DNA from: Marinovum algicola
GTDB lineage: Bacteria > Pseudomonadota > Alphaproteobacteria > Rhodobacterales > Rhodobacteraceae
Length of the DNA: 64,000 nucleotides
NCBI RefSeq assembly: GCF_900109145.1
Contig: NZ_FNYY01000008.1
Span: 62,001 to 126,000 of the forward strand
Direction of reading: 5' to 3'
Shown here piece by piece: positions 1-64,000 of the stretch. Each line of letters starts with the position of its first letter. Within the stretch, counting starts at the first letter, position 1. The notes under the pieces were generated by a model. That model was not told where the DNA came from. It worked only from the letters and a program-made list of their open reading frames with translations, and ran no database searches. The position numbers and the translations under genes are program-made.

Positions 1-1
1 G

Positions 2-802
2 GCCATCCTTGCCAGCAACACCTCGAGCCTGCGGCTCGAGACGCTCAAGGACGGCGTCGCCGATCCGACGCGCTTTGCCGGTCTGCATTTCTTCAACCCG
101 GTGTCCAGGATGCAACTGGTCGAGGTGGTCCGCCTTGAGACCACCGATGACGCCGTGCTGCGCCGTCTGGCGGCGTTCTGCGGTGCCATCGACCGGTTGC
201 CGGTGCGGGTCGCCGATGCCCCCGGCTTTCTCGTCAATCGCGCGCTGACGCCTTATCTGATGGAGGCGATGGTGCTGATGGACGAAGGCATCGACAAGGA
301 GGTGATCGACCGCGCCGCGCTCGATTTCGGCATGCCTATGGGGCCGGTGGCACTGGCCGATCAGGTCGGGTTGGACATCGGGCTGCATGTGGCGACAAGC
401 CTGTCCGAGGCCCTCGACAAGCCGATGCCGCCGATCAGCCAGCGCCTGCGCGACAAGGTCGAGGCGGGCGAGACCGGCAAGAAGGCGGGCAAGGGCTTTT
501 ACGACTGGTCCGATGGCACGCCGCATCCGCAGGCCGAGGACGCCCCGCCCGAGGATCTGACAGACCGGCTGATCCTGCCGATGCTCGATGCCTGCGTCGC
601 CTGCCTGCGCAAGGGGGTGGCCCGCAGCGCCGACGAGGTGGATGGAGCGATGATCTTTGCCACCGGCTTTGCGCCGTTCCGCGGCGGGCCGATGCACTAT
701 GCCCGCACCCGGGGCCACGCCGAGATCGCCGACCGTCTCGACACCCTGGCCGAGCGTCACGGGCCGCGGTTTGCCGCCGACCGGGGCTGGCGTGAGATGT
801 GA
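2..802 (+). CDS. 3-hydroxyacyl-CoA dehydrogenase, C-terminal part (runs off left edge)
   Basis: The reading frame is open from base 2, so the N-terminal part lies outside the window. The visible protein begins with the segment ILASNTSSL, followed by the HFFNPV motif typical of the NAD-binding half of FadB/FadJ-type dehydrogenases. The C-terminal helical domain follows, with FLVNR, MGPVALADQVGLD and KKAGKGFYDW. The family oxidises L-3-hydroxyacyl-CoA to 3-ketoacyl-CoA in beta-oxidation. The end (GFAPFRGGP) is typical of multifunctional FadJ-like proteins, so an enoyl-CoA hydratase domain may precede it off-window; that is inferred. The stop overlaps the next ATG by one base (TGATG), suggesting translational coupling. 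Confidence 0.88.
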   Translation, partial: AILASNTSSLRLETLKDGVADPTRFAGLHFFNPVSRMQLVEVVRLETTDDAVLRRLAAFCGAIDRLPVRVADAPGFLVNRALTPYLMEAMVLMDEGIDKEVIDRAALDFGMPMGPVALADQVGLDIGLHVATSLSEALDKPMPPISQRLRDKVEAGETGKKAGKGFYDWSDGTPHPQAEDAPPEDLTDRLILPMLDACVACLRKGVARSADEVDGAMIFATGFAPFRGGPMHYARTRGHAEIADRLDTLAERHGPRFAADRGWREM

Positions 803-2610
803 TGCAGCGATTGCACGACGCCGAGGCCGCCGCCCGCGAGATCGTCGCCAGGACCGGCGGCGAGATCCGGCTGGCGCTGCCTCTGGGGCTGGGCAAGCCG
901 GTGCGGCTGGTCAACGCGCTGGTCAAGCTGGCCTGTGACGACCCGTCGATCCGGCTGGCCATCTTCACCGCGCTGACACTGGAGCCGCCCGATCCCGGTT
1001 CGGGGATGAAGGCGCGGTTTCTGGGGCCGGCAAAGGACCGGCTGTTTGGCGCCTATCCGGCGCTGCTTTATGCCGAGCTGCTGCGCCGCGATGCGCTGCC
1101 CGACAATATCACGGTGAACGAATTCTTTCTGCTGGCCGGCCGCTGGCTCGGCGTGGCGCCGATGCAGCAGGCCTATATTTCGGCCAATTACACCCATGCC
1201 CGCGACGTGCTGATCGCGCAAGAGCCCAATGTGCTGGCCCAGCTCGTCTCGGAACAGGACGGTTCTTTCAGCCTGTCGGGCAACACCGATATTTCCGCCG
1301 ATCTCTTTGCCATGCGCGCCGAGGGCAAGCTCGATTTCGTCGCCGTAGGCGAGGTGCACCCCGATCTGCCCTTCATGCAGGGGCCCGGAGCGGTGCTGAC
1401 GCCGGAAGCCTTTCACCTCACCCTCGTGCCCGAACCTTACGAGCTGTTCTCGGCGGTAAAGCGCCCGGTCGATGCGGCCGCCCATGCCATCGGCCTGCAT
1501 GTGTCGCGGCTGATCGCCGATGGCGGCACCTTGCAGATCGGCATCGGCGCGATCGGCGATGCGGTGGCCCATGCGCTGCTTCTGCGCCACAGTGGCGCGG
1601 CGCCGCCAATCCAGCGCGCCGCGCCCTTCGATCTGCCTGCGCCCGGCGGCCCGTTCGAAGAGGGCCTGCACGGCGTGACCGAGATGCTGGTCGGCGGGTT
1701 GCTGGCGTTGTTCGAGGCGGGCGTCGTCCGGCGCGAAGTCGACGGCCATGCGATTGCCGCCGGCTTCTTTGTCGATACCCGCGATTTCTATCGCCGCCTG
1801 CGCGAGATGCCGCGCGAGGAACGTGCCCGCATTGCCATGACGCCGGTGAGTTTCACCAACGCGCTTTACGGCAACGAGGCCGAGAAGCGCACCGCACGGG
1901 TCAAGGCGCGTTTTGTCAACGGGGCGATGCAGGTCTCGGTGATGGGCGACGTGATGTCCGACACGGTTGAAAACGGCCAGGTGGTGAGCGGCGTCGGCGG
2001 CCAGTTCAACTTTGTCGAACAGGCCTTTGCGCTGCACGATGCGCGGTCGATCATCACCCTGCCGGCGACGCGCTGGTCCGGCGGCAAGCGTCACAGCAAC
2101 ATCCGTTGGTCGGTCGCTACCACCACCGTGCCGCGCCATATGCGTGATGTGGTGGTGACGGAATACGGCATCGCCGATCTGCGTGGCAGGTCGGATGCCG
2201 AAACCATTGCCGCGCTGATCGCCATCGCCGACAGCGCCTTTCAGGACGAATTGATCGACCGGGCGCAGAAGGCGGGCAAGTTGCCCAAGGGGTTCACCCT
2301 GCCGCAGAGCGCGCGCAACAATTGGCCCGAGACAGTAGAAAACTGGCTCGCCCCGTATCGCGCCGAACTGCCCGATTTTCCCTTCGGCAGCGATTTCGAC
2401 GAGATCGAGCGGCTGCTCTTGCCGGCGCTGGAAGAGCTGTCGCGCCACGCGCCGACGCTGCGCGGCAAGGCGCGGCTGCTGCAGGACGCGCTGCGCCTGC
2501 CGCCGCACCCGCGCGAGCAAGAGGCGCTGGCGCGGATGGGCTTTGACAGCCGCTATGCGGGGGGTGAGGCGCTCGCGCTCTCTGGCGCGTTGCGCCGGGT
2601 CGTTACCTGA
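802..2610 (+). CDS. acetyl-CoA hydrolase/CoA-transferase family protein
   Basis: 602 residues, matching the acetyl-CoA hydrolase/transferase family that moves CoA between short acyl groups or hydrolyses acyl-CoA. Visible family features are the glycine-rich GTLQIGIGAIGDAV segment, the C-terminal-domain stretch around SGVGGQFNFVEQA, and VVTEYGIADLRGRSD near the end, characteristic of the C-terminal catalytic fold. The ATG at 802 is preferred over an in-frame GTG at 799 because it forms a TGATG overlap with the upstream dehydrogenase. Pairing with a beta-oxidation enzyme suggests acyl-CoA recycling or activation during acid catabolism. The exact CoA donor and acceptor cannot be read from sequence. 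Its end overlaps the convergent gene by 8 bases. Confidence 0.85.
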   Translation: MQRLHDAEAAAREIVARTGGEIRLALPLGLGKPVRLVNALVKLACDDPSIRLAIFTALTLEPPDPGSGMKARFLGPAKDRLFGAYPALLYAELLRRDALPDNITVNEFFLLAGRWLGVAPMQQAYISANYTHARDVLIAQEPNVLAQLVSEQDGSFSLSGNTDISADLFAMRAEGKLDFVAVGEVHPDLPFMQGPGAVLTPEAFHLTLVPEPYELFSAVKRPVDAAAHAIGLHVSRLIADGGTLQIGIGAIGDAVAHALLLRHSGAAPPIQRAAPFDLPAPGGPFEEGLHGVTEMLVGGLLALFEAGVVRREVDGHAIAAGFFVDTRDFYRRLREMPREERARIAMTPVSFTNALYGNEAEKRTARVKARFVNGAMQVSVMGDVMSDTVENGQVVSGVGGQFNFVEQAFALHDARSIITLPATRWSGGKRHSNIRWSVATTTVPRHMRDVVVTEYGIADLRGRSDAETIAALIAIADSAFQDELIDRAQKAGKLPKGFTLPQSARNNWPETVENWLAPYRAELPDFPFGSDFDEIERLLLPALEELSRHAPTLRGKARLLQDALRLPPHPREQEALARMGFDSRYAGGEALALSGALRRVVT

Positions 2611-5080
2611 TCCAGGCGTTCATCGCGCCATAGTGCCCACCAATCGGTCCGCGCGGCACGGTCAGCCCGATCAGCAGCAGCCCGGCGGTAAAGCAGGTCA
2701 GATAGGCCAGCACCGATCCGCCGGTGACCAGCGGTGCAAAGATCAGCACCACGCCGATGATCACGTTCAGAAAGCGCGCCATCCGCACCACCGAGGCCAG
2801 CGAGGTCACCGACACGGTGAGCGCCAGCGCGCCGCAAATGTGCACGGCGGCGGCGACCGGGCTGTCCCAGGTCAGGTAGAGCGGCGACAGCATCAGCCAG
2901 AGCGCCACGCCAATCGAGGCCAGCAGCGACCACGGCAGGGTGATACCGCCGCTCAGCATATCGCGCAGGATCACGCCGGGCTTGCGCTCGAAAGCCTGCC
3001 GGTCGATCTCGCCGGTGCCCTCGTCGGTGTCGCCGGTAAAGAACACCAGCAACCAGGGCCGCCCGGCGCGGTGGCGGCGGATCAGGAATTGCACCGTGGC
3101 GACGATCTCGTCGATGGCATAGGGGATTTGCAGCAGCATCGCGGCGGCCGCGATCAGCGCCAGCGTCGAATAGGTGCCGATCACGATCGGCTGGATCACG
3201 ATAAAGAAGATCGATACCGCGCCCAGCGGCACGATCATCACGCCGAACAGCACCGTCAGCCAGGGCATGGTACGCCAGCGCCTCGCCGAGCCGATCACGC
3301 CGACGAGGATCTCGAGCGCATAGGTCAGCGCGCCGAGGCCGGCGTCGGGCACCGGCCAGGCCTCGGAGACCTCCGAGGTGATGATCTGCTCGGTGCCGTT
3401 CTTGTCGGGCAGGGTTCCGTCAAAGAACGGCTCCCAGACGCCATCAATGCTTTCGAGCTGATAGGCCGTCAGGTAGCGCGAGATCAGCAGGCCGACGACG
3501 GCCAGCAGGATCACCGGCAGCCGCTGAAACCAGTCCGAGGGCGAATAATCCCAGCCCTTGGGGATCACCGGCCCGGTCTGGGCGGCGGCAGGCGAGACGC
3601 CGGGCGCGGGCGGCAGGCCAAGCGCAAAGCCCACCGCCAGCATGCCGGTGAGCGTTGCATTGACATAGGCCGCCCCGTTTTCGGCCCAGAAGATCAGCGG
3701 CGCAAACATGATCCAGCAGCCTACGGCCGCGGCGGCAAACCGCGCGTGCGGCAATTGCCACGACATCGACAGCAGCGCGCAAAGGCTCAGCGCCAGCCCG
3801 GCCAGCACGTCGCTCCAGGCCAGCCAGCTTTCGCCGTAGCCCAGCAGCGGCGGCGAGGTCAGCAGCCAAAGCCCCAGGCCGAAATTCGCCCAATGCGCCC
3901 AAAGGCTGTCGTGGTGGCGGGCACGGTATTCGCGTTCATGTGTGGCGCGCAGGTCTTCGGCCTCGGCATTGGCCTCTTCGGCCGAGCGCAGCCAGACCGG
4001 CGGCGTGATGCCATTGGCCTTGTACCAGCCCATCGGATCGTCCTGGAGCGCGGCCACGATATGGCGCAGCCCGTCGCGGATGCGGTGTTTCGGCTCCCAG
4101 TCCAGCAGCTCCTTGGCCTTGGAGATGTCGAGCGCGTAGTGATCCGACGACAGCTCGATCATGAAAGGCCGGATGAAAGGCTTCTCGCCTTCGTCGAGGG
4201 CATCGGGGATCGGCTCTTCCGCCGCCACCTCGGCCCGGGCGGCCACCCGGGCCACCGGCGCCGGGACGCGCAGGGTCTGCCAATCCTCCTCGCCGTGGAT
4301 CAGCTGGCCGAGTTCCTCTTGCAGCTTGGCATAGCTCATCGCATCCGGCTCGCCCGCCAGCACAACTTCGAGGCCCTCGATCCGGTCGCGCCGGTCGATC
4401 GCGCTGGCAAAGAGCTCCAGCATGTCCTCGAGGTGGATAAACGCCTGCCCGGCTTGCAGATCGCCGGAATAGACATGCGATTTCAGATCCCGTTCATAGA
4501 TCCGCGCGATTTGCTGGCTGAGCGTCGGCACCGCCGTCTTGTCATCATAAAGCCCGGCCATGTGCAAAAGCAGCACCGACATCTCCGGGTTGGTCCTGGG
4601 CGCGAGTTCGCGGATCACATCTTCGGTTTCGGCCTTGGATTTCGGATAGGCCCAGCCCGGTGCCAGCGGCGTGTCCTCGTTGATGCGCTCGCCGGGGTGG
4701 CCGGGCCGGTGCACCAGCATGGTGCCGGCATAGATGAAATGCGCCACATCCAGACCTTCGAGCCCCTTGAGAAGGTTGCGCGTGCCCTCGACGTTGACCC
4801 TGTCGTACATCGGGCTCTCGCGGCCGGAAAAGTCGAAATAGGCGGCGAGGTGGATCACCGCCGCCAGCGTGCCGCCGCTGGCCTCGCGCACCTGATCGAG
4901 CGCATGGGCAACCGAAGACTCATCTGTGATGTCGAGGCCGAAGATACGCCCGTCTTCGGCATTCTCCGGCAGGTCGACGCCAAGCACGGTGTAGCTGGCG
5001 GAAAGTTTCTCGCTGAGGGCGCGGCCGATGCGGCCCGCAGCACCGGTGATCAGAACTGTCGGTTTGTCTTGCGCTGTCAC
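2603..5080 (-). CDS. NAD-dependent epimerase fused to SPW and VKOR-like membrane domains
   Basis: 825 residues with two distinct halves. Residues 1 to about 330 are an extended short-chain dehydrogenase/epimerase: TGAAGRIG nucleotide loop at 12-19 and a catalytic YPKSK. The C-terminal half is membrane: an SPW-like segment (LLTSPPLLGYGESWLAWSD), a vitamin-K-epoxide-reductase-like four-helix unit (YLTAYQLESIDGVWEPFF ... SDVS-like entry ... PWLTVLFGVMIVPLG), then a second SPW-like pair (LMLSPLYLTWDSP). In active relatives, as I recall them, the fourth VKOR helix carries WCTLC. Here residues 637-641 read YSTLA, so both redox cysteines are missing. Start is GTG. A sugar or lipid-linked substrate at the membrane is possible, but no substrate is evident. 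Confidence 0.8.
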   Translation of the reverse strand: MTAQDKPTVLITGAAGRIGRALSEKLSASYTVLGVDLPENAEDGRIFGLDITDESSVAHALDQVREASGGTLAAVIHLAAYFDFSGRESPMYDRVNVEGTRNLLKGLEGLDVAHFIYAGTMLVHRPGHPGERINEDTPLAPGWAYPKSKAETEDVIRELAPRTNPEMSVLLLHMAGLYDDKTAVPTLSQQIARIYERDLKSHVYSGDLQAGQAFIHLEDMLELFASAIDRRDRIEGLEVVLAGEPDAMSYAKLQEELGQLIHGEEDWQTLRVPAPVARVAARAEVAAEEPIPDALDEGEKPFIRPFMIELSSDHYALDISKAKELLDWEPKHRIRDGLRHIVAALQDDPMGWYKANGITPPVWLRSAEEANAEAEDLRATHEREYRARHHDSLWAHWANFGLGLWLLTSPPLLGYGESWLAWSDVLAGLALSLCALLSMSWQLPHARFAAAAVGCWIMFAPLIFWAENGAAYVNATLTGMLAVGFALGLPPAPGVSPAAAQTGPVIPKGWDYSPSDWFQRLPVILLAVVGLLISRYLTAYQLESIDGVWEPFFDGTLPDKNGTEQIITSEVSEAWPVPDAGLGALTYALEILVGVIGSARRWRTMPWLTVLFGVMIVPLGAVSIFFIVIQPIVIGTYSTLALIAAAAMLLQIPYAIDEIVATVQFLIRRHRAGRPWLLVFFTGDTDEGTGEIDRQAFERKPGVILRDMLSGGITLPWSLLASIGVALWLMLSPLYLTWDSPVAAAVHICGALALTVSVTSLASVVRMARFLNVIIGVVLIFAPLVTGGSVLAYLTCFTAGLLLIGLTVPRGPIGGHYGAMNAWIR

Positions 5081-5208
5081 GTGTCACCCCTTGTCTCACT
5101 GGTTTAGCCGGCAGTTTTGGCCGCGTGCCCAAAGCCGCCGGGGCACGCGCCTCTCGGGGTCCAACGCGAAGCCCGGCGCGCAGTTCCCGCCGACCGCCAC
5201 GACACCAG

Positions 5209-5234
5209 GGAACCGGCGCGGCGCGCGGCGCGTT
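5209..5234 (+). promoter_or_regulatory. GGAAC-N17-CGTT, EcfG-type promoter
   Basis: GGAAC at 5209-5213 and CGTT at 5231-5234 with a 17-base spacer match the published general-stress consensus of alphaproteobacterial EcfG sigma factors. It lies 22 bases upstream of the small membrane gene at 5257. Confidence 0.65.
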
Positions 5235-5256
5235 GGCCCGGTGAAAGGAGAGTGCC

Positions 5257-5355
5257 ATGGACAGTCTGATGCTGATTTCAACGATCCTGACGGTCGCGCT
5301 CTTGACCGGCGCCGTCACGGTTCCGGCCGCCGTGCGCCAGTCCGGCCGCAAGTAA
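5257..5355 (+). CDS. 32-residue single-helix membrane peptide
   Basis: A short gene starting at ATG 5257, seven bases after the strong ribosome-binding site GAAAGGAG (5242-5249). The product is 32 residues: a hydrophobic helix (LMLISTILTVALLTGAV) followed by a basic tail ending in RQSGRK, the layout of a single-pass inner-membrane peptide. I do not recognise a family. Its promoter matches the EcfG consensus, and the persulfide-dioxygenase-like gene follows 122 bases later, possibly co-transcribed. Support comes from the RBS, promoter and hydrophobicity rather than homology. Confidence 0.6.
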   Translation: MDSLMLISTILTVALLTGAVTVPAAVRQSGRK

Positions 5356-5477
5356 GACCGCCCGAGTGAAGATCGCCGGGAGACCACACCCGGAGAGCGC
5401 CACGGCAAAGGCAGGCCGCCGTGCGTCGGTCTCCGGGTTCCCTGTGTTCCAGCAACCCCGAGATTTCAGGAGGCCAC

Positions 5478-6377
5478 ATGACCTTTCAACACAAGATCAG
5501 CGCATCGCGCGGCAAGGGAAGCCCCGAGGTGATCGGCTTTCGTGAGCCCGACACCGGCAGTTGCCAATACATCTGCGTCGATCCTGCCACCGGCGCGGCC
5601 GCCGCAATCGACATTGTGCAGGAGTTCGATCCGGCAAACGCCAGCACACGTTTCGACAGCGCCGAATGGGTGCTGGCACAGGTCAAGGAGCGCGGCCTCG
5701 CGCTGGACTGGGTGCTCGACACCCATCCGCATGCCGATCACTTCATGGCGTCGCACTGGCTCGGAAACCGGACCGGCGGCACCACCGCGATCGGCGACAA
5801 GGTGCATGATGTCGCCGACATTTGGGCCGAGCTCTACAACCTGCGCGACGCCTTTCACCCCGAACGGGATTTCGGCCGGCTGTTCGCCGATGGCGAGCGG
5901 TTCAAGCTGGGCGAGCTCGAGGGGCGGGTGCTGCTGTCGACCGGCCATACCGCCGGCTCGGTCAGCTACGTGATCGGCGATGCGATCTTTGCGCATGACA
6001 CCTTCATGCAGCCCGACGCCGGCACGGCACGCTGCGATTTTCCCGGCGGATCGGCCTCGGATCTCTATGACACGCTGATGCGCCTGCTGGATCATCCCGA
6101 CGATCACCGCATCTTCATCGGCCATGATTATGGCACCGACACGCGTGATGACCCGGCCTGGGAAAGCACGGTCCGGGAGCAGCGCGACAGCAACATCCAC
6201 ATCGGCGGCGGGGTGTCGAAGGCCGCGTTCATCGAGACCCGCGAAGCGCGCGATGCCACGCTCGACCTGCCCGATCGCATGTTGCATGCGCTTCAGGTCA
6301 ACCTGCGCGGTGGCCGACTTCCCAAGGCGGAAGACGACGGCAACGCCTATTTCAAGATTCCCGCAAACCGCCTTTGA
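5478..6377 (+). CDS. MBL-fold hydrolase, persulfide-dioxygenase-like (ETHE1/Blh type)
   Basis: 299 residues of the metallo-beta-lactamase fold. The metal motif is T-H83-P-H85-A-D87-H88, followed by STGHTAGSVSYV and a final GHDY. The segment GTARCDFPGGSA is typical of the ETHE1/Blh persulfide dioxygenase branch, which oxidises glutathione persulfide to sulfite. ATG 5478 is chosen because CAGGAGG lies just upstream (5467-5473). The next gene, 16 bases on, encodes a rhodanese, the usual sulfur-transfer partner, so a sulfide or persulfide detoxification pair is likely. No BigR-like repressor is adjacent, in contrast to classic bigR-blh loci. A glyoxalase-II-like activity is the main alternative. 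Confidence 0.85.
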   Translation: MTFQHKISASRGKGSPEVIGFREPDTGSCQYICVDPATGAAAAIDIVQEFDPANASTRFDSAEWVLAQVKERGLALDWVLDTHPHADHFMASHWLGNRTGGTTAIGDKVHDVADIWAELYNLRDAFHPERDFGRLFADGERFKLGELEGRVLLSTGHTAGSVSYVIGDAIFAHDTFMQPDAGTARCDFPGGSASDLYDTLMRLLDHPDDHRIFIGHDYGTDTRDDPAWESTVREQRDSNIHIGGGVSKAAFIETREARDATLDLPDRMLHALQVNLRGGRLPKAEDDGNAYFKIPANRL

Positions 6378-6393
6378 GCCACAGGAGACCCGG

Positions 6394-6753
6394 ATGTCAG
6401 AGATCGAGAACTGGAGCCCGCAAAGGGTGTTCGAGGCCCTCAATGCAGGCGAGATCGTGCTGATCGATGTTCGGACCCCGGCCGAATACATAATGGAACA
6501 TGTCGAGGGCGCGCTGCTGATGCCGATGCCCTTCTTTCGCGCCGATGCCCTACCGACGCAGGACGGCAAGCGGATCGTGCTGCATTGCGGCTCGGGCAAG
6601 CGCAGCGGCAAGGTCGGCCAGGACGCGATGGCGTCGGGGATCACCCCGCTGGCCCATATGGAAGGCGGCTTCGGTGCCTGGAAATCGGCCGGTCTGCCGC
6701 ATGTCGGAACCGATCTGGCCACGGGCGCGCCCAAGCGGATGGGCGGGGCCTGA
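6394..6753 (+). CDS. single-domain rhodanese sulfurtransferase
   Basis: 119 residues, one rhodanese domain. LIDVRTPAEY sits near residue 25, and the active-site loop HCGSGKRS contains the persulfide-carrying Cys65. The family transfers sulfane sulfur between thiols, thiosulfate or cyanide. ATG 6394 follows CAGGAGAC by a few bases. It lies directly downstream of the persulfide-dioxygenase-like gene with a 16-base gap. The two probably act together on cytoplasmic persulfides, a function inferred from context and known blh/rhodanese pairs. Confidence 0.88.
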   Translation: MSEIENWSPQRVFEALNAGEIVLIDVRTPAEYIMEHVEGALLMPMPFFRADALPTQDGKRIVLHCGSGKRSGKVGQDAMASGITPLAHMEGGFGAWKSAGLPHVGTDLATGAPKRMGGA

Positions 6754-6788
6754 CGCCTCGCGCCGGTGCGGGCCCGGCCCGAGAATGA

Positions 6789-6813
6789 GGAACCTTTCGG
6801 GCCGGGCCGCGTT
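6789..6813 (+). promoter_or_regulatory. GGAAC-N16-CGTT, EcfG-type promoter
   Basis: GGAAC at 6789-6793 and CGTT at 6810-6813, spacer 16. It lies 47 bases upstream of the 22-residue membrane peptide gene at 6861 and has the same form as the site before the other tiny membrane gene. Confidence 0.65.
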
Positions 6814-6860
6814 GGAATTGAAGAGGGTCGAAGGGCCGAAGCCTCAAGGGAGACAGTCAA

Positions 6861-6929
6861 GTGAACAATATCATTTATATCGTGGGTCTGGTCGTCATCG
6901 TTCTGGCTATCGTGGGTTTCGTTCTCTGA
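6861..6929 (+). CDS. 22-residue hydrophobic membrane peptide
   Basis: A GTG-initiated frame following AAGGGAGA (6847-6854). The product is only 22 residues, beginning MNNIIYIVGLVVIV and ending in VGFVL, almost entirely one transmembrane helix. Similar very short peptides starting NNIIYIVGLVVIV are, to my recollection, annotated in other alphaproteobacteria, usually as hypothetical. The upstream EcfG-type promoter supports real expression. Likely a stress-induced single-span inner-membrane peptide of unknown role. Confidence 0.6.
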   Translation: MNNIIYIVGLVVIVLAIVGFVL

Positions 6930-6971
6930 ACCAGACGATGTGACGATGACGCAGGGGCGCGGGCCATCCCC

Positions 6972-7069
6972 GGCGCCATCAGGTGGCCAGGGGTCTGGCG
7001 CCTGAGCGTCATCCCACGTGTTGTTTGCAAGACCGCGTCAGACCTGCGCCGCCGCACCGTAGCGGCGGC
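6972..7069 (+). repeat. two hairpins between the small peptide gene and the sigma gene
   Basis: An inverted repeat GGCGCCA (6972-6978) / TGGCGCC (6996-7002) and a perfect 8-bp hairpin GCCGCCGC (7048-7055) / GCGGCGGC (7062-7069) with a 6-base loop. The first may end upstream transcription. The second lies 37 bases before the sigma-factor ATG and may fold in its leader. No U-tract follows either. Confidence 0.45.
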
Positions 7070-7106
7070 AAGTGGCGGAGGGCTTGTGGTGTGTTTGAGG
7101 AAGGTC

Positions 7107-7613
7107 ATGGGAGCCAAGGAAAACATTGTCGAGATGATCCCGGCTCTGCGGGCCTATGCCTGGGTCCTGACGCGTCGCCACGAAGACGTGGATGACCTGG
7201 TGCAGGACACGCTGGTCAAGGCGATCGACAATTTCGACAAATACCAGTCCGGCACCAATCTGCGGGCATGGCTGATGACCATCATGCGCAACACCTTTCT
7301 CAACAACGTCAAGCGGGCGGCGCGGATGCAGACCGGCGCCGAAACCTGCATCTCGTCCTCGGTCTCTGTGCCGGCCACCCAGGAATGGACGGTGCGCGGC
7401 CACGAGATGATGGACAAGGTCGCCGAATTGCCGACCCATTACCGCGAAACGCTGATCCTAGTGGTGATGCTGGGCGAGAGTTACGAAACGGCGGCGCGGA
7501 TCTGCGAGGTCGAGGTCGGCACCATCAAGAGCCGGGTCAACCGCGCGCGGCGGATGCTGATCGCGGCGCTCGAAGGCAATGAACCGGAAGGGGTCAAACC
7601 GCCCAGCGACTGA
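7107..7613 (+). CDS. ECF RNA polymerase sigma factor, EcfG-like
   Basis: 168 residues with sigma region 2 (IPALRAYAWVLTRR, DDLVQDTLVKAIDNF, GTNLRAWLMTIMRN) and sigma region 4 (ELPTHYRETLILV ... GTIKSRVNRARRML). The GTNLRAWL-TI-RN block and the overall pattern resemble EcfG (ECF15) sigma factors, which drive the alphaproteobacterial general stress response from GGAAC-N16/17-CGTT promoters. ATG 7107 is preferred to an in-frame GTG at 7086 because GAGGAAGG lies just before it. Converging from the other side is a NepR-like gene. No PhyR or sensor kinase is in the window, and no GGAAC site precedes this gene, so autoregulation is not evident. Assignment to the EcfG group rather than a neighbouring ECF group is inferred. 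Confidence 0.85.
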   Translation: MGAKENIVEMIPALRAYAWVLTRRHEDVDDLVQDTLVKAIDNFDKYQSGTNLRAWLMTIMRNTFLNNVKRAARMQTGAETCISSSVSVPATQEWTVRGHEMMDKVAELPTHYRETLILVVMLGESYETAARICEVEVGTIKSRVNRARRMLIAALEGNEPEGVKPPSD

Positions 7614-7618
7614 CGGCG

Positions 7619-7783
7619 TCAGTCCGAGCTGTCGGCCTCGCGGTCGCGCAACAGCTTTTGCAGCTCGCGCGCCAGTTCGACCAGACGCTCGGGCGTGTTC
7701 TCGGTCTGCAATTCCGCCAGTTTGCGACGCAATTCGGCGTCAAGCGCGGCCTCGGGCCCGGGCAGGTCTTCGCGTCGTGTCAT
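7619..7783 (-). CDS. 54-residue NepR-like anti-sigma factor candidate
   Basis: A short gene, ATG at 7783, with AAAGGG as a possible RBS. The product is 54 mostly helical, charged residues. Residues 18-19 are LR and 31-34 are PERL, then VELARELQ. NepR proteins show LR, eleven residues, then P-[DE]-R-[FL] and a leucine-rich helix; the same spacing appears here, including an acidic residue before the proline motif. NepR holds EcfG inactive until PhyR sequesters it. The gene converges on the EcfG-like sigma gene with only 5 bases between stops, an unusual orientation since nepR normally sits beside and co-directional with ecfG. The call rests on motif spacing and context. Confidence 0.6.
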   Translation of the reverse strand: MTRREDLPGPEAALDAELRRKLAELQTENTPERLVELARELQKLLRDREADSSD

Positions 7784-7866
7784 CTTGGGCCCTTTGGCGG
7801 TGGCGAGGGTCGCAGGTTGGGGTCTGCTAGCCTCGCCACCGCGTGCTTGTCAATTCACGGTATCTG

Positions 7867-8472
7867 TCAGTCGATCACGGCACAGGCCAGCCGTGCGCCG
7901 GCATCGCCGGAGGGCTGGCTCCGATAATCGTCGGCGCCGGCATGCAACATCAGCGCCCGCCCCGAGATATTGTCACGGTCGCCGCCGAGGATCACATAGG
8001 TATTCAGCACCTCGGCCCGCAGCGTGCCGTCGGCCGCGACCCATTGATTGGGCATGTCGCCGGAATGCGGCGCCTCTTCGGCCAGGAAACCGTGATTGGT
8101 CTCGGACACCGAGAAATGGCCGCCGGCGGATTTGAAGCCGTCTTCGGGATCGCAATCGCCGGTTTCATGGATGTGAAAGCCATGCCAGGTCTCTGGCGGC
8201 AAATCCCGCAGGTCGAGCGAGATCAGCACGCCATAGGAGGTGCCGGTCAAGGTCGCGGTGCCGATGTCCTTGCCCTCGGCCGAAATGAAAGAGACCTCTT
8301 GCTCGGCCGGGTCGGCCTCCTGGGCCGCCACCGGAATCGCCTGGCTGACGCAGAGTGCGCCAGCCAGGAGGAGCCCGCCTACGAAGGGCACAGCACGGGC
8401 GGGCTCACCTGCCGCCGCCGCCAAGGGACCGGCGGCGGTCGGATGGGAAAAATCGGTTGGATCAAGGCGCAT
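7867..8472 (-). CDS. sodC: Cu/Zn superoxide dismutase
   Basis: Secreted copper-zinc superoxide dismutase. Metal ligands are visible in HGFHIHETGDCD, in SAGGHFS and in the late GRALMLHAGADDY segment, and the chain ends with the conserved SGDAGARLACAVI. The protein removes periplasmic superoxide. A hydrophobic export signal (VGGLLLAGALCVSQAIPVAA) starts about 30 residues in. The true start may therefore be the internal GTG giving VPFVGG rather than the ATG at 8472. The ATG overlaps the upstream BON-protein gene by 11 bases, so both are probably one transcript from the EcfG-type promoter at 9108-9084. Confidence 0.9.
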   Translation of the reverse strand: MRLDPTDFSHPTAAGPLAAAAGEPARAVPFVGGLLLAGALCVSQAIPVAAQEADPAEQEVSFISAEGKDIGTATLTGTSYGVLISLDLRDLPPETWHGFHIHETGDCDPEDGFKSAGGHFSVSETNHGFLAEEAPHSGDMPNQWVAADGTLRAEVLNTYVILGGDRDNISGRALMLHAGADDYRSQPSGDAGARLACAVID

Positions 8473-9013
8473 GGTTCTGAATTCTCAGGTTGTTCTGGAC
8501 ATGGGTGACGCCGGAGACGCTGTCGCAGCAATCCTCGGCAAAACGCTTCGCCCGACGGGTGTCGACGGTGCCGCTCAACGTGACTTCGCGGTCGGCCACC
8601 GAAACCTCGATCTCCGAGGCGTCGACCCGGGGGTGATCGGTCAGCCGGTCGTTCACATCCTCTTCGATGCGGGCGTCAGACCGGACATAGCCCCTGGGGC
8701 CGCGACCGCGATGGTCGGCCTCGCGCCGGGCCTCGGCCGCGTCATCGCCGAACCACGAGGCGATCTCGTCGCCGGCCCTGTCCATGAAGTCGCGTTCTTG
8801 CCGGTCATCGGGCCGGCCGGAAAAGCGGCGCATCGATGGCATGTAGGGGGCGGCATAGAGTTCGGGGGCCATGGGGCCCATGCCGTACCACGGCGGCACC
8901 CACCAGCCCGGATCGCCCCGGCGATAGGGATCGCGATCCTCGCGGCGGGAATGGCTGCGTCGATACAGCTCCTCTCGCGCTTCCTGCTCGGTCATGTCGT
9001 CGTGTCTGGCCAT
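8462..9013 (-). CDS. SWFGD-motif / BON-domain stress protein
   Basis: 183 residues. A charged N-terminal region with a proline/tryptophan patch (WWVPPWYGM) leads to SWFGD at 86-90, then the linker GRGPRGYVRSDARIEEDV, and a BON domain at about 112-178 (LTDHPRVDASEIEVSV, VTLSGTV, HVQNNLRI). BON domains bind phospholipid and occur in OsmY-like proteins that protect the envelope. No clear signal peptide is seen, so location is uncertain. It heads a two-gene unit with sodC and has a GGAAC-N16-TGTT promoter about 70 bases upstream, fitting a general-stress role. Confidence 0.8.
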   Translation of the reverse strand: MARHDDMTEQEAREELYRRSHSRREDRDPYRRGDPGWWVPPWYGMGPMAPELYAAPYMPSMRRFSGRPDDRQERDFMDRAGDEIASWFGDDAAEARREADHRGRGPRGYVRSDARIEEDVNDRLTDHPRVDASEIEVSVADREVTLSGTVDTRRAKRFAEDCCDSVSGVTHVQNNLRIQNHAP

Positions 9014-9083
9014 AACTTCGCTCCTTTCGGCGTTTCATCCCGGCTTCGGGGCCGCAGTCCCCGACCGGGACGGGTTTCAAGGA

Positions 9084-9108
9084 AACATGTGGCGCTGGTC
9101 TTTGTTCC
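9084..9108 (-). promoter_or_regulatory. GGAAC-N16-TGTT, EcfG-type promoter
   Basis: On the minus strand GGAAC (9108-9104), 16 bases, TGTT (9087-9084). It precedes the BON-domain/sodC pair starting at 9013. The first base of the -10 differs from the consensus C, which is the weakest position. Confidence 0.5.
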
Positions 9109-9125
9109 TGACCGGGCCGAGAATG

Positions 9126-9473
9126 TCAGAGCGGGATCAGCACAAGGGCGACGATCAGCCCGACCAGCAACACCAGCCCCACGATCATCGCCGGCAGCCA
9201 GTGCTGGTGGGGCGACTGCCGTCGACGCCGGGACGGGCGGTCGGTCTGCCCCTCGGCGCGGCCCAGCTCCTGCGCCTGCGCCCGGCGCAGCTGCGCGCGG
9301 GTCGGCGGGTGGCCGGCCGCCTCGTCATCCGTGCCAAGCGGCGCGGCGGCGGGGTCGGGAAAGGCCACCTTGTCTCCGGCGCCGCCACGGTCGATCTTGT
9401 TGCGCAGGCGTGCGGCGCCCGCCCCCTCCGATCGCTTCGCCTTGTCGCTCTGCTTGTCGTCGGGGGATGTCAT
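9126..9473 (-). CDS. 115-residue tail-anchored membrane protein with DPAAAPLGTDDEAAG motif
   Basis: A hydrophilic, charged N-terminal 90 residues followed by one C-terminal transmembrane helix (MIVGLVLLVGLIVALVLIPL). The central GDKVAFPDPAAAPLGTDDEAAG region, shown here in shortened form as DKV-FPDPAAAPLGTD, is a motif I associate with uncharacterised alphaproteobacterial proteins. Function is unknown. The tail helix predicts an inner-membrane protein with its bulk in the cytoplasm. ATG 9473 sits about 30 bases from a perfect EcfG-type promoter, so stress induction is likely. Confidence 0.7.
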   Translation of the reverse strand: MTSPDDKQSDKAKRSEGAGAARLRNKIDRGGAGDKVAFPDPAAAPLGTDDEAAGHPPTRAQLRRAQAQELGRAEGQTDRPSRRRRQSPHQHWLPAMIVGLVLLVGLIVALVLIPL

Positions 9474-9510
9474 GCTGTGCCTTTATCGTCGGTTGGGGGT
9501 CTGTTGACCC

Positions 9511-9535
9511 AACGTTCCAGTGCTTTGAATGTTCC
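9511..9535 (-). promoter_or_regulatory. GGAAC-N16-CGTT, EcfG-type promoter
   Basis: Minus strand GGAAC (9535-9531), 16 bases, CGTT (9514-9511), a perfect match. It serves the tail-anchored membrane gene starting at 9473. It is back to back with the plus-strand site at 9548, only 12 bases away. Confidence 0.68.
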
Positions 9536-9547
9536 GTCAGGCGGCAC

Positions 9548-9573
9548 GGAACCGCCATGGGGCCGGGCGGGTT
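9548..9573 (+). promoter_or_regulatory. GGAAC-N17-GGTT, EcfG-type promoter
   Basis: GGAAC at 9548-9552 and GGTT at 9570-9573, spacer 17. It is upstream of the AI-2E permease gene at 9662 and divergent from the site at 9535. Confidence 0.5.
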
Positions 9574-9661
9574 TGTTACGCAACATGCCTCATTTCGCCC
9601 TTCACTTCCCGCCCCGATGCGGTGCCGCCGCACCGGAAACTCGCCAGCCGGAGAGCCGCGC

Positions 9662-10711
9662 ATGGCACTGAAATCGCGCCGCAGCGGGCCGGCGCAGGCC
9701 TTTCTCGTGGGCATCGGCCTGCTGGCGGTGATCGTCCTGGCCCTGGCGCTCTGGCAGGTCCGGTGGATCGTGTTGCTGGGTTTCGGCGCAATCCTCGCGG
9801 CCATATTGCTCAACGCCGCCGCATGGTGCCTTCGCCGCGTGCTGCCGATGGGCCAGGTGCCGGCCGTCATCCTCAGCGTGACCTTGCTGATCCTCGTCGG
9901 GGTCGCGGCCTTCATCCTGCTCGGCGCGCAGATCGTTTCGGGGCTGCTCGAGATCCAAACGCAGATCCCCGAGGTGATCCGCACGATCGACAGCTGGATC
10001 GACCTCGGCGACGTCGAATCCTGGATCGGTGCGCGGATGGACGAGCCGATGCAGATGGGGTCGGTCTTTTCCGGCCTGACTAGCGCGACATCGATCCTGA
10101 TTGCCCTGGGCACAGGGATCGCGCTGGTGTTTGTCGGTGGCGTCTATCTAGCGCTGAACCCGGAAGGATATCGCGACGGCGCCCTGGCCCTGGCCCCCGC
10201 CCATCTGCGGCCGCGCCTGCGACAGACGATGGCGGCCTTGGTGCGCGCGCTGCGAGCCTGGCTGGTCGGGCAACTGGTGGCGATGTTCGCAGTTTTCGGG
10301 ATGACGACCGTCGGGCTCTGGCTGCTGGGGGTGTCGACGCCGATCGCGTTGGGCGCGATTGCCGGCCTGCTGGAATTCGTGCCCTATGTCGGCCCGCTGA
10401 CCAGCGCGGTGCCCGCGGTGGCGGTGGGCATCATGGACGGTCCGACAACGGCGCTCTGGGTGATCCTGCTTTATTTCGCAGTGCAGCAGATCGAAGGCGC
10501 ATTGCTGATCCCGCTGATCCAGCGCGAGGCCGTCGACCTGCCGCCGGCCATCACCGTGTTCTCGATCGTGGGGCTCGGCGTGCTGCTTGGCCCACTCGGG
10601 GTGATCCTGGCGGCGCCGCTCACCGTGGTGGGTGTGGTGCTCGCGCGCGAGCTCTGGTGCCCCTGGATGGCCGCGCGCGGGGCAGAGGAGGCGTCCGAGG
10701 CGGCGGAGTGA
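9662..10711 (+). CDS. AI-2E/PerM family membrane protein
   Basis: 349 residues and about eight transmembrane helices, typical of the AI-2E exporter superfamily. Conserved family stretches near the C-terminus are LLEFVPYVGPLTSAVPAV and VQQIEGALLIPLIQREAVDLPPAITV, followed by GPLGVILAAPLTVV. Family members have been tied to autoinducer-2 export and to Na+/H+ antiport; the substrate here is unknown. ATG 9662 is chosen for the CCGGAGAG ribosome-binding site seven bases upstream. The reading frame stays open far upstream through other genes, but that part is not coding. A second paralogue lies at 39546. An EcfG-type promoter precedes this one. Confidence 0.85.
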   Translation: MALKSRRSGPAQAFLVGIGLLAVIVLALALWQVRWIVLLGFGAILAAILLNAAAWCLRRVLPMGQVPAVILSVTLLILVGVAAFILLGAQIVSGLLEIQTQIPEVIRTIDSWIDLGDVESWIGARMDEPMQMGSVFSGLTSATSILIALGTGIALVFVGGVYLALNPEGYRDGALALAPAHLRPRLRQTMAALVRALRAWLVGQLVAMFAVFGMTTVGLWLLGVSTPIALGAIAGLLEFVPYVGPLTSAVPAVAVGIMDGPTTALWVILLYFAVQQIEGALLIPLIQREAVDLPPAITVFSIVGLGVLLGPLGVILAAPLTVVGVVLARELWCPWMAARGAEEASEAAE

Positions 10712-10714
10712 GCC

Positions 10715-13159
10715 TCAGTCCTCCTCTGCCCAGGCGTTGAGCTTGTCGATCACGCCATCGCTCAGCGATTGCAGATCGTCCTGAAGCGCCACGGCGGGGC
10801 AGGGCCGGTCCATGCGCCGCGCCATGTCGCCCAGCGAAAAGGCTTTCGCGCTTTTCAACTCTGCCAGCTCGTCCCATGTCACCGGAACGGCCACGGGCGC
10901 GCCCTGGCGCGCGCGCAGCGAATAGGGGGCGATGGCGGTCGCGCCGCGTTCGTTGCGCAGCCAGTCGATGAAGATCCGGCCCTTGCGCTTGGATTTCGAC
11001 ATCGTGGCGGTGTAGCGGTCGGGCGCCTTTTCGGCCATCACATGGGCAAAGGTCTTGGCAAAGAGCTTGACCGTGTCCCAGCCCCGGCTGCGTCGCAACG
11101 GCAGCCAGACATGCACGCCCTTGCCACCGGTGACGATTGCCCCCGAGGCCAGCCCGAGCCGATGCAGCCGGTCGCGCACCTCGAAGGCGGCGTCGCGCAC
11201 CGCGTCCCAGCCCAGCCCCTCGTCGGGGTCGAGGTCGAAGACCAGCCGGTCGGGCCGGTCAAGCCGGTCGGTGCGCGCGCCCCAGACGTGGAATTCCACC
11301 GTGCCCATCTGGGCCGCGGCAACAAGGCTCTCGGGGCGGGTGGCGTAAAGGTAATCCTCGGCCTTGCCGTCGCTTTCCTCGATCTCGATGCGCGCCACCG
11401 CCGGTGGCATCGAGCCGCCGTGTTTCTGAAAGAAACAGGCGTCCTCCAGCCCGCCGGGGCAGCGGTAGAGCGACAGCGGCCGGTGCGACATCAGCGCCAT
11501 CATCCGCTTGCCGACGCGGGCGTAATGCCGCGCGATGTCGAGCTTGCTGCATCCGGCCTCGGGAAAGACCTGCCGGTCGGGGCTGGTGATGGTCTGGTTC
11601 AGGACAATTGTCTCCACGTCACTCTCCTTTCCGGTCTCGAGCTGCACCTCGTCGGCCACCTTGTCCTCTCGCAGGCCCAGATAGCTGCCGTGACGGACAA
11701 GGCCGTCGCCGGTGAACTCGGTGAATTCGACCTCGGCTACCAGCGCCGGGGTGACCCATTTGGCGGCCCGGGCGACCTCGCTCGGCACGTCGTCAAAGGG
11801 GGGCGTCTTGCGCGGCTTCATGGCCTGTTCCAGCCGCTCGAAATCCCGTTCGGCAAAACCGGTGCCGACGCGGCCGCGATAGCGCAGCCTGCCGTCCTGG
11901 TTGGAGCCGATTAGCAGAGAGGCAAAGGGCCGGCCGGGCTTGTCCGAAGGGCTGTAGCCGCCGATCACGAATTCCTGCCGGCGCGAACATTTGATCTTGC
12001 GCCAGGCCTTGGTGCGGCTGCCACAATAGGGCGCGTCGCGGCGTTTCGAGACAATGCCCTCGGCGCCACCTTCGCAAGCCTGCCGGAACACCTCGGGGCC
12101 ATGGCCGACGACGTGTTCGCTCATCCTCAGCGCGCCGTGTTTCGGCAGGCCCGAGAACAGTTCGGCCAGCGCCTCGCGGCGTTCGTCCTGCGGCCGGCCG
12201 GTCAGATCCGTGCCATCGCGCGACAGCAGGTCGAAGGCGATGAAGACCAGCGGCCCGCCTTCCGACAACGCCTGTTGCAGCGAGGAAAAGGCAGAGCCTT
12301 CGATCCGCGCCGCCATCACCTCGCCGTCGATCAGCGCCGAGTCGCAGGGCAGGGGGCCAAAGGCCTCGGCGAGCGCGCCGTAGCGGTCGGTCCAGTCCTT
12401 GCCGGAGCGGGTGAAGAACCGGGTGCCGCCCTTGCCCAACGCGGCCAGCGTGCGATAGCCGTCGAGCTTGATTTCGTGCAGCCAGTCGTCGCCCTCGGGC
12501 GCGGCCTTGTAGAGCGTGGCGAGCTGCACATCGCGAAATTTCGGTGCCTTGGCCGTGCGTTTGCGCGCGGCCGGGCGTTCGACGCCATCGGCGATGTCCT
12601 CCATGCTGCGTCCGGTGGTGACGGAGGTCGTGAAGTCGTGGGTCAGCGCGTCGGGGTCGTCTTCGGCCAGATCGTCGCGCTCCTTGATCAGCAGCCAGTT
12701 CTCGCGGTTTTCCTTGCCGCGCATCCGCACCAGAGCCCAGCCGCCCTGCATCCGTTCGCCCTCAAGGGTGAATTTCAGTTTGCCCGCTTCGAGCCCCGCA
12801 TCCACGTCGCCCTCCGGCGTCCAAGTGCCGGTGTCCCAGAGCATGACGGTGCCGCCGCCATATTCGCCCTTTGGAATGGTGCCCTCGAAACCGGCGTAGT
12901 CCAGCGGGTGATCCTCGGTGCGGACCGCAAGGCGTTTTTCGCGCGGGTCGGGGCTCGGCCCCCTGGTCACCGCCCAGCTCAGCAGCACGCCCTGCCATTC
13001 CAGCCGGAAATCATAATGCAGCCGGCTGGCGTCATGTTTCTGCACCACGAAGCCGGGCTTGCCATCGGCGCGGCCGGCATCGCCGCCCCTGGGTTCGCTG
13101 GTGCGGGAGAAATCGCGTTTGCGGATGTAATCGGAGAGTTTGTCAGGGGTCTCGGCCAT
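10715..13159 (-). CDS. ligD: ATP-dependent DNA ligase D (phosphoesterase-ligase-polymerase)
   Basis: 814 residues with all three LigD modules. The 3'-phosphoesterase spans about 1-190, with His42, His48, Asp50 and His84 at the same numbers as in Pseudomonas aeruginosa LigD. The ligase spans about 210-510, with nucleotidyl lysine 231 in EIKLDGYR. The primase-polymerase runs from about 530, with FDLDPDEGLGW holding metal-binding aspartates. LigD trims, fills and seals double-strand breaks in bacterial non-homologous end joining with Ku. The ATG at 13159 abuts the Ku stop with no gap, so the two are one operon. All key residues are present, so the enzyme should be active. Confidence 0.97.
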   Translation of the reverse strand: MAETPDKLSDYIRKRDFSRTSEPRGGDAGRADGKPGFVVQKHDASRLHYDFRLEWQGVLLSWAVTRGPSPDPREKRLAVRTEDHPLDYAGFEGTIPKGEYGGGTVMLWDTGTWTPEGDVDAGLEAGKLKFTLEGERMQGGWALVRMRGKENRENWLLIKERDDLAEDDPDALTHDFTTSVTTGRSMEDIADGVERPAARKRTAKAPKFRDVQLATLYKAAPEGDDWLHEIKLDGYRTLAALGKGGTRFFTRSGKDWTDRYGALAEAFGPLPCDSALIDGEVMAARIEGSAFSSLQQALSEGGPLVFIAFDLLSRDGTDLTGRPQDERREALAELFSGLPKHGALRMSEHVVGHGPEVFRQACEGGAEGIVSKRRDAPYCGSRTKAWRKIKCSRRQEFVIGGYSPSDKPGRPFASLLIGSNQDGRLRYRGRVGTGFAERDFERLEQAMKPRKTPPFDDVPSEVARAAKWVTPALVAEVEFTEFTGDGLVRHGSYLGLREDKVADEVQLETGKESDVETIVLNQTITSPDRQVFPEAGCSKLDIARHYARVGKRMMALMSHRPLSLYRCPGGLEDACFFQKHGGSMPPAVARIEIEESDGKAEDYLYATRPESLVAAAQMGTVEFHVWGARTDRLDRPDRLVFDLDPDEGLGWDAVRDAAFEVRDRLHRLGLASGAIVTGGKGVHVWLPLRRSRGWDTVKLFAKTFAHVMAEKAPDRYTATMSKSKRKGRIFIDWLRNERGATAIAPYSLRARQGAPVAVPVTWDELAELKSAKAFSLGDMARRMDRPCPAVALQDDLQSLSDGVIDKLNAWAEED

Positions 13160-13984
13160 CTAGGATGCTTTCTTCTTGCGGCTGCGTCCTTTCTTTTCGG
13201 CAGAGTCGAGGCTTTCTTTCAGCGCCGCCATCAAGTCGACGACATTCTCGCCCGGGCTTTCCGCCTCGTCGCCGGTGCTGACCCGCGGCGTCTTCTTGTT
13301 CTTCTGCTTGGCCTCCAGCAGATCGCGCAGCGCCTCGGCGTAGCTGTCGGAATAGCTCGAGGCGTCGAACGGCGCGGTCTTGCGGTCGATCAGCGAGGTC
13401 GCGACCTCGAGCAGCTCCTTGTCGGCCTTGGCATCCTCGATCTGGCCGAACATCGGCTCGGCCTCGCGAAGCTCATCGGCATAATGCAGCGTTTCCAACA
13501 GGATGCCGTCGCCACAGGGGCGCACGGCGGCGAGGTATTCCTTGCCGCGCATGGTCAGCTGGCCCAGCCCGGCCTTGCCGCTCTGGCGCAGCGCGTCGCG
13601 GATCACGCGATAGGCCTCTTGCGCCAGTTCGTCCGAGGGGACGAGGTAATAGGGCTTGTCGAAATAGATCGGCGGGATCTCGGCCATCTCGACGAATTGC
13701 ACCAGTTCGAGCGTTTTCTTGGTCTCAAGCTTGATCGCGTCGAGCTCGTCCGGCTCGATCAGGATGTATTCATCGTCATCCACCTCATAGCCCTTGACGA
13801 TCTCGTCCCGGTCCACCGGGCCGATGCCCGGCACCGATTTTTCATAACGGATGCGCTTGCCCGAGGGTTTGTGGATCTGGCGAAACGAGATCTTCGCGGC
13901 GCTGCGGGTGGCGGAATAAAGCTCGACCGGGATCGAGACGAGCGACAGGCGAAGCTGGCCTTTCCAGAGCGCGCGGGGGGCCAT
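13160..13984 (-). CDS. ku: Ku-family DNA end-binding protein
   Basis: 274 residues, the usual size of bacterial Ku. It starts MAPRALWKGQLRLSLVSIPVELYSA, shown here by its key parts WKG-LRLSLVSIPV-LY, and has the Ku core (KYEVDDD-like GYEVDDDEYILIEPDELDAI, YYLVPS). The end is a lysine-rich tail (EKKGRSRKKKAS) that in relatives aids DNA binding and LigD recruitment. The homodimer encircles broken DNA ends. The gene is first of a Ku-LigD operon. A GGAAC-N16-GGTT promoter lies about 75 bases upstream, in line with reports of stress-sigma control of ku genes in rhizobia. Confidence 0.96.
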   Translation of the reverse strand: MAPRALWKGQLRLSLVSIPVELYSATRSAAKISFRQIHKPSGKRIRYEKSVPGIGPVDRDEIVKGYEVDDDEYILIEPDELDAIKLETKKTLELVQFVEMAEIPPIYFDKPYYLVPSDELAQEAYRVIRDALRQSGKAGLGQLTMRGKEYLAAVRPCGDGILLETLHYADELREAEPMFGQIEDAKADKELLEVATSLIDRKTAPFDASSYSDSYAEALRDLLEAKQKNKKTPRVSTGDEAESPGENVVDLMAALKESLDSAEKKGRSRKKKAS

Positions 13985-14057
13985 GATTCACGGCCACCTT
14001 GCGGGGGCGGGGCTGGAAGAATGCGCTTGGGTCATGGGCCGGCTCCTTTTTCTGTCC

Positions 14058-14082
14058 AACCGCGCGCCGCCGCGATTGTTCC
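14058..14082 (-). promoter_or_regulatory. GGAAC-N16-GGTT, EcfG-type promoter for ku-ligD
   Basis: Minus strand GGAAC (14082-14078), 16 bases, GGTT (14061-14058), about 75 bases upstream of the Ku start. It matches the general-stress consensus except for the weak first base of the -10. Confidence 0.58.
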
Positions 14083-14128
14083 GAAAGGCCCGGCCGGCGC
14101 CCGTCGTCATGGCGGCGCCGCCTTTTCA

Positions 14129-14158
14129 TTGACATGAAGCATGATTCATGTCTCATAT
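14129..14158 (+). promoter_or_regulatory. housekeeping promoter overlapped by TetR operator palindrome
   Basis: TTGACA at 14129-14134 is a perfect -35. With an 18-base spacer, TCATAT (14153-14158) can serve as -10. Inside lies the perfect inverted repeat GACATGAA-N6-TTCATGTC (14131-14152). A closely related palindrome precedes the tetR gene at 22532. Repressor binding here would block the transporter operon. The right half-site contains a GATTC (GANTC) methylation target. Confidence 0.65.
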
Positions 14159-14191
14159 TTGAGCATTGAAATTCCTTGGGAGGAGTTCGGA

Positions 14192-15367
14192 ATGAAACGT
14201 TTGTTCACGGCCGGTGTCGCGGCGCTGCTCTGTGCCGGCGCCGCCTCGGCGGAAATTCGCATTGCCCATGTCTATGGCAAGACCGGCCCTTTCGAGGCCT
14301 ATGCCAAACAAAGCCACGATGGCCTGATGCTGGGGCTGGAATATGCCACCGACGGCAGTATGGAGATCGACGGCGAGCCGATCGTGGTGATCGAGAAGGA
14401 CACCCAGCTGAAACCCGATCTCGGCAAGGCGCTGCTGGCCGAGGCCTATGGTGACGACGACGCCCATATCGCAGTGGGGCCGGTCAGCTCGGGCGTCGCG
14501 CTGGCGATGCTGCCGGTGGCCGAGGAATATGAACGCCTGCTGATCGTCGAGCCGGCGGTGGCCGATTCGATCACCGGCGAGAACTGGAACCGCTATGTCT
14601 TTCGCACCGGGCGCAATTCGTCCCAGGATGCGATCTCCAACGCCGTCGCCCTGGGCGGCGAAGGGGTGACGATTGCCACGCTGGCGCAGGATTACGCCTT
14701 TGGCCGCGACGGCATTGCCGCCTTCCGCGAGGCGCTGGACGGCACCGGCGCCAGCATCGCGCATGAGGAATACGTGCCCACGGACACCACCGATTTCACC
14801 GCTGCGGCCGAGCGGATCTTTACCGCGATGAAGGACATCGAGGGCGAGAAGCGGCTGTTCATCATCTGGGCCGGCGGCGGCAACCCGATGAGCAAGATCC
14901 AGGCGATGGACCCGTCGCGTTTCGGCATCGAGATCGCTACCGGCGGCAATATCCTCGCCGCGCTCACCGCCTACAAGGAACTTCCCGGCATGGAGGGGGC
15001 GACCTATTATTACTACGAGATCCCCCAGAACCCGGTGAACGACTGGCTGGTCAAGGAGCATATGGCCCGGTTCGACAGCCCGCCGGATTTCTTCACGGCC
15101 GGCGGCATGGCGGCAGGCATCGCCGTGGTCGAGGCGATCCGCAAGGCCGGAGGCGCCGAGGACACCGAGGCGCTGATCGCGGCGATGGAAGGCATGGAAT
15201 TTGAGACGCCCAAGGGCATGATGCGGTTCCGGCCCGAGGATCATCAGGCGCTGCAATCCATGTACCACTTCCGCACCGAGGTGCAGGAGGACAAGGATTA
15301 CGGCGTGCCGGTGCTCGTGCGCGAGATCGGCATCGACGAAATGGACATTCCGGTCCGCAATCAGTGA
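14192..15367 (+). CDS. LIV-type ABC transporter substrate-binding protein
   Basis: 391 residues. It has a clear signal peptide (MKRLFTAGVAALLCAGAASA) and then a type I periplasmic-binding fold of the leucine/isoleucine/valine family. IAHVYGKTGPFEAYAKQ is the usual ligand-site start and VGPVSSGVALAMLPVAEE follows. The SBP captures a substrate in the periplasm for the permeases and ATPases encoded next. ATG 14192 follows GGGAGGAG. The linked acyl-CoA ligase and hydratases argue for an organic acid or aromatic/alicyclic acid as ligand rather than an amino acid; that is inference. The operator palindrome sits just upstream. Confidence 0.92.
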   Translation: MKRLFTAGVAALLCAGAASAEIRIAHVYGKTGPFEAYAKQSHDGLMLGLEYATDGSMEIDGEPIVVIEKDTQLKPDLGKALLAEAYGDDDAHIAVGPVSSGVALAMLPVAEEYERLLIVEPAVADSITGENWNRYVFRTGRNSSQDAISNAVALGGEGVTIATLAQDYAFGRDGIAAFREALDGTGASIAHEEYVPTDTTDFTAAAERIFTAMKDIEGEKRLFIIWAGGGNPMSKIQAMDPSRFGIEIATGGNILAALTAYKELPGMEGATYYYYEIPQNPVNDWLVKEHMARFDSPPDFFTAGGMAAGIAVVEAIRKAGGAEDTEALIAAMEGMEFETPKGMMRFRPEDHQALQSMYHFRTEVQEDKDYGVPVLVREIGIDEMDIPVRNQ

Positions 15368-15375
15368 CACCTTGG

Positions 15376-15434
15376 GGCGGGTGGGTCGCAAACCCACCCG
15401 CCGCCCTCCGATGCAGGGTGGGTTGCAATCCACC
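15376..15434. repeat. two palindromic REP-like units
   Basis: A perfect 11-bp hairpin GGCGGGTGGGT (15376-15386) / ACCCACCCGCC (15392-15402), then GGTGG (15417-15421) / CCACC (15430-15434) around GTTGCAAT. Both are built on GGGTGGGT-TGCAA-CCACCC and resemble repeats scattered in Roseobacter-type genomes. They lie between the binding-protein gene and the ATPase gene and could reduce downstream transcription or protect the upstream mRNA end. Confidence 0.6.
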
Positions 15435-15442
15435 GTTCCGCC

Positions 15443-16207
15443 ATGACCCAACCGCTTCTCGAATCCCGCGATCTCACCGTGCGCTTTGGCGGCCATGTTG
15501 CCGTTGACGCGGTAAGTTGCGCCTTCGCCGCCGGTGAGCTGACTGCCATCGTTGGGCCGAATGGCGCCGGCAAGACCACTTATTTCAACCTGATTTCCGG
15601 CCAGATCGCCGCCAGTGCCGGCCAGGTGCTGCTGCGGGGCGAGGACATCACCCGCCAGTCGGTCGCGCGGCGCTGTGCCGGGGGGCTGGGGCGGGCGTTT
15701 CAGCTCACCAACCTGTTTCCCGACCTGACCACGCTGGAAAACGTCCGGCTGGTGATCCAGGCGCGCCGCGCCAAGGGCTTCAACCTGCTGTCGATGGCTG
15801 CCTCCGATAACGACTTGCGCGACGCGGCGCTGGCGGTGCTCGAGCGGGTGCGCATGACCGCGCTGCGCGACACCAGGGTTTCGGAACTCAGCCACGGCAA
15901 TCAGCGCAAGCTCGAGGTGGCGATGCTGATCGCGCTCGATCCGGCGGTCTACATGTTCGACGAACCCACCGCCGGGATGAGCGCCGACGAGGCGCCGGTG
16001 GTGCTTGATCTGATCGCCGGGCTCAAGGCCGAGCGCGACCGCACCATCCTGCTGGTCGAACACAAGATGGACGTCATCCGCACGCTGGCCGACCGTATCA
16101 TCGTGCTGCACAACGGCGCCCTGGCCGCCGATGGGCCGCCGGGCGAGGTGATGGCGATGGAGGTGGTGCAGGAGGCCTATATGGGAAAGGATCTCGCCCT
16201 TGTCTGA
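15443..16207 (+). CDS. LIV-type ABC transporter ATP-binding protein (LivG-like)
   Basis: 254 residues. Walker A GPNGAGKTT, signature LSHGNQRKLEVA, Walker B VYMFDEPT and the switch histidine in LLVEHKMDV are all intact. The length and the AFQLTNLFPDLTTLENVRL segment fit LivG-type subunits. With the LivF-like partner it powers import through the two permeases downstream. The start ATG has no strong RBS, and REP-like hairpins separate it from the binding-protein gene, so expression may be tuned lower than the SBP. The 3' end overlaps the next gene by 8 bases. Confidence 0.93.
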   Translation: MTQPLLESRDLTVRFGGHVAVDAVSCAFAAGELTAIVGPNGAGKTTYFNLISGQIAASAGQVLLRGEDITRQSVARRCAGGLGRAFQLTNLFPDLTTLENVRLVIQARRAKGFNLLSMAASDNDLRDAALAVLERVRMTALRDTRVSELSHGNQRKLEVAMLIALDPAVYMFDEPTAGMSADEAPVVLDLIAGLKAERDRTILLVEHKMDVIRTLADRIIVLHNGALAADGPPGEVMAMEVVQEAYMGKDLALV

Positions 16208-16925
16208 CCCCATCCTCTCGCTCTCGGGCGTCTGTACCGACATCGCCCAGTACCACATCCTGCAAGGCGTCGATCTCGAGGTCGGGCGCGGCGGCGTCAC
16301 CATGCTTCTGGGCCGCAATGGCGTCGGCAAGACCACGACGCTGCGCACCGTCATCGGCCATTGGCAGGCCCGCGCCGGCAGCATCCGCTTTGACGGCCAG
16401 GAGATCACCCGCATGCCGACGCCGGACCGTGCCCGCGCCGGCATCGGTTTCGTGCCCGAGGACATGGGCATCTTTTCCGGCCTCACGGTCGAGGAGAACA
16501 TGACCCTCGCCGCCGCCTCCGGGCCGCTGGATACGGCCCGGCGCGACTGGCTGTTCTCGGTCTTTCCGCCGCTCAGAACCTTCTGGCGCTCGGCCGCCGG
16601 CACGCTCTCGGGCGGGCAGAAACAGATGCTGTCGATTGCCCGCGCCATGGCCGAGGAGCGCCGGCTCTACCTGATCGACGAACCCACCAAGGGCCTCGCC
16701 CCGGCGATCATCTCGACCATGGTCGGCGCGCTGCGCGAGCTGAAATCTCAGGGCGCCTCGATCCTGATGGTCGAACAGAACTTTGCCGTCGCCAAGGCGC
16801 TGGGCGACCAGGTGGCGGTGATGGAAGACGGCTGTATCATCTGGACCGGCGCGATGGCCGACCTGGCCGCCGACGCCGCGTTGCAGGAGCGGCTGATGGG
16901 CCTGAGCATGGAGGTGGAGGCATGA
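16200..16925 (+). CDS. LIV-type ABC transporter ATP-binding protein (LivF-like)
   Basis: 241 residues. Walker A is GRNGVGKTT, the signature LSGGQKQMLSIARA, Walker B LYLIDEPTKGLAP, and the switch histidine position is replaced by glutamine in MVEQNF, which is normal for LivF subunits. The GFVPEDMGIFSGLTVEEN stretch is typical. The start is TTG at 16200, overlapping the livG-like stop, and the stop overlaps the next ATG (ATGA). This points to tight translational coupling in the transporter operon. Confidence 0.93.
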   Translation: MSDPILSLSGVCTDIAQYHILQGVDLEVGRGGVTMLLGRNGVGKTTTLRTVIGHWQARAGSIRFDGQEITRMPTPDRARAGIGFVPEDMGIFSGLTVEENMTLAAASGPLDTARRDWLFSVFPPLRTFWRSAAGTLSGGQKQMLSIARAMAEERRLYLIDEPTKGLAPAIISTMVGALRELKSQGASILMVEQNFAVAKALGDQVAVMEDGCIIWTGAMADLAADAALQERLMGLSMEVEA

Positions 16926-17953
16926 GCGTCGCGCCCGATCACAGCCCGACCTTTGCCCGCACCTCGCTTGCCGAGCGGCTGAGCAGGGCGGCGCCCTATC
17001 TGTTGGTCCCCGTGCTTGTCGTGCTGGGCTTTCTTGCCATTGGCGCGCCGTCGTCCTGGCTGACGCTGACCGTCTCGGGCCTCGCCATGGGCATGATGAT
17101 CTTTGTCATGGCCTCGGGGCTGACGCTGGTCTTTGGCCTGATGGACGTGATCAACTTCGGCCATGGCGCCTTTATCTCGGTGGGGGCCTTCGTCGGCATC
17201 TCGGTTCTGCTGGCCTTGGGCAGTTGGACCGGCGCGCCGTCGCTGGCGCTCAACGTCGCGGCGGTGATGCTGGCGGTGGTGGCGGCGATGATCGTCACCG
17301 GCGCGCTGGGCTGGGCCTTCGAGCGGGTCATCGTGCGCCCCGTCTATGGCGCGCATCTCAAGCAGATCCTCGTCACCGTCGGCGGGCTGATCGTGATCGA
17401 GCAGCTGATCCATGTGGTCTGGGGGCCGGACGAGATCTTTCTTACCCGCCCCGAGACGCTGAAAGGCGCCTTTACCTTCGCCGGGGCCGCGATCGAGAAA
17501 TACCGCCTGCTGGCGGTTGTTGTCGGCCTCGTGCTCTTTGTCGCCATGCGGCTGGTCTTCACGCGCACCAAGATCGGGCTGATCGTCCGCGCCGGCGTGC
17601 AGAACGGCGAGATGGTCGAGGCGCTGGGCTACCGGTTGCGGCTGGTCTTCATCGGGGTCTTCATCGCCGGATCGGCGCTGGCCGGCCTCGGCGGCGTGAT
17701 GTGGGGGCTCTATCAGGAGGTGATCACCGCCGGCATGGGCGAGGAGATGATGATCCTGGTCTTCATCGTGGTGATCATCGGCGGGCTGGGCTCGATCGAG
17801 GGCGCTTTCATCGGCGCGCTGCTGGTCGGGCTGTTGCAGAATTATATCGCCTTTCTCGAACCCAAGCTGGCGCTGATTTCCAACATCGGGCTGATGACGG
17901 CGATCCTGATGTGGCGGCCGCAGGGGATGATGCCGGTGGTGGAGGCCAAGTGA
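16922..17953 (+). CDS. LIV-type ABC transporter permease (LivH-like)
   Basis: 343 residues and about eight to nine transmembrane helices. Hallmarks are GLTLVFGLMDVINFGHGAF, the short EAA-like loop in AGVQNGEMVEALGYRL, and the late VVIIGGLGSIEGAFIGALLVG. It forms the membrane channel with the LivM-like partner. It follows the livF-like gene with ATGA overlap and ends in a TGATG overlap with the next permease gene. The N-terminal cytoplasmic extension of about 20 residues is slightly long for the family. Confidence 0.93.
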   Translation: MSVAPDHSPTFARTSLAERLSRAAPYLLVPVLVVLGFLAIGAPSSWLTLTVSGLAMGMMIFVMASGLTLVFGLMDVINFGHGAFISVGAFVGISVLLALGSWTGAPSLALNVAAVMLAVVAAMIVTGALGWAFERVIVRPVYGAHLKQILVTVGGLIVIEQLIHVVWGPDEIFLTRPETLKGAFTFAGAAIEKYRLLAVVVGLVLFVAMRLVFTRTKIGLIVRAGVQNGEMVEALGYRLRLVFIGVFIAGSALAGLGGVMWGLYQEVITAGMGEEMMILVFIVVIIGGLGSIEGAFIGALLVGLLQNYIAFLEPKLALISNIGLMTAILMWRPQGMMPVVEAK

Positions 17954-19005
17954 TGCTGACCAGACTGCTCTCCGGCGACCGGCCCCGGTCGCTTGTCCTC
18001 ACCGTGATCCTGCTGGCGATCCTCGGGGCGCTGGCCTTTGCGCCCTTCCTCTTTCCCGGCGTGCGCTCGCTGGAAACGGCGGCGCGGATCTGCATCTTTA
18101 TCGTGCTGGTGGCCTCATATGACCTGCTCCTGGGCTACACCGGCATCGTCAGTTTTGCCCATACGATGTTCTTTGGTCTCGGGGCCTATGGCGTTGCGCT
18201 GGCTTCGGACGCGATGGGCCGGGGCTGGGGCGCCCTGGCGGTCGGCACGGTGGCCGGCGCGCTGGCGGCGGCTGTGCTGGCGGCGGTGATCGGCATGTTC
18301 TCGTTGCGGGTGCGGGCGATCTTCTTTGCCATGATCACCCTGGCTGTGGCCTCGGCGGTGGCGGTGCTGGTCAGCCAGCTCTCGGCGATCACCGGCGGCG
18401 AGGACGGGCTGAACTATTCCATCCCGCGCGAATTGACACCGGCCTTTCGGCTGGGCGAGGTCATGGGCGTCAGGATCAACGGCAAGCTGCTGAACTACTA
18501 CCTGGTGTTCACCTGCTGCCTCGTGCTCTTTCTGGTTCTGCTGCGCGTGGTCAACTCTCCTTTCGGCCGGGTGTTGCAGGCGATTCGCGAGAACGAGTTC
18601 CGGGCCGAGGCGATCGGCTATCGTGTGGTCTACTACCGCATCATCGCCACCTGCCTGTCTGCTTCGGTGGCGGCGCTGGCGGGGAGCCTGTTTGCGATCT
18701 GGCTGCGCTATGTCGGGCCGGATACCACGCTGTCCTTCACCATCATGCTCGACATCCTGCTGATGGTGGTGATTGGCGGCATGGGCACGATCTATGGCGC
18801 GGTGATCGGGGCGGCGATCTTCGTGCTGGCGCAGAACTACCTGCAAACTCTGATGGGATCGGCCGCCGAGGCCACCGCCGGCCTGCCGCTGGTGCCCGAC
18901 CTGCTCAACCCCGACCGCTGGCTGCTGTGGTTGGGCGTGCTGTTCATCCTCAGCGTCTATTTCTTTCCGACCGGCATTGTCGGCCGCCTGCGGACCGGCC
19001 GTTGA
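17953..19005 (+). CDS. LIV-type ABC transporter permease (LivM-like)
   Basis: 350 residues of multi-spanning protein. LivM hallmarks are YDLLLGYTGIVSFAHTMFFGLGAYG, the loop AIRENEFRAEAIGY and the late GGMGTIYGAVIGAAIFV. It pairs with the LivH-like subunit. The start ATG overlaps the previous stop by one base; the longer upstream reading frame is a shadow of livH. The stop overlaps the TTG start of the alpha/beta hydrolase gene, so that hydrolase belongs to the transporter operon. Confidence 0.93.
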   Translation: MLTRLLSGDRPRSLVLTVILLAILGALAFAPFLFPGVRSLETAARICIFIVLVASYDLLLGYTGIVSFAHTMFFGLGAYGVALASDAMGRGWGALAVGTVAGALAAAVLAAVIGMFSLRVRAIFFAMITLAVASAVAVLVSQLSAITGGEDGLNYSIPRELTPAFRLGEVMGVRINGKLLNYYLVFTCCLVLFLVLLRVVNSPFGRVLQAIRENEFRAEAIGYRVVYYRIIATCLSASVAALAGSLFAIWLRYVGPDTTLSFTIMLDILLMVVIGGMGTIYGAVIGAAIFVLAQNYLQTLMGSAAEATAGLPLVPDLLNPDRWLLWLGVLFILSVYFFPTGIVGRLRTGR

Positions 19006-19766
19006 GCGGCAGACGTCCGCTGATCCTGCTGCATGGCTGGACCATGTGTGGCGCGATCTTCGACGATCTCGCCGCGCGGCTGGGCGATGTGGCGCAGTGC
19101 CATGCGCCCGACCTGCCCGGCCATGGCGCGGCGGCGGACCGCCCGGCGACGCTCGACGCCTGCGCCGCGCTGGTCGCCGAGCAGGTGGCCGCAGCCCGGG
19201 CTCCGCCGGTGCTCCTGGGCTGGTCGATGGGGGCGGCAGCAGCCTGGCGCTATATCGCGCGGGAGGGCTGTGGCGCGCTCGCCGGGCTGGTCACGGTGGA
19301 CATGAGCCCGCGCCTGCGCCCGGCGGCGGATTGGTGCCACGGGCTAAAGCGGCAGAGCGCCGAGGACATTATGCGGGCGACCGCACGCATCCGGCAGGAC
19401 TGGCCCGCCGCGACCGGCAGCATCGCCGCCAACATGTTCGCCACGCCGGCCGGTGCACCGGGGCTGGCGCCGCAGCAGGCGCGGCGGCTGATCCTGTCGC
19501 AGGACGCGGCGGCGATGCAGGCGCTCTGGGAAGATTTGCTGACGCTCGACGAACGCGCCACGATTGCCGGGATCGATCGGCCTTATCTGGTCTGTTCCGG
19601 GGCGCAAAGCCGGGTCTACCCGGCTTCGGCCGCCACCTGGCTGGCGCAGGCCGCGCCGCAGGCCCGGCACCAGGTCTTTGCCCGTTCCGGCCATTCGCCG
19701 CATCTGGAAGAACCGGCGGCGATGAGTGACGCCCTGTGCCGCTTTATCCGCGCGCTGCCGGCGTGA
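19002..19766 (+). CDS. alpha/beta-hydrolase (esterase/thioesterase-like)
   Basis: 254 residues of alpha/beta hydrolase fold. The oxyanion region is LILLHGWTMCG, the nucleophile serine is in GWSMG and the catalytic histidine in SGHSPH. The fold resembles BioH-like carboxylesterases but includes no family-specific mark. It starts with TTG at 19002 overlapping the permease stop, so it is coupled to the transporter operon. A role in cleaving an ester or CoA thioester of the imported compound is inferred. Its 3' end overlaps the convergent hotdog gene by 23 bases, so the two transcripts are antisense at their ends. Confidence 0.83.
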   Translation: MSGRRPLILLHGWTMCGAIFDDLAARLGDVAQCHAPDLPGHGAAADRPATLDACAALVAEQVAAARAPPVLLGWSMGAAAAWRYIAREGCGALAGLVTVDMSPRLRPAADWCHGLKRQSAEDIMRATARIRQDWPAATGSIAANMFATPAGAPGLAPQQARRLILSQDAAAMQALWEDLLTLDERATIAGIDRPYLVCSGAQSRVYPASAATWLAQAAPQARHQVFARSGHSPHLEEPAAMSDALCRFIRALPA

Positions 19767-20112
19767 CGTCCCGCGTCTTGACCAGCGCACGGCCTTCGCA
19801 GATCACCTGACCGCCGGCATCGGTGCAGCGCGCCCAGAGATCGACGAGGTGTTTCTCGGGCCGCAACCGGGTGATCTCGACCGTCGCCGTCAACTCGGTC
19901 TCCGGCGCGGCCCGGCCGGTAAAGTGCAGCTCCTGCTTGAGGTAATTCGTTCCCGCGCCCGGCAGGTCGACCCCGAGCAGATGGGAAAACAGCGCCGCGA
20001 TCAGCGGTTCGGGCACATGGGCCGCAGGCGCGGCCCCGGCCAGCGCGGCAAAATCTGCCAGATCGGCGGCGGTATAGCTGCGCCTGAGCTCGGCCCTGTC
20101 CCCGACCTTCAT
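19744..20112 (-). CDS. MaoC-like hotdog protein lacking the catalytic motif
   Basis: 122 residues. The pattern LAGAAPAAHVPEPL-ALFSHLLGVDLPGAGTNYLKQELHF matches the MaoC/PhaJ hydratase fold. The usual catalytic GD-NP-H segment is replaced, leaving no Asp/His pair, while the GTNYL-Q-LHF part is well kept. Such a chain is likely the non-catalytic half of a heterodimeric hydratase, with the neighbour at 20109 supplying the active residues. Start ATG overlaps the neighbour's stop (ATGA). The gene ends inside the convergent hydrolase gene. Confidence 0.75.
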   Translation of the reverse strand: MKVGDRAELRRSYTAADLADFAALAGAAPAAHVPEPLIAALFSHLLGVDLPGAGTNYLKQELHFTGRAAPETELTATVEITRLRPEKHLVDLWARCTDAGGQVICEGRALVKTRDVTPAARG

Positions 20113-20471
20113 GCCGCGATCTCCGTTTCGCCCAGAAGCACCTCGGCGCCGTCCTCGGCCCGCACCGCGCGCAGTTCGAGCCGCCCGGCCTGCGTTTCGC
20201 GTACCGTGAGATGCAGCCGCTCGCCGACAAAGGCCGGATTGGGAAACATCATCGTCTGGCGGAGCTGTCGCGCCTCGGGACGCGCCTGACGGATCAGACC
20301 CCAGAATCTGGCATAGATCAGCATGCCATGGCTCACCGTGCGGCCGAAGGAGGTGCGGGCGGAAAACGCCGGATCGACGTGGATCGGGTTGTCGTCGCCC
20401 GAGACCCGGGCGAAGGCGTCAAAGTCGGCCTGCGTCGGGCACCAGTCGGCGGAGAGATCAATCGGCGGCAT
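20109..20471 (-). CDS. MaoC-family hydratase subunit with catalytic Asp/His
   Basis: 120 residues carrying the MaoC hydratase motif SGDDNPIHVDPAFS, with Asp26 and His31 as the catalytic pair, then SFGRTVSHGML. The family adds water to enoyl-CoA to give the R-3-hydroxyacyl-CoA. The C-terminal third is less like PhaJ than the partner's, so the two chains look complementary. The start lies inside the acyl-CoA ligase gene (14-base overlap) and the stop overlaps the next start. Together they suggest one enzyme complex in a CoA-dependent degradation pathway. Confidence 0.82.
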   Translation of the reverse strand: MPPIDLSADWCPTQADFDAFARVSGDDNPIHVDPAFSARTSFGRTVSHGMLIYARFWGLIRQARPEARQLRQTMMFPNPAFVGERLHLTVRETQAGRLELRAVRAEDGAEVLLGETEIAA

Positions 20472-21948
20472 CGCGTGCCCTCAGTTCGGATTTGCGCACC
20501 TTGCCGGCGGCGGTGCGGGGAAAGTCCTCGACCAGATGCAGCCGCGTCGGCACCTTGTAGCCGGCGAGTCGCGCGCGGCACCAGGGCCGCAGCGCCTGCG
20601 GATCGAGCCGCGTGCCCGGCCGGGCGATGACAAAGCCTTCGCCGACCTCGCCCCATTTTGCATCCGGCACGCCCACCACCGCAGCCTCGAGCACGTCCGG
20701 GTGGCTGTGCAGCACCCGCTCGACCTCGGCCGGATAGACGTTTTCGCCGCCCGAGACATACATGTCCTTGATCCGGTCGACGATGAAGTAATAGCCCTCG
20801 CCATCGCGCCGCCCGATGTCGCCCGAGCGCAGCCAGCCGTCCTCGGTAAAGGTCGCGCGGGTGGCCTCGGGGTTGTCGAAGTAACCGGGGGTGATGTTCG
20901 GCCCGCGCATCTCGATTTCGCCTTCGCCGGGCTGGCCATCGGGCACGCCTGCCAGCCGCACGTCGGTCAGCATCTGGGCATGGCCGACCGAGCCGATCTT
21001 GTCAGAGGCGCGGGCGGCGTCCATCAGAAAGACCGTGGGGCCGGTCTCGGTCATGCCGAAACCGTTGAGCACCTTGCAGCCGCGCGCGGCAAAGAAGCGG
21101 ATCAGCGGCTCGCCCAGCGGCGCGCCGCCGCAGCCGCAGCGCAGGGTTGTCCAGTCGATCCGCTCGACGTCCGGCAAGAGCGAAAAGGCCTGAAAGATCG
21201 CCGGCACTCCAAAGAACTGCGTCACCTGGCCGGCGCGGATCAGGGCCAGGATCGTCTCGGGTTCGAACCGGGGCAGCACGGTGGAATGACCGCCGTTGAG
21301 AAACAGCGGCAGGGTGTAGAGATTGATCCCGGCGGTATGAAACAGCGGCAGGAAGTTGACCGAGGTGTCGGCGCCGGTCAGTGCCACCGCCTGACCGATG
21401 TTGACCGCATTGGCCCAGGCCATGCGCGGCGTCTGGATCACCGCCTTGGGCCGGCCGGTGGTGCCGGAGGTGAATAGCAGATACCAGGGCCGCTCGGCCG
21501 GGATCGGCGCGTTGCGGGGCGGGGCCGGGCTGGCCATCCAATCCGCCAGATCGTCGAAGGAAAAGACCGCAAGGCCGGTGTCTCTGGCGAGATCGGCCGC
21601 CAGACCGGCATGCGGCGCGTCGTGGATCAGGGCGCGCGGGCGCACCGGCGCCAGGGTTTCGAGCAGTTCCGGCACCGGCTGGCGCCAGTTCAGCGGGCAG
21701 AGAATGATGCCGGTTTTCTGACAGGCAAAGAGCAGCACAAAGAACTCGACCCGGTTGAGGCAGAGCAGCGCCAGCCGGTCGCCTTCGTTCATTCCATGGT
21801 GCAGAAGCGCGGCGGCGACCGCGTCGGCGGCGCGGTTGATGTCGGCAAAGCCCCAGACCCGGCCGCTGGCGGCATCGGTGAACCCCGGCGCCTCGGGCGT
21901 GATCTCGGCCCGCTTGTGCGCCATGTCGGGCAGGGCGTCCGGGCTCAC
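20458..21948 (-). CDS. AMP-binding acyl-CoA ligase/synthetase
   Basis: 496 residues of the adenylate-forming family. P-loop-like LLFTSGTTGRPKAV, GFGMTETGP, the hinge GDIGRRDGEGYYFIVDR and the C-terminal catalytic lysine motif GKVRKSEL are all present. The enzyme activates a carboxylic acid with ATP and joins it to CoA. Starting codon is GTG, overlapping the TetR stop by four bases. It is second in a TetR-ligase-hotdog-hotdog operon. The substrate is probably the acid brought in by the divergent transporter operon; whether aliphatic or aromatic cannot be told. Confidence 0.9.
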   Translation of the reverse strand: MSPDALPDMAHKRAEITPEAPGFTDAASGRVWGFADINRAADAVAAALLHHGMNEGDRLALLCLNRVEFFVLLFACQKTGIILCPLNWRQPVPELLETLAPVRPRALIHDAPHAGLAADLARDTGLAVFSFDDLADWMASPAPPRNAPIPAERPWYLLFTSGTTGRPKAVIQTPRMAWANAVNIGQAVALTGADTSVNFLPLFHTAGINLYTLPLFLNGGHSTVLPRFEPETILALIRAGQVTQFFGVPAIFQAFSLLPDVERIDWTTLRCGCGGAPLGEPLIRFFAARGCKVLNGFGMTETGPTVFLMDAARASDKIGSVGHAQMLTDVRLAGVPDGQPGEGEIEMRGPNITPGYFDNPEATRATFTEDGWLRSGDIGRRDGEGYYFIVDRIKDMYVSGGENVYPAEVERVLHSHPDVLEAAVVGVPDAKWGEVGEGFVIARPGTRLDPQALRPWCRARLAGYKVPTRLHLVEDFPRTAAGKVRKSELRARDAAD

Positions 21949-22532
21949 GGCACCAGCCCCTCGCTGATCATCCGGAAGGTTTCCTCGACCACCCGGTCGA
22001 TGTCGGGCTTGTCCTCCCAGAGCACGAAACGTTCGCCCAGCGTCTTGGAAATGCCCATCAGGGCCCAGGCGCGGATCTCGGCGTCGCCTTCGGTGATCTC
22101 GCCTGCCGCCTGCGCCCGCCGCAGCTGCGCGGCATAGGCCCTCGCGAAGCTGGTGAAGTAATTGCGATAGGCCTCGGGGTCGACAAACCGCGCCTCTTCG
22201 ACAATGCGGTAGAGCGCCGGGCGGTCGGCCACGAAGCTGAGAAAGGCGTGCAGGCCAGCGCGTTCCGCAGCAAGCCGGTCGGGCGCCTCGGTGACCGCCT
22301 CGGCCACCATGGCGCGGGTCAGCCGGCCCATTTCCAGCACCAGCTCGCGGAAGATCTCTTCCTTGCTCCTGAAGTAGATGTAGAACGTGCCAAGCGCGGT
22401 TTCGGCCTCGCGCGTGATGTCGGCGATCGAGGCCATGGAAAAGCCCTTGTCACCGATCACCACCTCGGCGGCATGCAAGAGCTGGGCCCGGCGTTCAAGC
22501 CCGCGTTTGGTTTTTGGCAATCCCTGCGTCAT
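21945..22532 (-). CDS. TetR-family transcriptional regulator
   Basis: 195 residues. The N-terminal helix-turn-helix (RRAQLLHAAEVVIGDKGFSMASIADITREAETALGTFYIYFRSKEE, quoted only in part: GFSMASIADITREA, GTFYIYFRSKEE) is typical TetR; the rest is the ligand-binding domain. ATG 22532 is chosen over an upstream in-frame ATG at 22556, because the palindrome AATATGAAT-N4-ATTCATGTT (22538-22559) would otherwise be inside the gene. It heads the ligase/hotdog operon and likely represses itself and the transporter. The effector is probably a CoA thioester or the free acid, by analogy. Confidence 0.9.
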   Translation of the reverse strand: MTQGLPKTKRGLERRAQLLHAAEVVIGDKGFSMASIADITREAETALGTFYIYFRSKEEIFRELVLEMGRLTRAMVAEAVTEAPDRLAAERAGLHAFLSFVADRPALYRIVEEARFVDPEAYRNYFTSFARAYAAQLRRAQAAGEITEGDAEIRAWALMGISKTLGERFVLWEDKPDIDRVVEETFRMISEGLVP

Positions 22533-22537
22533 GACGC

Positions 22538-22559
22538 AATATGAATACTGATTCATGTT
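22538..22559. promoter_or_regulatory. TetR operator candidate upstream of tetR
   Basis: Inverted repeat AATATGAAT (22538-22546), spacer ACTG, ATTCATGTT (22551-22559), one mismatch in nine pairs. It shares the TGATTCATGT-TCA-ATT core with the palindrome at 14131-14152. It sits 6 bases before the TetR start codon, a classical autoregulatory position. Confidence 0.62.
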
Positions 22560-22644
22560 TCAAATTCAAGAAAATTCGCGGCTTGGCTTGACCTTCGCCA
22601 AAATACCCACAAAACTAGTTATATCGAATCGAAGGGAGTGCAAC

Positions 22645-22956
22645 ATGGAGTGGCACGACGCCGCGGCAGGCTTTGCCGCAATGGGATCGGAGGCGCGTTT
22701 GCAGGTTCTGCGGGTGCTGATCCGCGCGGGCCAGGCGGGGCTGACGGTGGGCGCGCTTCAGGACCGCACCGGCATGGCACCGTCGACGCTGGCGCATCAC
22801 CTGAAATTTCTGGCCGGGGCCGGGTTGATCGGGCAGGCGCGCGACGGGCGGACGGTGCTCAACCACGCCGATTTCGATCGGCTGCGCGATCTGGCGGATT
22901 TCATCCTCAAGGAATGCTGTGCCGATGTGGCGGGCGCGGCGGCCAACGATGGTTGA
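22645..22956 (+). CDS. ArsR/SmtB-family regulator
   Basis: 103 residues. Winged helix-turn-helix with EARLQVLRVLIRAGQAGLTVGAL and the recognition helix region MAPSTLAHHLKFL, typical of ArsR. The C-terminal pair of cysteines in LKECCADV could be a metal or metalloid sensor site. ATG 22645 follows AAGGGAGTG. It overlaps the permease gene by 8 bases, so it controls that transporter. The AT-rich stretch 22615-22630 just upstream is a likely promoter/operator. Inducer is likely arsenite or another thiophilic metal, based on the family. Confidence 0.88.
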   Translation: MEWHDAAAGFAAMGSEARLQVLRVLIRAGQAGLTVGALQDRTGMAPSTLAHHLKFLAGAGLIGQARDGRTVLNHADFDRLRDLADFILKECCADVAGAAANDG

Positions 22957-23977
22957 GCTGACCCAGAGCCCGCGGCGCGATGCCTGGCGCCATCTGAGGA
23001 CGCCCTGGACGCTGGTGGCGGTGATCCCGCTGATCGTGGCGCTGCTTGATCCCGGGCAGGCGCTGCCTGTGGTGCGCTTTGCCCTGGCGGCCTTGGCCGG
23101 CACGTTGCCCTTCATCCTCGTTGCGGTGCTGATGATCGCCTGTCTGAAAGCCTCGGGCGCCGAAGCGCTGATTGCCCGCGCCTTCGACGGCCGCGAGGGG
23201 CGGGCCATCGTCATGGCCGCGCTTTTCGGCGGGCTGGCGCCCTTCTGCTCGTGCGAGGTGATCCCCTTCATCGCCGGGTTGCTGGCGCTCGGCGCGCCAC
23301 TGGCGGCGGTCATGGCCTTCTGGCTGTCCTCGCCGCTGATCGATCCGCCGACGCTGCTGATCACAGCCGCGGCGCTGGGCTGGCCCTTTGCCATCGGCAA
23401 GGCGGTGGCGGCGGTGGCGCTGGGCCTCGCCGGCGGCTTCGCGGTGCGAGCGTTGACCGGGGCGGGGGTCTTTTCCGACGTTCTGCGGCGGCGCCGCACA
23501 TCGGGTGGTTGCGGTTGCGGGCCCGATCCGCTGGCCGGCCGTCCGGTCTGGCGCTTCTGGACCGAGCGGCCCCGGCGCCGGGTGTTTCGCGACCAGGCGG
23601 CCGAGAACCTTATGTTCCTGCTCAAATGGCTGGCGTTTGCCTATATGCTCGAGGCGCTGCTGGTGACCTATGTGCCGGCCGAGGTGATTGGCGGGATCGT
23701 CGGCGGCGAAGGGGCGGGGCCGGTGGTGATCGCGGCGCTGGTGGGCATGCCGGCCTATCTCAACGCCTATGTCGCGCCGCCGCTGCTGGCGGGGCTGACC
23801 GATCAGGGGATGACCGCAGGCGCGGCGATGGCCTTCATGATCGCCGGTTCGGTCAGTTCGATCCCGGCGATGACGGCGGTCTGGTCGCTGGTGCGCCCGC
23901 GGGTGTTTTTCACCTATCTCGGGCTCGGGGTCGCCGGGGCGATCCTGTCGGGGCTGGCCTTCGGCGCCTTGATCTGA
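22949..23977 (+). CDS. ArsP/DUF318-type permease
   Basis: 342 residues and about eight transmembrane helices, of the permease family that includes the methylarsenite exporter ArsP. LAPFCSCEVIPFIAGLL is the conserved cysteine-bearing helix, and SSPLIDPPTLLIT follows. A cytoplasmic loop has a cysteine-glycine cluster (SGGCGCGPD). Co-transcription with an ArsR regulator by an 8-base overlap supports a metal or metalloid export role. Substrate (organoarsenical, arsenite or other) is not settled by sequence. Some relatives are annotated only as permeases. Confidence 0.83.
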   Translation: MVELTQSPRRDAWRHLRTPWTLVAVIPLIVALLDPGQALPVVRFALAALAGTLPFILVAVLMIACLKASGAEALIARAFDGREGRAIVMAALFGGLAPFCSCEVIPFIAGLLALGAPLAAVMAFWLSSPLIDPPTLLITAAALGWPFAIGKAVAAVALGLAGGFAVRALTGAGVFSDVLRRRRTSGGCGCGPDPLAGRPVWRFWTERPRRRVFRDQAAENLMFLLKWLAFAYMLEALLVTYVPAEVIGGIVGGEGAGPVVIAALVGMPAYLNAYVAPPLLAGLTDQGMTAGAAMAFMIAGSVSSIPAMTAVWSLVRPRVFFTYLGLGVAGAILSGLAFGALI

Positions 23978-24003
23978 CAGCGGCCCGGTTGCGCGGCCGC
24001 GCC

Positions 24004-25476
24004 TCAGAACATGTCGTCGGGCAGGATCGGCAGCAGACGCGAAAAGCGGCGAACCTTTTCCAGCGGATAGGGCAGCGCGAAGCCCTGGCGCCGCTCGGGC
24101 GGCAAGGCGGCGTTGCGCTCGGCCAGCTTGCGCCAGGTGGCGGCGCGGGTGATGTCGGCCTCGGTTTCGCCCAGCCAGATCCGGGCGAGCGACCGGCGCA
24201 GCTCCGTGATGATGCTTTCGGTATCGAAGCGGATCGAGGCCTCGGTGTCCCAACGCAGCGAGCGGCCATTGAGATTGGCGGAGCCGACGATGCCGGTGTG
24301 ATCGTCGGCCAGCATGACCTTGGAATGCACATAGACCGGCCCGGCGCCGTGAATGGCCGGGCTGTCCTTGGGCGCCGGTCGGGGCTGTGCCGGGGCGATC
24401 ACGGCGCAGCGCGTGCCATAGGCGCCCTGGAGTTGCTGAAGCGCGCGGGTCTGAAGTGCGTGGGCATGGCGGGCATCCCAGCCGGAATCGCCGTCAAAGA
24501 GCACACGTTCCGCAAAGGGCGGAAGGATCATGATCAGGTCGAGCTCCGGTCTTTCGCCGGCATCGATGAGCGCCTTGATCACCGGGCGGTGGCGCAGGAA
24601 CTGGGTCTCGATGTAAAGACTGTCGCGGGCCGTATCGATCGCGCGCAGCACCGCCTCTTCGGTCTCGCGCACATCGGGGCGGGGGCCAAGCCGGCCGATG
24701 CCGGGGCAGGGCGTCGAAAGCGTGCGCAGCAGGTCGAGCCGGCCGTCGTTCTTGCGCGCGGGCACGGCGGGCAGTTTGGTGGCCTTGCGGCCGTCCGGGC
24801 TCTTGCCGCAGATCAGCGAACGGTTCCAGCAGTCAGTGAAATGCCGGTGCAGGCTGGTGCAGAAATCGCCCTCGACCTGCATCGAAACGTCATGCCAGGT
24901 CTCTTCCGGCGGGCGGTCATGGCCGGGCGTGTCGAACCGGCGTTCGTTGATGTCGAGCCCGCCGACGACCGCCTTGTTGCCGTCGGCGACGATGAATTTC
25001 TGGTGGATGGTCACAGGACGCAATTGGGCCAGCCCCTGAAGCGCCGCGCGTTCCACCGGTGTCAGGCTCGCCTTGTCCTCTTCGCGCAGCTCGGCCACCC
25101 GCTGGTGCAATGTGCTGCGCATGATCATGCGCCAGAGCCAACCGGCCGCCTGGCCATGCGGCGCACAGAGCACCTGGACGTCGCCGTCGACGGCGGCGTG
25201 AATGCGGTTGGCCGAGGCCCAGGCGAGGCGGTGCAGATCCGGGGTGAAGAACGGATCGAAATCGGCCAGCAGCACCCGCAGCCTGACGCCGCGCGCCGCC
25301 GTCTCGGCCAGCAGATCGGCCCAGGTCTCGAGCCCGCGGGCGCGGGCACCCTCGCCCCGAAGCCGCGTCTCCGGATCAAAGATCCGAAACGACATGCAGA
25401 GCGTCTCCTGCGCCTCTTCCGCCAGCTGTTCCATCGCCGGAAACCCTTGGGAGGCGGTGATCAGCGGGCGTAACAT
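24004..25476 (-). CDS. phospholipase D-like protein with two HKD motifs
   Basis: 490 residues. Two catalytic half-sites are visible: HQKFIVADGNKAVVGGLDINE and HSKVMLADDHTGIVGSANLN, both H-x-K-x4-D with downstream G-G/S and N. Such a pair forms one active site that cleaves or transfers phosphodiester bonds, as in phospholipase D or cardiolipin synthase. No signal peptide or membrane segment is obvious, which favours a soluble phospholipase over a cardiolipin synthase. It follows murJ by two bases and likely shares its transcript, hinting at an envelope role. Confidence 0.87.
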   Translation of the reverse strand: MLRPLITASQGFPAMEQLAEEAQETLCMSFRIFDPETRLRGEGARARGLETWADLLAETAARGVRLRVLLADFDPFFTPDLHRLAWASANRIHAAVDGDVQVLCAPHGQAAGWLWRMIMRSTLHQRVAELREEDKASLTPVERAALQGLAQLRPVTIHQKFIVADGNKAVVGGLDINERRFDTPGHDRPPEETWHDVSMQVEGDFCTSLHRHFTDCWNRSLICGKSPDGRKATKLPAVPARKNDGRLDLLRTLSTPCPGIGRLGPRPDVRETEEAVLRAIDTARDSLYIETQFLRHRPVIKALIDAGERPELDLIMILPPFAERVLFDGDSGWDARHAHALQTRALQQLQGAYGTRCAVIAPAQPRPAPKDSPAIHGAGPVYVHSKVMLADDHTGIVGSANLNGRSLRWDTEASIRFDTESIITELRRSLARIWLGETEADITRAATWRKLAERNAALPPERRQGFALPYPLEKVRRFSRLLPILPDDMF

Positions 25477-25478
25477 GG

Positions 25479-27026
25479 TCAGGCTCTCCTGCGGCGCAAG
25501 GCGCCGGTGACGTCTCGGTAGGTGAAGGCGCCCAAGAGCTGTCCGAAGGCGAAGTAGCTCAGGCTGCCCAGCATGATGAGTGCCGCAAGGGCGGGGTAGC
25601 GGATGTAGTCCATCGTCAGGTAGCGCCCCAGTGCCGCATTCAAGCCCCAGAGCACCAGCCCCATGGCAAGTGACGCGAGGACAATGCGCCAGATGCGGCG
25701 GCGGAAGCGGGCATCAAAGCGCACCGTTTCGCCGAACCTGCGGCTGCCCAGCGCCAGCATCGCCACCATCGCCCAGCCGGCGACCGATGTTGCCACCGCC
25801 GGCGCGAGCCAGCCGATCACGAAGGACAGCCCGATCGCCACCACGGCGTTGATCACCATCGACCAGACGGCATAGCGGAACGGGCTCCTGGTGTCCTCGC
25901 GGGCGAAAAAGATCGGTTGCAGCAGCTTTTGCAGGATAAAGGCCGGCAGCCCCAACGCATAGATCGCCACCGCCACGGCAATCGCCGCGCTGTCGTCCGG
26001 GCCGGTGGCGCCGCGTTCGAACAGCACCGAGACCAGCGGCAGCGGAATCACCACCAGCGCCACGGCGCAGGGCAGCGAGATGATGAAGGCAAATTCGCTG
26101 GCCCGTGACAGCGCATCGCGGGCACCGGCGCCATCGCCGGATTTCAGCCGCCGGGACAGGTCGGGCAGGAGGACGATGCCGGCGGCGATGCCGACCACGC
26201 CGAGCGGAAGCTGATAGAGCCGGTCGGCGGCGTAAAGCCAGCCCACCGCATTCTCGAAGTTCGAGGCAACCTGCTGGCCGACCAGCAGGTTGACCTGCAT
26301 CACCCCGCCCGCCAGCGCCGCCGGAAGCGCCACCACGGCAAGGTGTTTCATGTCGGGGGTGAGGCGCGGCCAGCGCCAGTCGAGCCGATAGCCGGCCTGA
26401 CGCACCGCCCACCAGACCAGCGCCAACTGGGCAATGCCGGAAAACGGGATCGTCCAGATCAGCACCTCGGCGACCGGCCCGCCCAGCAAAGCCGCGAGGC
26501 CCATGGCCAGGATCACGAAGAGATTGAGCAAAGAGGGCGCGGCGGCGGCGGCGGCGAAATGGCCCGCGGCATTGAGCATGCCGGAAAACAGCGCCGCCAG
26601 CGAGATGAAGAGCACATAGGGAAAGACCACCCGGCCAAAGCTTACCGTGAGGTCGAAGCGCTCGGTGCCGGCAAAGCCCTCGGCGGTGGCCCAGACCAGC
26701 GCCGGCATGAAGACCAGCGACAGGCCGGTCAGGCAGAGCAGAACGAAGGCCAGCCCCGAAGCCGCCTCGGAGGCGAACCCTTCGGGGTCTTCCGCCGCCT
26801 CGACCCGCTTGGAAAACATCGGCACGAAGGCAGCGTTGAAGGCGCCCTCGGCAAAGAACCGGCGGAACATGTTGGGCAGCCGGAAGGCGGCGACAAAGGC
26901 GTCCATGACCGGGCCGGGACCGATCAGCCCGAGAATCATCACCTCGCGGATGACCCCCAGAACGCGGCTCAGCAAGGTCCATATCCCGACGGTGAAGATG
27001 CCGGAGATCAGGCGGATCGGTTTCAT
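25479..27026 (-). CDS. murJ: lipid II flippase
   Basis: 515 residues with about fourteen transmembrane helices, the MviN/MurJ family. The start MKPIRLISGIFTVGIWTLLSRVLG, with GVIRE and AFRLPNMFRRFFAEGAFNAAFVPMF following, is diagnostic. MurJ moves the lipid-linked peptidoglycan precursor across the inner membrane. It is normally essential. It precedes the phospholipase-D-like gene with a 2-base gap. Start ATG 27026. Confidence 0.96.
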   Translation of the reverse strand: MKPIRLISGIFTVGIWTLLSRVLGVIREVMILGLIGPGPVMDAFVAAFRLPNMFRRFFAEGAFNAAFVPMFSKRVEAAEDPEGFASEAASGLAFVLLCLTGLSLVFMPALVWATAEGFAGTERFDLTVSFGRVVFPYVLFISLAALFSGMLNAAGHFAAAAAAPSLLNLFVILAMGLAALLGGPVAEVLIWTIPFSGIAQLALVWWAVRQAGYRLDWRWPRLTPDMKHLAVVALPAALAGGVMQVNLLVGQQVASNFENAVGWLYAADRLYQLPLGVVGIAAGIVLLPDLSRRLKSGDGAGARDALSRASEFAFIISLPCAVALVVIPLPLVSVLFERGATGPDDSAAIAVAVAIYALGLPAFILQKLLQPIFFAREDTRSPFRYAVWSMVINAVVAIGLSFVIGWLAPAVATSVAGWAMVAMLALGSRRFGETVRFDARFRRRIWRIVLASLAMGLVLWGLNAALGRYLTMDYIRYPALAALIMLGSLSYFAFGQLLGAFTYRDVTGALRRRRA

Positions 27027-27154
27027 GATGGGCTCGGGCCTCGTGGCTGGGCTGACGGGACAGGGCGGAAAGGGGCTGGCTCCGGCTTATCCGATTGGCC
27101 AACGCGGCGGAAGGGGGCGGGTTCCTGTGGCAATGAGCGCCGGTCGGCAAGCAC

Positions 27155-27181
27155 GAAAAAACCCCGCCGGTGACGGCGGGG
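27155..27181 (-). terminator. rho-independent terminator of ccrM
   Basis: On the minus strand, stem CCCCGCC / GGCGGGG (27181-27175 / 27168-27162) with a six-base loop, followed by TTTTTT (27161-27156). It lies 60 bases past the ccrM stop. Confidence 0.88.
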
Positions 27182-27242
27182 CCAGGTGGATGCCGTCACG
27201 AGGACAGGCACCGGCGGTATCTTGGTCTTCTGGAGGGAAACC

Positions 27243-28447
<1,205 letters not shown>

Positions 28448-28449
<2 letters not shown>

Positions 28450-29080
28450 AAGGGGTTGGGTTTTTCGCTTGATACAAGATATTGTGGACCGGTTTGAAGG
28501 AACGTCTATGGTGTGGGGTCACACCAAGGCTTGTCAGAGCGGCCTTGTGCGATTTCGTCGGATAACCCGCATTGGTTTCCCAACCGTATCCCGGAAAGTG
28601 TTGCGCCAAATCCCGCATGATATAATCCCGCCTGATTTTCGCCACAATTGAGGCCGCCGCGATCGACACCGAACGGCTGTCGCCCTTGACCACCGCGCGC
28701 GCCGGGAGCGTCAGCCCGCGGGGCAGGAGATTGCCGTCGATCAGCAGGAAATCCGGCGGCTCCGGCAGCGCCGCCACGGCGCGCAGCATGGCGATGTGAC
28801 TGGCGCGCAAGATGTTGTGGCTGTCGATCTCGGCGACGCTGGCGGTGCCCAGTCCGATCTGCGCGCAGCCTTCCAGCTCGGTCACCAGCGCGCTGCGCCT
28901 TGTTTCGCACAACACCTTGGAATCATTGAGACCCAGCGGCACACGCACCGGATCGAGCATGACCGCTGCGGCCATCACCGGCCCGGCCAGAGGCCCGCGG
29001 CCGACCTCGTCCACCCCGGCGATTCGCAGGAAGCCCTCGGCGCGGGCGGCGTTTTCGAAACTCATGTCAGGCTGTGTCAT
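28448..29080 (-). CDS. rnhB: ribonuclease HII
   Basis: 210 residues. The N-terminal active-site motif GVDEVGRGPLAGPV and a second acidic site in LLIDGNLLP (Asp) and DSRSVSIAAASIVAK match RNase HII, which removes ribonucleotides from DNA and the RNA of RNA-DNA hybrids. ATG 29080 is chosen since the longer open frame upstream lacks family-like sequence; an ATG at 29065 is a second possibility. It lies upstream of ccrM in the same direction with an 89-base gap. Confidence 0.93.
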
Positions 29081-29150
29081 GGTCTTCCACTGGCGCGGAA
29101 TCCGTCGGGGCGCAAGTGCCAGAAGGGCCGCGGCCCGATTCTGGCCGAAC

Positions 29151-30290
29151 TCAGCCGCGCCGGCGGGTGGTTTCGGCCACCCGCGGCTCGCGCAGAAGGT
29201 CGCGATCCCAGTCGGCCAGGGTGGCGCCGCGGGCCTTGCGCCCCGCTGTCCACTCCGAAACAAGGCAACGCGTGCGCCGGACCGTCAGGCAGTCGCGCGC
29301 TGGCGGGCCGTTCAGCACCGGGCCGACTGCGCCGGCAAAGGCCTGGGCGACCGCCCGCCGCTCCTGCGGGGCGAGCGTGGCCAGCACCATCGGCCCGAGC
29401 AGTACCGATTCGGAGAGGCAGCCATTGGCAGTGACGATGCCGTGCCGGGCGCAGGCGAAATGATGCCAGCGGATTCGGCGTTTGCCTCGCATCAGGCGGA
29501 TGCCGGGCAGCCCGGTGAGCGCCTTGGCCGGGGCCAGCGCCTCGCGGATCGGCAGGCCGGCCAGTTGCCCGCGCCCGCCGACCAGCAGGCGGTGCTGCGG
29601 CGATACGATGAGATCCTGCGCCGGCCGGTCGGGACCAAGCGCGCCGGCGGAGATCAGCACCGGTGTGGAATCCTCTGCCGGGCGCGTCAGCGCCCGATCC
29701 TCGCTATGGCACCAGAGGATACGCGCCGGCCCGTGATCCAGCGTGCTGACCAGGTCGCCCACTGCAAGCTCTTCGATGCGGCGGCGGCCCCGGGGCGTGT
29801 CGATCCGCGTACCTTCGGCATAACAGACGGTCTGCGCATAGGTGGCGCTGCCGATGAGGTTGCCGCCGGTCGGGCGATAATATCCGCCGGGCTCCAGCGG
29901 CACGTCGGACTGGAATGCCCAGACGTCCTGATCGATCCCGTTCTGCGAAAACACGGTGAGCGTGAAGGGATCGCCGATCGGGGTGCCGCTGGCGTCATAT
30001 TGCTGCATGGTGATCAGCGATTCCGCCGCGACACCGGTGCCGCTGGCGATCAGGGTACCACCATCGATGATCGTGTGTTTTGAGGTCTGGTCATCCTCGA
30101 GCACGGTGGTATCGCGGCTGACATCTTCGAGCGTCACGGTCTCGGGCGTGCCGCCGGCAAAGACAAAAACCGTTCCGCGAGGGATATCCGAGAGGTTGAG
30201 GATTGCACTGCCGACCGGCAGCGAGGTGCCCGCACTGGTGACGACGGTCATCAGATTGGCGTCATAGACCTCGAGTGCCTGTGTGACCAT
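29151..30290 (-). CDS. Hint (hedgehog/intein)-domain protein
   Basis: 379 residues. The N-terminal 150 are beta-rich with no recognised domain. The Hint_2-like domain begins at VCYAEGTRIDTPRGRRRIEELAVGDLVSTLDHG, of which CYAEGTRI and VGDLV are the signature, with the expected Cys at its start and VSPQHRLLV later. Proteins like this are frequent in Rhodobacterales and are annotated as Hint domain-containing, function unknown. Known Hint domains self-cleave; whether this one does is not shown. No clear export signal is present. The start is ATG 30290. Confidence 0.82.
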   Translation of the reverse strand: MVTQALEVYDANLMTVVTSAGTSLPVGSAILNLSDIPRGTVFVFAGGTPETVTLEDVSRDTTVLEDDQTSKHTIIDGGTLIASGTGVAAESLITMQQYDASGTPIGDPFTLTVFSQNGIDQDVWAFQSDVPLEPGGYYRPTGGNLIGSATYAQTVCYAEGTRIDTPRGRRRIEELAVGDLVSTLDHGPARILWCHSEDRALTRPAEDSTPVLISAGALGPDRPAQDLIVSPQHRLLVGGRGQLAGLPIREALAPAKALTGLPGIRLMRGKRRIRWHHFACARHGIVTANGCLSESVLLGPMVLATLAPQERRAVAQAFAGAVGPVLNGPPARDCLTVRRTRCLVSEWTAGRKARGATLADWDRDLLREPRVAETTRRRG

Positions 30291-30386
30291 CGGTTCGCCC
30301 TGTGTCCTACCGTCCTTGCAGGTGCAGGCATGACAGGAATTGGTTGCGGAAAGGTTGCCGCCGGCGCAGCCGGTGCCGGAAACGGA

Positions 30387-30414
30387 CCGGGGCGCCCCCT
30401 AAGGAGCGCCCCGG
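30387..30414. repeat. 9-bp perfect hairpin between genes
   Basis: CCGGGGCGC (30387-30395) and GCGCCCCGG (30406-30414), loop of ten bases, between the small secreted gene and the Hint gene, both on the minus strand. It could end transcription of the former, but no U-tract follows. Confidence 0.4.
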
Positions 30415-30480
30415 CGCGGTGCAGGTCGCAGGGGCTTTGTCCTGCACCTTGGCCCGATCGCGTGCGACCATGACCGGGCT

Positions 30481-30963
30481 TTATCGACGTCCGGCGACCC
30501 TATATCCGCGGTTGCGGAGACAGCGCGGGTGATAGCCCACGCGGGTGACCTTGTGACCGTTGCGCCAGACCCGCACCTGCATCCGGCAGGCGCGCGGCAG
30601 CCAGTCGGCCTGGCTGTAATTGCGTTGCAGGCAGCGGTTGCCGAACATGCGGACCGGGCCCTGGTGGGTTCGGATGCGCCTCAGGCAATAGCCGGGCAGC
30701 GGCGCGCGGCCCCGTTTGAAGCCGCGGTCCTTGTCGCCGCGATGCGAGTACCCGCGGTTGGTGTAGCCCCGGTCAGTGTCGCGATTGTCACGATAGACAT
30801 TGGCGCTTCCGCCTCTGGAGAACTCGTTGAGCAGCAGGATCGTCCCGGCGCCGGCAATGAACCGGTTGAGGTTGTGCCTGTGGTCGGCAGCGGCGGGGGC
30901 GGCGGACAGGCTGGTCAGGGCCAGGGCGGCGGCCACCAGGCTGGGTATGACTTTACGCGACAT
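30481..30963 (-). CDS. secreted cationic protein, RGY-rich
   Basis: 160 residues. A signal peptide (KVIPSLVAAALALTSLSAAPAAA) leads into an arginine- and glycine-rich chain with repeated DRGY/NRGY/HRGD/DRGF segments, and four cysteines spread through the C-terminal half (YCLRR, RCLQ, ACRM, RCLRN). It starts at ATG 30963, after the AAGGAAA RBS. Probably periplasmic or secreted, with disulfides likely. I do not recognise a family. Confidence 0.6.
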   Translation of the reverse strand: MSRKVIPSLVAAALALTSLSAAPAAADHRHNLNRFIAGAGTILLLNEFSRGGSANVYRDNRDTDRGYTNRGYSHRGDKDRGFKRGRAPLPGYCLRRIRTHQGPVRMFGNRCLQRNYSQADWLPRACRMQVRVWRNGHKVTRVGYHPRCLRNRGYRVAGRR

Positions 30964-31073
30964 CGGAATTTCCTTTCTACGGCACCTCTTCGTTTCATCA
31001 GGGTCCGCACCGGGGGATGACCGGCATCGGACCAGCGATGACAAAAGCTTGGGGTCGAGCCGGCCAGAGAGGC

Positions 31074-31127
31074 AATAACAGGGGGCTGTTATCGGATAAC
31101 GCCCCGTGAAAACCCCTGTTGTTATTG
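31074..31127. promoter_or_regulatory. operator-like inverted repeats in divergent region
   Basis: ATAACAG (31075-31081) / CTGTTAT (31086-31092), overlapping palindrome GTTATC-G-GATAAC (31088-31100), plus a third related half-site CCCCTGTTGTTATTG (31113-31127). These lie between divergent small secreted genes at 30963 and 31160, where a shared regulator could bind. Confidence 0.5.
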
Positions 31128-31159
31128 AAAAACACCGCCAAAGCGCGCAGCTTGGAGAG

Positions 31160-31399
31160 ATGAGGAAAACCCTTGCTTCTATCGCCCTTGCGGCCTCTGT
31201 CGGCCTGACGCCCGCCTGGGCCGGCGCCGCCTGTCTGGCCGAGTACAAGGCCAAGCGCGACAACCCGCTCGAGCTGATCTATGACATCACCCCGATCCGC
31301 GGCGCCTGCACGCGAGAGAACGCCGAGGCGCAATTGCAGGCCCAACTCGCCGAACAGGGGCGGACGCTGCTCAAGGTGCTCTCGGTGCGGCAGGAGTGA
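31160..31399 (+). CDS. small secreted protein, 79 residues
   Basis: ATG 31160 follows TTGGAGAG. A signal peptide (MRKTLASIALAASVGLTPAWA) is followed by a 58-residue mature chain with two cysteines (AACLAE and GACTRE) that could form one disulfide. Likely periplasmic. No family recognised. The divergent neighbour is also a secreted small protein, and the shared region contains inverted repeats. Confidence 0.65.
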   Translation: MRKTLASIALAASVGLTPAWAGAACLAEYKAKRDNPLELIYDITPIRGACTRENAEAQLQAQLAEQGRTLLKVLSVRQE

Positions 31400-31460
31400 G
31401 GCCGGTTGACGCCGGGCGCGGCTTCATGCGTCATGTCGCGGCCAGGATCCGGAGACAGAT

Positions 31461-32165
31461 TTGATCGATACCGACACCACCGCCGCAGAGCTGCGCCGTT
31501 CGGGAAGCCGGCTGGTGCAATGGGGCATCGGCGCCGTGGTGGCGATTCTGGCGCTGGCGGCGGTTTTCCTGTTCATGACCCTGCCGGATGCCAATGCCTT
31601 CAACGCCCGGGTCGAGCGCATCTTTGTCGAGAACGACGCGCTGACCAGCGCGGCCGAGATCAAGCTGCTGGAGATCCTCGCGCTGTCCGGCACCGCTTTT
31701 TCCGAAACTCTGACGTCGTATCGCATGGTGATCTTTGTGCTGCTGGTCTTTGCCGCCAGCCTGTTGATCGCCACCCTGGTGTTTCTGGTGATGCTGGTCA
31801 CGCTCAACCGGCGCATGGCGCAGATCGAGCATTCCGGCATCCAGGTCTCATCGCTGCTGATCAGCCGCGATGAAAAGACCGTCTATCTCAACAACATGGG
31901 CTTCCGGCTGACCGATGCCGCGATCGAGACGCTGTGCGTTCTGGCCGAGGCGCGGATGGATGAAGAGGTGCTGACCGGAGCGCAGATCGAGGCGATGATT
32001 TCCGGCCGCTCGGAGGCCGATTGCGAAGAGGCGGCCGGTGCCACGCGAATCAAGCGCCTGCGTGACGGGCTGGGCAATCAGCTGGTCAGCGCGCTGCTGG
32101 TCAAGAACATCGCCCGGCGCGGCTATGTGCTGTCGGTGGGCAAGGAAGTAATCCGGGTGCTGTGA
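31461..32165 (+). CDS. membrane-anchored winged-helix protein (ToxR-like, inverted order)
   Basis: 234 residues, TTG start. Two transmembrane helices (about 21-40 and 88-115) enclose a periplasmic segment of about 45 residues. The C-terminal cytosolic part, about 131-234, follows the OmpR winged-helix pattern: entry strands ISRDEKTVYLNNMGFRLT, helices DAAIETLCVLAE and TGAQIEAMI, recognition region ATRIKRLRDGLG, and the wing GYVLSV. ToxR-like regulators put the winged helix first, here it is last. A transmembrane transcription factor sensing an envelope signal is inferred. DNA binding is unproven. Confidence 0.65.
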   Translation: MIDTDTTAAELRRSGSRLVQWGIGAVVAILALAAVFLFMTLPDANAFNARVERIFVENDALTSAAEIKLLEILALSGTAFSETLTSYRMVIFVLLVFAASLLIATLVFLVMLVTLNRRMAQIEHSGIQVSSLLISRDEKTVYLNNMGFRLTDAAIETLCVLAEARMDEEVLTGAQIEAMISGRSEADCEEAAGATRIKRLRDGLGNQLVSALLVKNIARRGYVLSVGKEVIRVL

Positions 32166-32312
32166 GGCGGAGGACCGGGAATAATCTGACCCGGTTCCGG
32201 GGCCGCCTGAGACGAACCGCGAGGCCCCGGCGCGCGGGCCGGGGCGGGGATGGCTTGAAACCTGCGGGTCTCCACGCTACATGATCCTTATTGAAATTGT
32301 CAGGATATACCC

Positions 32313-32597
32313 ATGCCCCAGACCGGCACCTTTGAGACCCCCAATGCCTCGAAATACCTCCAGCAGCTCTGCAAGCACTTTGCCCACAAGGTGCCGGCCA
32401 GCTTCGACACCACTCGCGGCGCGATCGAATTTCCCTTTGGCGAGGTGCGCCTGAGTGCCGACGACGCCGAGCTGCGCATCGAGATTCCCGGCTCTGACGA
32501 GGATACCCGCGAACGCGGCCGCAACGTGATCGACCGCCATCTCGAACGCTTTGCCTTCCGCGAGGCGTTCACCCACATGAACTGGCAGCCGGTCTGA
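32313..32597 (+). CDS. DUF2218 protein
   Basis: 94 residues, matching the DUF2218 family: YLQQLCKHFAHKVP at the start, a hydrophobic/acidic middle, and HLERFAFREAF near the end. Family members are often close to siderophore or iron genes, but none is seen here and the biochemical role is not known. Followed by hisD 61 bases later. Confidence 0.8.
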   Translation: MPQTGTFETPNASKYLQQLCKHFAHKVPASFDTTRGAIEFPFGEVRLSADDAELRIEIPGSDEDTRERGRNVIDRHLERFAFREAFTHMNWQPV

Positions 32598-32658
32598 CCC
32601 CGGCTTGAGCCTTTCCCCCCGGCGGTCTATGTCTCGCGGGAGCCATCAGGAGCCCGCC

Positions 32659-33960
32659 ATGCCCGTCTTTCTGTCGACCTCAGCGCCCGATTTCGAGGCC
32701 AAGTTCCGCGCCCTGCTGAGCGCCAAGCGTGAAGACAGCCCCGATGTCGACGATACCGTCGCCAGGATCATCGCCGACGTCCGGTGCCGGGGCGACCGGG
32801 CGGTGGTCGAGTTGACCGAGCGCTTTGACCGGCTGACGCTCGACCCCGCGGGCATGGCCTTTACCGCAGAGGAGATCGCGGCGCAGTGCGCCAAGGTGCC
32901 CGACGCCGAGCGTCAGGCGCTGGAAACTGCCGCCGAGCGGATCCGCGCCTATCACGTGCGCCAATTGCCCGACGATCAGCAATGGACCGATCCCGAGGGC
33001 GCCACGCTCGGCTGGCGCTGGACCGCCGTCTCGGCGGCGGGCCTCTATGTGCCCGGCGGGCTGGCCTCTTATCCCTCTTCGGTGCTGATGAACGCGATCC
33101 CGGCCAAGGTCGCCGGTGTCGACCGGCTGGCGATCACCGTGCCGACGCCGGATGGCGTGGTGAACCCGCTGGTTCTGCTGGCCGCGCGGATCGCCGGGGT
33201 CGACGAGGTCTATCGCATCGGCGGTGCCCAGGCGATTGCCGCGCTGGCCTATGGCACCGAGACCATTGCGCCGGTCGACAAGATCACCGGCCCCGGCAAT
33301 GCCTTTGTCGCTGCCGCCAAACGCAGGGTCTTCGGCAAGGTGGGCATCGACATGATCGCCGGCCCCTCCGAGATTCTGGTGATCGCCGACCGCGACAACG
33401 ACCCCGACTGGATCGCGCTCGACCTGATGAGCCAGGCCGAGCACGACGAGAGCGCGCAATCGCTGCTGATCACCGATGACGCGGAGTTCGGCCGTGCGGT
33501 GGCCGAGGCAGTGGAAAAACGCCTCGAAACGCTGGAGCGCCGCGCCATTGCCGGCGCCAGCTGGCGTGATTTCGGCGCCGTAATCACCGTTGCCGACCTC
33601 GACGAAGCCGCCGAGCTGTCAGACCGCATCGCGCCTGAACACCTCGAGCTTTGCGTCGCCGACCCGGAGGCGTTGAGCGGGAAAATCCGCCACGCCGGCG
33701 CGATCTTTCTCGGCCAGTGGACGCCCGAGGCGATCGGCGATTACGTCGGCGGCCCGAACCACGTGCTGCCCACCGCCCGTTCGGCGCGGTTTTCCTCGGG
33801 GTTATCGGTGCTCGATTTCATGAAGCGCACCACCCTGTCAAAGATGTCGCCCGACGCCCTGCGCGCCTGTGGCCCGGCGGCCGAGGTGCTGGCGAAATCC
33901 GAGAGCCTTGAGGCGCATGGTCTCTCGGTCACCGCGCGGCTGCGCAAGCTGAACGGATAA
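32659..33960 (+). CDS. hisD: histidinol dehydrogenase
   Basis: 433 residues. The zinc-dependent family oxidises L-histidinol to L-histidine in two NAD+-linked steps. Hallmarks are AAGLYVPGGLASYPSSVLMNAIPA, DMIAGPSEILVIAD, the QAEHDE zinc site and the APEHLEL catalytic Glu/His pair. ATG 32659 follows CAGGAG. It ends 3 bases before arsC, so both could share a transcript. Other his genes are not in the window, in keeping with the scattered his genes of alphaproteobacteria. Confidence 0.96.
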   Translation: MPVFLSTSAPDFEAKFRALLSAKREDSPDVDDTVARIIADVRCRGDRAVVELTERFDRLTLDPAGMAFTAEEIAAQCAKVPDAERQALETAAERIRAYHVRQLPDDQQWTDPEGATLGWRWTAVSAAGLYVPGGLASYPSSVLMNAIPAKVAGVDRLAITVPTPDGVVNPLVLLAARIAGVDEVYRIGGAQAIAALAYGTETIAPVDKITGPGNAFVAAAKRRVFGKVGIDMIAGPSEILVIADRDNDPDWIALDLMSQAEHDESAQSLLITDDAEFGRAVAEAVEKRLETLERRAIAGASWRDFGAVITVADLDEAAELSDRIAPEHLELCVADPEALSGKIRHAGAIFLGQWTPEAIGDYVGGPNHVLPTARSARFSSGLSVLDFMKRTTLSKMSPDALRACGPAAEVLAKSESLEAHGLSVTARLRKLNG

Positions 33961-33963
33961 GCC

Positions 33964-34311
33964 ATGGCGATTGTCATCTTTCACAATCCCAATTGCTCCA
34001 AGTCCCGCGCCGCGCTCGATCTGATCCGCGCCGCCGGACAGGAGCCGACCGTGGTGCCCTACCTCGGGACCGGCTGGACCCGGCCGCAGCTTCAGGCGCT
34101 GTTCGCGGCGGCCGATCTGCGCCCGCGTGACGCCCTGCGCAGCGCTCGCGGCCCGGCCCGGGAGCTGGGCCTGCTCGATGAGGGCACCAGCGACGAGACG
34201 ATCCTCGACGCCATGGTGGCCCATCCCGAGCTGGTCGAACGGCCGCTGGTGTGCAGCCCGAAAGGCGTGCGCCTCTGCCGTCCGCCCGAGCGGGTACGCG
34301 ACCTGCTGTAA
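33964..34311 (+). CDS. arsC: arsenate reductase (glutaredoxin-dependent)
   Basis: 115 residues of the ArsC thioredoxin fold. The active cysteine is in HNPNCSKSR, the position of Cys12 in the E. coli enzyme, and the later arginines (LRSARG, ERPLV, RLCRP) match its oxyanion-binding residues. It converts arsenate to arsenite using glutaredoxin. It lies directly downstream of hisD; the ACR3 exporter (44 kb) and ArsR-permease (22.6 kb) are elsewhere in the window, so the arsenic genes are dispersed. Confidence 0.87.
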   Translation: MAIVIFHNPNCSKSRAALDLIRAAGQEPTVVPYLGTGWTRPQLQALFAAADLRPRDALRSARGPARELGLLDEGTSDETILDAMVAHPELVERPLVCSPKGVRLCRPPERVRDLL

Positions 34312-34377
34312 GCCGGGCTTGATCGGGCGCGATGGCGCGCCTTATGGTTGGGCTGAGCAGAACCGACAGGACAGGCC

Positions 34378-34881
34378 ATGTTTGCAAAAGCCCTGAGTCT
34401 CGCGGGGGGGATCGCCGGCGCGGTGGGCCTGTCGCAATTCCCCGAGTTCTCGCAGCAATATGCCCAGCGGCTGGGCGGCGCGGTGGACGAATTGGCGCGC
34501 GTGGTGGAAGACTTCGATGCGGATGCTTCCGACGTCGGGCTGAACCGCGACGAGGCGCTGTCGCAGCTCTCGCGCGGCGGATCGCTGGCACGGGCGCGGG
34601 CCGCGACAATGGCGGCGACCATTGCGCGGCATCAGAAGCTTTCGGCGGATCTGGCTGCGCTCGAGGGCGCCGGGCCCTTTACCCGCGCCTATTTCGCCAC
34701 GCGAATGACCGACAGCGTCATCGCCGAACGCGCCTGGCAGGCCTACAAACCGGCGGTGCCCACCACCTTCGAGGGCGTCACCTTTGCCGGTGTCGGCTAT
34801 CTGACCGGGCTGCTGCTGGTCGGTGCGGCGCTGTCGGTGCTGCGGCGGCTGTTCCGCCGCCGGCGTCCGGTCACGACCTAA
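34378..34881 (+). CDS. DUF2937 membrane protein
   Basis: 167 residues. The conserved GLSQFPEFSQQYAQRLGGAVDELARVV block defines DUF2937 (shown in part: SQFPEFSQQYAQRLGGA). A helix at the start and a longer transmembrane helix near the end (VGYLTGLLLVGAALSVL) flank a helical region. Function not known. It ends in the convergent gene, sharing 4 bases. Confidence 0.82.
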   Translation: MFAKALSLAGGIAGAVGLSQFPEFSQQYAQRLGGAVDELARVVEDFDADASDVGLNRDEALSQLSRGGSLARARAATMAATIARHQKLSADLAALEGAGPFTRAYFATRMTDSVIAERAWQAYKPAVPTTFEGVTFAGVGYLTGLLLVGAALSVLRRLFRRRRPVTT

Positions 34882-35246
34882 AGCTCGATCTCGGTGTCGC
34901 CGGTCACCGGCGCGTCAAGCATCTCTTGCGGGGTCTTGCGGCGGATGATGATATCGCCGTTGGGCAGAATCTCGGGCGGGTGATAGGCGCTCCAGTCCTC
35001 GACCTCGGCCATCAGATCCCGCAGCGCTGGGCCCATTTCGCGGACAAAGCTGCGCAGGTTGGGCTCGATCTCGCGGGCGAAGCCCTCGAGCTCGCGTAGC
35101 GCCGGTTCCATTTCGTCCATCAGCCCGCGAAAGAACAGCTTGGCGCCTTCTTCCATCAGGTTGTAATTGTCCTCCGACTCCTCCTGCGCGGCGGCCGGCA
35201 GGGCGAGGCAGGTGGCAAGCATGGTGGCGGTGACGATCTGTTTCAT
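34878..35246 (-). CDS. secreted/periplasmic acidic protein, unrecognised
   Basis: 122 residues starting with a signal peptide (MKQIVTATMLATCLALPAAA). The mature part is rich in glutamate and helices (LFFRGLMDEMEPALRELEGFA), and ends with PPEILPNGDIIIRRK. Start is ATG 35246, not the longer upstream frame. I recall it as a hypothetical protein of Rhodobacterales, with no assigned role. Its stop is embedded in the DUF2937 stop region on the other strand. Confidence 0.72.
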   Translation of the reverse strand: MKQIVTATMLATCLALPAAAQEESEDNYNLMEEGAKLFFRGLMDEMEPALRELEGFAREIEPNLRSFVREMGPALRDLMAEVEDWSAYHPPEILPNGDIIIRRKTPQEMLDAPVTGDTEIEL

Positions 35247-35289
35247 GATGCGGCTTTCATCGCTGCAAATGTCGTATGACATATAGGGC

Positions 35290-35874
35290 TCAGAGCGCGC
35301 GCATCCAGACCTGCAAGGGTTTTTCGGTGGCCTCGGGCCGATCGATATCCTGCCATTCCAGCCAGGCCTCGGCCCCCGCCACGGGCGCATAACCACGCTT
35401 GCGCCAGAAGCCGTCGAACGGGCGATACCCCGCCGGCCGCAGGGGGTGATCGTCGGGCCGGCGCACGGCGCAGAACAGCGCGTGGTCAAAGCCCTGTGCC
35501 CGGGCAAAGCGCTCGCGCCGGTCAAAAAAGGCATGGCCGATGCCGCGGCCGCGATACGCGGGCAGCAACACGCTCTCGGCGCAATAGAAGATGCGCGCCA
35601 GGGGCACCGGCAGGGCGGCGGCCACCGCCCGGAATTCCTCGGCGTGGTCCTCCAGCGGCGTGCCGGTGGCGGCGCCGATCAGCCGCGTGCCGTCAAAGGC
35701 GCCGACAAGGATCGCGCGGTCCGAGTTGCGGTAACTCTCGAGATAGGCGGCCTCGTAGGCCGGATCGCCGTCATAGAGATAGGGCCAGTCGCGAAACACG
35801 GCGATGCGCAGCCGGGCCACATCGTCGAGCGCCGCATCCAACGCCGCGCCGGTCAGTACCCGCAGCTGCGTCAT
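35290..35874 (-). CDS. GNAT-family acetyltransferase
   Basis: 194 residues. The acetyl-CoA-binding stretch AESVLLPAYRGRGIGHAFFDRRERFA carries the classical R-G-x-G-I-G loop, shown as YRGRGIGH. The substrate is not predictable. ATG 35874 overlaps the stop of the phosphatase gene (ATGA), so the two genes are coupled. Confidence 0.85.
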   Translation of the reverse strand: MTQLRVLTGAALDAALDDVARLRIAVFRDWPYLYDGDPAYEAAYLESYRNSDRAILVGAFDGTRLIGAATGTPLEDHAEEFRAVAAALPVPLARIFYCAESVLLPAYRGRGIGHAFFDRRERFARAQGFDHALFCAVRRPDDHPLRPAGYRPFDGFWRKRGYAPVAGAEAWLEWQDIDRPEATEKPLQVWMRAL

Positions 35875-36326
35875 GCGCTGACCGAGCCCCAATCGGCCTT
35901 GAGCTGGTTGACGATCTGATCGCGGGTCTGGCGATAGGCGGCGAGCTTGGCTTCGCGTGTGTCGCCCTGGGCGGTCGGGTCCATGATCGGCCAGTAATCC
36001 ACCGTCAGATGGAAAAACCGCGTCAGCTCCAGCGCCCGGTGCTGGCTGGCGGGCGAGAGCGCGACCACCAGATCGAAAGAGGACAACGCCTCGCCCATCT
36101 GCTCCAGCTCGTCGAAGCTGCGCGAGCGGTGGCGGTCGAGTTCCACCCCGATTTCCTGGCAGACGGCGATGGCAAATCCGTCGATCTCCAGATCGTTGCG
36201 CACGCCGACCGACTGCACATAGGTCTGGAGCCCGTAGAATTTCTTCATGATGCCTTCGGCCATCGGCGAGCGGACGGCGTTGTGATCGCAGCAGAAGAGG
36301 ATGGATTGCGGCAGCGGGCGCGTCAC
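35871..36326 (-). CDS. low-molecular-weight protein tyrosine phosphatase-like
   Basis: 151 residues. ILFCCDHNAVRSPMAEG contains the C-x5-R-S phosphate loop (Cys13, Arg19), of the arsenate-reductase/LMW-phosphatase fold, and the late DYWPIMDPTAQG holds the acidic residue. The substrate may be a phosphotyrosine or an arsenate. Start is uncertain: GTG 36326, four bases past the UPF0262 stop, is chosen; a GTG at 36353 would overlap that gene by 23 bases. It lies between UPF0262 and the GNAT gene. Confidence 0.82.
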   Translation of the reverse strand: MTRPLPQSILFCCDHNAVRSPMAEGIMKKFYGLQTYVQSVGVRNDLEIDGFAIAVCQEIGVELDRHRSRSFDELEQMGEALSSFDLVVALSPASQHRALELTRFFHLTVDYWPIMDPTAQGDTREAKLAAYRQTRDQIVNQLKADWGSVSA

Positions 36327-36330
36327 CAGG

Positions 36331-36810
36331 TCAGGCCCCGAAGTGCAGGACACAGATCAGCGTGAACAGCCGGCGCGCGGTGTCATTGTCGAGCTCGGCC
36401 TTGCCCTCGAGCCTTTCCTGAAGGATGCGCGCGCCTTCGTTGTGGATGCCCCGGCGGGCCATGTCGATGGTTTCGATCTGGCTGGCGGGCAGCTTCTTGA
36501 CCGCATCGAAGTAGCTTTTGCAGATGTGGAAGTAATCCTTGACCACCTGCCGGAAGGGGCTGAGCGACAGGTGAAACTCTGCCGCCTTCTGATGATCCTC
36601 GGTGTCCAGGTCGAAGACCAGCCGCTTGTCGCGGATGCAGAGCGTCAGCCGGTAGGGCCCGGGCGGGACCGCCGCGCCCTCGCGGGCGGGCAGGGCAAAG
36701 GAGTTCTGCTCCATCAGATCGAAGAGCGCCACCTTGCGTTCCTGTTCGACCTCCGGGGTGGGGGGCGGCAGGTTGGCGTCGTCCAGGTCAATCGCGATGA
36801 TACGGCTCAT
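36331..36810 (-). CDS. UPF0262 family protein
   Basis: 159 residues. Start ATG 36810, MSRIIAIDLDDANLPPPTPEVEQERKVALFDL (first part MSRIIAIDLDD is typical), then the LVFDLDTED segment and the TIDMARRGIHNEGA region. Conserved across alphaproteobacteria as an uncharacterised family, often close to hisD and a low-molecular-weight phosphatase gene; both are nearby here, with hisD in the other direction. Confidence 0.88.
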   Translation of the reverse strand: MSRIIAIDLDDANLPPPTPEVEQERKVALFDLMEQNSFALPAREGAAVPPGPYRLTLCIRDKRLVFDLDTEDHQKAAEFHLSLSPFRQVVKDYFHICKSYFDAVKKLPASQIETIDMARRGIHNEGARILQERLEGKAELDNDTARRLFTLICVLHFGA

Positions 36811-36944
36811 GAGACTTGGCCTTGGCTGGGAAGGGTATCAGAGGCGTAGCGGATCGGCGGGGGCGGGGCAATGCGGCGGGTCGACACCGGGGTCCGTGGT
36901 GTTGCAGGCGGGGTGCAGTGCGGCCCGGCGCCGTTCCTCGCGCA

Positions 36945-37892
36945 TCAGGGCAGCGCGATGGCCAGCATCGCGCTGATGGTGAGAAATGACAGGGCGGTCA
37001 TCACCAGCATCGCCAGGGAGGCATTGCGGTCGTCACCATACCGTTGTGCCAGGATCGGATAGATGGCCATCGCCGGCGTTGCGGCCAAGATCACCGCAGC
37101 CGATGCCAGCAGAGGATCGCTCACCCGCTGACCCAGTGCCGCCATGAGGAGCAGGCCCAGGGCCACCGCCGCCGGATGGCCGAGCAACTTGCCCGCCACG
37201 ACGTGAAACACCGATGCCCTCGCCGTGCGCAGGCGCAGCGCGGCCACCGAACCGCCGATCACCGCCAGCGAGACCGCGGCACTGGCGGAGGCCAGGATGT
37301 CGATCGGGCGATCGATCAGCACCGGCAGGGTGATGCCCGATGCCGAGATCGCCAGCCCCAGCACCAAGGCAATGAGGATGGGGTTGCGCGCCAGCCTTGC
37401 GGCGATCTTCCGCACCAGTCTGCCGCCCGTCAGATCACCGCCCGCCGCCCGTTCGGCCATCACAAGGACAAGCGGGATCATGACAAGGTTTTCGACGATC
37501 ATGTTCAGGGCAAGCGCCGTCGCCGCCACCTCCGGCAGCGCCATCAGAAGGATGGGATAGCCGATGAAGCCGCTGTTGGCACAGGACATCCCCATCGCGG
37601 CGAAGGTGCTTTGCCGCACCGTTCCACCGGTGACGCGCCGCGTCCAGAGATAGCCCAGCGCAAACACCGCCAGCGAACCGAACAACACCGCGCCGAGGTA
37701 GCCCAGGTTGGCGATCTCGCCCAAGGGGCGGGTCGAGACAGCGCGCAGGATCAGCGCGGGCAAGGCGAGGTTGATCACGAACTTGCCCAGCGCGTCCATA
37801 TCGGTCGAGGTGAAAACGCCAAGCCGGACCGACAGAAACCCGATGCCGATCAGCACGAAGATCACGCCGGTAATGGCCAAGATATCAAGCAT
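36945..37892 (-). CDS. AEC-family transporter
   Basis: 315 residues, about ten helices in a five-plus-five arrangement. NLALPALILRAV and the later GMSCANSGFIGYPI segment with NMIVENLVMIPLVL are typical of the auxin efflux carrier family, which in bacteria export or import organic acids. Substrate not known. The gene is alone on this strand between proS and UPF0262. Confidence 0.88.
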   Translation of the reverse strand: MLDILAITGVIFVLIGIGFLSVRLGVFTSTDMDALGKFVINLALPALILRAVSTRPLGEIANLGYLGAVLFGSLAVFALGYLWTRRVTGGTVRQSTFAAMGMSCANSGFIGYPILLMALPEVAATALALNMIVENLVMIPLVLVMAERAAGGDLTGGRLVRKIAARLARNPILIALVLGLAISASGITLPVLIDRPIDILASASAAVSLAVIGGSVAALRLRTARASVFHVVAGKLLGHPAAVALGLLLMAALGQRVSDPLLASAAVILAATPAMAIYPILAQRYGDDRNASLAMLVMTALSFLTISAMLAIALP

Positions 37893-37956
37893 AGGGGCCT
37901 CTACCCTGCAAGCTGCGCAGCGGTCGCGTCAGTGGTCGGAAGGTCTCAGGAACCGC

Positions 37957-37979
37957 GAGGCGCCGGGATGCGGCGCCTC
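37957..37979. repeat. 8-bp perfect hairpin after proS
   Basis: GAGGCGCC (37957-37964) and GGCGCCTC (37972-37979), loop of seven. It sits between the proS stop and the AEC gene. It lacks a U-tract, so it is at best a weak terminator. Confidence 0.4.
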
Positions 37980-37993
37980 ACTGTTCGTCGTGC

Positions 37994-39334
37994 TCAGACG
38001 GCGCCGGCGTAAATCGCCGCGATGCGCTTGACCGCCTCTTCGGGGGGCAGGTCCTCGCTTTCGCCGGTGCGGCGCGAGGTCAGTTCCACCACGCCGTTCT
38101 TGAGCCCGCGCGGTCCGACGGTGATCCGCCAGGGCAGGCCGATCAGGTCCATCGTGGCGAATTTCGCCCCGGCGCGTTCCTTGCGGTCGTCGTAGAGCGG
38201 GTCGAGACCCAGCGCCTTGAGCGAGGCGTAAAGCGCCTCGCAGGCGGCGTCGGCCTCACCGTCGCCCTGCTTGAGGTTGACGATGCCGCAGTGGAACGGC
38301 GTCACGCCCTCGGGCCAGATGATGCCCTTGTCGTCGTGGCTGGCCTCGATGATCGCGCCCAGGAGGCGCGAGACGCCGATGCCGTGGCTGCCCATGTGCA
38401 CCGGCACCTTGGTGCCGGCGTCATCGGTGACGGTCGCGCCCATGGCATCGGAATACTTGGTGCCGAAATAGAAGATCTGGCCGACCTCGATGCCGCGCGC
38501 GGTGCGGCGGCGCGCTTCGGGCACCTGGTTGAAAAGCGCCTCGTCATGGGTCTCGTCGGTGCGGGCATAGCGCGAGGTGAACTCCTCGAGCACCGCCTGA
38601 CAGGCGGCGTGATCGTCGAAATCGATCTCGCGGTCACCGAATTTCAGATCGGTGATCTCGCTGTCGTAAAACACCTCCGACTCGCCAGTCTCGGCCAGCA
38701 CCAGGAATTCATGGGTGTCGTCGCCACCGATCGGACCGGAGTCGGCGCGCATCGGGATGGCTTGCAGGCCCATGCGTTCATAGGTGCGCAGATAGCTCAC
38801 CAGGTGGCGGTTGTAGGCATGCAGCGCGTCTTCCTTGGTGAGGTCGAAGTTGTAGCCGTCTTTCATCAGGAACTCGCGGCCGCGCATCACGCCGAACCGC
38901 GGGCGGATCTCGTCACGGAACTTCCATTGGATCTGATAGAGCGTCAGCGGCAGATCCTTGTAGCTGCCGACATGGGCGCGGAAGATGTCGGTGATCAGCT
39001 CTTCGGCGGTGGGGGTAAAGAGAATGTCGCGGTCGTGCCTATCGCGGATGCGCAGCATCTCTTCGCCGTAATCGTCATAACGCCCGCTTTCACGCCAGAG
39101 CTCGGCCGACTGGATCGTCGGCATCAGCATGGCGATATGGCCGGCGCGGGCCTGTTCCTCGTGGATGATCTGCTCGATCTTGCGCAGCACCTTGAAGCCC
39201 AGCGGCAGCCAGGAATAGATCCCGGCGCTGGCCTGCTTGATCATGCCGGCCCGCAGCATCAGCCGGTGGCTGACGATCTGCGCCTCGGCGGGGTTTTCCT
39301 TGAGGACGGGAAGAAAGTAGCGGGAGAGACGCAT
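37994..39334 (-). CDS. proS: prolyl-tRNA synthetase (short, without editing domain)
   Basis: 446 residues, class II synthetase. Motif 2 ([23 protein letters not shown], shown partly as [16 protein letters not shown]) and motif 3 ([14 protein letters not shown]) are intact. The length is that of alphaproteobacterial ProRS lacking most of the alanine-editing insertion domain, where editing is done by a separate protein. It charges tRNA-Pro. Start ATG 39334; the longer open frame lacks family-like residues. Confidence 0.96.
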
Positions 39335-39545
39335 CGCGTGACCTTTGGCAATCCGGGGTTGGCAGCGGTTTTGAGCCATGGGCGCAGCGATGGCAAGGGG
39401 CAGGGGCCCCGCACCGCCCATTCCCCCGCAATCTGCTGGCGCAAGCGGCGTTTTCCCCGTGCCGCACCGCTTCGCGCCCGCCCCGTCGCTCTTGCAACCC
39501 TCTTCGCGACGGGCGATGTATCGATAAACTAAAGGGGAAGCCCAC

Positions 39546-40604
39546 ATGGCCCTGCCGGTACGGGAACAATTCAAATATTGGGGCGTCGCGGCGGTGGTTT
39601 TTTCCGTCGTGCTCTGGTTTCTGGGCGATGTGCTCCTGCCCTTCGTGCTCGGGGGGGCGATTGCCTATCTGCTCGATCCGGTGGCCGACCGGCTGGAGCG
39701 GGCCGGGCTGAGCCGGGCGGCCTCGGTCGCGGTCATCACGGTACTGGCGATGGTGGTCTTTGTGCTGCTCTCGCTGCTGGTGGTGCCGACGCTGGTGCGG
39801 CAGGCGGCGGATCTGGTCAATATCGCGCCCCAGCTCTTTACCAATCTCAAGGATTTCCTGGTCTCGCGCTTTCCCGATCTGGTGGATTCCGAATCCGCCG
39901 TGAGGCAGTCGCTGGTCTCGATCGGTGAGCGGGTGCAGGAATATGGCGGCAAGTTCCTGGAAACAGTACTGTCTTCCGCCGCCTCGATCATCAACGTGGT
40001 GCTGCTCTTTGTCATCGTGCCGGTTGTCTCGGTCTATCTGCTGGTCGATTGGGATCGCATGGTTGCCCGGATCGACGATCTGCTGCCGCGCGATCATGCG
40101 CCGGTGATCCGTCAACTGGCGCGTGATATCGACAGGACGCTGGCCAGTTTCATCCGTGGCATGGGGATGGTCTGCCTGATCCTCGGCACCTATTACGCCG
40201 TGGCGCTGATGCTGGCGGGGCTGCAATTCGGGCTGATCGTGGGCTTCATTGCCGGGCTGATCACCTTCATCCCCTACGTCGGCGCCTTGGTCGGCGGGGC
40301 GCTCGCCGTGGGGCTGGCGCTGTTCCAATTTTGGGGGGATTGGTTGCAAATTGCCGCGGTTGCGCTAATTTTTGTTGTAGGCCAAGTAATTGAGGGCAAT
40401 TTCCTGACGCCCAAGCTGGTAGGCGACTCGGTGGGATTACACCCGGTCTGGCTCCTCCTGGCGCTAAGCGTTTTCGGGTCGCTGTTCGGATTCGTAGGTA
40501 TGCTGGTTGCGGTGCCGGTCGCGGCGGCGCTGGGCGTGATTGCCAGGTTCGCCACACGGCAGTATCTTGACAGCCGATTGTACCGGGGGGTGTCTGATGA
40601 CTAG
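39546..40604 (+). CDS. AI-2E/PerM family permease
   Basis: 352 residues, about eight helices. [23 protein letters not shown]-like start (residues after 30: [16 protein letters not shown]), [23 protein letters not shown], and [25 protein letters not shown] fit PerM proteins. It is distant from the one at 9662. A patch near the end (40320-40520) uses many A/T-ending codons, unlike the rest, and may contain a promoter for the next gene. Upstream of hdaA with overlapping ends, an arrangement frequently seen in the class. Confidence 0.9.
40344..40371 (+). promoter_or_regulatory. possible internal promoter for hdaA
   Basis: TTGCAA (40344-40349), 16 bases, TAATTT (40366-40371), inside the perM-like gene and about 230-260 bases upstream of hdaA. 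It lies in the AT-rich patch. Only a pattern match. Confidence 0.35.
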
Positions 40605-40629
40605 GCCTTTGGATCACGAGGCATTTTTG

Positions 40630-41313
40630 ATGACGCGACAACTGAAGTTCGATCTGACGGCGCGGCCTGCGCTGGGACGCGAGGATTTTTACGTCTCGCC
40701 GGCCAATGCCGTGGCGCTGAGCATGATCGACGCCTGGCGCGACTGGCCCAACCGCAAGCTGGTGCTCAAGGGCGCGCATGGCAGCGGCAAGACCCATCTG
40801 GCACATGTCTGGGCCGAGATGTCGGGCGCGCGCATCATCCGCGCCGTCGACCTGCCCGACGTCAATGTCGCCGAACTGGCGCAGGCGCCGCTCTGCATCG
40901 AGGATGCCGAGAGCGCGGCCGGCAACGAGGACGCCGAGGCGCATATGTTCCACCTGCACAATCTGGTGCTGGCCGAGGGGCATGCGCTGCTTCTGACCAC
41001 CACGCTCGAGCCGGCCTATTGGTCGCTCGAACTGCCCGATCTCAAGAGCCGGGTGCAGGGCACGCAGGTGATCTCGCTCAACCCGCCCGATGACGAGCTT
41101 TTGGGGGCGGTCTTGGGCAAGCTGTTCGCCGACCGCCAGATCAGCCCCAACCCCGATGTGATCCCCTATCTCGTGCGCCACGCGCCGCGGTCTTTCGACG
41201 TCGCGCGCAAGATTGTGGCGACGCTCGACGATATGGCGATGGGCACCGGCAAGCCGATGAGCCGCGAAATGGCGCGCCGCGCCGTCGCCGGGCTGAACGA
41301 CAGCGAAGAATGA
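40630..41313 (+). CDS. hdaA: DnaA-related regulatory inactivator (Hda)
   Basis: 227 residues. It starts with RQLKFDL, the beta-clamp-binding hexapeptide normally at the Hda N-terminus, followed by RPALGREDFYVSPANA and the AAA+ fold with Walker A GAHGSGKTH. HdaA with the replicative clamp stimulates ATP hydrolysis on DnaA and prevents over-initiation. ATG 40630 is chosen because the clamp motif lies at once after it; a start at 40597 overlaps the upstream gene's end and would add 11 residues. With CcrM and TrcR, this is one of three replication or cell-cycle regulators in the window. Confidence 0.9.
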   Translation: MTRQLKFDLTARPALGREDFYVSPANAVALSMIDAWRDWPNRKLVLKGAHGSGKTHLAHVWAEMSGARIIRAVDLPDVNVAELAQAPLCIEDAESAAGNEDAEAHMFHLHNLVLAEGHALLLTTTLEPAYWSLELPDLKSRVQGTQVISLNPPDDELLGAVLGKLFADRQISPNPDVIPYLVRHAPRSFDVARKIVATLDDMAMGTGKPMSREMARRAVAGLNDSEE

Positions 41314-41380
41314 TTGCCGGGCGCCTCAAGAGGTTGAATTAAGGCTGGAAGCGCCGCGTGATCTGCCCGATGATCCCGCC

Positions 41381-43555
41381 ATGACACAAGCCGATTTTCT
41401 CAATTCCGATTTTCCCGAGTCCATGGCCCTGACCGAAGACGCCCTTGATGGGCCGGGCCGTTTCGTCAACCGCGAGATGAGCTGGCTGGGCTTCAACTGG
41501 CGCGTGCTGGAAGAGGCCGGCAATCCGCGCGTGCCGCTGCTGGAGCGGCTGCGCTTCCTGTCGATCTCGGCTGCCAATCTCGATGAATTCTTCACCGTTC
41601 GGGTCGCAGGCCTGCGGGAACTTGAAAAGGAGGGCCATACCGCGCCCTCGCATGACGGGCTGACCCCGGCACAGCAGCTGGTGCAGATCCGCGAGGATGC
41701 CCGCCGGCTGATGGCGTCGCAACAGGAGACCTGGGCCGCGCTGCGCCGCGAAATGGAGGGTCAGGGGATCGAGATCGTCGACCGTGTCGATCTCAAGTTC
41801 TCCGACAAGCAGCACCTTGATACCGTGTTCCTGCGGCAGGTCTTTCCGATCCTGTCGCCGCTGGCGATCGATCCGGCGCATCCCTTTCCCTTCATTCCCA
41901 ACACCGGCTACAGCCTCGCGCTCGAGTTGGAGCGGGTTTCCGATGGCCGGGTGCTCAAGGCGCTGCTGCCGATCCCGCATCAGACCGATCGGTTTGTCAG
42001 CCTGCCGTCACCCGATGGCACACGCCGCTTCCTGCCGCTGGAGCAGCTTCTGCTGCTGCACACCGAGAGCCTGTTTCCCGGTTACCGGCTCAAGGCGCAT
42101 TTCCTCTTCCGGGTGCTGCGCGACAGCGATCTCGAGGTCGAGGACGAGGCCGAAGACCTGGTGCGCGAATTCGAGGTGGCGCTGAAGCGCCGCCGTCGCG
42201 GCGAGGTGGTGCGGCTCACCGTGTCGCGCGGGGCGCCGCAACGGCTGCTCGATGTGGTCAAACGCGAGCTGCATGTGCAAGACGACGAGATCATCGAGCT
42301 CGACGGTATGTTGGGGGTCGCCGACCTGCGCGAGCTGGTGCTCGACAGCCGGCCGGACCTGCTCTGGCCATCGTTCACGCCCCGCGTGCCGGAACGGGTG
42401 CAGGACCACGATGGCGACATGTTCGCCGCGATCCGCCGGAAGGACATGCTGCTGCATCATCCCTACGAGACCTTCGACATGGTGGTGCGCTTTCTGCAAC
42501 AGGCGGCGCGCGATCCCGACGTCGTGGCGATCAAGCAGACGCTCTATCGCACCTCGAAGAATTCGCCCATCGTCGGCGCGCTCTGCGAGGCCGCAGAGGA
42601 TGGCAAATCGGTCACCGCTCTGGTCGAGCTCAAGGCGCGCTTTGACGAGGCTGCCAATATCCGCCAGTCGCGGCGGCTGGAACGGTCGGGCGCGCATGTG
42701 GTCTATGGCTTTCTCGAATGGAAGACCCACGCCAAGATCTCCACCGTGGTGCGGCGCGAGGGCAAGGATCTGGTGACCTATACCCATTACGGCACCGGCA
42801 ATTACCACCCGATCACCGCCCGCATCTACACCGATCTCAGCTTCTTCACCTGCGACACCGATCTTGGCCTCGATGCCACCAAGGTGTTCAATTACGTTTC
42901 GGGCTACGCAAGGCCGCTCGACCTGCGCAACATCTCGATCTCGCCGCATGACATGAAGACCGACCTGCTGGCGATGATCGAGGCCGAGGCGGCGCATGCG
43001 CGTCAGGGCAAGCCGGCGGCGATCTGGGCCAAGATGAATTCGGTGATCGAGCCCGATATCATCGACGCGCTTTATGCCGCCAGCCAGGCGGGTGTGAAGA
43101 TCAGCCTTGTGATCCGGGGGATCTGCGGGCTGAAGCCCGGGGTGGCCGGTCTGAGCGAGAACATTCGGGTCAAGAGCATCGTCGGCCGGTTCCTCGAGCA
43201 TTCACGCATTGTCTGTTTCGGCAACGGCGGCGGGCTGCCGTCCGAGAAAAGCCGCGTGTTCCTGTCTTCGGCCGACTGGATGGGCCGCAACCTCAATCGT
43301 CGGATCGAGACGCTGGTGGAAGCGAAGAACCCCACCGTCAAGGCGCAGATCACCGAACAGATCATGGCCGCCAACCTCGCGGACGTGGCGCAGAGCTGGG
43401 TGATGCGACCGGACGGGACGTTTCACCGCCCGGTTCTGTCGGAGGGCGAATTTGCCTTCAATTGCCACCGGTTCTTCATGGAAAACCCGTCGCTTTCCGG
43501 TCGCGGTTCCGCCGGGGCGTCGGATGTGCCGGTGCTGACCCATACCGAGGACTGA
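41381..43555 (+). CDS. ppk: polyphosphate kinase 1
   Basis: 724 residues. FVNREMSWLGFNWRVLEEA starts the N-domain, and the autophosphorylated histidine is in YTHYGTGNYHP. DPDVVAIKQTLYRTSKNSPIV belongs to the nucleotide site. The enzyme builds inorganic polyphosphate from ATP and links to stress survival. It lies downstream of hdaA. The exopolyphosphatase gene ppx is in the same window but separated by other genes. Confidence 0.97.
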   Translation: MTQADFLNSDFPESMALTEDALDGPGRFVNREMSWLGFNWRVLEEAGNPRVPLLERLRFLSISAANLDEFFTVRVAGLRELEKEGHTAPSHDGLTPAQQLVQIREDARRLMASQQETWAALRREMEGQGIEIVDRVDLKFSDKQHLDTVFLRQVFPILSPLAIDPAHPFPFIPNTGYSLALELERVSDGRVLKALLPIPHQTDRFVSLPSPDGTRRFLPLEQLLLLHTESLFPGYRLKAHFLFRVLRDSDLEVEDEAEDLVREFEVALKRRRRGEVVRLTVSRGAPQRLLDVVKRELHVQDDEIIELDGMLGVADLRELVLDSRPDLLWPSFTPRVPERVQDHDGDMFAAIRRKDMLLHHPYETFDMVVRFLQQAARDPDVVAIKQTLYRTSKNSPIVGALCEAAEDGKSVTALVELKARFDEAANIRQSRRLERSGAHVVYGFLEWKTHAKISTVVRREGKDLVTYTHYGTGNYHPITARIYTDLSFFTCDTDLGLDATKVFNYVSGYARPLDLRNISISPHDMKTDLLAMIEAEAAHARQGKPAAIWAKMNSVIEPDIIDALYAASQAGVKISLVIRGICGLKPGVAGLSENIRVKSIVGRFLEHSRIVCFGNGGGLPSEKSRVFLSSADWMGRNLNRRIETLVEAKNPTVKAQITEQIMAANLADVAQSWVMRPDGTFHRPVLSEGEFAFNCHRFFMENPSLSGRGSAGASDVPVLTHTED

Positions 43556-43582
43556 GGGCGTACGGCAGCTTTTCCGCTCCGC

Positions 43583-44638
43583 CTACCCCGGAAACCAGTG
43601 CCGCGTCCGGTTCGCCACGGCCACCAGCGACAGCATCACCGGCACTTCCACCAGCACGCCGACCACCGTCGCCAGCGCCGCGCCGGAACCAAGGCCAAAC
43701 AGGCTGATCGCCACCGCCACCGAAAGCTCGAAGAAATTCGAGGTGGCGATCATCGCGCAGGGCGCGGCGACGTTGAACGGCAGCTTCCAGGCAATCGCCG
43801 CGCCATAGGCAATGACAAAGATGCCGTAGGTCTGGATCAGCAGCGGCACCGCGATCATCGCGATCACCAGCGGCCGGTCGAGGATGACGTGGCCCTGAAA
43901 GCCAAAGAGCAGCACCACCGTCAGAAGCAGCCCGATCACCGATCCCGGCTTGACCCGTGCCTTGAACGCCTCGACCGCCGCCTCGCCGCCGCGCCGTACA
44001 AGGGCCTGCCGGGTCAGCATGCCGGCCGCCAGCGGGATCACCACGTAAAGCCCGACCGACAGCAGCAGCGTCTCCCAGGGCACCGGGATGTCGGTGACGC
44101 CCAGCAGCACGGCGACGATCGGGGCATAGGCAAAGATCATCACCACGTCGTTCAGGCTCACCTGCACCAGCGTATAGGTCGGATCGCCCCGGGTGAGTTC
44201 CGACCAGACAAAGACCATCGCGGTACAGGGCGCCGCCCCCAGCAGGATCACCCCGGCAAGATAGGCCTGGGCATCCTCGGGCGGGATCAGCCCGGCAAAG
44301 ACATAGTGAAAGAACAGCACGCCAAGCCCGGCCATGGTGAAGGGCTTGATCAGCCAGTTCACCACCAGCGTCACCACCAGCCCCTTGGGCCGGTCGCCGA
44401 TCTGGCCCAGGGCGCCGAAATCGACGCCGACCATCATCGGATAGACCATCGCCCAGATCAGCACCGCGATCACCAGATTGACCCGCGCAACCTCGGCCGC
44501 CGCCAGAAGCTGGAACAGGCCGGGCACAAGGCTGCCCAGCGCCAGCCCCGCGCCAAGCGCCAGCGCGACCCAGAGAGAGAGCCATTTCTCGAAGCTGCCG
44601 ATGGGGGAGGTGGCGGGCGCGGTCTCGGAGGCGGTCAT
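43583..44638 (-). CDS. ACR3-family arsenite efflux protein
   Basis: 351 residues and ten helices. [20 protein letters not shown] holds the conserved cysteine of ACR3 exporters, with [15 protein letters not shown] later. It exports arsenite in exchange for protons. There is no arsR or arsC beside it. The upstream region (44639-44740) is densely repeated and likely the control region. Convergent with ppk. Confidence 0.92.
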
Positions 44639-44694
44639 GTCGGTCTCGCGGTTTTTGGAAAGACAGGGGACTTGTCCGAAGCCGGGAGCGATTT

Positions 44695-44732
44695 GTCAAA
44701 TTTGTCATGCGGTGTCATGCGGTCACCGCATG
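44695..44732. promoter_or_regulatory. GTCA direct repeats and CATGCGG palindrome before ACR3 gene
   Basis: GTCA at 44695, 44704, 44714 and 44722 with 8-10-base spacing; TGTCATGCGG twice in tandem (44703-44722); and a palindrome CATGCGG-TCA-CCGCATG (44716-44732). Such a density suggests one or more operators for the arsenite exporter. Confidence 0.5.
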
Positions 44733-44741
44733 GCAGGTATG

Positions 44742-44773
44742 AAAAGGCCGGCGCAGGTCCGCCCGCGCCGGCC
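44742..44773 (-). terminator. rho-independent terminator after alanine symporter gene
   Basis: Minus strand stem GGCCGGCGC / GCGCCGGCC (44773-44765 / 44754-44746), followed by TTTT (44745-44742), 15 bases after the stop codon of the symporter gene. Confidence 0.72.
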
Positions 44774-44787
44774 CGGATCGCATCGGG

Positions 44788-46257
44788 TTATTCCGCCGGG
44801 GCGGGCCGGGCGCCGGCCGGCGCCGCCTGCGCGGCGGGGGCGTCCGGCCAGGCGCTCGGATCGGTGTCGAGATCGGGGAACTTCGCCGGGTCGAAGACCG
44901 GCTTGACGATGCCCTGTTTCAACTGGTCGCGGAAATCGGTGATAATCCGCAGCGCCACCGGAAACAGCATCATCAGCGCCATCAGGTTGACCACCGCCAG
45001 AATGCCCATCATCGGATCCGAGAAGGCAAAGACCGCCGTCGCCCCGGGCGCCACCGCGCCGAGAAAGACGATGGCCACGATCGCCGCCCGCAGCACATGC
45101 ACCGCCATCGGATTGCCGGTCATGAAGGTCAGGGCGTTTTCGCCGAGGTAGTAATTGTACATGATCGACGAAAAGGCGAAGAGCAGGATCGCGAAGGTCA
45201 GGAAATACTGCGACCAGGCGCCCACATGATCGACCAGCGACTGCTGGGTCAGCGCCACGCCGTCAACGCTTTCCGCGCCGGGCTGATAGACATCGCTGAG
45301 CAGGATCACGAAGGCGGTGCAGGAGCAGATGATCATCGTGTCGATAAAGACCGACAGGCTCTGTACGATGCCCTGGCTCACCGGGTGCTTGACATAGGCC
45401 GTGGCCGCCACGTTCGGGGCCGAGCCCAGGCCGGCCTCGTTCGAGAACAGCCCGCGCCGCAAACCCTGGGCCAGCGCCGCGCCCATGCCGCCTGCCACCG
45501 CCTCGCGGAAGCCGAGCGCATTGGCGACGATGTCCCAGATCACCGCCGGCAGGCTGGTGATGTTGAGCACGATGACGATCAGCGCCATGGCGATATAGCT
45601 CAATGCCATGATCGGGATGATCACGTCGGCGGCCTTGGCGATGCGGTGAATGCCGCCATAGATGATGAAGCCGGTAAAGATGGCCAGCGCAATGCCGGTG
45701 TACATCCGCGGAATTTCCATGCTGTCGAGCGCCGCGCCAGCCACGGTGTTGCCCTGGAACGCGTTGAAGCCAAAGGCGAAAGAGGCAATCAGGCAGACCG
45801 CATAAACCACCGCCAGCCAGCGGTATTGCACGCCCAGGCCATACAGGATGGTGCGCGCCGGACCGCCGCGGTAATTGCCCTCGGGCGTTGTGCGTTTGTA
45901 AAGCTGGGCGAGCGAGGATTCGATCAGCGAGGTGCACATGCCGACCAGTGCGATCATCCACATCCAGAACACCGCGCCCGGCCCGCCGAGCGAGATCGCC
46001 ACGGCGACGCCGGCGATATTGCCGCCGCCGACCCGGCCGCCGACCGAAACGAAAAGCGCCTCACGTGCGCTGATCTTGGAGGGATCGGAAGAATCGTCGT
46101 CGCCGGTCAGAACGCCGAACATCCGGCGGAAGAAGCGGAACTGGATAAAACCGCTGGCGATGGTAAAAAATCCGCCAAAGACCACCAGAATGGGAACCAG
46201 AGCCCAACCCCAGGTCAAGTCATTGATCAAATTGAATAGTGGATCGAAAAATGCCAT
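44788..46257 (-). CDS. alanine/sodium symporter family protein (AgcS)
   Basis: 489 residues, about eleven helices. The typical motifs are VGGRVGGGNIAGVAVAISLGGPGAVFWMW (core GGGNIAGVA) and GLFSNEAGLGSAPNVAATA. It imports alanine or glycine with a sodium ion. Start ATG 46257 with AAGGAG before it. The C-terminal tail is proline/alanine-rich. Followed by a terminator. Confidence 0.92.
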   Translation of the reverse strand: MAFFDPLFNLINDLTWGWALVPILVVFGGFFTIASGFIQFRFFRRMFGVLTGDDDSSDPSKISAREALFVSVGGRVGGGNIAGVAVAISLGGPGAVFWMWMIALVGMCTSLIESSLAQLYKRTTPEGNYRGGPARTILYGLGVQYRWLAVVYAVCLIASFAFGFNAFQGNTVAGAALDSMEIPRMYTGIALAIFTGFIIYGGIHRIAKAADVIIPIMALSYIAMALIVIVLNITSLPAVIWDIVANALGFREAVAGGMGAALAQGLRRGLFSNEAGLGSAPNVAATAYVKHPVSQGIVQSLSVFIDTMIICSCTAFVILLSDVYQPGAESVDGVALTQQSLVDHVGAWSQYFLTFAILLFAFSSIMYNYYLGENALTFMTGNPMAVHVLRAAIVAIVFLGAVAPGATAVFAFSDPMMGILAVVNLMALMMLFPVALRIITDFRDQLKQGIVKPVFDPAKFPDLDTDPSAWPDAPAAQAAPAGARPAPAE

Positions 46258-46707
46258 TGCAAGGCTCCTTGTAGCACTGCGATTCCTGCAAGCTATCAGG
46301 TGCATCTCTGCGGCGTCACCCTAGAAATCATTTCCCGCTAAAAGCGAAAACCCCTGTCTGGCCCGGGCCTTGCCGCCGGCCGACAACCAAGGGCCCCTGC
46401 CTGTTCTGCAATACCGCAGGCGCTGGGCCGGCCCGCCTTGACCGGTTCGGCCGCCGGCCTACCTCCGCAGCAAGGAGATGACTGCCCCGAGTGGCGCGGA
46501 TATGCGCGGTCAGGCGTGACGAGGTCGGATCGCCGCGGAACCCGGTGTGGATCTGGGCGGTTATCCTGGCGCCGGCGCTGCCTGCCTTTCGGGGCACGGG
46601 GCCGATGCAAAGCTTAGCCAGGGGACGGCCAGCCGGGCCCGCCCCGAACCACAGAAACACAGGCGCGGTGCCGATCATGGTGCCGCACTTTTGCAGCGGA
46701 GAAAGAC
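46258..46707. other. 450-base intergenic gap
   Basis: This is the only gap over 300 bases. It contains the promoter region of the symporter, a GC-rich stretch at 46360-46460 with no believable gene, and the EcfG-type promoter at 46537. Frames open through it lack RBS and codon bias. No RNA gene recognised. Confidence 0.6.
46537..46562 (+). promoter_or_regulatory. GGAAC-N17-GGTT, EcfG-type promoter
   Basis: GGAAC at 46537-46541 and GGTT at 46559-46562, spacer 17. It is 145 bases before the YqjD-like gene, a gene type often induced in stationary phase. Confidence 0.45.
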
Positions 46708-47004
46708 ATGGCCACCAAGGAAGAACTCGAACAGCAACTCGAAGTCGCGCGCCGCGACATCGAAACCCTCGCCACCATGGCGGGCGGCACTGTGCGCGAG
46801 CAGGTGCAATCCGGCGTCGACCGCGCCGGCACCGAGATCGAGCATCTCTCGGCCGAGGCGCGGGCGCTCTATGATCAGGCTCGCAATGAAGGCGCGCGGA
46901 TGCGGCAGATGACCGAAGAGCACATCCGCTCCAACCCGCTGGCGACGGTCGGACTGGCCTTTGCAGCCGGGGTCATCCTGTCGGGGCTTCTGGGGCGGAA
47001 ATGA
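46708..47004 (+). CDS. YqjD/ElaB-like (DUF883) membrane-anchored protein
   Basis: 98 residues. The N-terminal part is a long amphipathic helix (ELEQQLEVARRDIETLATMAG), and the C-terminus has a transmembrane segment (LATVGLAFAAGVILSGLLGRK). SNPLATVG before it is typical of DUF883, whose members anchor stationary-phase ribosomes to the membrane in E. coli. It overlaps the next gene by 4 bases, and an EcfG-type promoter lies upstream. Assignment to the family is by pattern. Confidence 0.78.
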   Translation: MATKEELEQQLEVARRDIETLATMAGGTVREQVQSGVDRAGTEIEHLSAEARALYDQARNEGARMRQMTEEHIRSNPLATVGLAFAAGVILSGLLGRK

Positions 47005-47462
47005 GCCTCGGGGGCGGGTTGATGCATCTGGTGACGGAGTTCCTGGCGCTCAAGTCCCGCAGGATCATCCGGCAAGCTACCCTGGGGCTGGCGGCCGGGT
47101 TGCTGGTGGTGGCGTTTCTCGGGATCACCCTGACCTTTGCCTGCATCGGTCTCTTTCTGGCGCTTGAGCCGAGCGTCGGTGGCCCCGGCGCGGCCTTGGT
47201 CGTGGCCGGGATCTCGCTGGTGCTGGCGCTGGTGATCCTGCTGGCGATCTTCGTGGCGATGCGCCGTCGTCGCCGCCCGCGCCGGCGGCCCGGGCCGATG
47301 CCCGCGACCCCGGCGGCGGGCCCGCCGCCGGCCCCGGGAGCACCGCCGCAGACGCCCGGATCGACACCCGGCAGGCGCAGCGTTCCGGTTGCCGCAGCGT
47401 CAGGTTTTCTGACCGGGTTTCTGACCGGCCGGGCGACAGAGAAAACCCCGCCCCGGCGTTGA
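47001..47462 (+). CDS. holin-like/YqjE-type two-helix membrane protein
   Basis: 153 residues. Two transmembrane helices (LGLAAGLLVVAFLGITLTFAC and LVVAGISLVLALVILLAIFVA) are followed by a long arginine- and then proline-rich tail. Genes of this type (phage holin superfamily III or YqjE) often follow yqjD-like genes, which is the case here (ATGA overlap). Function is not known; the tail is unlike a standard YqjE. Confidence 0.7.
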   Translation: MSLGGGLMHLVTEFLALKSRRIIRQATLGLAAGLLVVAFLGITLTFACIGLFLALEPSVGGPGAALVVAGISLVLALVILLAIFVAMRRRRRPRRRPGPMPATPAAGPPPAPGAPPQTPGSTPGRRSVPVAAASGFLTGFLTGRATEKTPPRR

Positions 47463-47509
47463 CCGCAGCCCGCATGCTGGGCCATATGGGGAAAACGCCG
47501 GGGAATATC

Positions 47510-49054
47510 ATGGACGTATCACGCGAAGGTTCCGGTCAGGATCACGGGCCTTTCGGCCGCGCCCTGTTCGACGATCCCAGCGCCCGCCGCCTGGCGCGCG
47601 TCGGGGTGGTCGATATCGGGTCGAACTCGGTCCGATTGGTGGTGTTTGACGGCGCCGCGCGTTCACCGGCGTATTTCTACAACGAAAAGATCATGTGCGG
47701 GCTGGGCGCCGGCATGGCGGAATCGGGGGCGCTGAACCCCGAAGGCCGCCGTCGGGCGCTTTCGGCGCTGCGCCGGTTCCAGTACCTCGCCCGCGGCATG
47801 GATCTGCCTCCGCTGACCGCCGTCGCCACCGCCGCGGTGCGCGATGCGCAGGACGGGCCGGATTTCTGCGACCAGGTGCTGCGCGAAACCGGGCTGAAAA
47901 TCCATGTCATCGACGGCGAGGAGGAAGCGCGGCTGTCGGCGCAGGGGGTGCTGCTGGGCTGGCCGGGCTCTTACGGGCTGGTCTGCGATATCGGCGGCTC
48001 GTCGATGGAACTGGCCGAGATCAACGATGGCGTTGTCGGCAAGCGGGTGACATCGCCGCTCGGGCCGCTGAAGCTGCGCGACGTCAAGGGCGGTGCCAAG
48101 GGCCGCAAGGCGCAGATCAAGTCGGTGATGGAAGACCTGCACACCCGCATGGGGCCGCAGTCGAACCGGCTGTTCCTTGTCGGCGGCTCGTGGCGCGCGA
48201 TTGCCCGGATCGACATGGAGCGGCGCGGCTATCCGCTGCATGTGCAGCACGAATACCGCATGACCACCAGCGCGGTACGCGAGACGGCGAAATACATCGC
48301 CGGCTGGGATCTGGAGGAGCTGCGCAGCCTTTGCGGCCTGTCGTCGTCGCGGATGGCGCTGGTGCCCTATGCGGTCGAGGTGCTGAAACGGCTGGTGCAG
48401 ACCTTCCGCCCCAAGGATATCGCGGTGTCGAGCTATGGCATCCGCGAGGGGCTGCTCTATGAGCAGATGCCGCAGCAGCTGCGCGACCGCGATCCGCTGA
48501 TCGAGGCCTGTCTCTTTGCCGAGGCCAAGGATGCGCGGCTGCCGGGCTTTGGCCGCGATCTCTATGAATTCATCCTGCCGCTCTTTGCCAATGCCAAACC
48601 AGCCAAGCTGCGGCTGGTGCAGGCTGCCTGCCTGTTGCATGACGTGAGCTGGCGGGCGCATCCCGACTATCGCGCCGAGACCTGTTTCGACAATGCTACC
48701 CGCGCCAACCTGGGCGGGCTCAGCCACTGGGAACGGGTGTTCCTGGGGCTGGCGCTGCTGCACCGCTACAAGAACAAGCGTTCCGGCACCCGGTTCGAGG
48801 ATCTGTTTCCCATTCTCGAGGAGAAAGAGCAGCGCGAGGCCGAGATTCTCGGCAAGGCGATGCGGTTCGGGGCGATGCTCTGGATGTCGGAAGGCGGCCA
48901 CATCGGCGAGCTGGGCTGGCGGCCCAAGAAGCGGGTGCTGAGCCTGCGGCTGTCCGAGGGTGCCTGGCCGCTCTACGGCGAAGTGGCGGAGGCGCGGTTC
49001 CTGTCGCTGGCCAGCTCGCTCGACGCCACCATCGACGTGCAATTGACGGGCTGA
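47510..49054 (+). CDS. ppx: exopolyphosphatase/guanosine pentaphosphatase family
   Basis: 514 residues. VVDIGSNSVRLVVFDG is the phosphate-1 site, LVCDIGGSSMELAEI the phosphate-2 site, and the second half is a helical domain like that of Ppx. It removes phosphate units from polyphosphate or hydrolyses pppGpp. Start ATG 47510 is preferred to upstream ones because of GGGGAA nearby. It is separated from ppk by 4 kb. In the class, rlmE often follows ppx; it does not do so here. Confidence 0.92.
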   Translation: MDVSREGSGQDHGPFGRALFDDPSARRLARVGVVDIGSNSVRLVVFDGAARSPAYFYNEKIMCGLGAGMAESGALNPEGRRRALSALRRFQYLARGMDLPPLTAVATAAVRDAQDGPDFCDQVLRETGLKIHVIDGEEEARLSAQGVLLGWPGSYGLVCDIGGSSMELAEINDGVVGKRVTSPLGPLKLRDVKGGAKGRKAQIKSVMEDLHTRMGPQSNRLFLVGGSWRAIARIDMERRGYPLHVQHEYRMTTSAVRETAKYIAGWDLEELRSLCGLSSSRMALVPYAVEVLKRLVQTFRPKDIAVSSYGIREGLLYEQMPQQLRDRDPLIEACLFAEAKDARLPGFGRDLYEFILPLFANAKPAKLRLVQAACLLHDVSWRAHPDYRAETCFDNATRANLGGLSHWERVFLGLALLHRYKNKRSGTRFEDLFPILEEKEQREAEILGKAMRFGAMLWMSEGGHIGELGWRPKKRVLSLRLSEGAWPLYGEVAEARFLSLASSLDATIDVQLTG

Positions 49055-49184
49055 CGGGCGAAAAGGGCGGGCAAGCTAGCGGTGAGGCCCCGGATCAGGT
49101 CCGCGGCGGTGTGGTGCGGGACGCGATGCTGCCCCGAAGCCAGGGGGCGAGCGACCGCCCGCCCCCTGTTTCGCAATTCCTCGC

Positions 49185-52100
49185 TCAGAGTTCGCTCAAC
49201 CGGGCGAGCGCATCCTTGAGCTTGGCTTCTTCCTCTTCGCGGGCGGCAAGGTTGGCGCGGGTTTCCTCGACCACCTCGTCCGGCGCGCTCTGCGCGAATT
49301 TCGGGTTGTTCAGCCGGCCGCGCAGCCCGCCGAGCTCCTTGGCGAGCTTGCCGAGGGTCTTTTCCAGCCGCGCCTTTTCAGCATCGACATCGATGATCTC
49401 GGCCAGGGGCAGGCCAAAGGTGGCGCCGCTGACCGGCAGGGTGGCGCAGCCCTTGGGGAAGCCTTCGACGGCGCTCAGACTGTCGATCCGCGCCAGGCGT
49501 TTGATCAGCGTGTCGTTGCGCGCCCAGGCGTCGCGGGCGAGGTTGTCCATCTCGGTCACCAGCATCGGCACATGCAGGCCGGCCGGCACATGCATCTGGG
49601 CCCGGACCGAGCGGGTGGTCTCGATCACCTCGATCACCCAGTTCATCTCGCGGTCGGCCTCGGGGTCGATCAGGCCGCTGCCATAGGTCGGCCAGTCGGC
49701 ATGCACCAGCATCTTCTGCCGCTCGGCCAGGGTGCCCCAGAGCTCTTCGGTAATGAAGGGCATGATCGGATGCAGCAGGATCAGGCATTGGTCGATGACC
49801 CAGCCCATGACCTTCTGTGTCTCGGCCTTGGTCGCGTCGTCCCCGTCAAGCAGCAGTGGCTTGGAGAATTCGACGTACCAGTCGCAGACCTTGCCCCAGA
49901 CAAAGGCATAAAGCGCCTGGGCGGCGTCGTTGAAGCGGAAGTCTTCGAGCGCCTGATCCACCACCTCGCGGACCCGAGCGGTCTCGCCGATAATCCACTT
50001 GTTGACCATGGCCGAAGCTTCCGGGACCACGCCGTCCGAGCCGGTGGCGTCGTTCATCTCGGCAAAGCGGGCGGCGTTCCAGAGCTTGGTGCCAAAGTTG
50101 CGGTAGCCGGCGATCCTTTGCATGTCGAGCTTGAGCACGCCGCCGAGCGAGGCCATGGCGGCATTGGTGAATCGCAGGGCATCGGCGCCATATTCCTCGA
50201 CGATGTCCAGTGGATCGACCACGTTGCCGGTGCTCTTCGACATCTTCTTGCCCTTGGCGTCGCGCACCAGGCCGTGCAGGTAGACGGTGTCGAAGGGGAT
50301 TTCATCCACCACGGCGAGCTGCATCATCATCATCCGGGCGACCCAGAAGAAGATGATGTCCTGGCCGGTGATCAGCGTCGAGGTCGGGAAGTATTTGCGC
50401 AGCGCCTCGGTGTCTTCGGGCCAGCCCAGGGTGCCGATCGGCCAGAGGCCCGACGAGAACCAGGTGTCGAGCACGTCCGGGTCGCGGAACACCGGGATCG
50501 CCTGCGGCCGGTGGCGCTGGTCGACGCCGGTCAGGTCGGGATCGGTGCGAATGGTCTCGGCCAGCAGGTCAACGGCGGCTTTCTCGTCCTCGACCAGGAG
50601 GAATTCGGCGTCGTCGCCAAAGGTCGCGTGCATCTGCGCCAGCGCCTCTTCCTCGGTGGCGGCGCAGAACGAGCGCCATTTGTCGCCGAGGCCCGGGGTG
50701 TGCCAGACCGGGATCTGGTGCCCCCACCAGAGCTGGCGCGAGATGCACCAGGGTTCGATGTTCTCGAGCCAGTTGAAATAGGTCTTTTCGCCGCTTTCAG
50801 GCAGGATCCTGACGGTGCCATCGCGCACCGCGTCGAGCGCCGGGCCAACGATCTTGGCGGTGTCAACGAACCACTGGTCGGTCAGCATCGGCTCGATCAC
50901 CACTTTCGAGCGGTCGCCGAAGGGCTGCATGATCGGTTTGTTCTCGACATAGGGCATCATGCCGCCGTCGAAACAGGTCTCGCCATCCTCGTTCGGCGGG
51001 GCCGGGACCATGACCGCGAGGCCTTCCTCGGTGATCTGTTGCACCACCCGCTTGCGCGCCTCGAACCGGTCGAGACCGCGCAGATCGTCCGGCACCAGGT
51101 TGATGGCATCGGCCTCGGATTCGCTCAGCGTGCGGTCGCCGGTGGCAACCTCGATGGCAATCTCCGACGCCTCCTCGTAGGGGTCACCGTCGTCGCGCAT
51201 CCGCCCCTGGGTGTCCATCAGCCGGTACATCGGGATGCCGCCGCGTTTCGCCACCTGATAGTCGTTGAAATCATGCGCGCCGGTGATCTTGACCGCGCCC
51301 GAGCCGAAATCGGGATCGGGGTATTCATCGGTGATAATCGGGATCAGCCGGCGGTGCTCTTTCGGCCCGACGGGGATTTCGCAGAGCTTGCCGACGATCG
51401 GCGCATACCGCGCGTCCGAGGGGTGCACCGCGACCGCACCGTCACCCAGCATGGTTTCCGGCCGGGTGGTGGCGATCGAGATATAGTCGCGGGTCTCGCG
51501 CAGGGTGACGTTGCCGTCTTCGTCCTTCTCGACGTATTCATAGGTCTCGCCGCCGGCCAGCGGATACTTGAAGTGCCACATGTGGCCCGGGGTCTCGATG
51601 TTCTCGACCTCGAGGTCCGAGATCGCGGTCTCGAAATGCGGATCCCAGTTGACCAGCCGCTTGCCGCGATAGATCAGCCCCTTGTCGTACATGTCGATAA
51701 AGACCTTGATCACCGCGTCGTGGAAATTGCCCTCTTCGCCGGCGGGCGCATTCGGCGCGCCCGACATGGTAAAGGCCGCGCGGTCCCAGTCGCAGGAGGC
51801 GCCGAGGCGCTTCAACTGTTGGAAGATGGTGTTGCCCGAGGTCTTCTTCCACTTCCAGATCTCGGCGGTGAAATCCTCGCGGTCCCAGTCGCGGCGCGGC
51901 GGCTTGCCTTCCTCGGCGAGTTTGCGTTCGACGACCATCTGCGTGGCGATGCCGGCGTGGTCGGTGCCGGGCTGCCAGAGCGTGTCATAGCCCTGCATGC
52001 GTTTCCAGCGGATCAGGATGTCCTGCAAGGTGTTGTTGAAGGCATGGCCCATGTGCAGCACGCCGGTGACATTCGGCGGCGGGATCATGATCGCATAGGT

Positions 52101-52211
52101 CGAGGCGCCGTCCTTGGCGTTGGCCCCGGCGCGGAAGGCGCCGATCTTTTCCCAAGCCTCGTAGATCCGCGTTTCGGCGGAGTTCGCGTCGAATGTCTTG
52201 TCCAGTGCCAT
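49185..52211 (-). CDS. valS: valyl-tRNA synthetase
   Basis: 1008 residues, class I synthetase. [15 protein letters not shown] carries the HIGH-type motif (HMGH), and KMSKSTGN the KMSKS motif. A large editing domain (residues about 200-400, with [10 protein letters not shown]) and the C-terminal coiled coil ([19 protein letters not shown]) are typical of ValRS. It charges tRNA-Val. The protein is full length, no break seen. Confidence 0.98.
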
Positions 52212-52283
52212 GGGGCTTCTTCCGCTGTCGTATTGGGTCCGGCTCGGTCTAGCGAATGTGCGAGCGAAGGTGAAGCCGGTAAG

Positions 52284-53009
52284 CTACTCGGTGACCATCT
52301 CGACCTCGCGCCGCACGTCCTCGATCTGGCCGCGATGCTCGTGACGCGCGCGGGCGGCGGTGACCAGGGCGCGAAAGATCGCCCGCTGCCTTCGGGCGTA
52401 GAACAGGTGTTCGGGGTGCCATTGCACGCCAAGCGCGAAGGGATCGGCGATGCGCTCGACCGCCTGCACCATGCCGCCGAGATCGCGGGCGGCCACTTGC
52501 AGCCCTGCGCCCAGGGTGTCCACCGCCTGCGAATGCAGGGCGTTGATCTGCATCGGTTTCAGGCCCGAGACCCCGGCCAGCCTGGTCTCGGCGCAGATTT
52601 TCACCGTCTTGCGCGGCAGGATGGTCCAGACCCGTTTGGAGGCGGTATAGACGCCATAGGCGTCCTGGTGCAGTGTGCCGCCAAGCGCCACGTTCAGCAT
52701 CTGCGAGCCGCGGCAGATGCCGAGCACCGGTTTGTCATGCTCGAACGCCGCGCAGACCAGCCGTCGCTCCAGCGCGTCGCGGTCCGGGTCGAGCCGGGCC
52801 GACGTGACCAGCCGGCCGCCGTAGAGGTCGGGCGAGATATCGTCGCCGCCGCCGATGATGATGCCGTCGACCCTGTCGATATCGGCATCGCGGCCGGCGA
52901 CCCAACGGGTCGCCCGGCCGCCTGCCAGCCACACGTTGAGCGCGACCAGAGGAAAGATCCGCCATCCCGAGCGGCGCGAGGTGGTCACTCCGATCAGCGG
53001 TCGGCTCAT
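52284..53009 (-). CDS. class I glutamine amidotransferase-like (PuuD type) protein
   Basis: 241 residues. The nucleophile Cys99 is in LGICRGSQ, and His198 with Glu200 in WHPEH complete the triad. The closest type is gamma-glutamyl-GABA hydrolase (PuuD). It overlaps the amidoligase gene by four bases. The family pair of amidoligase and glutamine amidotransferase has been predicted to make and process amide-linked metabolites or peptides; here the enzyme would supply or remove a glutamyl group. Confidence 0.88.
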   Translation of the reverse strand: MSRPLIGVTTSRRSGWRIFPLVALNVWLAGGRATRWVAGRDADIDRVDGIIIGGGDDISPDLYGGRLVTSARLDPDRDALERRLVCAAFEHDKPVLGICRGSQMLNVALGGTLHQDAYGVYTASKRVWTILPRKTVKICAETRLAGVSGLKPMQINALHSQAVDTLGAGLQVAARDLGGMVQAVERIADPFALGVQWHPEHLFYARRQRAIFRALVTAARARHEHRGQIEDVRREVEMVTE

Positions 53010-53980
53010 GTTATCGGCTCCTCGGCCAGACCGGCGCCGATCAGCAGGTCGCCGCAGCGCTGCGCCCAGGTGCGGCGCGACAGGGTGACCGGCCCGTGCG
53101 CCGCCTGCCAGACCCGACCCATGGCGGCCAGCAGGCGCGGGTCTTCGGCCAGCCTTTCGACCAGCAGCCAGCGCTGCCATTCGGTCAGCAGCGACCAGTC
53201 GGGTTCGTCGATGCGACAATCGGGCAACCGGAAATGAAAGGTGGGCCGGGCCGAGGTGGCTTCGGTCTGGACGCTGGCCAGGTGGTCGGGGGCGAGATGC
53301 TTGAACAGAGGAAGCATGTCGAGCCCGCGATTCCGGGTCGGATTGTGCTGGACATAGAGATCGACCAGCTCGGCGAGCGGCGCGTTCTCGGGGAGCGCCA
53401 GAAGCGCGCGCACGAAGGTCGTGGGGTAGGGCGCGGTGAACGGCAGGATGCGGCGGGTGTCGTCGATCGGCATGGCGGCGCGCAGCCAGTCTTCGAGCAG
53501 GGCATAGGCGGTCAGCGGGCGGCGGATGTCCTCCATGCTGTCCGAGGCGATCTGAACGTTGAAATGCACGCCAAAGCCCAGCACCAGCCCGGCGCTGCTG
53601 CCGCGCGCGCCGCCATCGCGCAGGTGCGGCAGAAGCCTGTTGAGCCGGGCCAGCCCGTCAAGATCGAGCGGTTCGGTGACGATTTCGACCGGGATGATAT
53701 CGCGGCCCAGGGCCATCGCCGCGTCGCGCAGCGCGCTTTTCTCGGATTTGCGCAGCGAGGTGTCGAGATAGATATCGAGCGCGCCGACCGGGCTGTCTTC
53801 CAGTTTCCAGGACGGGCCGCTGCCCCGGGCGAGCGTGCCGCCAAAGGCCTGTTGCGCGATCTTTGCCACCCGCGCCTCGGACAGTCCGCCCAACTCGATC
53901 TCGACCCCGACACGGCGGGGGCTGCCATCGGCGGCATCGGCGCGGGGCAGGGGGGCAAAGGCGGGTGTCGCGTCACTCAT
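53006..53980 (-). CDS. putative amidoligase (COOH-NH2 ligase type)
   Basis: 324 residues. VGVEIELGGLSEARVAKIA and the GFGVHFNVQI segment are the metal- and nucleotide-binding parts of the amidoligase superfamily, related to glutamine synthetase and gamma-glutamylcysteine ligase. It would join an amine and a carboxylate using ATP. Its partner downstream is a PuuD-like amidotransferase (ATGA overlap). Product not known. Start ATG 53980. Confidence 0.82.
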   Translation of the reverse strand: MSDATPAFAPLPRADAADGSPRRVGVEIELGGLSEARVAKIAQQAFGGTLARGSGPSWKLEDSPVGALDIYLDTSLRKSEKSALRDAAMALGRDIIPVEIVTEPLDLDGLARLNRLLPHLRDGGARGSSAGLVLGFGVHFNVQIASDSMEDIRRPLTAYALLEDWLRAAMPIDDTRRILPFTAPYPTTFVRALLALPENAPLAELVDLYVQHNPTRNRGLDMLPLFKHLAPDHLASVQTEATSARPTFHFRLPDCRIDEPDWSLLTEWQRWLLVERLAEDPRLLAAMGRVWQAAHGPVTLSRRTWAQRCGDLLIGAGLAEEPIT

Positions 53981-54035
53981 GCCAGAAAGCTTAGTGCCCC
54001 GGCGCGAAAAGGAAACGACGACCCGCGGTTCCGGC

Positions 54036-55046
54036 TCAGAGAATGCCTTCGTAGATCGGCTCCAGCGTCTCGTGATCGAACAGCGACGAAACCGAAGTGC
54101 CGTTCCAGATGTTCAGGATCGCCTGGGCAAACACCGGGGCCGTGGGCACGATGCGGATGTTCTTGGTCTTTTTCACCGCCTCGGTGGCCTCGATGGAATC
54201 GGTGATGACCAGCGATTTCATCACCGATTTCGAAATCCGCTCGACCGCCGGGCCGGACAGGACGCCGTGCGAGATATAGGAATGCACCTCGGTGGCACCG
54301 GCCTCGATCAGCACTTCGGCGGCCTTGCACAGCGTGCCGGCGGTGTCGCAGATGTCATCGACGATGATGCATTTCTTGCCTTTGACGTCGCCGATCACCG
54401 TCATTTCGGCCACTTCGCCGGCCTTTTCGCGGCGCTTGTCGACAATCGACAGCGGCGCGTTGATCCGCTTGGCCAGTTCCCGGGCGCGGGCCACGCCGCC
54501 GACGTCGGGCGAGACCACCATGATGTCGTTGAGCTTGCCCTTGAACTGGTTCTTGATGTCCAGCGCAAAGACCGGGCTGGCATAGAGGTTGTCGACGGGA
54601 ATGTCGAAGAAGCCCTGGATCTGGGCGGCGTGCAGGTCCATCGTCAGAACCCGCTCGATGCCGGCCTCGACGATCATGTTGGCCACCAGCTTGGCACTGA
54701 TCGGGGTGCGGGCCTTGGACCGGCGGTCCTGGCGGGCATAGCCGAAATAGGGGATCACGGCGGTGATCCGCGCCGCCGACGACCGCTTCAGCGCATCGGC
54801 CATGATCAGGAGTTCCATCAGGTTGTCATTCGCCGGGTTCGATGTCGGCTGGATGATAAACATGTCTTCGCCGCGCACGTTTTCGTAGACTTCGACGTAA
54901 ACTTCCTGATCATTGAACCGCTCGACGCGGGCATTCACCAGATCGACATTGATGCCGCGATGCATCGACATCCGGCGGGCGATCGAGCGGGCCAGTGGCA
55001 AATTGGCGTTGCCGGACATGAGTTTAGGTTCGACGAGCTGCGGCAT
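54036..55046 (-). CDS. prs: ribose-phosphate pyrophosphokinase
   Basis: 336 residues. [10 protein letters not shown], the [16 protein letters not shown] region and the PRPP loop [14 protein letters not shown] match PRPP synthetase, which makes phosphoribosyl pyrophosphate for nucleotide, histidine and tryptophan synthesis. Slightly longer than the usual 310-320 residues, with the extra in the N-terminus ([16 protein letters not shown]). A downstream ATG at the MSGNANL position (55019) is a second possible start. Confidence 0.96.
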
Positions 55047-55149
55047 GTGAGTGAGATCCCGGGCAAGAAAAGTAAAGGATTCGTGACGTTGACTTCGCTT
55101 AGCACGCGGTTACGGTCCGCAAAACCCAACTGTCAGGGGACAGCGCGAC

Positions 55150-55746
55150 ATGACACAAATTGACTACTATCTGGCGACAATCTCGCCTTTCACCTATCTC
55201 GCCGGCACCGAGCTCGAGGCGATCGCCGCCCGCCATGGCGCCAGCATCACCTACCGGCCGTTCGATATCATGGCCTGTTTCGCCCGCACCGGCGGCACCC
55301 CGCCCAAGGACCGCCACCCCAATCGGCAGGTCTACCGTTTGCAGGACATGGAGCGCCGCGCCAAGCGGTTGGGCAAGCCGCTCAACCTCAAGCCGGCGCA
55401 TTTTCCCACCAACATGGCGCCGTCATCTTATGCGCTGATCGCGGCGCAGAATGCCGGTGGCGGCGATCTGGGGGCGCTGGCGCACAGCTTCCCCCGCGCG
55501 GTCTGGGCCGAGGATCGCGATATCGCGCAGGATGACGTCATCCGCGACCTTCTGGAACAGGCGGGCTTTGATCCGGGGCTGGCCGACAGCGGGCTGCTGA
55601 CCGGTGCCGAGACCTATGCCGCCAACCTCGAGGCGGCAATCGAGGCCGGGGTCTTCGGCTCGCCCTTCTACGTGGTGGGCGAGCAGCGGTTCTGGGGGCA
55701 GGACCGGCTCGAGGATCTCGACCTGCACCTCGCCGGCAAGCTCTAG
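55150..55746 (+). CDS. DsbA-fold 2-hydroxychromene-2-carboxylate isomerase-like
   Basis: 198 residues. DYYLATISPFTYLAG, RPFDIMACF and the C-terminal VFGSPFYVVGEQRFWGQDRLEDL fit the HCCA isomerase/DsbA family, a glutathione-S-transferase kappa-like fold. It may use glutathione to isomerise an aromatic intermediate, though many relatives have no known substrate. Starts at ATG 55150 with GGGGAC before it. A terminator follows. Confidence 0.88.
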   Translation: MTQIDYYLATISPFTYLAGTELEAIAARHGASITYRPFDIMACFARTGGTPPKDRHPNRQVYRLQDMERRAKRLGKPLNLKPAHFPTNMAPSSYALIAAQNAGGGDLGALAHSFPRAVWAEDRDIAQDDVIRDLLEQAGFDPGLADSGLLTGAETYAANLEAAIEAGVFGSPFYVVGEQRFWGQDRLEDLDLHLAGKL

Positions 55747-55757
55747 CCGGGGCGGGT

Positions 55758-55790
55758 GCCTGCCGGACCAGTCCGGGCAGGCGCCGTTTT
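55758..55790 (+). terminator. terminator between converging genes
   Basis: Stem GCCTGCCGGAC (55758-55768) with GTCCGGGCAGGC (55771-55782; one bulged G), then TTTT at 55787-55790. It ends the isomerase gene and lies just past the end of the convergent membrane gene. Confidence 0.68.
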
Positions 55791-55795
55791 CCGGT

Positions 55796-56266
55796 TCAGG
55801 CCGTCTCGGGCACGTTGCTGCGGGCTCGGGCGAGCCATTGCCAGACCAGCCCGATGACCAGCGCCATGCCGACGTGACCGACAAAGGACGATTGCGTGTA
55901 GGCGCCGAACCCCATCATGAAGCTGCGCCCCATCGCCGGCGCGAGGATGCCCTGCGCCACGAACCAGAGCAGGACCCCGGCGCCGAGACCGGCGGCCGCA
56001 TGGCCGACGCCAGAGAGCCGCTTGACCGCCCAGACCGTGGCAGCAAATCCGAACACTCCGATCAGCACATGCACGGCAAAGGCCGCCGCATAAGGCACCT
56101 GCACCCCGCTGGCCATCCGCGTCAGGCCGATGACCAGATTGGCCGGTTCAAGCTGCACGCCGAAGAGCGAAGGCGATATCAGCCAGGCATAAGCCTCGAA
56201 GCTGAGTTCGCCGGCAAGCCCGGCTAGGGCAAGATGTGTCGCGGTGCTGGTGATCTTCTTGGTCAT
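55796..56266 (-). CDS. four-helix membrane protein, unrecognised
   Basis: 156 residues, ATG 56266. About four transmembrane helices: the first at 5-27, then YAAAFAVHVLIGVFGFAATVWAV, AAGLGAGVLLWFVAQGIL and FVGHVGMALVIGLVWQWLA. No motif is recognised. The pattern MGFGAYTQSSFVGH resembles small membrane proteins of unknown function. Convergent with the isomerase gene. RBS is AGGGACACC, weak. Confidence 0.65.
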   Translation of the reverse strand: MTKKITSTATHLALAGLAGELSFEAYAWLISPSLFGVQLEPANLVIGLTRMASGVQVPYAAAFAVHVLIGVFGFAATVWAVKRLSGVGHAAAGLGAGVLLWFVAQGILAPAMGRSFMMGFGAYTQSSFVGHVGMALVIGLVWQWLARARSNVPETA

Positions 56267-56410
56267 GGTGTCCCTTGTCTGTCCTGATCCTGTGATCCTG
56301 CCGGGCCTGTCCGGGGCGCCGGTCAGTGACAGATGTGCGGGTGTCCGCCGCGCCACCAGAGGCCAGGGCGGCCGCTTGCGGTGACGTTATCAACCGTGAT
56401 GACCGCCGGG

Positions 56411-56446
56411 CAAAGAAAGACCCCGGCAGATGGGCTGCCGGGGTCT
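56411..56446 (-). terminator. terminator after trcR
   Basis: Perfect 12-bp stem AGACCCCGGCAG (56418-56429) / CTGCCGGGGTCT (56435-56446) with a 5-base loop. On the minus strand it is followed by TTTCTTTG. It lies 27 bases past the trcR stop. Confidence 0.8.
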
Positions 56447-56472
56447 TGTCTGAGCGGATTGTCTGAGCGGGC

Positions 56473-57225
56473 TCAGGGCTGTTCGTCTTCGTCGTCATCT
56501 CCGCCGGGCAGGTTGAAGAAGCTGTCGGCATCGCGGATGTCGCGGTTGTCCTCTTCCTCGTCGTCGTCACTGTCGGACAACGAAAAGGTTTCCAGCCCCT
56601 CGATGGCGGTCGGCATGCGCGGCTCGGGCGCCATTTCAAGGCTCTGCTCGGTCGAGAGCAGCTTGCGGCGCTCGTCGTCCGACATCGCCTCGCCTTCGGC
56701 GGCGCGTTTCTTGGCCGCCTTCTGCACGGCGGCGTCAAGCTCGGTCTGCTTGCAGAGCCCCAGCGCCACCGGATCGATCGGCTGCATGTTGGCGATGTTC
56801 CAGTGGGTGCGCTCGCGGATCGACTGGATCGTCGGCTTGGTGGTGCCCACCAGCTTGGCGATCTGGCTGTCGGCCAGCTCGGGGTGGAATTTCACCAGCC
56901 AGAGGATCGAGTTCGGCCGGTCCTGACGCTTCGAAAGCGGCGTGTAGCGCGGGCCCCGGCGCTTGTCCTCGTCGTGGGCTGCGGGATTGAACTTGAGCTT
57001 CAGCTTGGCCAGCGGGTTGGCCTCGGCCTTGTCGATGTCGGCCTGGGTCAGCTGGTTGTTGGCAATCGGGTCGAAGCCCTTGACACCGGCGGCGACATCG
57101 CCGTCGGCGATGCCCTGAACCTCGAGCTCATGCATGCCGGTGAAATCGGCGATCTGCTTGAAGGTCAGCGTGGTGTTGTCCACCAGCCAGACGGCGGTTG
57201 CCTTGGGGTGCAGCAGTTTGGCCAT
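56473..57225 (-). CDS. trcR: cell-cycle transcriptional regulator TrcR (DUF1013)
   Basis: 250 residues. AKLLHPKATAVWLVDNTTLTFKQIADFTGMH at the start (ending KQIADFTGMH), then a helix-turn-helix-like region and RRGPRYTPLSKRQDRPNSILWLVK, where HPELADSQIAKLVGTTKPTIQSIR has a second HTH-like unit. The C-terminus is strongly acidic. DUF1013 is alphaproteobacteria-specific and known as TrcR, a cell-cycle transcription regulator. ATG 57225 follows AAGGAGACC. Confidence 0.9.
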   Translation of the reverse strand: MAKLLHPKATAVWLVDNTTLTFKQIADFTGMHELEVQGIADGDVAAGVKGFDPIANNQLTQADIDKAEANPLAKLKLKFNPAAHDEDKRRGPRYTPLSKRQDRPNSILWLVKFHPELADSQIAKLVGTTKPTIQSIRERTHWNIANMQPIDPVALGLCKQTELDAAVQKAAKKRAAEGEAMSDDERRKLLSTEQSLEMAPEPRMPTAIEGLETFSLSDSDDDEEEDNRDIRDADSFFNLPGGDDDEDEQP

Positions 57226-57356
57226 GCGGCGGTCTCCTTGAAAACAAAACTCTCCCGTCGCCTGGATTGGGCTGTCCCGGTCTCTGCCGGAACGGTTTCC
57301 ATTGTCGGGGAACTTCGGAGGCTTATAGTGCCGCAAACCGCGAAAGGGAAGTAAAA

Positions 57357-57992
57357 ATGCGTGTGATTGCTCTGTGCGCGGTGCTCTGCCTGCCGCTGAT
57401 GGCCCGGGCCGATGGCGAGAAAGCCGGCGATTTCGACTATTGGGTGCTGGCGCTGAGCTGGTCGCCGAACTGGTGCGAGATCGAGGGCGATGCCAAGGGG
57501 TCTGAGCAATGTGATCCGCGTCACGACTTTGGCTGGACGTTGCATGGTCTCTGGCCACAGTACCAGCGCGGCTGGCCGGCCTATTGCCCGACGGCCGAGC
57601 GCCCGCCATCGCGGGCGATGACCCGCGACATGAGCGATATCATGGGCACGGCCGGGCTCGCCTGGCACCAGTGGAAGAAACACGGCAGCTGTTCAGGGCT
57701 CTCGGCGGCGGGCTATTTCGAGGCCTCGCGTGCGGCTTACGAGGCGGTGGTGCGGCCGGAGGTGTTTCGCAAACTCGACCGCCCTGTGCGGCTGCCGGCG
57801 GCGGTGGTGGAGGAGGCCTTTCTCAAGGACAACCCGGCGCTCGAAGCAGACGGGATCACCGTGACCTGCCGCGACGGGCGTATCCAGGAAGCGCGGATCT
57901 GCCTGTCGCTGGAGATGGAGCCGGTGCCCTGCGGGCGCGACGTGGTGCGCGATTGCACCTTGCAGGATGCGCTGTTTGCGCCGGTGCGGTAG
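57357..57992 (+). CDS. ribonuclease T2
   Basis: 211 residues. A signal peptide (MRVIALCAVLCLPLMARA) precedes the two catalytic sites, FGWTLHGLWPQ and WHQWKKHGSC, both with the active histidines. The secreted enzyme cuts RNA to 3'-nucleotides via a cyclic intermediate; in bacteria it acts in the periplasm. Six or more cysteines could form the usual disulfides. Start ATG 57357, divergent from trcR. Confidence 0.94.
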   Translation: MRVIALCAVLCLPLMARADGEKAGDFDYWVLALSWSPNWCEIEGDAKGSEQCDPRHDFGWTLHGLWPQYQRGWPAYCPTAERPPSRAMTRDMSDIMGTAGLAWHQWKKHGSCSGLSAAGYFEASRAAYEAVVRPEVFRKLDRPVRLPAAVVEEAFLKDNPALEADGITVTCRDGRIQEARICLSLEMEPVPCGRDVVRDCTLQDALFAPVR

Positions 57993-58059
57993 CGATTGCA
58001 GGGCTGGGTGGGGCGGCGCGCCTGTCAGGCGCGCGTGGCGTGTGATCGCTGAACCCCCG

Positions 58060-58118
58060 CCCCGGGCCTGAACCGGGGCCTCGCCGGCCGCCAGGAGGTC
58101 CCGGGTCAGGCCCGGGAC
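58060..58118. repeat. inverted pair of REP-like palindromes
   Basis: CCCCGG (58060-58065) / CCGGGG (58073-58078) around GCCTGAA, and GTCCCGGG (58098-58105) / CCCGGGAC (58111-58118) around TCAGG. Read on the opposite strand the second reads CCCGGGCCTGACCCGGG, the same unit as the first. They lie between the converging RNase T2 and rlmN genes. Confidence 0.62.
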
Positions 58119-58126
58119 GGTTGCGC

Positions 58127-59299
58127 TCAGAGGCCGGTTTCCGCCGCGATCTCCTTGCGCGACTTGCGCGCTCGTTCGGTGGCGGATTTCAGCTGGCCGC
58201 AGGCCGCCATGATGTCTTCGCCCCGCGGTGTGCGGATCGGGCTGGCATAGCCGGCCTTGTGCACGATATCGGCGAATTTCTCGATCCGCTCCCAGTCCGA
58301 GCGCTCGTAGGGCGAGCCGGGCCATTCGTTGAACGGGATCAGGTTGATCTTGGCCGGAATGCCCTGGATCAGCTTGACGAGCCGGCGGGCGTCGGCATCG
58401 CTGTCGTTCACGCCTTTCAGCATGACATATTCAAAGGTGATCCGCTCGGAGTTCGACAGACGCGGATAGTCGCGCAGCGCGCCCAGCAGCTCTTCGATGT
58501 TCCAGCGCTTGTTGATCGGCACCAGCTTGTTGCGGGTCTCGTCGGTGGTGGCGTGGAAGCTGACCGCCAGCAGGCAGCCGATCTCCTCGGCCGTGCGCGC
58601 GATCTCGGGCACCACGCCGGAGGTCGAGAGCGTGATGCGACGGCGCGAGAGCTGGATGCCCTCGGCGTCCATGGCGATTTTCATCGCGTCGCGCACGTTC
58701 TCGAAATTGTAGAGCGGCTCGCCCATGCCCATCAGCACGATGTTGCTCAGCAGCCGCGTTTCGTTCTTGGGTGCGCCCTTTTCCGGCCATTCCCCCAGGT
58801 CGTCACGCGCCAGCATGACCTGGCCGATGATCTCGCCGGCGGTCAGGTTGCGCACCAGTTTCTGGGTGCCGGTGTGACAGAAGGAGCAGGTCAGCGTGCA
58901 ACCCACCTGGCTGGAAATGCAGAGCGTCCCGCGATCGGCCTCGGGGATATAGACCACCTCGACCTCGTGGCCGCCGGCAATCCGCACCAGGTATTTCCGG
59001 GTGCCGTCGGCGCTGACGTTCTTTGACACCAGTTTGGGCACATCGATGCTGAAATGCTCTGCCAGCTCAGCGCGGTAGGCCTTCGACAGATTGGTCATGG
59101 CGTCGAAGTCGCGCACACCCCATTGGTAGATCCACTGCCAGATCTGGCCCACGCGCATCTTTGCCTGCTTCTCGGGCGTGCCGATCGCCAGCAGCGCGTC
59201 GCGCATGGCGTCACGGGTCAGGCCAACGAGGTTGGTCTTGCCGCCTTCGGGCAGCTTGCGGGGGATGGTCATCACATCCTGGGTGATCGGCGCGGTCAT
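58127..59299 (-). CDS. rlmN: 23S rRNA (A2503)/tRNA (A37) methyltransferase RlmN
   Basis: 390 residues. Radical SAM motif GCTLTCSFC with C-x3-C-x2-C, then GMGEPLYNF, and [17 protein letters not shown] near the C-terminal half. A late cysteine in MAACGQL is the methyl-carrying one. It methylates adenine C2 in 23S rRNA and some tRNAs. ATG 59299 is first of two near starts; MTIPRK (59272) is the other. Confidence 0.96.
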
Positions 59300-59339
59300 G
59301 TCAGCGGCTCATTTTCCGAAAGAAGTGCCCCACATATAG

Positions 59340-59372
59340 GATTCGGGCGCGGAATCAAAAGGATTCCCGCCC
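59340..59372. promoter_or_regulatory. hairpin with three GANTC sites between ialB-like gene and rlmN
   Basis: GATTC (59340-59344), GAATC (59352-59356) and GATTC (59362-59366) lie within 27 bases; the last two form the stem of a hairpin (59345-59372). It is 41-73 bases upstream of rlmN and 50 bases after the ialB-like stop, so it may be a terminator, methylation-sensitive control or both. Confidence 0.45.
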
Positions 59373-59421
59373 CTTTGCGACAAGTCGCCCACCAAAGCGC
59401 CCGGGTCAGGGCGCAGGCCGA

Positions 59422-59955
59422 TCAGCCGGCGCAGCGGTTTTCGGCATCCTCGATCATCGCGGTGAACCCCAGAAGCGAGAAGGTGTCCTTGGTGACCGTC
59501 CCGCGCGACGAGCGTGCGGTCAGCACCGCCGCCGAGCCGCGCTTCATCGCCGTCACGATCTTGGCATCGTCGCTCGGCGACGCCGCCCAGGCCCATTCAC
59601 CCTCGGTGAACATCTCGAACTCGGTGCCGTCGATATCGACGGTCACCGTCGAACCGCTGGCAAAGGGATAGCCGCCGGTAAAGGTGATCTGCGGCGTGTT
59701 CACCCCAGCCTCGGGCCGGAAGAAGGCAAACAACAGGATATCGCCCCGCCGCACCGCCACCACCCGGCCATCGCGGGTGTTCACCGTTTCCTTGGGCCGT
59801 GTCACCGCCCAGCATTCCTTGGGATCGTCCTCGGTGAAGACGCTCCAATCCGTCTGGGCCGCGACGCGATTGGTGCTTTCCTGCTGCGCTGCCACGGCCG
59901 TTGCCGCCGCCAGTGCGATCACGGCGGCCATGCTGCGGGCAAAGGGAAGAATCAT
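59422..59955 (-). CDS. invasion-associated locus B (IalB) family protein
   Basis: 177 residues. A signal sequence (MILPFARSMAAVIALAAATAVAA) leads to the IalB-type domain: DPKECWAVTRPKE with one cysteine, the VFGGDILLF-like middle, and a late RCAG cysteine. Members are periplasmic or outer-membrane proteins in alphaproteobacteria; function in non-pathogens is unknown. ATG 59955. Confidence 0.85.
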   Translation of the reverse strand: MILPFARSMAAVIALAAATAVAAQQESTNRVAAQTDWSVFTEDDPKECWAVTRPKETVNTRDGRVVAVRRGDILLFAFFRPEAGVNTPQITFTGGYPFASGSTVTVDIDGTEFEMFTEGEWAWAASPSDDAKIVTAMKRGSAAVLTARSSRGTVTKDTFSLLGFTAMIEDAENRCAG

Positions 59956-60133
59956 ATGTCCAGCCTCCAAGCTGTCCTAGCCTCAACTACAATAACAAGG
60001 CCGCGCTGCCCCGTGATTTTGCTTCGGGTTTGCCACGCGGCCGTTTTCTTCTCGACAAAAGCACATTAGCGTCAAAGGTGCGACGGGCGAAAGGCCCGTT
60101 GGCAGAAAATCGCCAATATTTGAACGGTGTTTG

Positions 60134-61132
60134 ATGACCCCAAATCCCCATGCCGCCGCTGTCCCGCTGGTCGAAATACGACGCGGTCCCTTCCTTGAAA
60201 GCCTGCATCACGGGCATGCCGTGATCTGTGATGCCGGCGGCGAGATCACCGAGGCCTGGGGCGACCCCGAGGCGGTGATCCTGCCGCGCTCCTCGATCAA
60301 GATGATCCAGGCGCTGCCGCTCCTGAGCAGTGGCGCCGGGGACGATCTCGACAGCCGCCGGCTGGCGCTGGTCTGTGCCAGCCACGATGGCGCCGCGATC
60401 CACACCGACCTCGCCAGGGCCTGGCTCGAGAGCCTGGGGTTGGGCGAGGACGACCTGCGCTGCGGCCCGCAATGGCCCGACGACCGGCCGGCGCAGGCCG
60501 AGCTGATCAAGGCCGATGCGCGGCCCTGCCAGGTGCACAACAATTGTTCCGGCAAGCATTGCGGCTTCCTGATGCTCAACAAGCATCTCGGCGGCGGTCC
60601 CGAATACGTCCTGCCCGATCACCCGGTTCAGCGCGCCGTTCTGGCAGCCTATGAGGAGGTCACCGGCGAGACCAGCCCGGGCTATGGTATCGACGGCTGT
60701 TCGGCGCCGAATTTCGCCGCCTCGTTGCAGGGCGTCGCCCGCGCCATGGCCTGGTTTGCCAGCGCCCATCAGCGCAGTGACACCCAGAGCCGGGCCGCCG
60801 CCCGGCTGGTGTCGGCGATGCATGAGCACCCCGAGCTGGTGGCCGGCGAAACCCGCGCCTGCACCGAGCTGATGCGCGCCATGGACGGCGTGGCGATCAA
60901 GACCGGCGCCGATGGCGTCTATACCGCGATCCTGCCGCGGCAGGGCCTCGGCATTGCGCTCAAGATCGCCGATGGCGCTACCCGCGCCAGCGAGGCGATG
61001 ATGGCGCAGCTGCTGATCCGGTTGGGCGTGCTCGATCCGGCGCATCCGGCCGCGCTGCGCCGCGTCAACCACGTGATCAAGAGCCGCCGCGGTATCGAGG
61101 CCGGGGTGATCCAGACCGTGGAGGGCGTCTGA
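60134..61132 (+). CDS. asparaginase, Rhizobium etli type (type III/AsnA_II)
   Basis: 332 residues. The residues matching the R. etli enzyme's site are visible: SSIK (Ser53, Ser54, Lys56), NNCSGKH (Cys138, Lys141) and GIDGCS (Cys189). It hydrolyses L-asparagine to aspartate and ammonia. Start ATG 60134 is preferred to the TTG at 60131. Translationally coupled to the HAD gene (TGATG). Unlike the classic bacterial type I/II enzymes, it is related to serine-like hydrolase folds. Confidence 0.92.
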   Translation: MTPNPHAAAVPLVEIRRGPFLESLHHGHAVICDAGGEITEAWGDPEAVILPRSSIKMIQALPLLSSGAGDDLDSRRLALVCASHDGAAIHTDLARAWLESLGLGEDDLRCGPQWPDDRPAQAELIKADARPCQVHNNCSGKHCGFLMLNKHLGGGPEYVLPDHPVQRAVLAAYEEVTGETSPGYGIDGCSAPNFAASLQGVARAMAWFASAHQRSDTQSRAAARLVSAMHEHPELVAGETRACTELMRAMDGVAIKTGADGVYTAILPRQGLGIALKIADGATRASEAMMAQLLIRLGVLDPAHPAALRRVNHVIKSRRGIEAGVIQTVEGV

Positions 61133-61752
61133 TGCCGGTCGAGGCCGTCGTTTTCGACATTGGCAACGTGCTGATCGAGTGGAACCCCGAGCGTTTCTTC
61201 GATGCGCGGCTCGGGGCCGAGCGGCGCAGGCAGCTGTTTTCCGAGGTGCCGCTCCTGGCGATGAACGACGAGGTCGACAGGGGCGTCGATTTCGCTGCCT
61301 CGGTTTCGGCGCTGGCGGCGGATCATCCCGGCTGGGCCGAGGATATCGCCTGTTGGCATGACAACTGGATCGAGATGGCCAGCCCCGCCATCGACCGGTC
61401 TGTGCGGCTGCTGCGGGCGCTGCGGGCGCGGGGCGTGCCGGTGTTTGCCCTGTCGAATTTCGGCCGCGCGACCTTTGACATCGCCTGCGCCCATTACCCG
61501 TTCCTGACCGAGTTCGATCAGCGCTACATCTCGGGCCATATCGGCGCGATCAAGCCCGAGCCGCGCATCTACGAGCTGCTCGAGAGCACCTGTGGCGTGG
61601 CACCGGCCGGGCTGCTCTTTGTCGACGACCGGGCCGACAATATCGCCATGGCGCAATCGCGCGGTTGGCAGGTGCATCACTTCGAGGGTGTGGAGGGCTG
61701 GGCCGACCGGCTGGTGGCCGAGGGACTGTTGGAAAAAGAGGAGGCGGAATGA
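61132..61752 (+). CDS. HAD-superfamily hydrolase (YihX-like)
   Basis: 206 residues. The first motif is VVFDIGNVLIEW (DxG variant: D-I-G replaces the usual D-x-D), then FALSNF with Ser, the lysine in GAIKPEPRIY and FVDDRADN at motif IV. The first motif is D-x-G, as seen in some YihX/epoxide-hydrolase N-domains; the usual second aspartate is absent, which may affect phosphatase activity. The gene is coupled with the asparaginase and ornithine cyclodeaminase genes (overlaps 1 and 4 bases). Confidence 0.85.
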   Translation: MPVEAVVFDIGNVLIEWNPERFFDARLGAERRRQLFSEVPLLAMNDEVDRGVDFAASVSALAADHPGWAEDIACWHDNWIEMASPAIDRSVRLLRALRARGVPVFALSNFGRATFDIACAHYPFLTEFDQRYISGHIGAIKPEPRIYELLESTCGVAPAGLLFVDDRADNIAMAQSRGWQVHHFEGVEGWADRLVAEGLLEKEEAE

Positions 61753-62663
61753 GCATTCCTATCATCGGATTCGACGAGGGCGAGGCGCGGCTTGACTGGC
61801 TGCGACTGACCGAGGCGCTGGCGGCGGGCCACAGGCTGCCCGAGGCCGAGATCGGCGACACCTTCCTGCGGCGCGGCGGCGATACGCTTCTGAGCCGCGC
61901 CGCCTGGATCGACGGGCTGGGCGCATTGGTCAAGACGGCGACGATCCACCCCGGCAATACCGAGGCCGGTCTGCCCACGATCAACGGTGCGGTCAGCCTG
62001 TTCGACGACCGCACCGGGGTACTCAAGGCGATGGTGGATTTCCACCTTGTGACCAAATGGAAGACCGCCGGGGATTCGCTGCTCGGCGCCCTGCGGCTGG
62101 CGCGCAAAGATGCGCGCAACGTGCTGATCGTCGGCGCGGGCACGGTGGCGCGCTCGTTGTTCGAGGCCTTTGGCGCCGGGTTTCCGGATGCCCGCTTCAC
62201 GGTCTGGAACCGCACCCGCGCCAAGGCCGAGGCGCTGGCGGCCGACTGCCCCGGCATGGCGGTGGCCGGGGAACTCGAGGCGGCGGTGCGGGCGGCGGAC
62301 ATCGTGGTCTCTGCCACCATGGCCACCGAGCCGGTGATCCGTGGTGACTGGTTGCAGCCGGGCCAGCACCTCAACCTGATCGGCGCCTACCGTGCCGACA
62401 TGCGCGAGGTCGATGACGCGGCGCTGCAACGCGGGCGGGTCTTTGTCGACAGTTTCGACACCACCATCGGGCATATCGGCGAGATCGCGATTCCGCTGAA
62501 GTCAGGGGCGATTGCCCGAGAGGACCTGTTGGCCGATTTCTATCAGCCCGAAGCGATGACCCGGCAGCGCGAGGACGAGATCACCGTGTTCAAGAACGGC
62601 GGTGGCGCGCATCTCGACCTGATGACGGCGCAGCATATCCTCGATCAATGGTCCGACGGCTAG
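61749..62663 (+). CDS. ornithine cyclodeaminase/mu-crystallin family
   Basis: 304 residues. Central NAD-binding stretch VLIVGAGTVARSLFEAF, GLPTINGAVSLFD and the KNGGGAHLDLMTA C-terminal segment match this family. It may turn ornithine into proline plus ammonia, or reduce a cyclic imino acid; the sequence does not decide. Coupling with the asparaginase suggests amino-acid nitrogen use. ATG 61749 overlaps the previous stop by 4 bases. Confidence 0.88.
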   Translation: MSIPIIGFDEGEARLDWLRLTEALAAGHRLPEAEIGDTFLRRGGDTLLSRAAWIDGLGALVKTATIHPGNTEAGLPTINGAVSLFDDRTGVLKAMVDFHLVTKWKTAGDSLLGALRLARKDARNVLIVGAGTVARSLFEAFGAGFPDARFTVWNRTRAKAEALAADCPGMAVAGELEAAVRAADIVVSATMATEPVIRGDWLQPGQHLNLIGAYRADMREVDDAALQRGRVFVDSFDTTIGHIGEIAIPLKSGAIAREDLLADFYQPEAMTRQREDEITVFKNGGGAHLDLMTAQHILDQWSDG

Positions 62664-62685
62664 GGGTGCAGCGCGCGGCCTGCGC

Positions 62686-63924
62686 TCAGGCCGTGACCGG
62701 CAGCGGCCGGTTTTCCTTGACCGGCAGATGCACCACCGCCGAAAACGCCCCGACACCGACGCCGATCCACCAGACCATGGTGTAATCGCCGTAAAGGTCA
62801 TACATCCGGCCGCCCAGCCAGACGCCGAGGAAACTGCCGAGCTGGTGGCTGAAAAAGACGATGCCGTAAAGCGTGCCCATGTAGCGCAGCCCGTAGAGAT
62901 GCGCGATCAGCCCCGAGGTCAGCGGCACCGTCGCCAGCCAAAGCGCGCCCATGGAAACCGAAAACAGCAGCACCGTCGCCGGGGTGATCGGAAACATGAT
63001 GAAGGCCGCCGCAACGATTGTCCGGGCGGCATAGATGCCGGCCAGCAGGTATTTCTTGGAGTAGCGCTTGCCGAGGTAGCCGGCGGCCAGAGTGCCGGCG
63101 ATATTGGCCAGACCGATCAGCGAAATCGCCCAGGCCCCCAGCGCCGACGTGGTGGTGATGCCGATATTGTACAACACGCCGCCGGGCAGGACGGGGCGGC
63201 TCATCTCGGTCACCAGCGCCGGAAAATGCGCGGTGACAAAAGCCAGCTGATACCCACAGGAGAAAAAGCCGAGGAAGATCAGCGTATAAGACGGATCGCG
63301 AAAGGCCCGGCCCAGGATCGCGCCCATGCTTTCCTCGAGCTCGAGCTTGCTGACGGGCTGCGGTGCGCGCATCAGGGGCAGCGCCAGCAGCGCGGCGAGG
63401 ATCACCACCGCGAAGACCAGAAAGACGCTCTGCCAGGACATCAGCCCCAGCAGGTATTCCGCCACCGGCGCGCCAAAGACCTGCCCGGCGCTGCCCGCCG
63501 CGGTGGCAATGGCAAGGCTCATCGAGCGATTCTCGTCTGAACTGGCCCGGCCCACCACCGCGAGGATCACGCCGAACCCGGTGCCGGCGATGCCGAAGCC
63601 CACCAGCACCTCGAGCAGCTGATGCGCTTCCGGCGTCACCGCCAGCGACGACAGCACCAGCCCGGCCGCATACATCACCCCGCCCAGCACGATCGCCACC
63701 CGGTCGCCCAGCCGCTCGCCGACCATGCCGAACAGCGGCTGGCCGATGCCCCAGGCCAGGTTCTGGATGGCGATGGCCAGCGAAAACTCGGCCCTGAGCC
63801 AGCCGAATTCCTCGGCAATCGGGATCTGAAAGACGCCAAAGCTCGCCCGGATGGCAAAGCTCAGCAACATGATGAAGCACCCGACAATCAGGACGGGCGT
63901 GAAAAGCGGCGTGCGGGCCTGCAT
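62686..63924 (-). CDS. MFS transporter
   Basis: 412 residues, twelve helices. FGVFQIPIAEEFGW, LAWGIGQPLFGMVGERLGDR and the second-half LGSFLGVWLGGRMYDLYGDY fit the major facilitator superfamily, closest to the oxalate/formate or monocarboxylate-type group. Substrate unknown. Start ATG 63924. The upstream palindrome-like TGAACGGCCGGTCA (63966-63979) could be an operator, with a regulator possibly beyond the right edge. Confidence 0.9.
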   Translation of the reverse strand: MQARTPLFTPVLIVGCFIMLLSFAIRASFGVFQIPIAEEFGWLRAEFSLAIAIQNLAWGIGQPLFGMVGERLGDRVAIVLGGVMYAAGLVLSSLAVTPEAHQLLEVLVGFGIAGTGFGVILAVVGRASSDENRSMSLAIATAAGSAGQVFGAPVAEYLLGLMSWQSVFLVFAVVILAALLALPLMRAPQPVSKLELEESMGAILGRAFRDPSYTLIFLGFFSCGYQLAFVTAHFPALVTEMSRPVLPGGVLYNIGITTTSALGAWAISLIGLANIAGTLAAGYLGKRYSKKYLLAGIYAARTIVAAAFIMFPITPATVLLFSVSMGALWLATVPLTSGLIAHLYGLRYMGTLYGIVFFSHQLGSFLGVWLGGRMYDLYGDYTMVWWIGVGVGAFSAVVHLPVKENRPLPVTA

Positions 63925-63965
63925 GGCGGCCTCCGTCAGAGAAACGCCGGCGACATTAGCTGATC

Positions 63966-63979
63966 TGAACGGCCGGTCA
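63966..63979. promoter_or_regulatory. near-palindrome upstream of MFS gene
   Basis: TGAACGGCCGGTCA, one mismatch from a full palindrome, 42 bases before the MFS start. Similar half-sites bind TetR regulators. The window ends 21 bases later, so the regulator gene cannot be seen. Confidence 0.35.
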
Positions 63980-64000
63980 ATTCAGCAATTGTGATGGATA

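Follow-up and report, generated by a model that had tools for sequence, protein, structure and literature searches.

The stretch 5163–14082 of the window (the whole 64,000 nucleotides of DNA analysed, C24:62001-126000) makes up the right-hand half of a general stress response (GSR) island of 34 kb. Within it, the accessory sigma factor EcfG2 is predicted to be paired with a dedicated anti-sigma factor, a NepR-like protein encoded by a 54-codon reading frame at 7619–7783 on the minus strand. As an explanation of the whole locus, this reading is given a probability of roughly 0.6. The features of the stretch are as follows.

2603–5080, minus strand: 825-aa protein with epimerase, SPW and VKOR domains (Pfam), the likely target of the 5163 site
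5163–5187, minus strand: GSR-type site GGAAC-N16-NGTT, 82 bp before the GTG of the 2603–5080 gene
5209–5234, plus strand: GSR-type promoter site, 22 bp before the 32-codon ORF
5257–5355, plus strand: 32-codon membrane-type ORF (sequence)
6789–6813, plus strand: GSR-type promoter site, 47 bp before the 22-codon ORF and 293 bp before ecfG2
6861–6929, plus strand: 22-codon membrane-type ORF with GTG start; a similar ORF lies in the left half of the island (L002 3992)
7107–7613, plus strand: ecfG2, accessory EcfG-like sigma factor (Pfam, identity, clade)
7619–7783, minus strand: 54-codon NepR-like ORF, proposed EcfG2 anti-sigma factor (profile, linkage, co-occurrence)
7867–8472, minus strand: sodC, Cu/Zn superoxide dismutase (Pfam Sod_Cu)
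8462–9013, minus strand: BON-domain protein (Pfam BON), first gene behind the 9084 site
9084–9108, minus strand: GSR-type promoter site, 70 bp before the BON gene
9126–9473, minus strand: 115-aa protein with a C-terminal hydrophobic segment (sequence)
9511–9535, minus strand: GSR-type promoter site, 37 bp before the gene of the 115-aa protein
9548–9573, plus strand: GSR-type promoter site, 88 bp before the AI-2E permease gene
9662–10711, plus strand: AI-2E family transporter (Pfam)
10715–13159, minus strand: ligD (Pfam LigD)
13160–13984, minus strand: ku (Pfam Ku)
14058–14082, minus strand: GSR-type promoter site, 73 bp before ku

Just outside the window, the island's left half (L002) contains phyR, two nepR genes, ecfG1 and a PhyK-like kinase gene, all assigned by homology. 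Together with their EcfG-type sites these genes constitute a GSR core, located about 14–17 kb left of ecfG2. An EcfG-type stress region had been proposed from the sequence alone and is confirmed, but that proposal lacked both the canonical core and the NepR-like gene beside 7107. Because the core with EcfG1 lies to the left, ecfG2 at 7107 is a second paralog and not the master regulator. Its EcfG-like nature is upheld by matches to Sigma70_r2, Sigma70_r4_2 and PhyR_sigma2 above the Pfam cut-offs. The protein has the ECF-type architecture of EcfG/ECF15, with sigma regions 2 and 4 only, and is 42% identical to EcfG1 of the same genome. The NCBIfam models that fit EcfG2 best are the top-ranking ones for EcfG1 too, although the scores stay under the cut-offs. 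In the tree, EcfG2 belongs to a clade separate from the EcfG1 sequences (support 98/95).

In 25 of 32 related loci a GSR-type site is found no more than 120 bp upstream of ecfG2 (one for the control motif). These 32 were kept from 62 returned loci; the 30 that were dropped (L043-L070, L072, L073) are 31–40% identical and mostly from Bacteroidota. The ecfG2 of the window has no adjacent consensus site, the nearest being 293 bp upstream, behind the 22-codon ORF. EcfG2 is classified, from sequence comparison, as an accessory paralog that is probably itself under GSR control. Presumably it reads promoters of the GGAAC-N16/17-NGTT type, as EcfG1 would.

The immediate neighbor of ecfG2 is the convergent 54-codon ORF. 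In favor of its being a coding sequence, third codon positions vary most in nine of ten homolog pairs, which overlap in their members and include one over-extended ORF (L039). With an iterated model of the family, 21 of 33 loci, the eight seed loci counted, have a match in the interval from −1.6 to +2.2 kb around ecfG2. The other 12 have no match in that interval, and in some of them one lies 4–10 kb away. A model of the seeds only matches 13 non-seed loci at E<0.01, nine of them within 2 kb of ecfG2, and at this threshold gives no non-NepR match in 40 NepR-centred loci. Four extra EcfG2 loci are evenly divided, two having a NepR-type ORF within 1 kb and two having none. In a scan of 120 genomes, the six best profile matches come from six of the seven EcfG2 genomes; the seventh (G185) has no match. 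Without the two genomes used in building the profile, the co-occurrence is 4 of 5 EcfG2 genomes against 0 of 113 others. Cereibacter and Rhodobacter species in the compared set possess the pair as well.

Linkage and co-occurrence bear on the possibility that this is an ordinary GSR locus whose accessory EcfG lacks a dedicated anti-sigma factor, with the 54-aa NepR relative acting elsewhere, for example by titrating PhyR. PhyR titration has been proposed for NepR paralogs of Methylobacterium extorquens, two of which bind PhyR with no EcfG found to bind them (available part of PMC4814048), and the matches 4–10 kb from ecfG2 would fit such a role. On the other hand, the family is linked to ecfG2 and not to phyR, the seed-only model gives no non-NepR match at E<0.01 in the 40 NepR-centred loci, and it co-occurs with EcfG2 genomes. 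This alternative is unlikely, although it carries some weight.

The assignment to the NepR type is based on profile similarity. A profile built from eight seeds without NepR matches 32 of 42 canonical NepR proteins at E<10 and 11 of 42 at E<0.01. Alignment of the 54-aa family with NepR by hhalign gives 94.8% and an E-value of 5e-8. Pfam NepR is matched by 5 of 14 family members at E<=1 (best 1.3e-4) and is the commonest Pfam family among them. The protein of the window gives no match to Pfam NepR even at E 10; since the curated model is not matched, it is referred to as NepR-like and not as NepR. Furthermore, its length is within the 50–70 residues of NepR proteins, and the predicted structure consists of two helices (residues 10–27 and 31–52, pLDDT 86) with a proline at the break. 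A Foldseek search with this two-helix model returned nothing at E<=0.001, and no NepR is among the best 50 matches listed.

Alternatively, the family could be a small helical GSR target protein, not a NepR, with an E-x-x-P-E-R motif that resembles NepR by chance. In keeping with this, RpoD scores no worse than NepR when PDB sequences are searched: an RpoD chain (E 0.012) and a pantoate kinase outrank NepR chains 5uxx and 4qic (both at E about 0.1). The profile also matches long RpoD-sized frames in about 100 genomes, and the missing Pfam match of the window's own protein points in the same direction. The hhalign result, the Pfam matches of other members and the recovery of NepR by the iterated profile in 40 of 40 NepR-centred loci speak against a chance resemblance, which is improbable. 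Most likely, the 54-aa protein is a divergent NepR-type protein that would act on EcfG2.

The promoter sites of the island were examined by a motif scan. The sequence-only reading had listed six GGAAC-N16/17-NGTT sites upstream of gene starts. All six are present, with site-to-start gaps of 22, 47, 70, 37, 88 and 73 bp. Its coordinates denote the 5' end on each site's own strand, so that 9108, 9535 and 14082 are the high ends of 9084–9108, 9511–9535 and 14058–14082. A seventh site in the same stretch (5163–5187, minus strand) was absent from that list. The seven sites are positioned 22–88 bp ahead of gene starts and presumably act as promoters of the GSR regulon. The identities of the genes named as targets hold up likewise, with Pfam matches to Sod_Cu, BON, AI-2E transporter, LigD and Ku; the two tiny membrane genes are the membrane-type ORFs of 32 and 22 codons. 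For the supposed tail-anchored protein of 115 residues, the C-terminal hydrophobic segment is present, but neither Pfam (at E 0.001) nor NCBIfam (at E 1) assigns the protein to a family.

The window contains nine motif matches (2.03 expected); none of 100 shuffles reached this number, the maximum being eight. Across 5.40 Mb the genome has 164 matches against 213 for the reversed-pattern control, so the genome as a whole is not enriched in the motif and single sites elsewhere mean little. The island at C24:42083-76082 holds 20 of the 164. The site frequency in the rest of the genome predicts 0.24 sites per 8.9 kb, compared with seven observed, and the local density seen in the sequence-only reading thus withstands the genome-wide comparison. 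Each of the 20 sites lies 8–88 bp ahead of a plausible start. These distances use hand-set starts (automatic calls make antisense errors in GC-rich DNA), two of which are uncertain: that of a 79-aa membrane protein is one base off (codon TGG) and that of ExoD is doubtful. Random occurrence of a short, degenerate motif in a GC-rich genome would agree with the low genome count but can practically be dismissed, as uniform placement (2000 trials) puts at most nine sites in any 34 kb, the 32 EcfG2 loci hold 216 sites against 31 for the control, and the ecfG2 upstream regions give 25 of 32 against one. As to border features of a mobile genomic island, a tRNA scan of the window found none and a repeat search of positions 1–20000 found no long close repeats. 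The Rfam search and the scans for sigma-70 promoters and terminators added nothing.

Clustering of such sites around the sigma gene had been called unusual, a view that does not survive comparison with relatives. Twenty NepR-centred regions of Rhodobacteraceae (from 56 other matching genomes) hold 141 sites against 16 for the control, and 20 from other families of the class (from 27 matching genomes) hold 88 against 19; two of the 40 regions are shortened by contig ends. The patchy distribution of the GSR in Rhodobacterales is borne out. NepR is found at E<=0.001 in 57 of 120 Rhodobacteraceae genomes, and within the genus two of four genomes, the present one included in the four, have no EcfG-like match at E<=1e-10. 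Symmetric GGAAC-N17/18-GTTCC sites were considered as selected bidirectional promoters. They occur 21 times in the 32 loci, compared with 0–2 at other spacings. This count is estimated to be about that expected from a chance CC after GTT once sites exist, and therefore no selection is claimed.

In the partner switch of Alphaproteobacteria, a kinase phosphorylates PhyR, phosphorylated PhyR takes NepR from EcfG, and EcfG uses GGAAC-N16/17-NGTT promoters. By homology, the PhyK-like kinase would phosphorylate PhyR and PhyR would pull NepR1 off EcfG1. The freed EcfG1 would transcribe from GGAAC-N16/17-NGTT promoters, among them the seven sites between 5163 and 14082. EcfG2, probably under GSR control, would use the same kind of promoter, with the 54-aa NepR-like protein as its own off-switch, a divergent anti-sigma factor. 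Read-through from the BON-sodC promoter into the NepR-like ORF would close a negative feedback loop; a strong hairpin between sodC and this ORF makes the step doubtful.

For Rhodobacterales more widely it is conceivable, at a little below even odds, that EcfG2 and a divergent NepR-type anti-sigma factor form a second, semi-independent stress switch layered on PhyR-NepR-EcfG1. In that case EcfG2 activity would be set by a private inhibitor and not by NepR1, giving a graded or delayed output from shared GGAAC promoters, and something other than PhyR may serve as the inhibitor's antagonist.

Published work bears on how accessory EcfG sigma factors are restrained. According to the available part of PMC3892343, NepR reportedly does not bind the second EcfG of either Caulobacter or Sphingomonas, and Rhizobium etli has no anti-sigma gene near ecfG2, whereas here a NepR-like gene is linked to it. 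A dedicated anti-sigma factor, if confirmed, would explain how accessory copies are held back, and the linkage of a small gene to one EcfG clade brings their restraint within direct experimental reach. Additionally, many predicted GSR targets are packed into the island (Ku-LigD, SodC, envelope proteins).

The island resembles the PhyR-NepR-EcfG systems of Alphaproteobacteria in its complete core with an HWE/HisKA_2 kinase and in the GGAAC-N16/17-NGTT sites before core genes. Unlike the canonical arrangement, it has a further EcfG at a distance of about 15 kb, next to a divergent NepR-like gene, and 20 sites in 34 kb. In the portions of the following papers that were accessible, several counterparts are described. 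Ku, CsbD and PRC-barrel genes are among the apparent GSR targets of Sphingomonas or Sphingopyxis (PMC6599016, PMC7083833), as here. A comparable locus of the same family is RSP_1271-1274 of Rhodobacter sphaeroides, where kinase, EcfG, NepR-type protein and PhyR are encoded together near a Crp-Fnr gene. That 2018 study, by its own account the first analysis of PhyR in Rhodobacterales, does not, in its accessible text, take up the pairing of an EcfG2 with a NepR-like gene (PMC5830050); RSP_2681 may be the EcfG2 of this species, judging by map position only. The literature searched, largely outside subscription journals, contained nothing on an accessory EcfG of Rhodobacterales with a linked NepR-like gene. 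Caulobacter (SigU), R. etli (EcfG2) and Sphingopyxis (EcfG2) also have a second EcfG, separate from the core or next to it (PMC8103513, PMC3892343, PMC7083833), and the GSR-type site upstream of most EcfG2 relatives parallels SigU as a SigT target. The GSR and GSR' loci of Rubellimicrobium thermophilum likewise represent two sets of EcfG and regulators in one genome. There PhyR is duplicated too (PMC12148442), whereas the stretches examined here contain no second PhyR. More than one NepR-type protein per genome is known from Sinorhizobium (RsiA1/RsiA2) and M. extorquens (PMC4814048). Compared with these homologues, the 54-aa family is more divergent and is tied to one EcfG clade.

All six GGAAC-N16/17-NGTT sites that the sequence-only reading had placed in 8.9 kb around an EcfG-like sigma gene are present in the window (C24:62001-126000), and this 8.9-kb segment contains a seventh at 5163-5187 on the minus strand. 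Across the genome (5.40 Mb) this EcfG-type general stress response (GSR) pattern occurs 164 times and its reversed control 213 times, so single matches carry little weight. The genome-wide density scan proposed with that reading placed 20 of the 164 sites within 34 kb (C24:42083-76082); the maximum in 2000 uniform placements was 9 per 34 kb. All 20 have a plausible start codon 8-88 bp downstream (two of these starts are uncertain). Since locus L002 (C24:42001-62000, directly left of the window) carries 13 of the 20 sites together with the GSR core genes, a GSR island extends across the window's left edge, with its core just outside and the 8.9-kb region as its right half. The observation thus stands, enlarged to a 34-kb island.

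Regulatory genes of the island
L002 10022-10840, minus strand: PhyR
L002 10953-11129: NepR1
L002 11126-11680: EcfG1, the core sigma factor
L002 11677-13428: HisKA_2/HWE kinase (PhyK is the closest model, with a score below that model's cut-off)
L002 9397-9552: second NepR
Window 7107-7613, plus strand: ecfG2, the accessory sigma paralog
Window 7619-7783, minus strand: NepR-like ORF of 54 codons, between ecfG2 and sodC

Genes for CsbD, DUF308, DUF3618, PRC-barrel and ExoD proteins and other ORFs are also present in L002. The left-half genes occur in similar order in congener G261, with identities of 57-92% apart from weaker NepR matches. EcfG2 is absent from this congener, and two others have no EcfG-like match. 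Divergent overlapping sites (L002 10868-10900) separate the oppositely transcribed phyR and nepR1, and the same overlap is found in G261 (L122 19706 and 19713). Another site (L002 15158-15182) lies 27 bp ahead of a gene resembling, by eye, an acyl-CoA dehydrogenase, the first in a series of fatty-acid oxidation-type ORFs that lie between the island halves. Two similar hydrophobic peptides of 22 residues (window 6861-6929 and L002 3992-4060) each follow a GSR-type site by 45-47 bp; related ORFs in Cereibacter-type loci lack a site of this kind within 200 bp. Beyond the island, two further window sites (27101-27125, minus; 46537-46562, plus) lie 74 and 145 bp ahead of called genes. A second cluster, five sites in 7.4 kb, is located at G000 C18:72076-79443 (L003 10076-17443), near ORFs that by eye resemble an SDR oxidoreductase, glycosyltransferases and a GalU-type protein.

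The ecfG2 product has ECF regions 2 and 4 and a match to the PhyR sigma2 model, and it shares 42% identity with EcfG1 of the same genome. In a tree of 80 rows, including a few duplicates, Rhodobacterales-type EcfG2 forms a supported clade (32 rows, 98/95) separate from the EcfG1 rows. Among 120 Rhodobacteraceae genomes, 7 carry EcfG2 (identity at least 48%) and 57 carry NepR, the latter including all seven with EcfG2. Of 32 related loci, 25 have a site no more than 120 bp upstream of ecfG2 (1 with the control motif), which suggests that EcfG1 or EcfG2 itself controls the gene. This tie is weaker in the window, because the closest site is 293 bp upstream, beyond a 22-codon ORF; the single two-mismatch match in between is about the number expected by chance. 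The two sigma loci are ~15 kb apart in the island. In the six other EcfG2 genomes they are 1.7 Mb apart (G186) or on separate contigs, the meaning of which is limited by assembly gaps. In 32 EcfG2 loci (L013-L042, L071, L074), GGAAC-N17/18-GTTCC is nearly its own reverse complement and 21 sites read as promoters on both strands; this number is close to the chance rate once sites exist and gives no ground to claim selection.

Relatives of the 54-codon ORF were found by tblastn beside ecfG2 in other genera. A profile was built from eight ecfG2-linked seeds, none of them NepR; of 42 canonical NepR it matches 32 at E<10 and 11 at E<0.01. After iteration it recruits NepR from all 40 NepR-centred loci, and hhalign of the family against 19 NepR gives 94.8% (E 5e-8). 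Pfam NepR matches five of 14 family members and not the product of the window's own ORF. The profile also matches a segment of RpoD-sized frames in ~100 genomes, and the PDB chain 7ye1_F, which may reflect chance or sigma-like similarity; the RpoD identity follows from frame length and the PDB match. Third codon positions are the most divergent in nine of ten homolog pairs, which overlap in their members. The AlphaFold2 model predicts helices 10-27 and 31-52 (mean pLDDT 86) with a break at a conserved E-x-x-P; Foldseek with this model was uninformative. BON, sodC and the NepR-like ORF follow one another in one direction, as in L016 and, with a weaker ORF, in L013. Co-transcription is unproven owing to a strong hairpin without T-run in the sodC/NepR-like gap (7784-7866, minus strand; -34.6 kcal/mol, z -4.4).

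Of 33 ecfG2 loci (the seed loci among them), 21 have a match to the iterated model at -1.6 to +2.2 kb of the sigma gene. With seeds only (E<0.01), 13 non-seed loci are matched, in nine of them less than 2 kb from ecfG2. Side and orientation differ among loci, which argues for a functional tie to ecfG2. Across 120 genomes, the top six profile matches fall in six of the seven EcfG2 genomes; without two genomes that contributed to the profile, four of five EcfG2 genomes match and none of 113 others (Fisher 6.5e-7, threshold chosen post hoc from the list). The next match is a canonical NepR (3.4e-5); below it, to E 0.01, the list comprises canonical NepR positions, the recurring RpoD-sized-frame match and a few matches in other long frames. 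The EcfG2 genome G185 has no family-profile match. In G251 the family match is 14.5 kb from ecfG2, and a weak Pfam NepR match lies at 3.8 kb. Among four added, non-duplicate EcfG2 loci, NepR-type ORFs lie less than 1 kb from ecfG2 in L117 and L121, and the models find none in L118 and L119. In Cereibacter-type loci (L025, L026, L117) two NepR-type ORFs adjoin ecfG2, one nearer canonical NepR and one of the 54-residue kind.

In other alphaproteobacteria, passages of PMC5830050, PMC6599016 and PMC8103513 describe EcfG as freed of NepR by phosphorylated PhyR and as reading GGAAC...GTT promoters. By extension, EcfG1 would start the stress response, EcfG2 would amplify or extend it, and the NepR-like protein would restrain EcfG2. 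The main rival is that this protein titrates PhyR instead, as a passage of PMC4814048 suggests for NepR paralogs of M. extorquens. Restraint of EcfG2, if true, would explain how a second EcfG stays inactive despite not being bound by NepR, a lack of binding reported for Caulobacter and Sphingomonas in part of PMC3892343.

The interpretation given in the sequence-only reading is partly supported, the EcfG-like sigma gene included. Its view of the clustering as unusual does not hold, as the regulators are surrounded by an excess of sites elsewhere too: 598 kb of EcfG2-centred loci contain 216 against 31 for the control, 400 kb of NepR-centred regions from 20 Rhodobacteraceae contain 141 against 16, and 388 kb of such regions from 20 genomes belonging to other families of the class contain 88 against 19. 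GSR-type sites commonly cluster near their regulators, more strongly so in Rhodobacteraceae. With its two sigma loci, the M. algicola island is at the dense end of the range. Stress islands of this kind are already known, and this one is a rich example; what is new is the variant formed by the EcfG2-linked NepR-like family, which merits a bench test.
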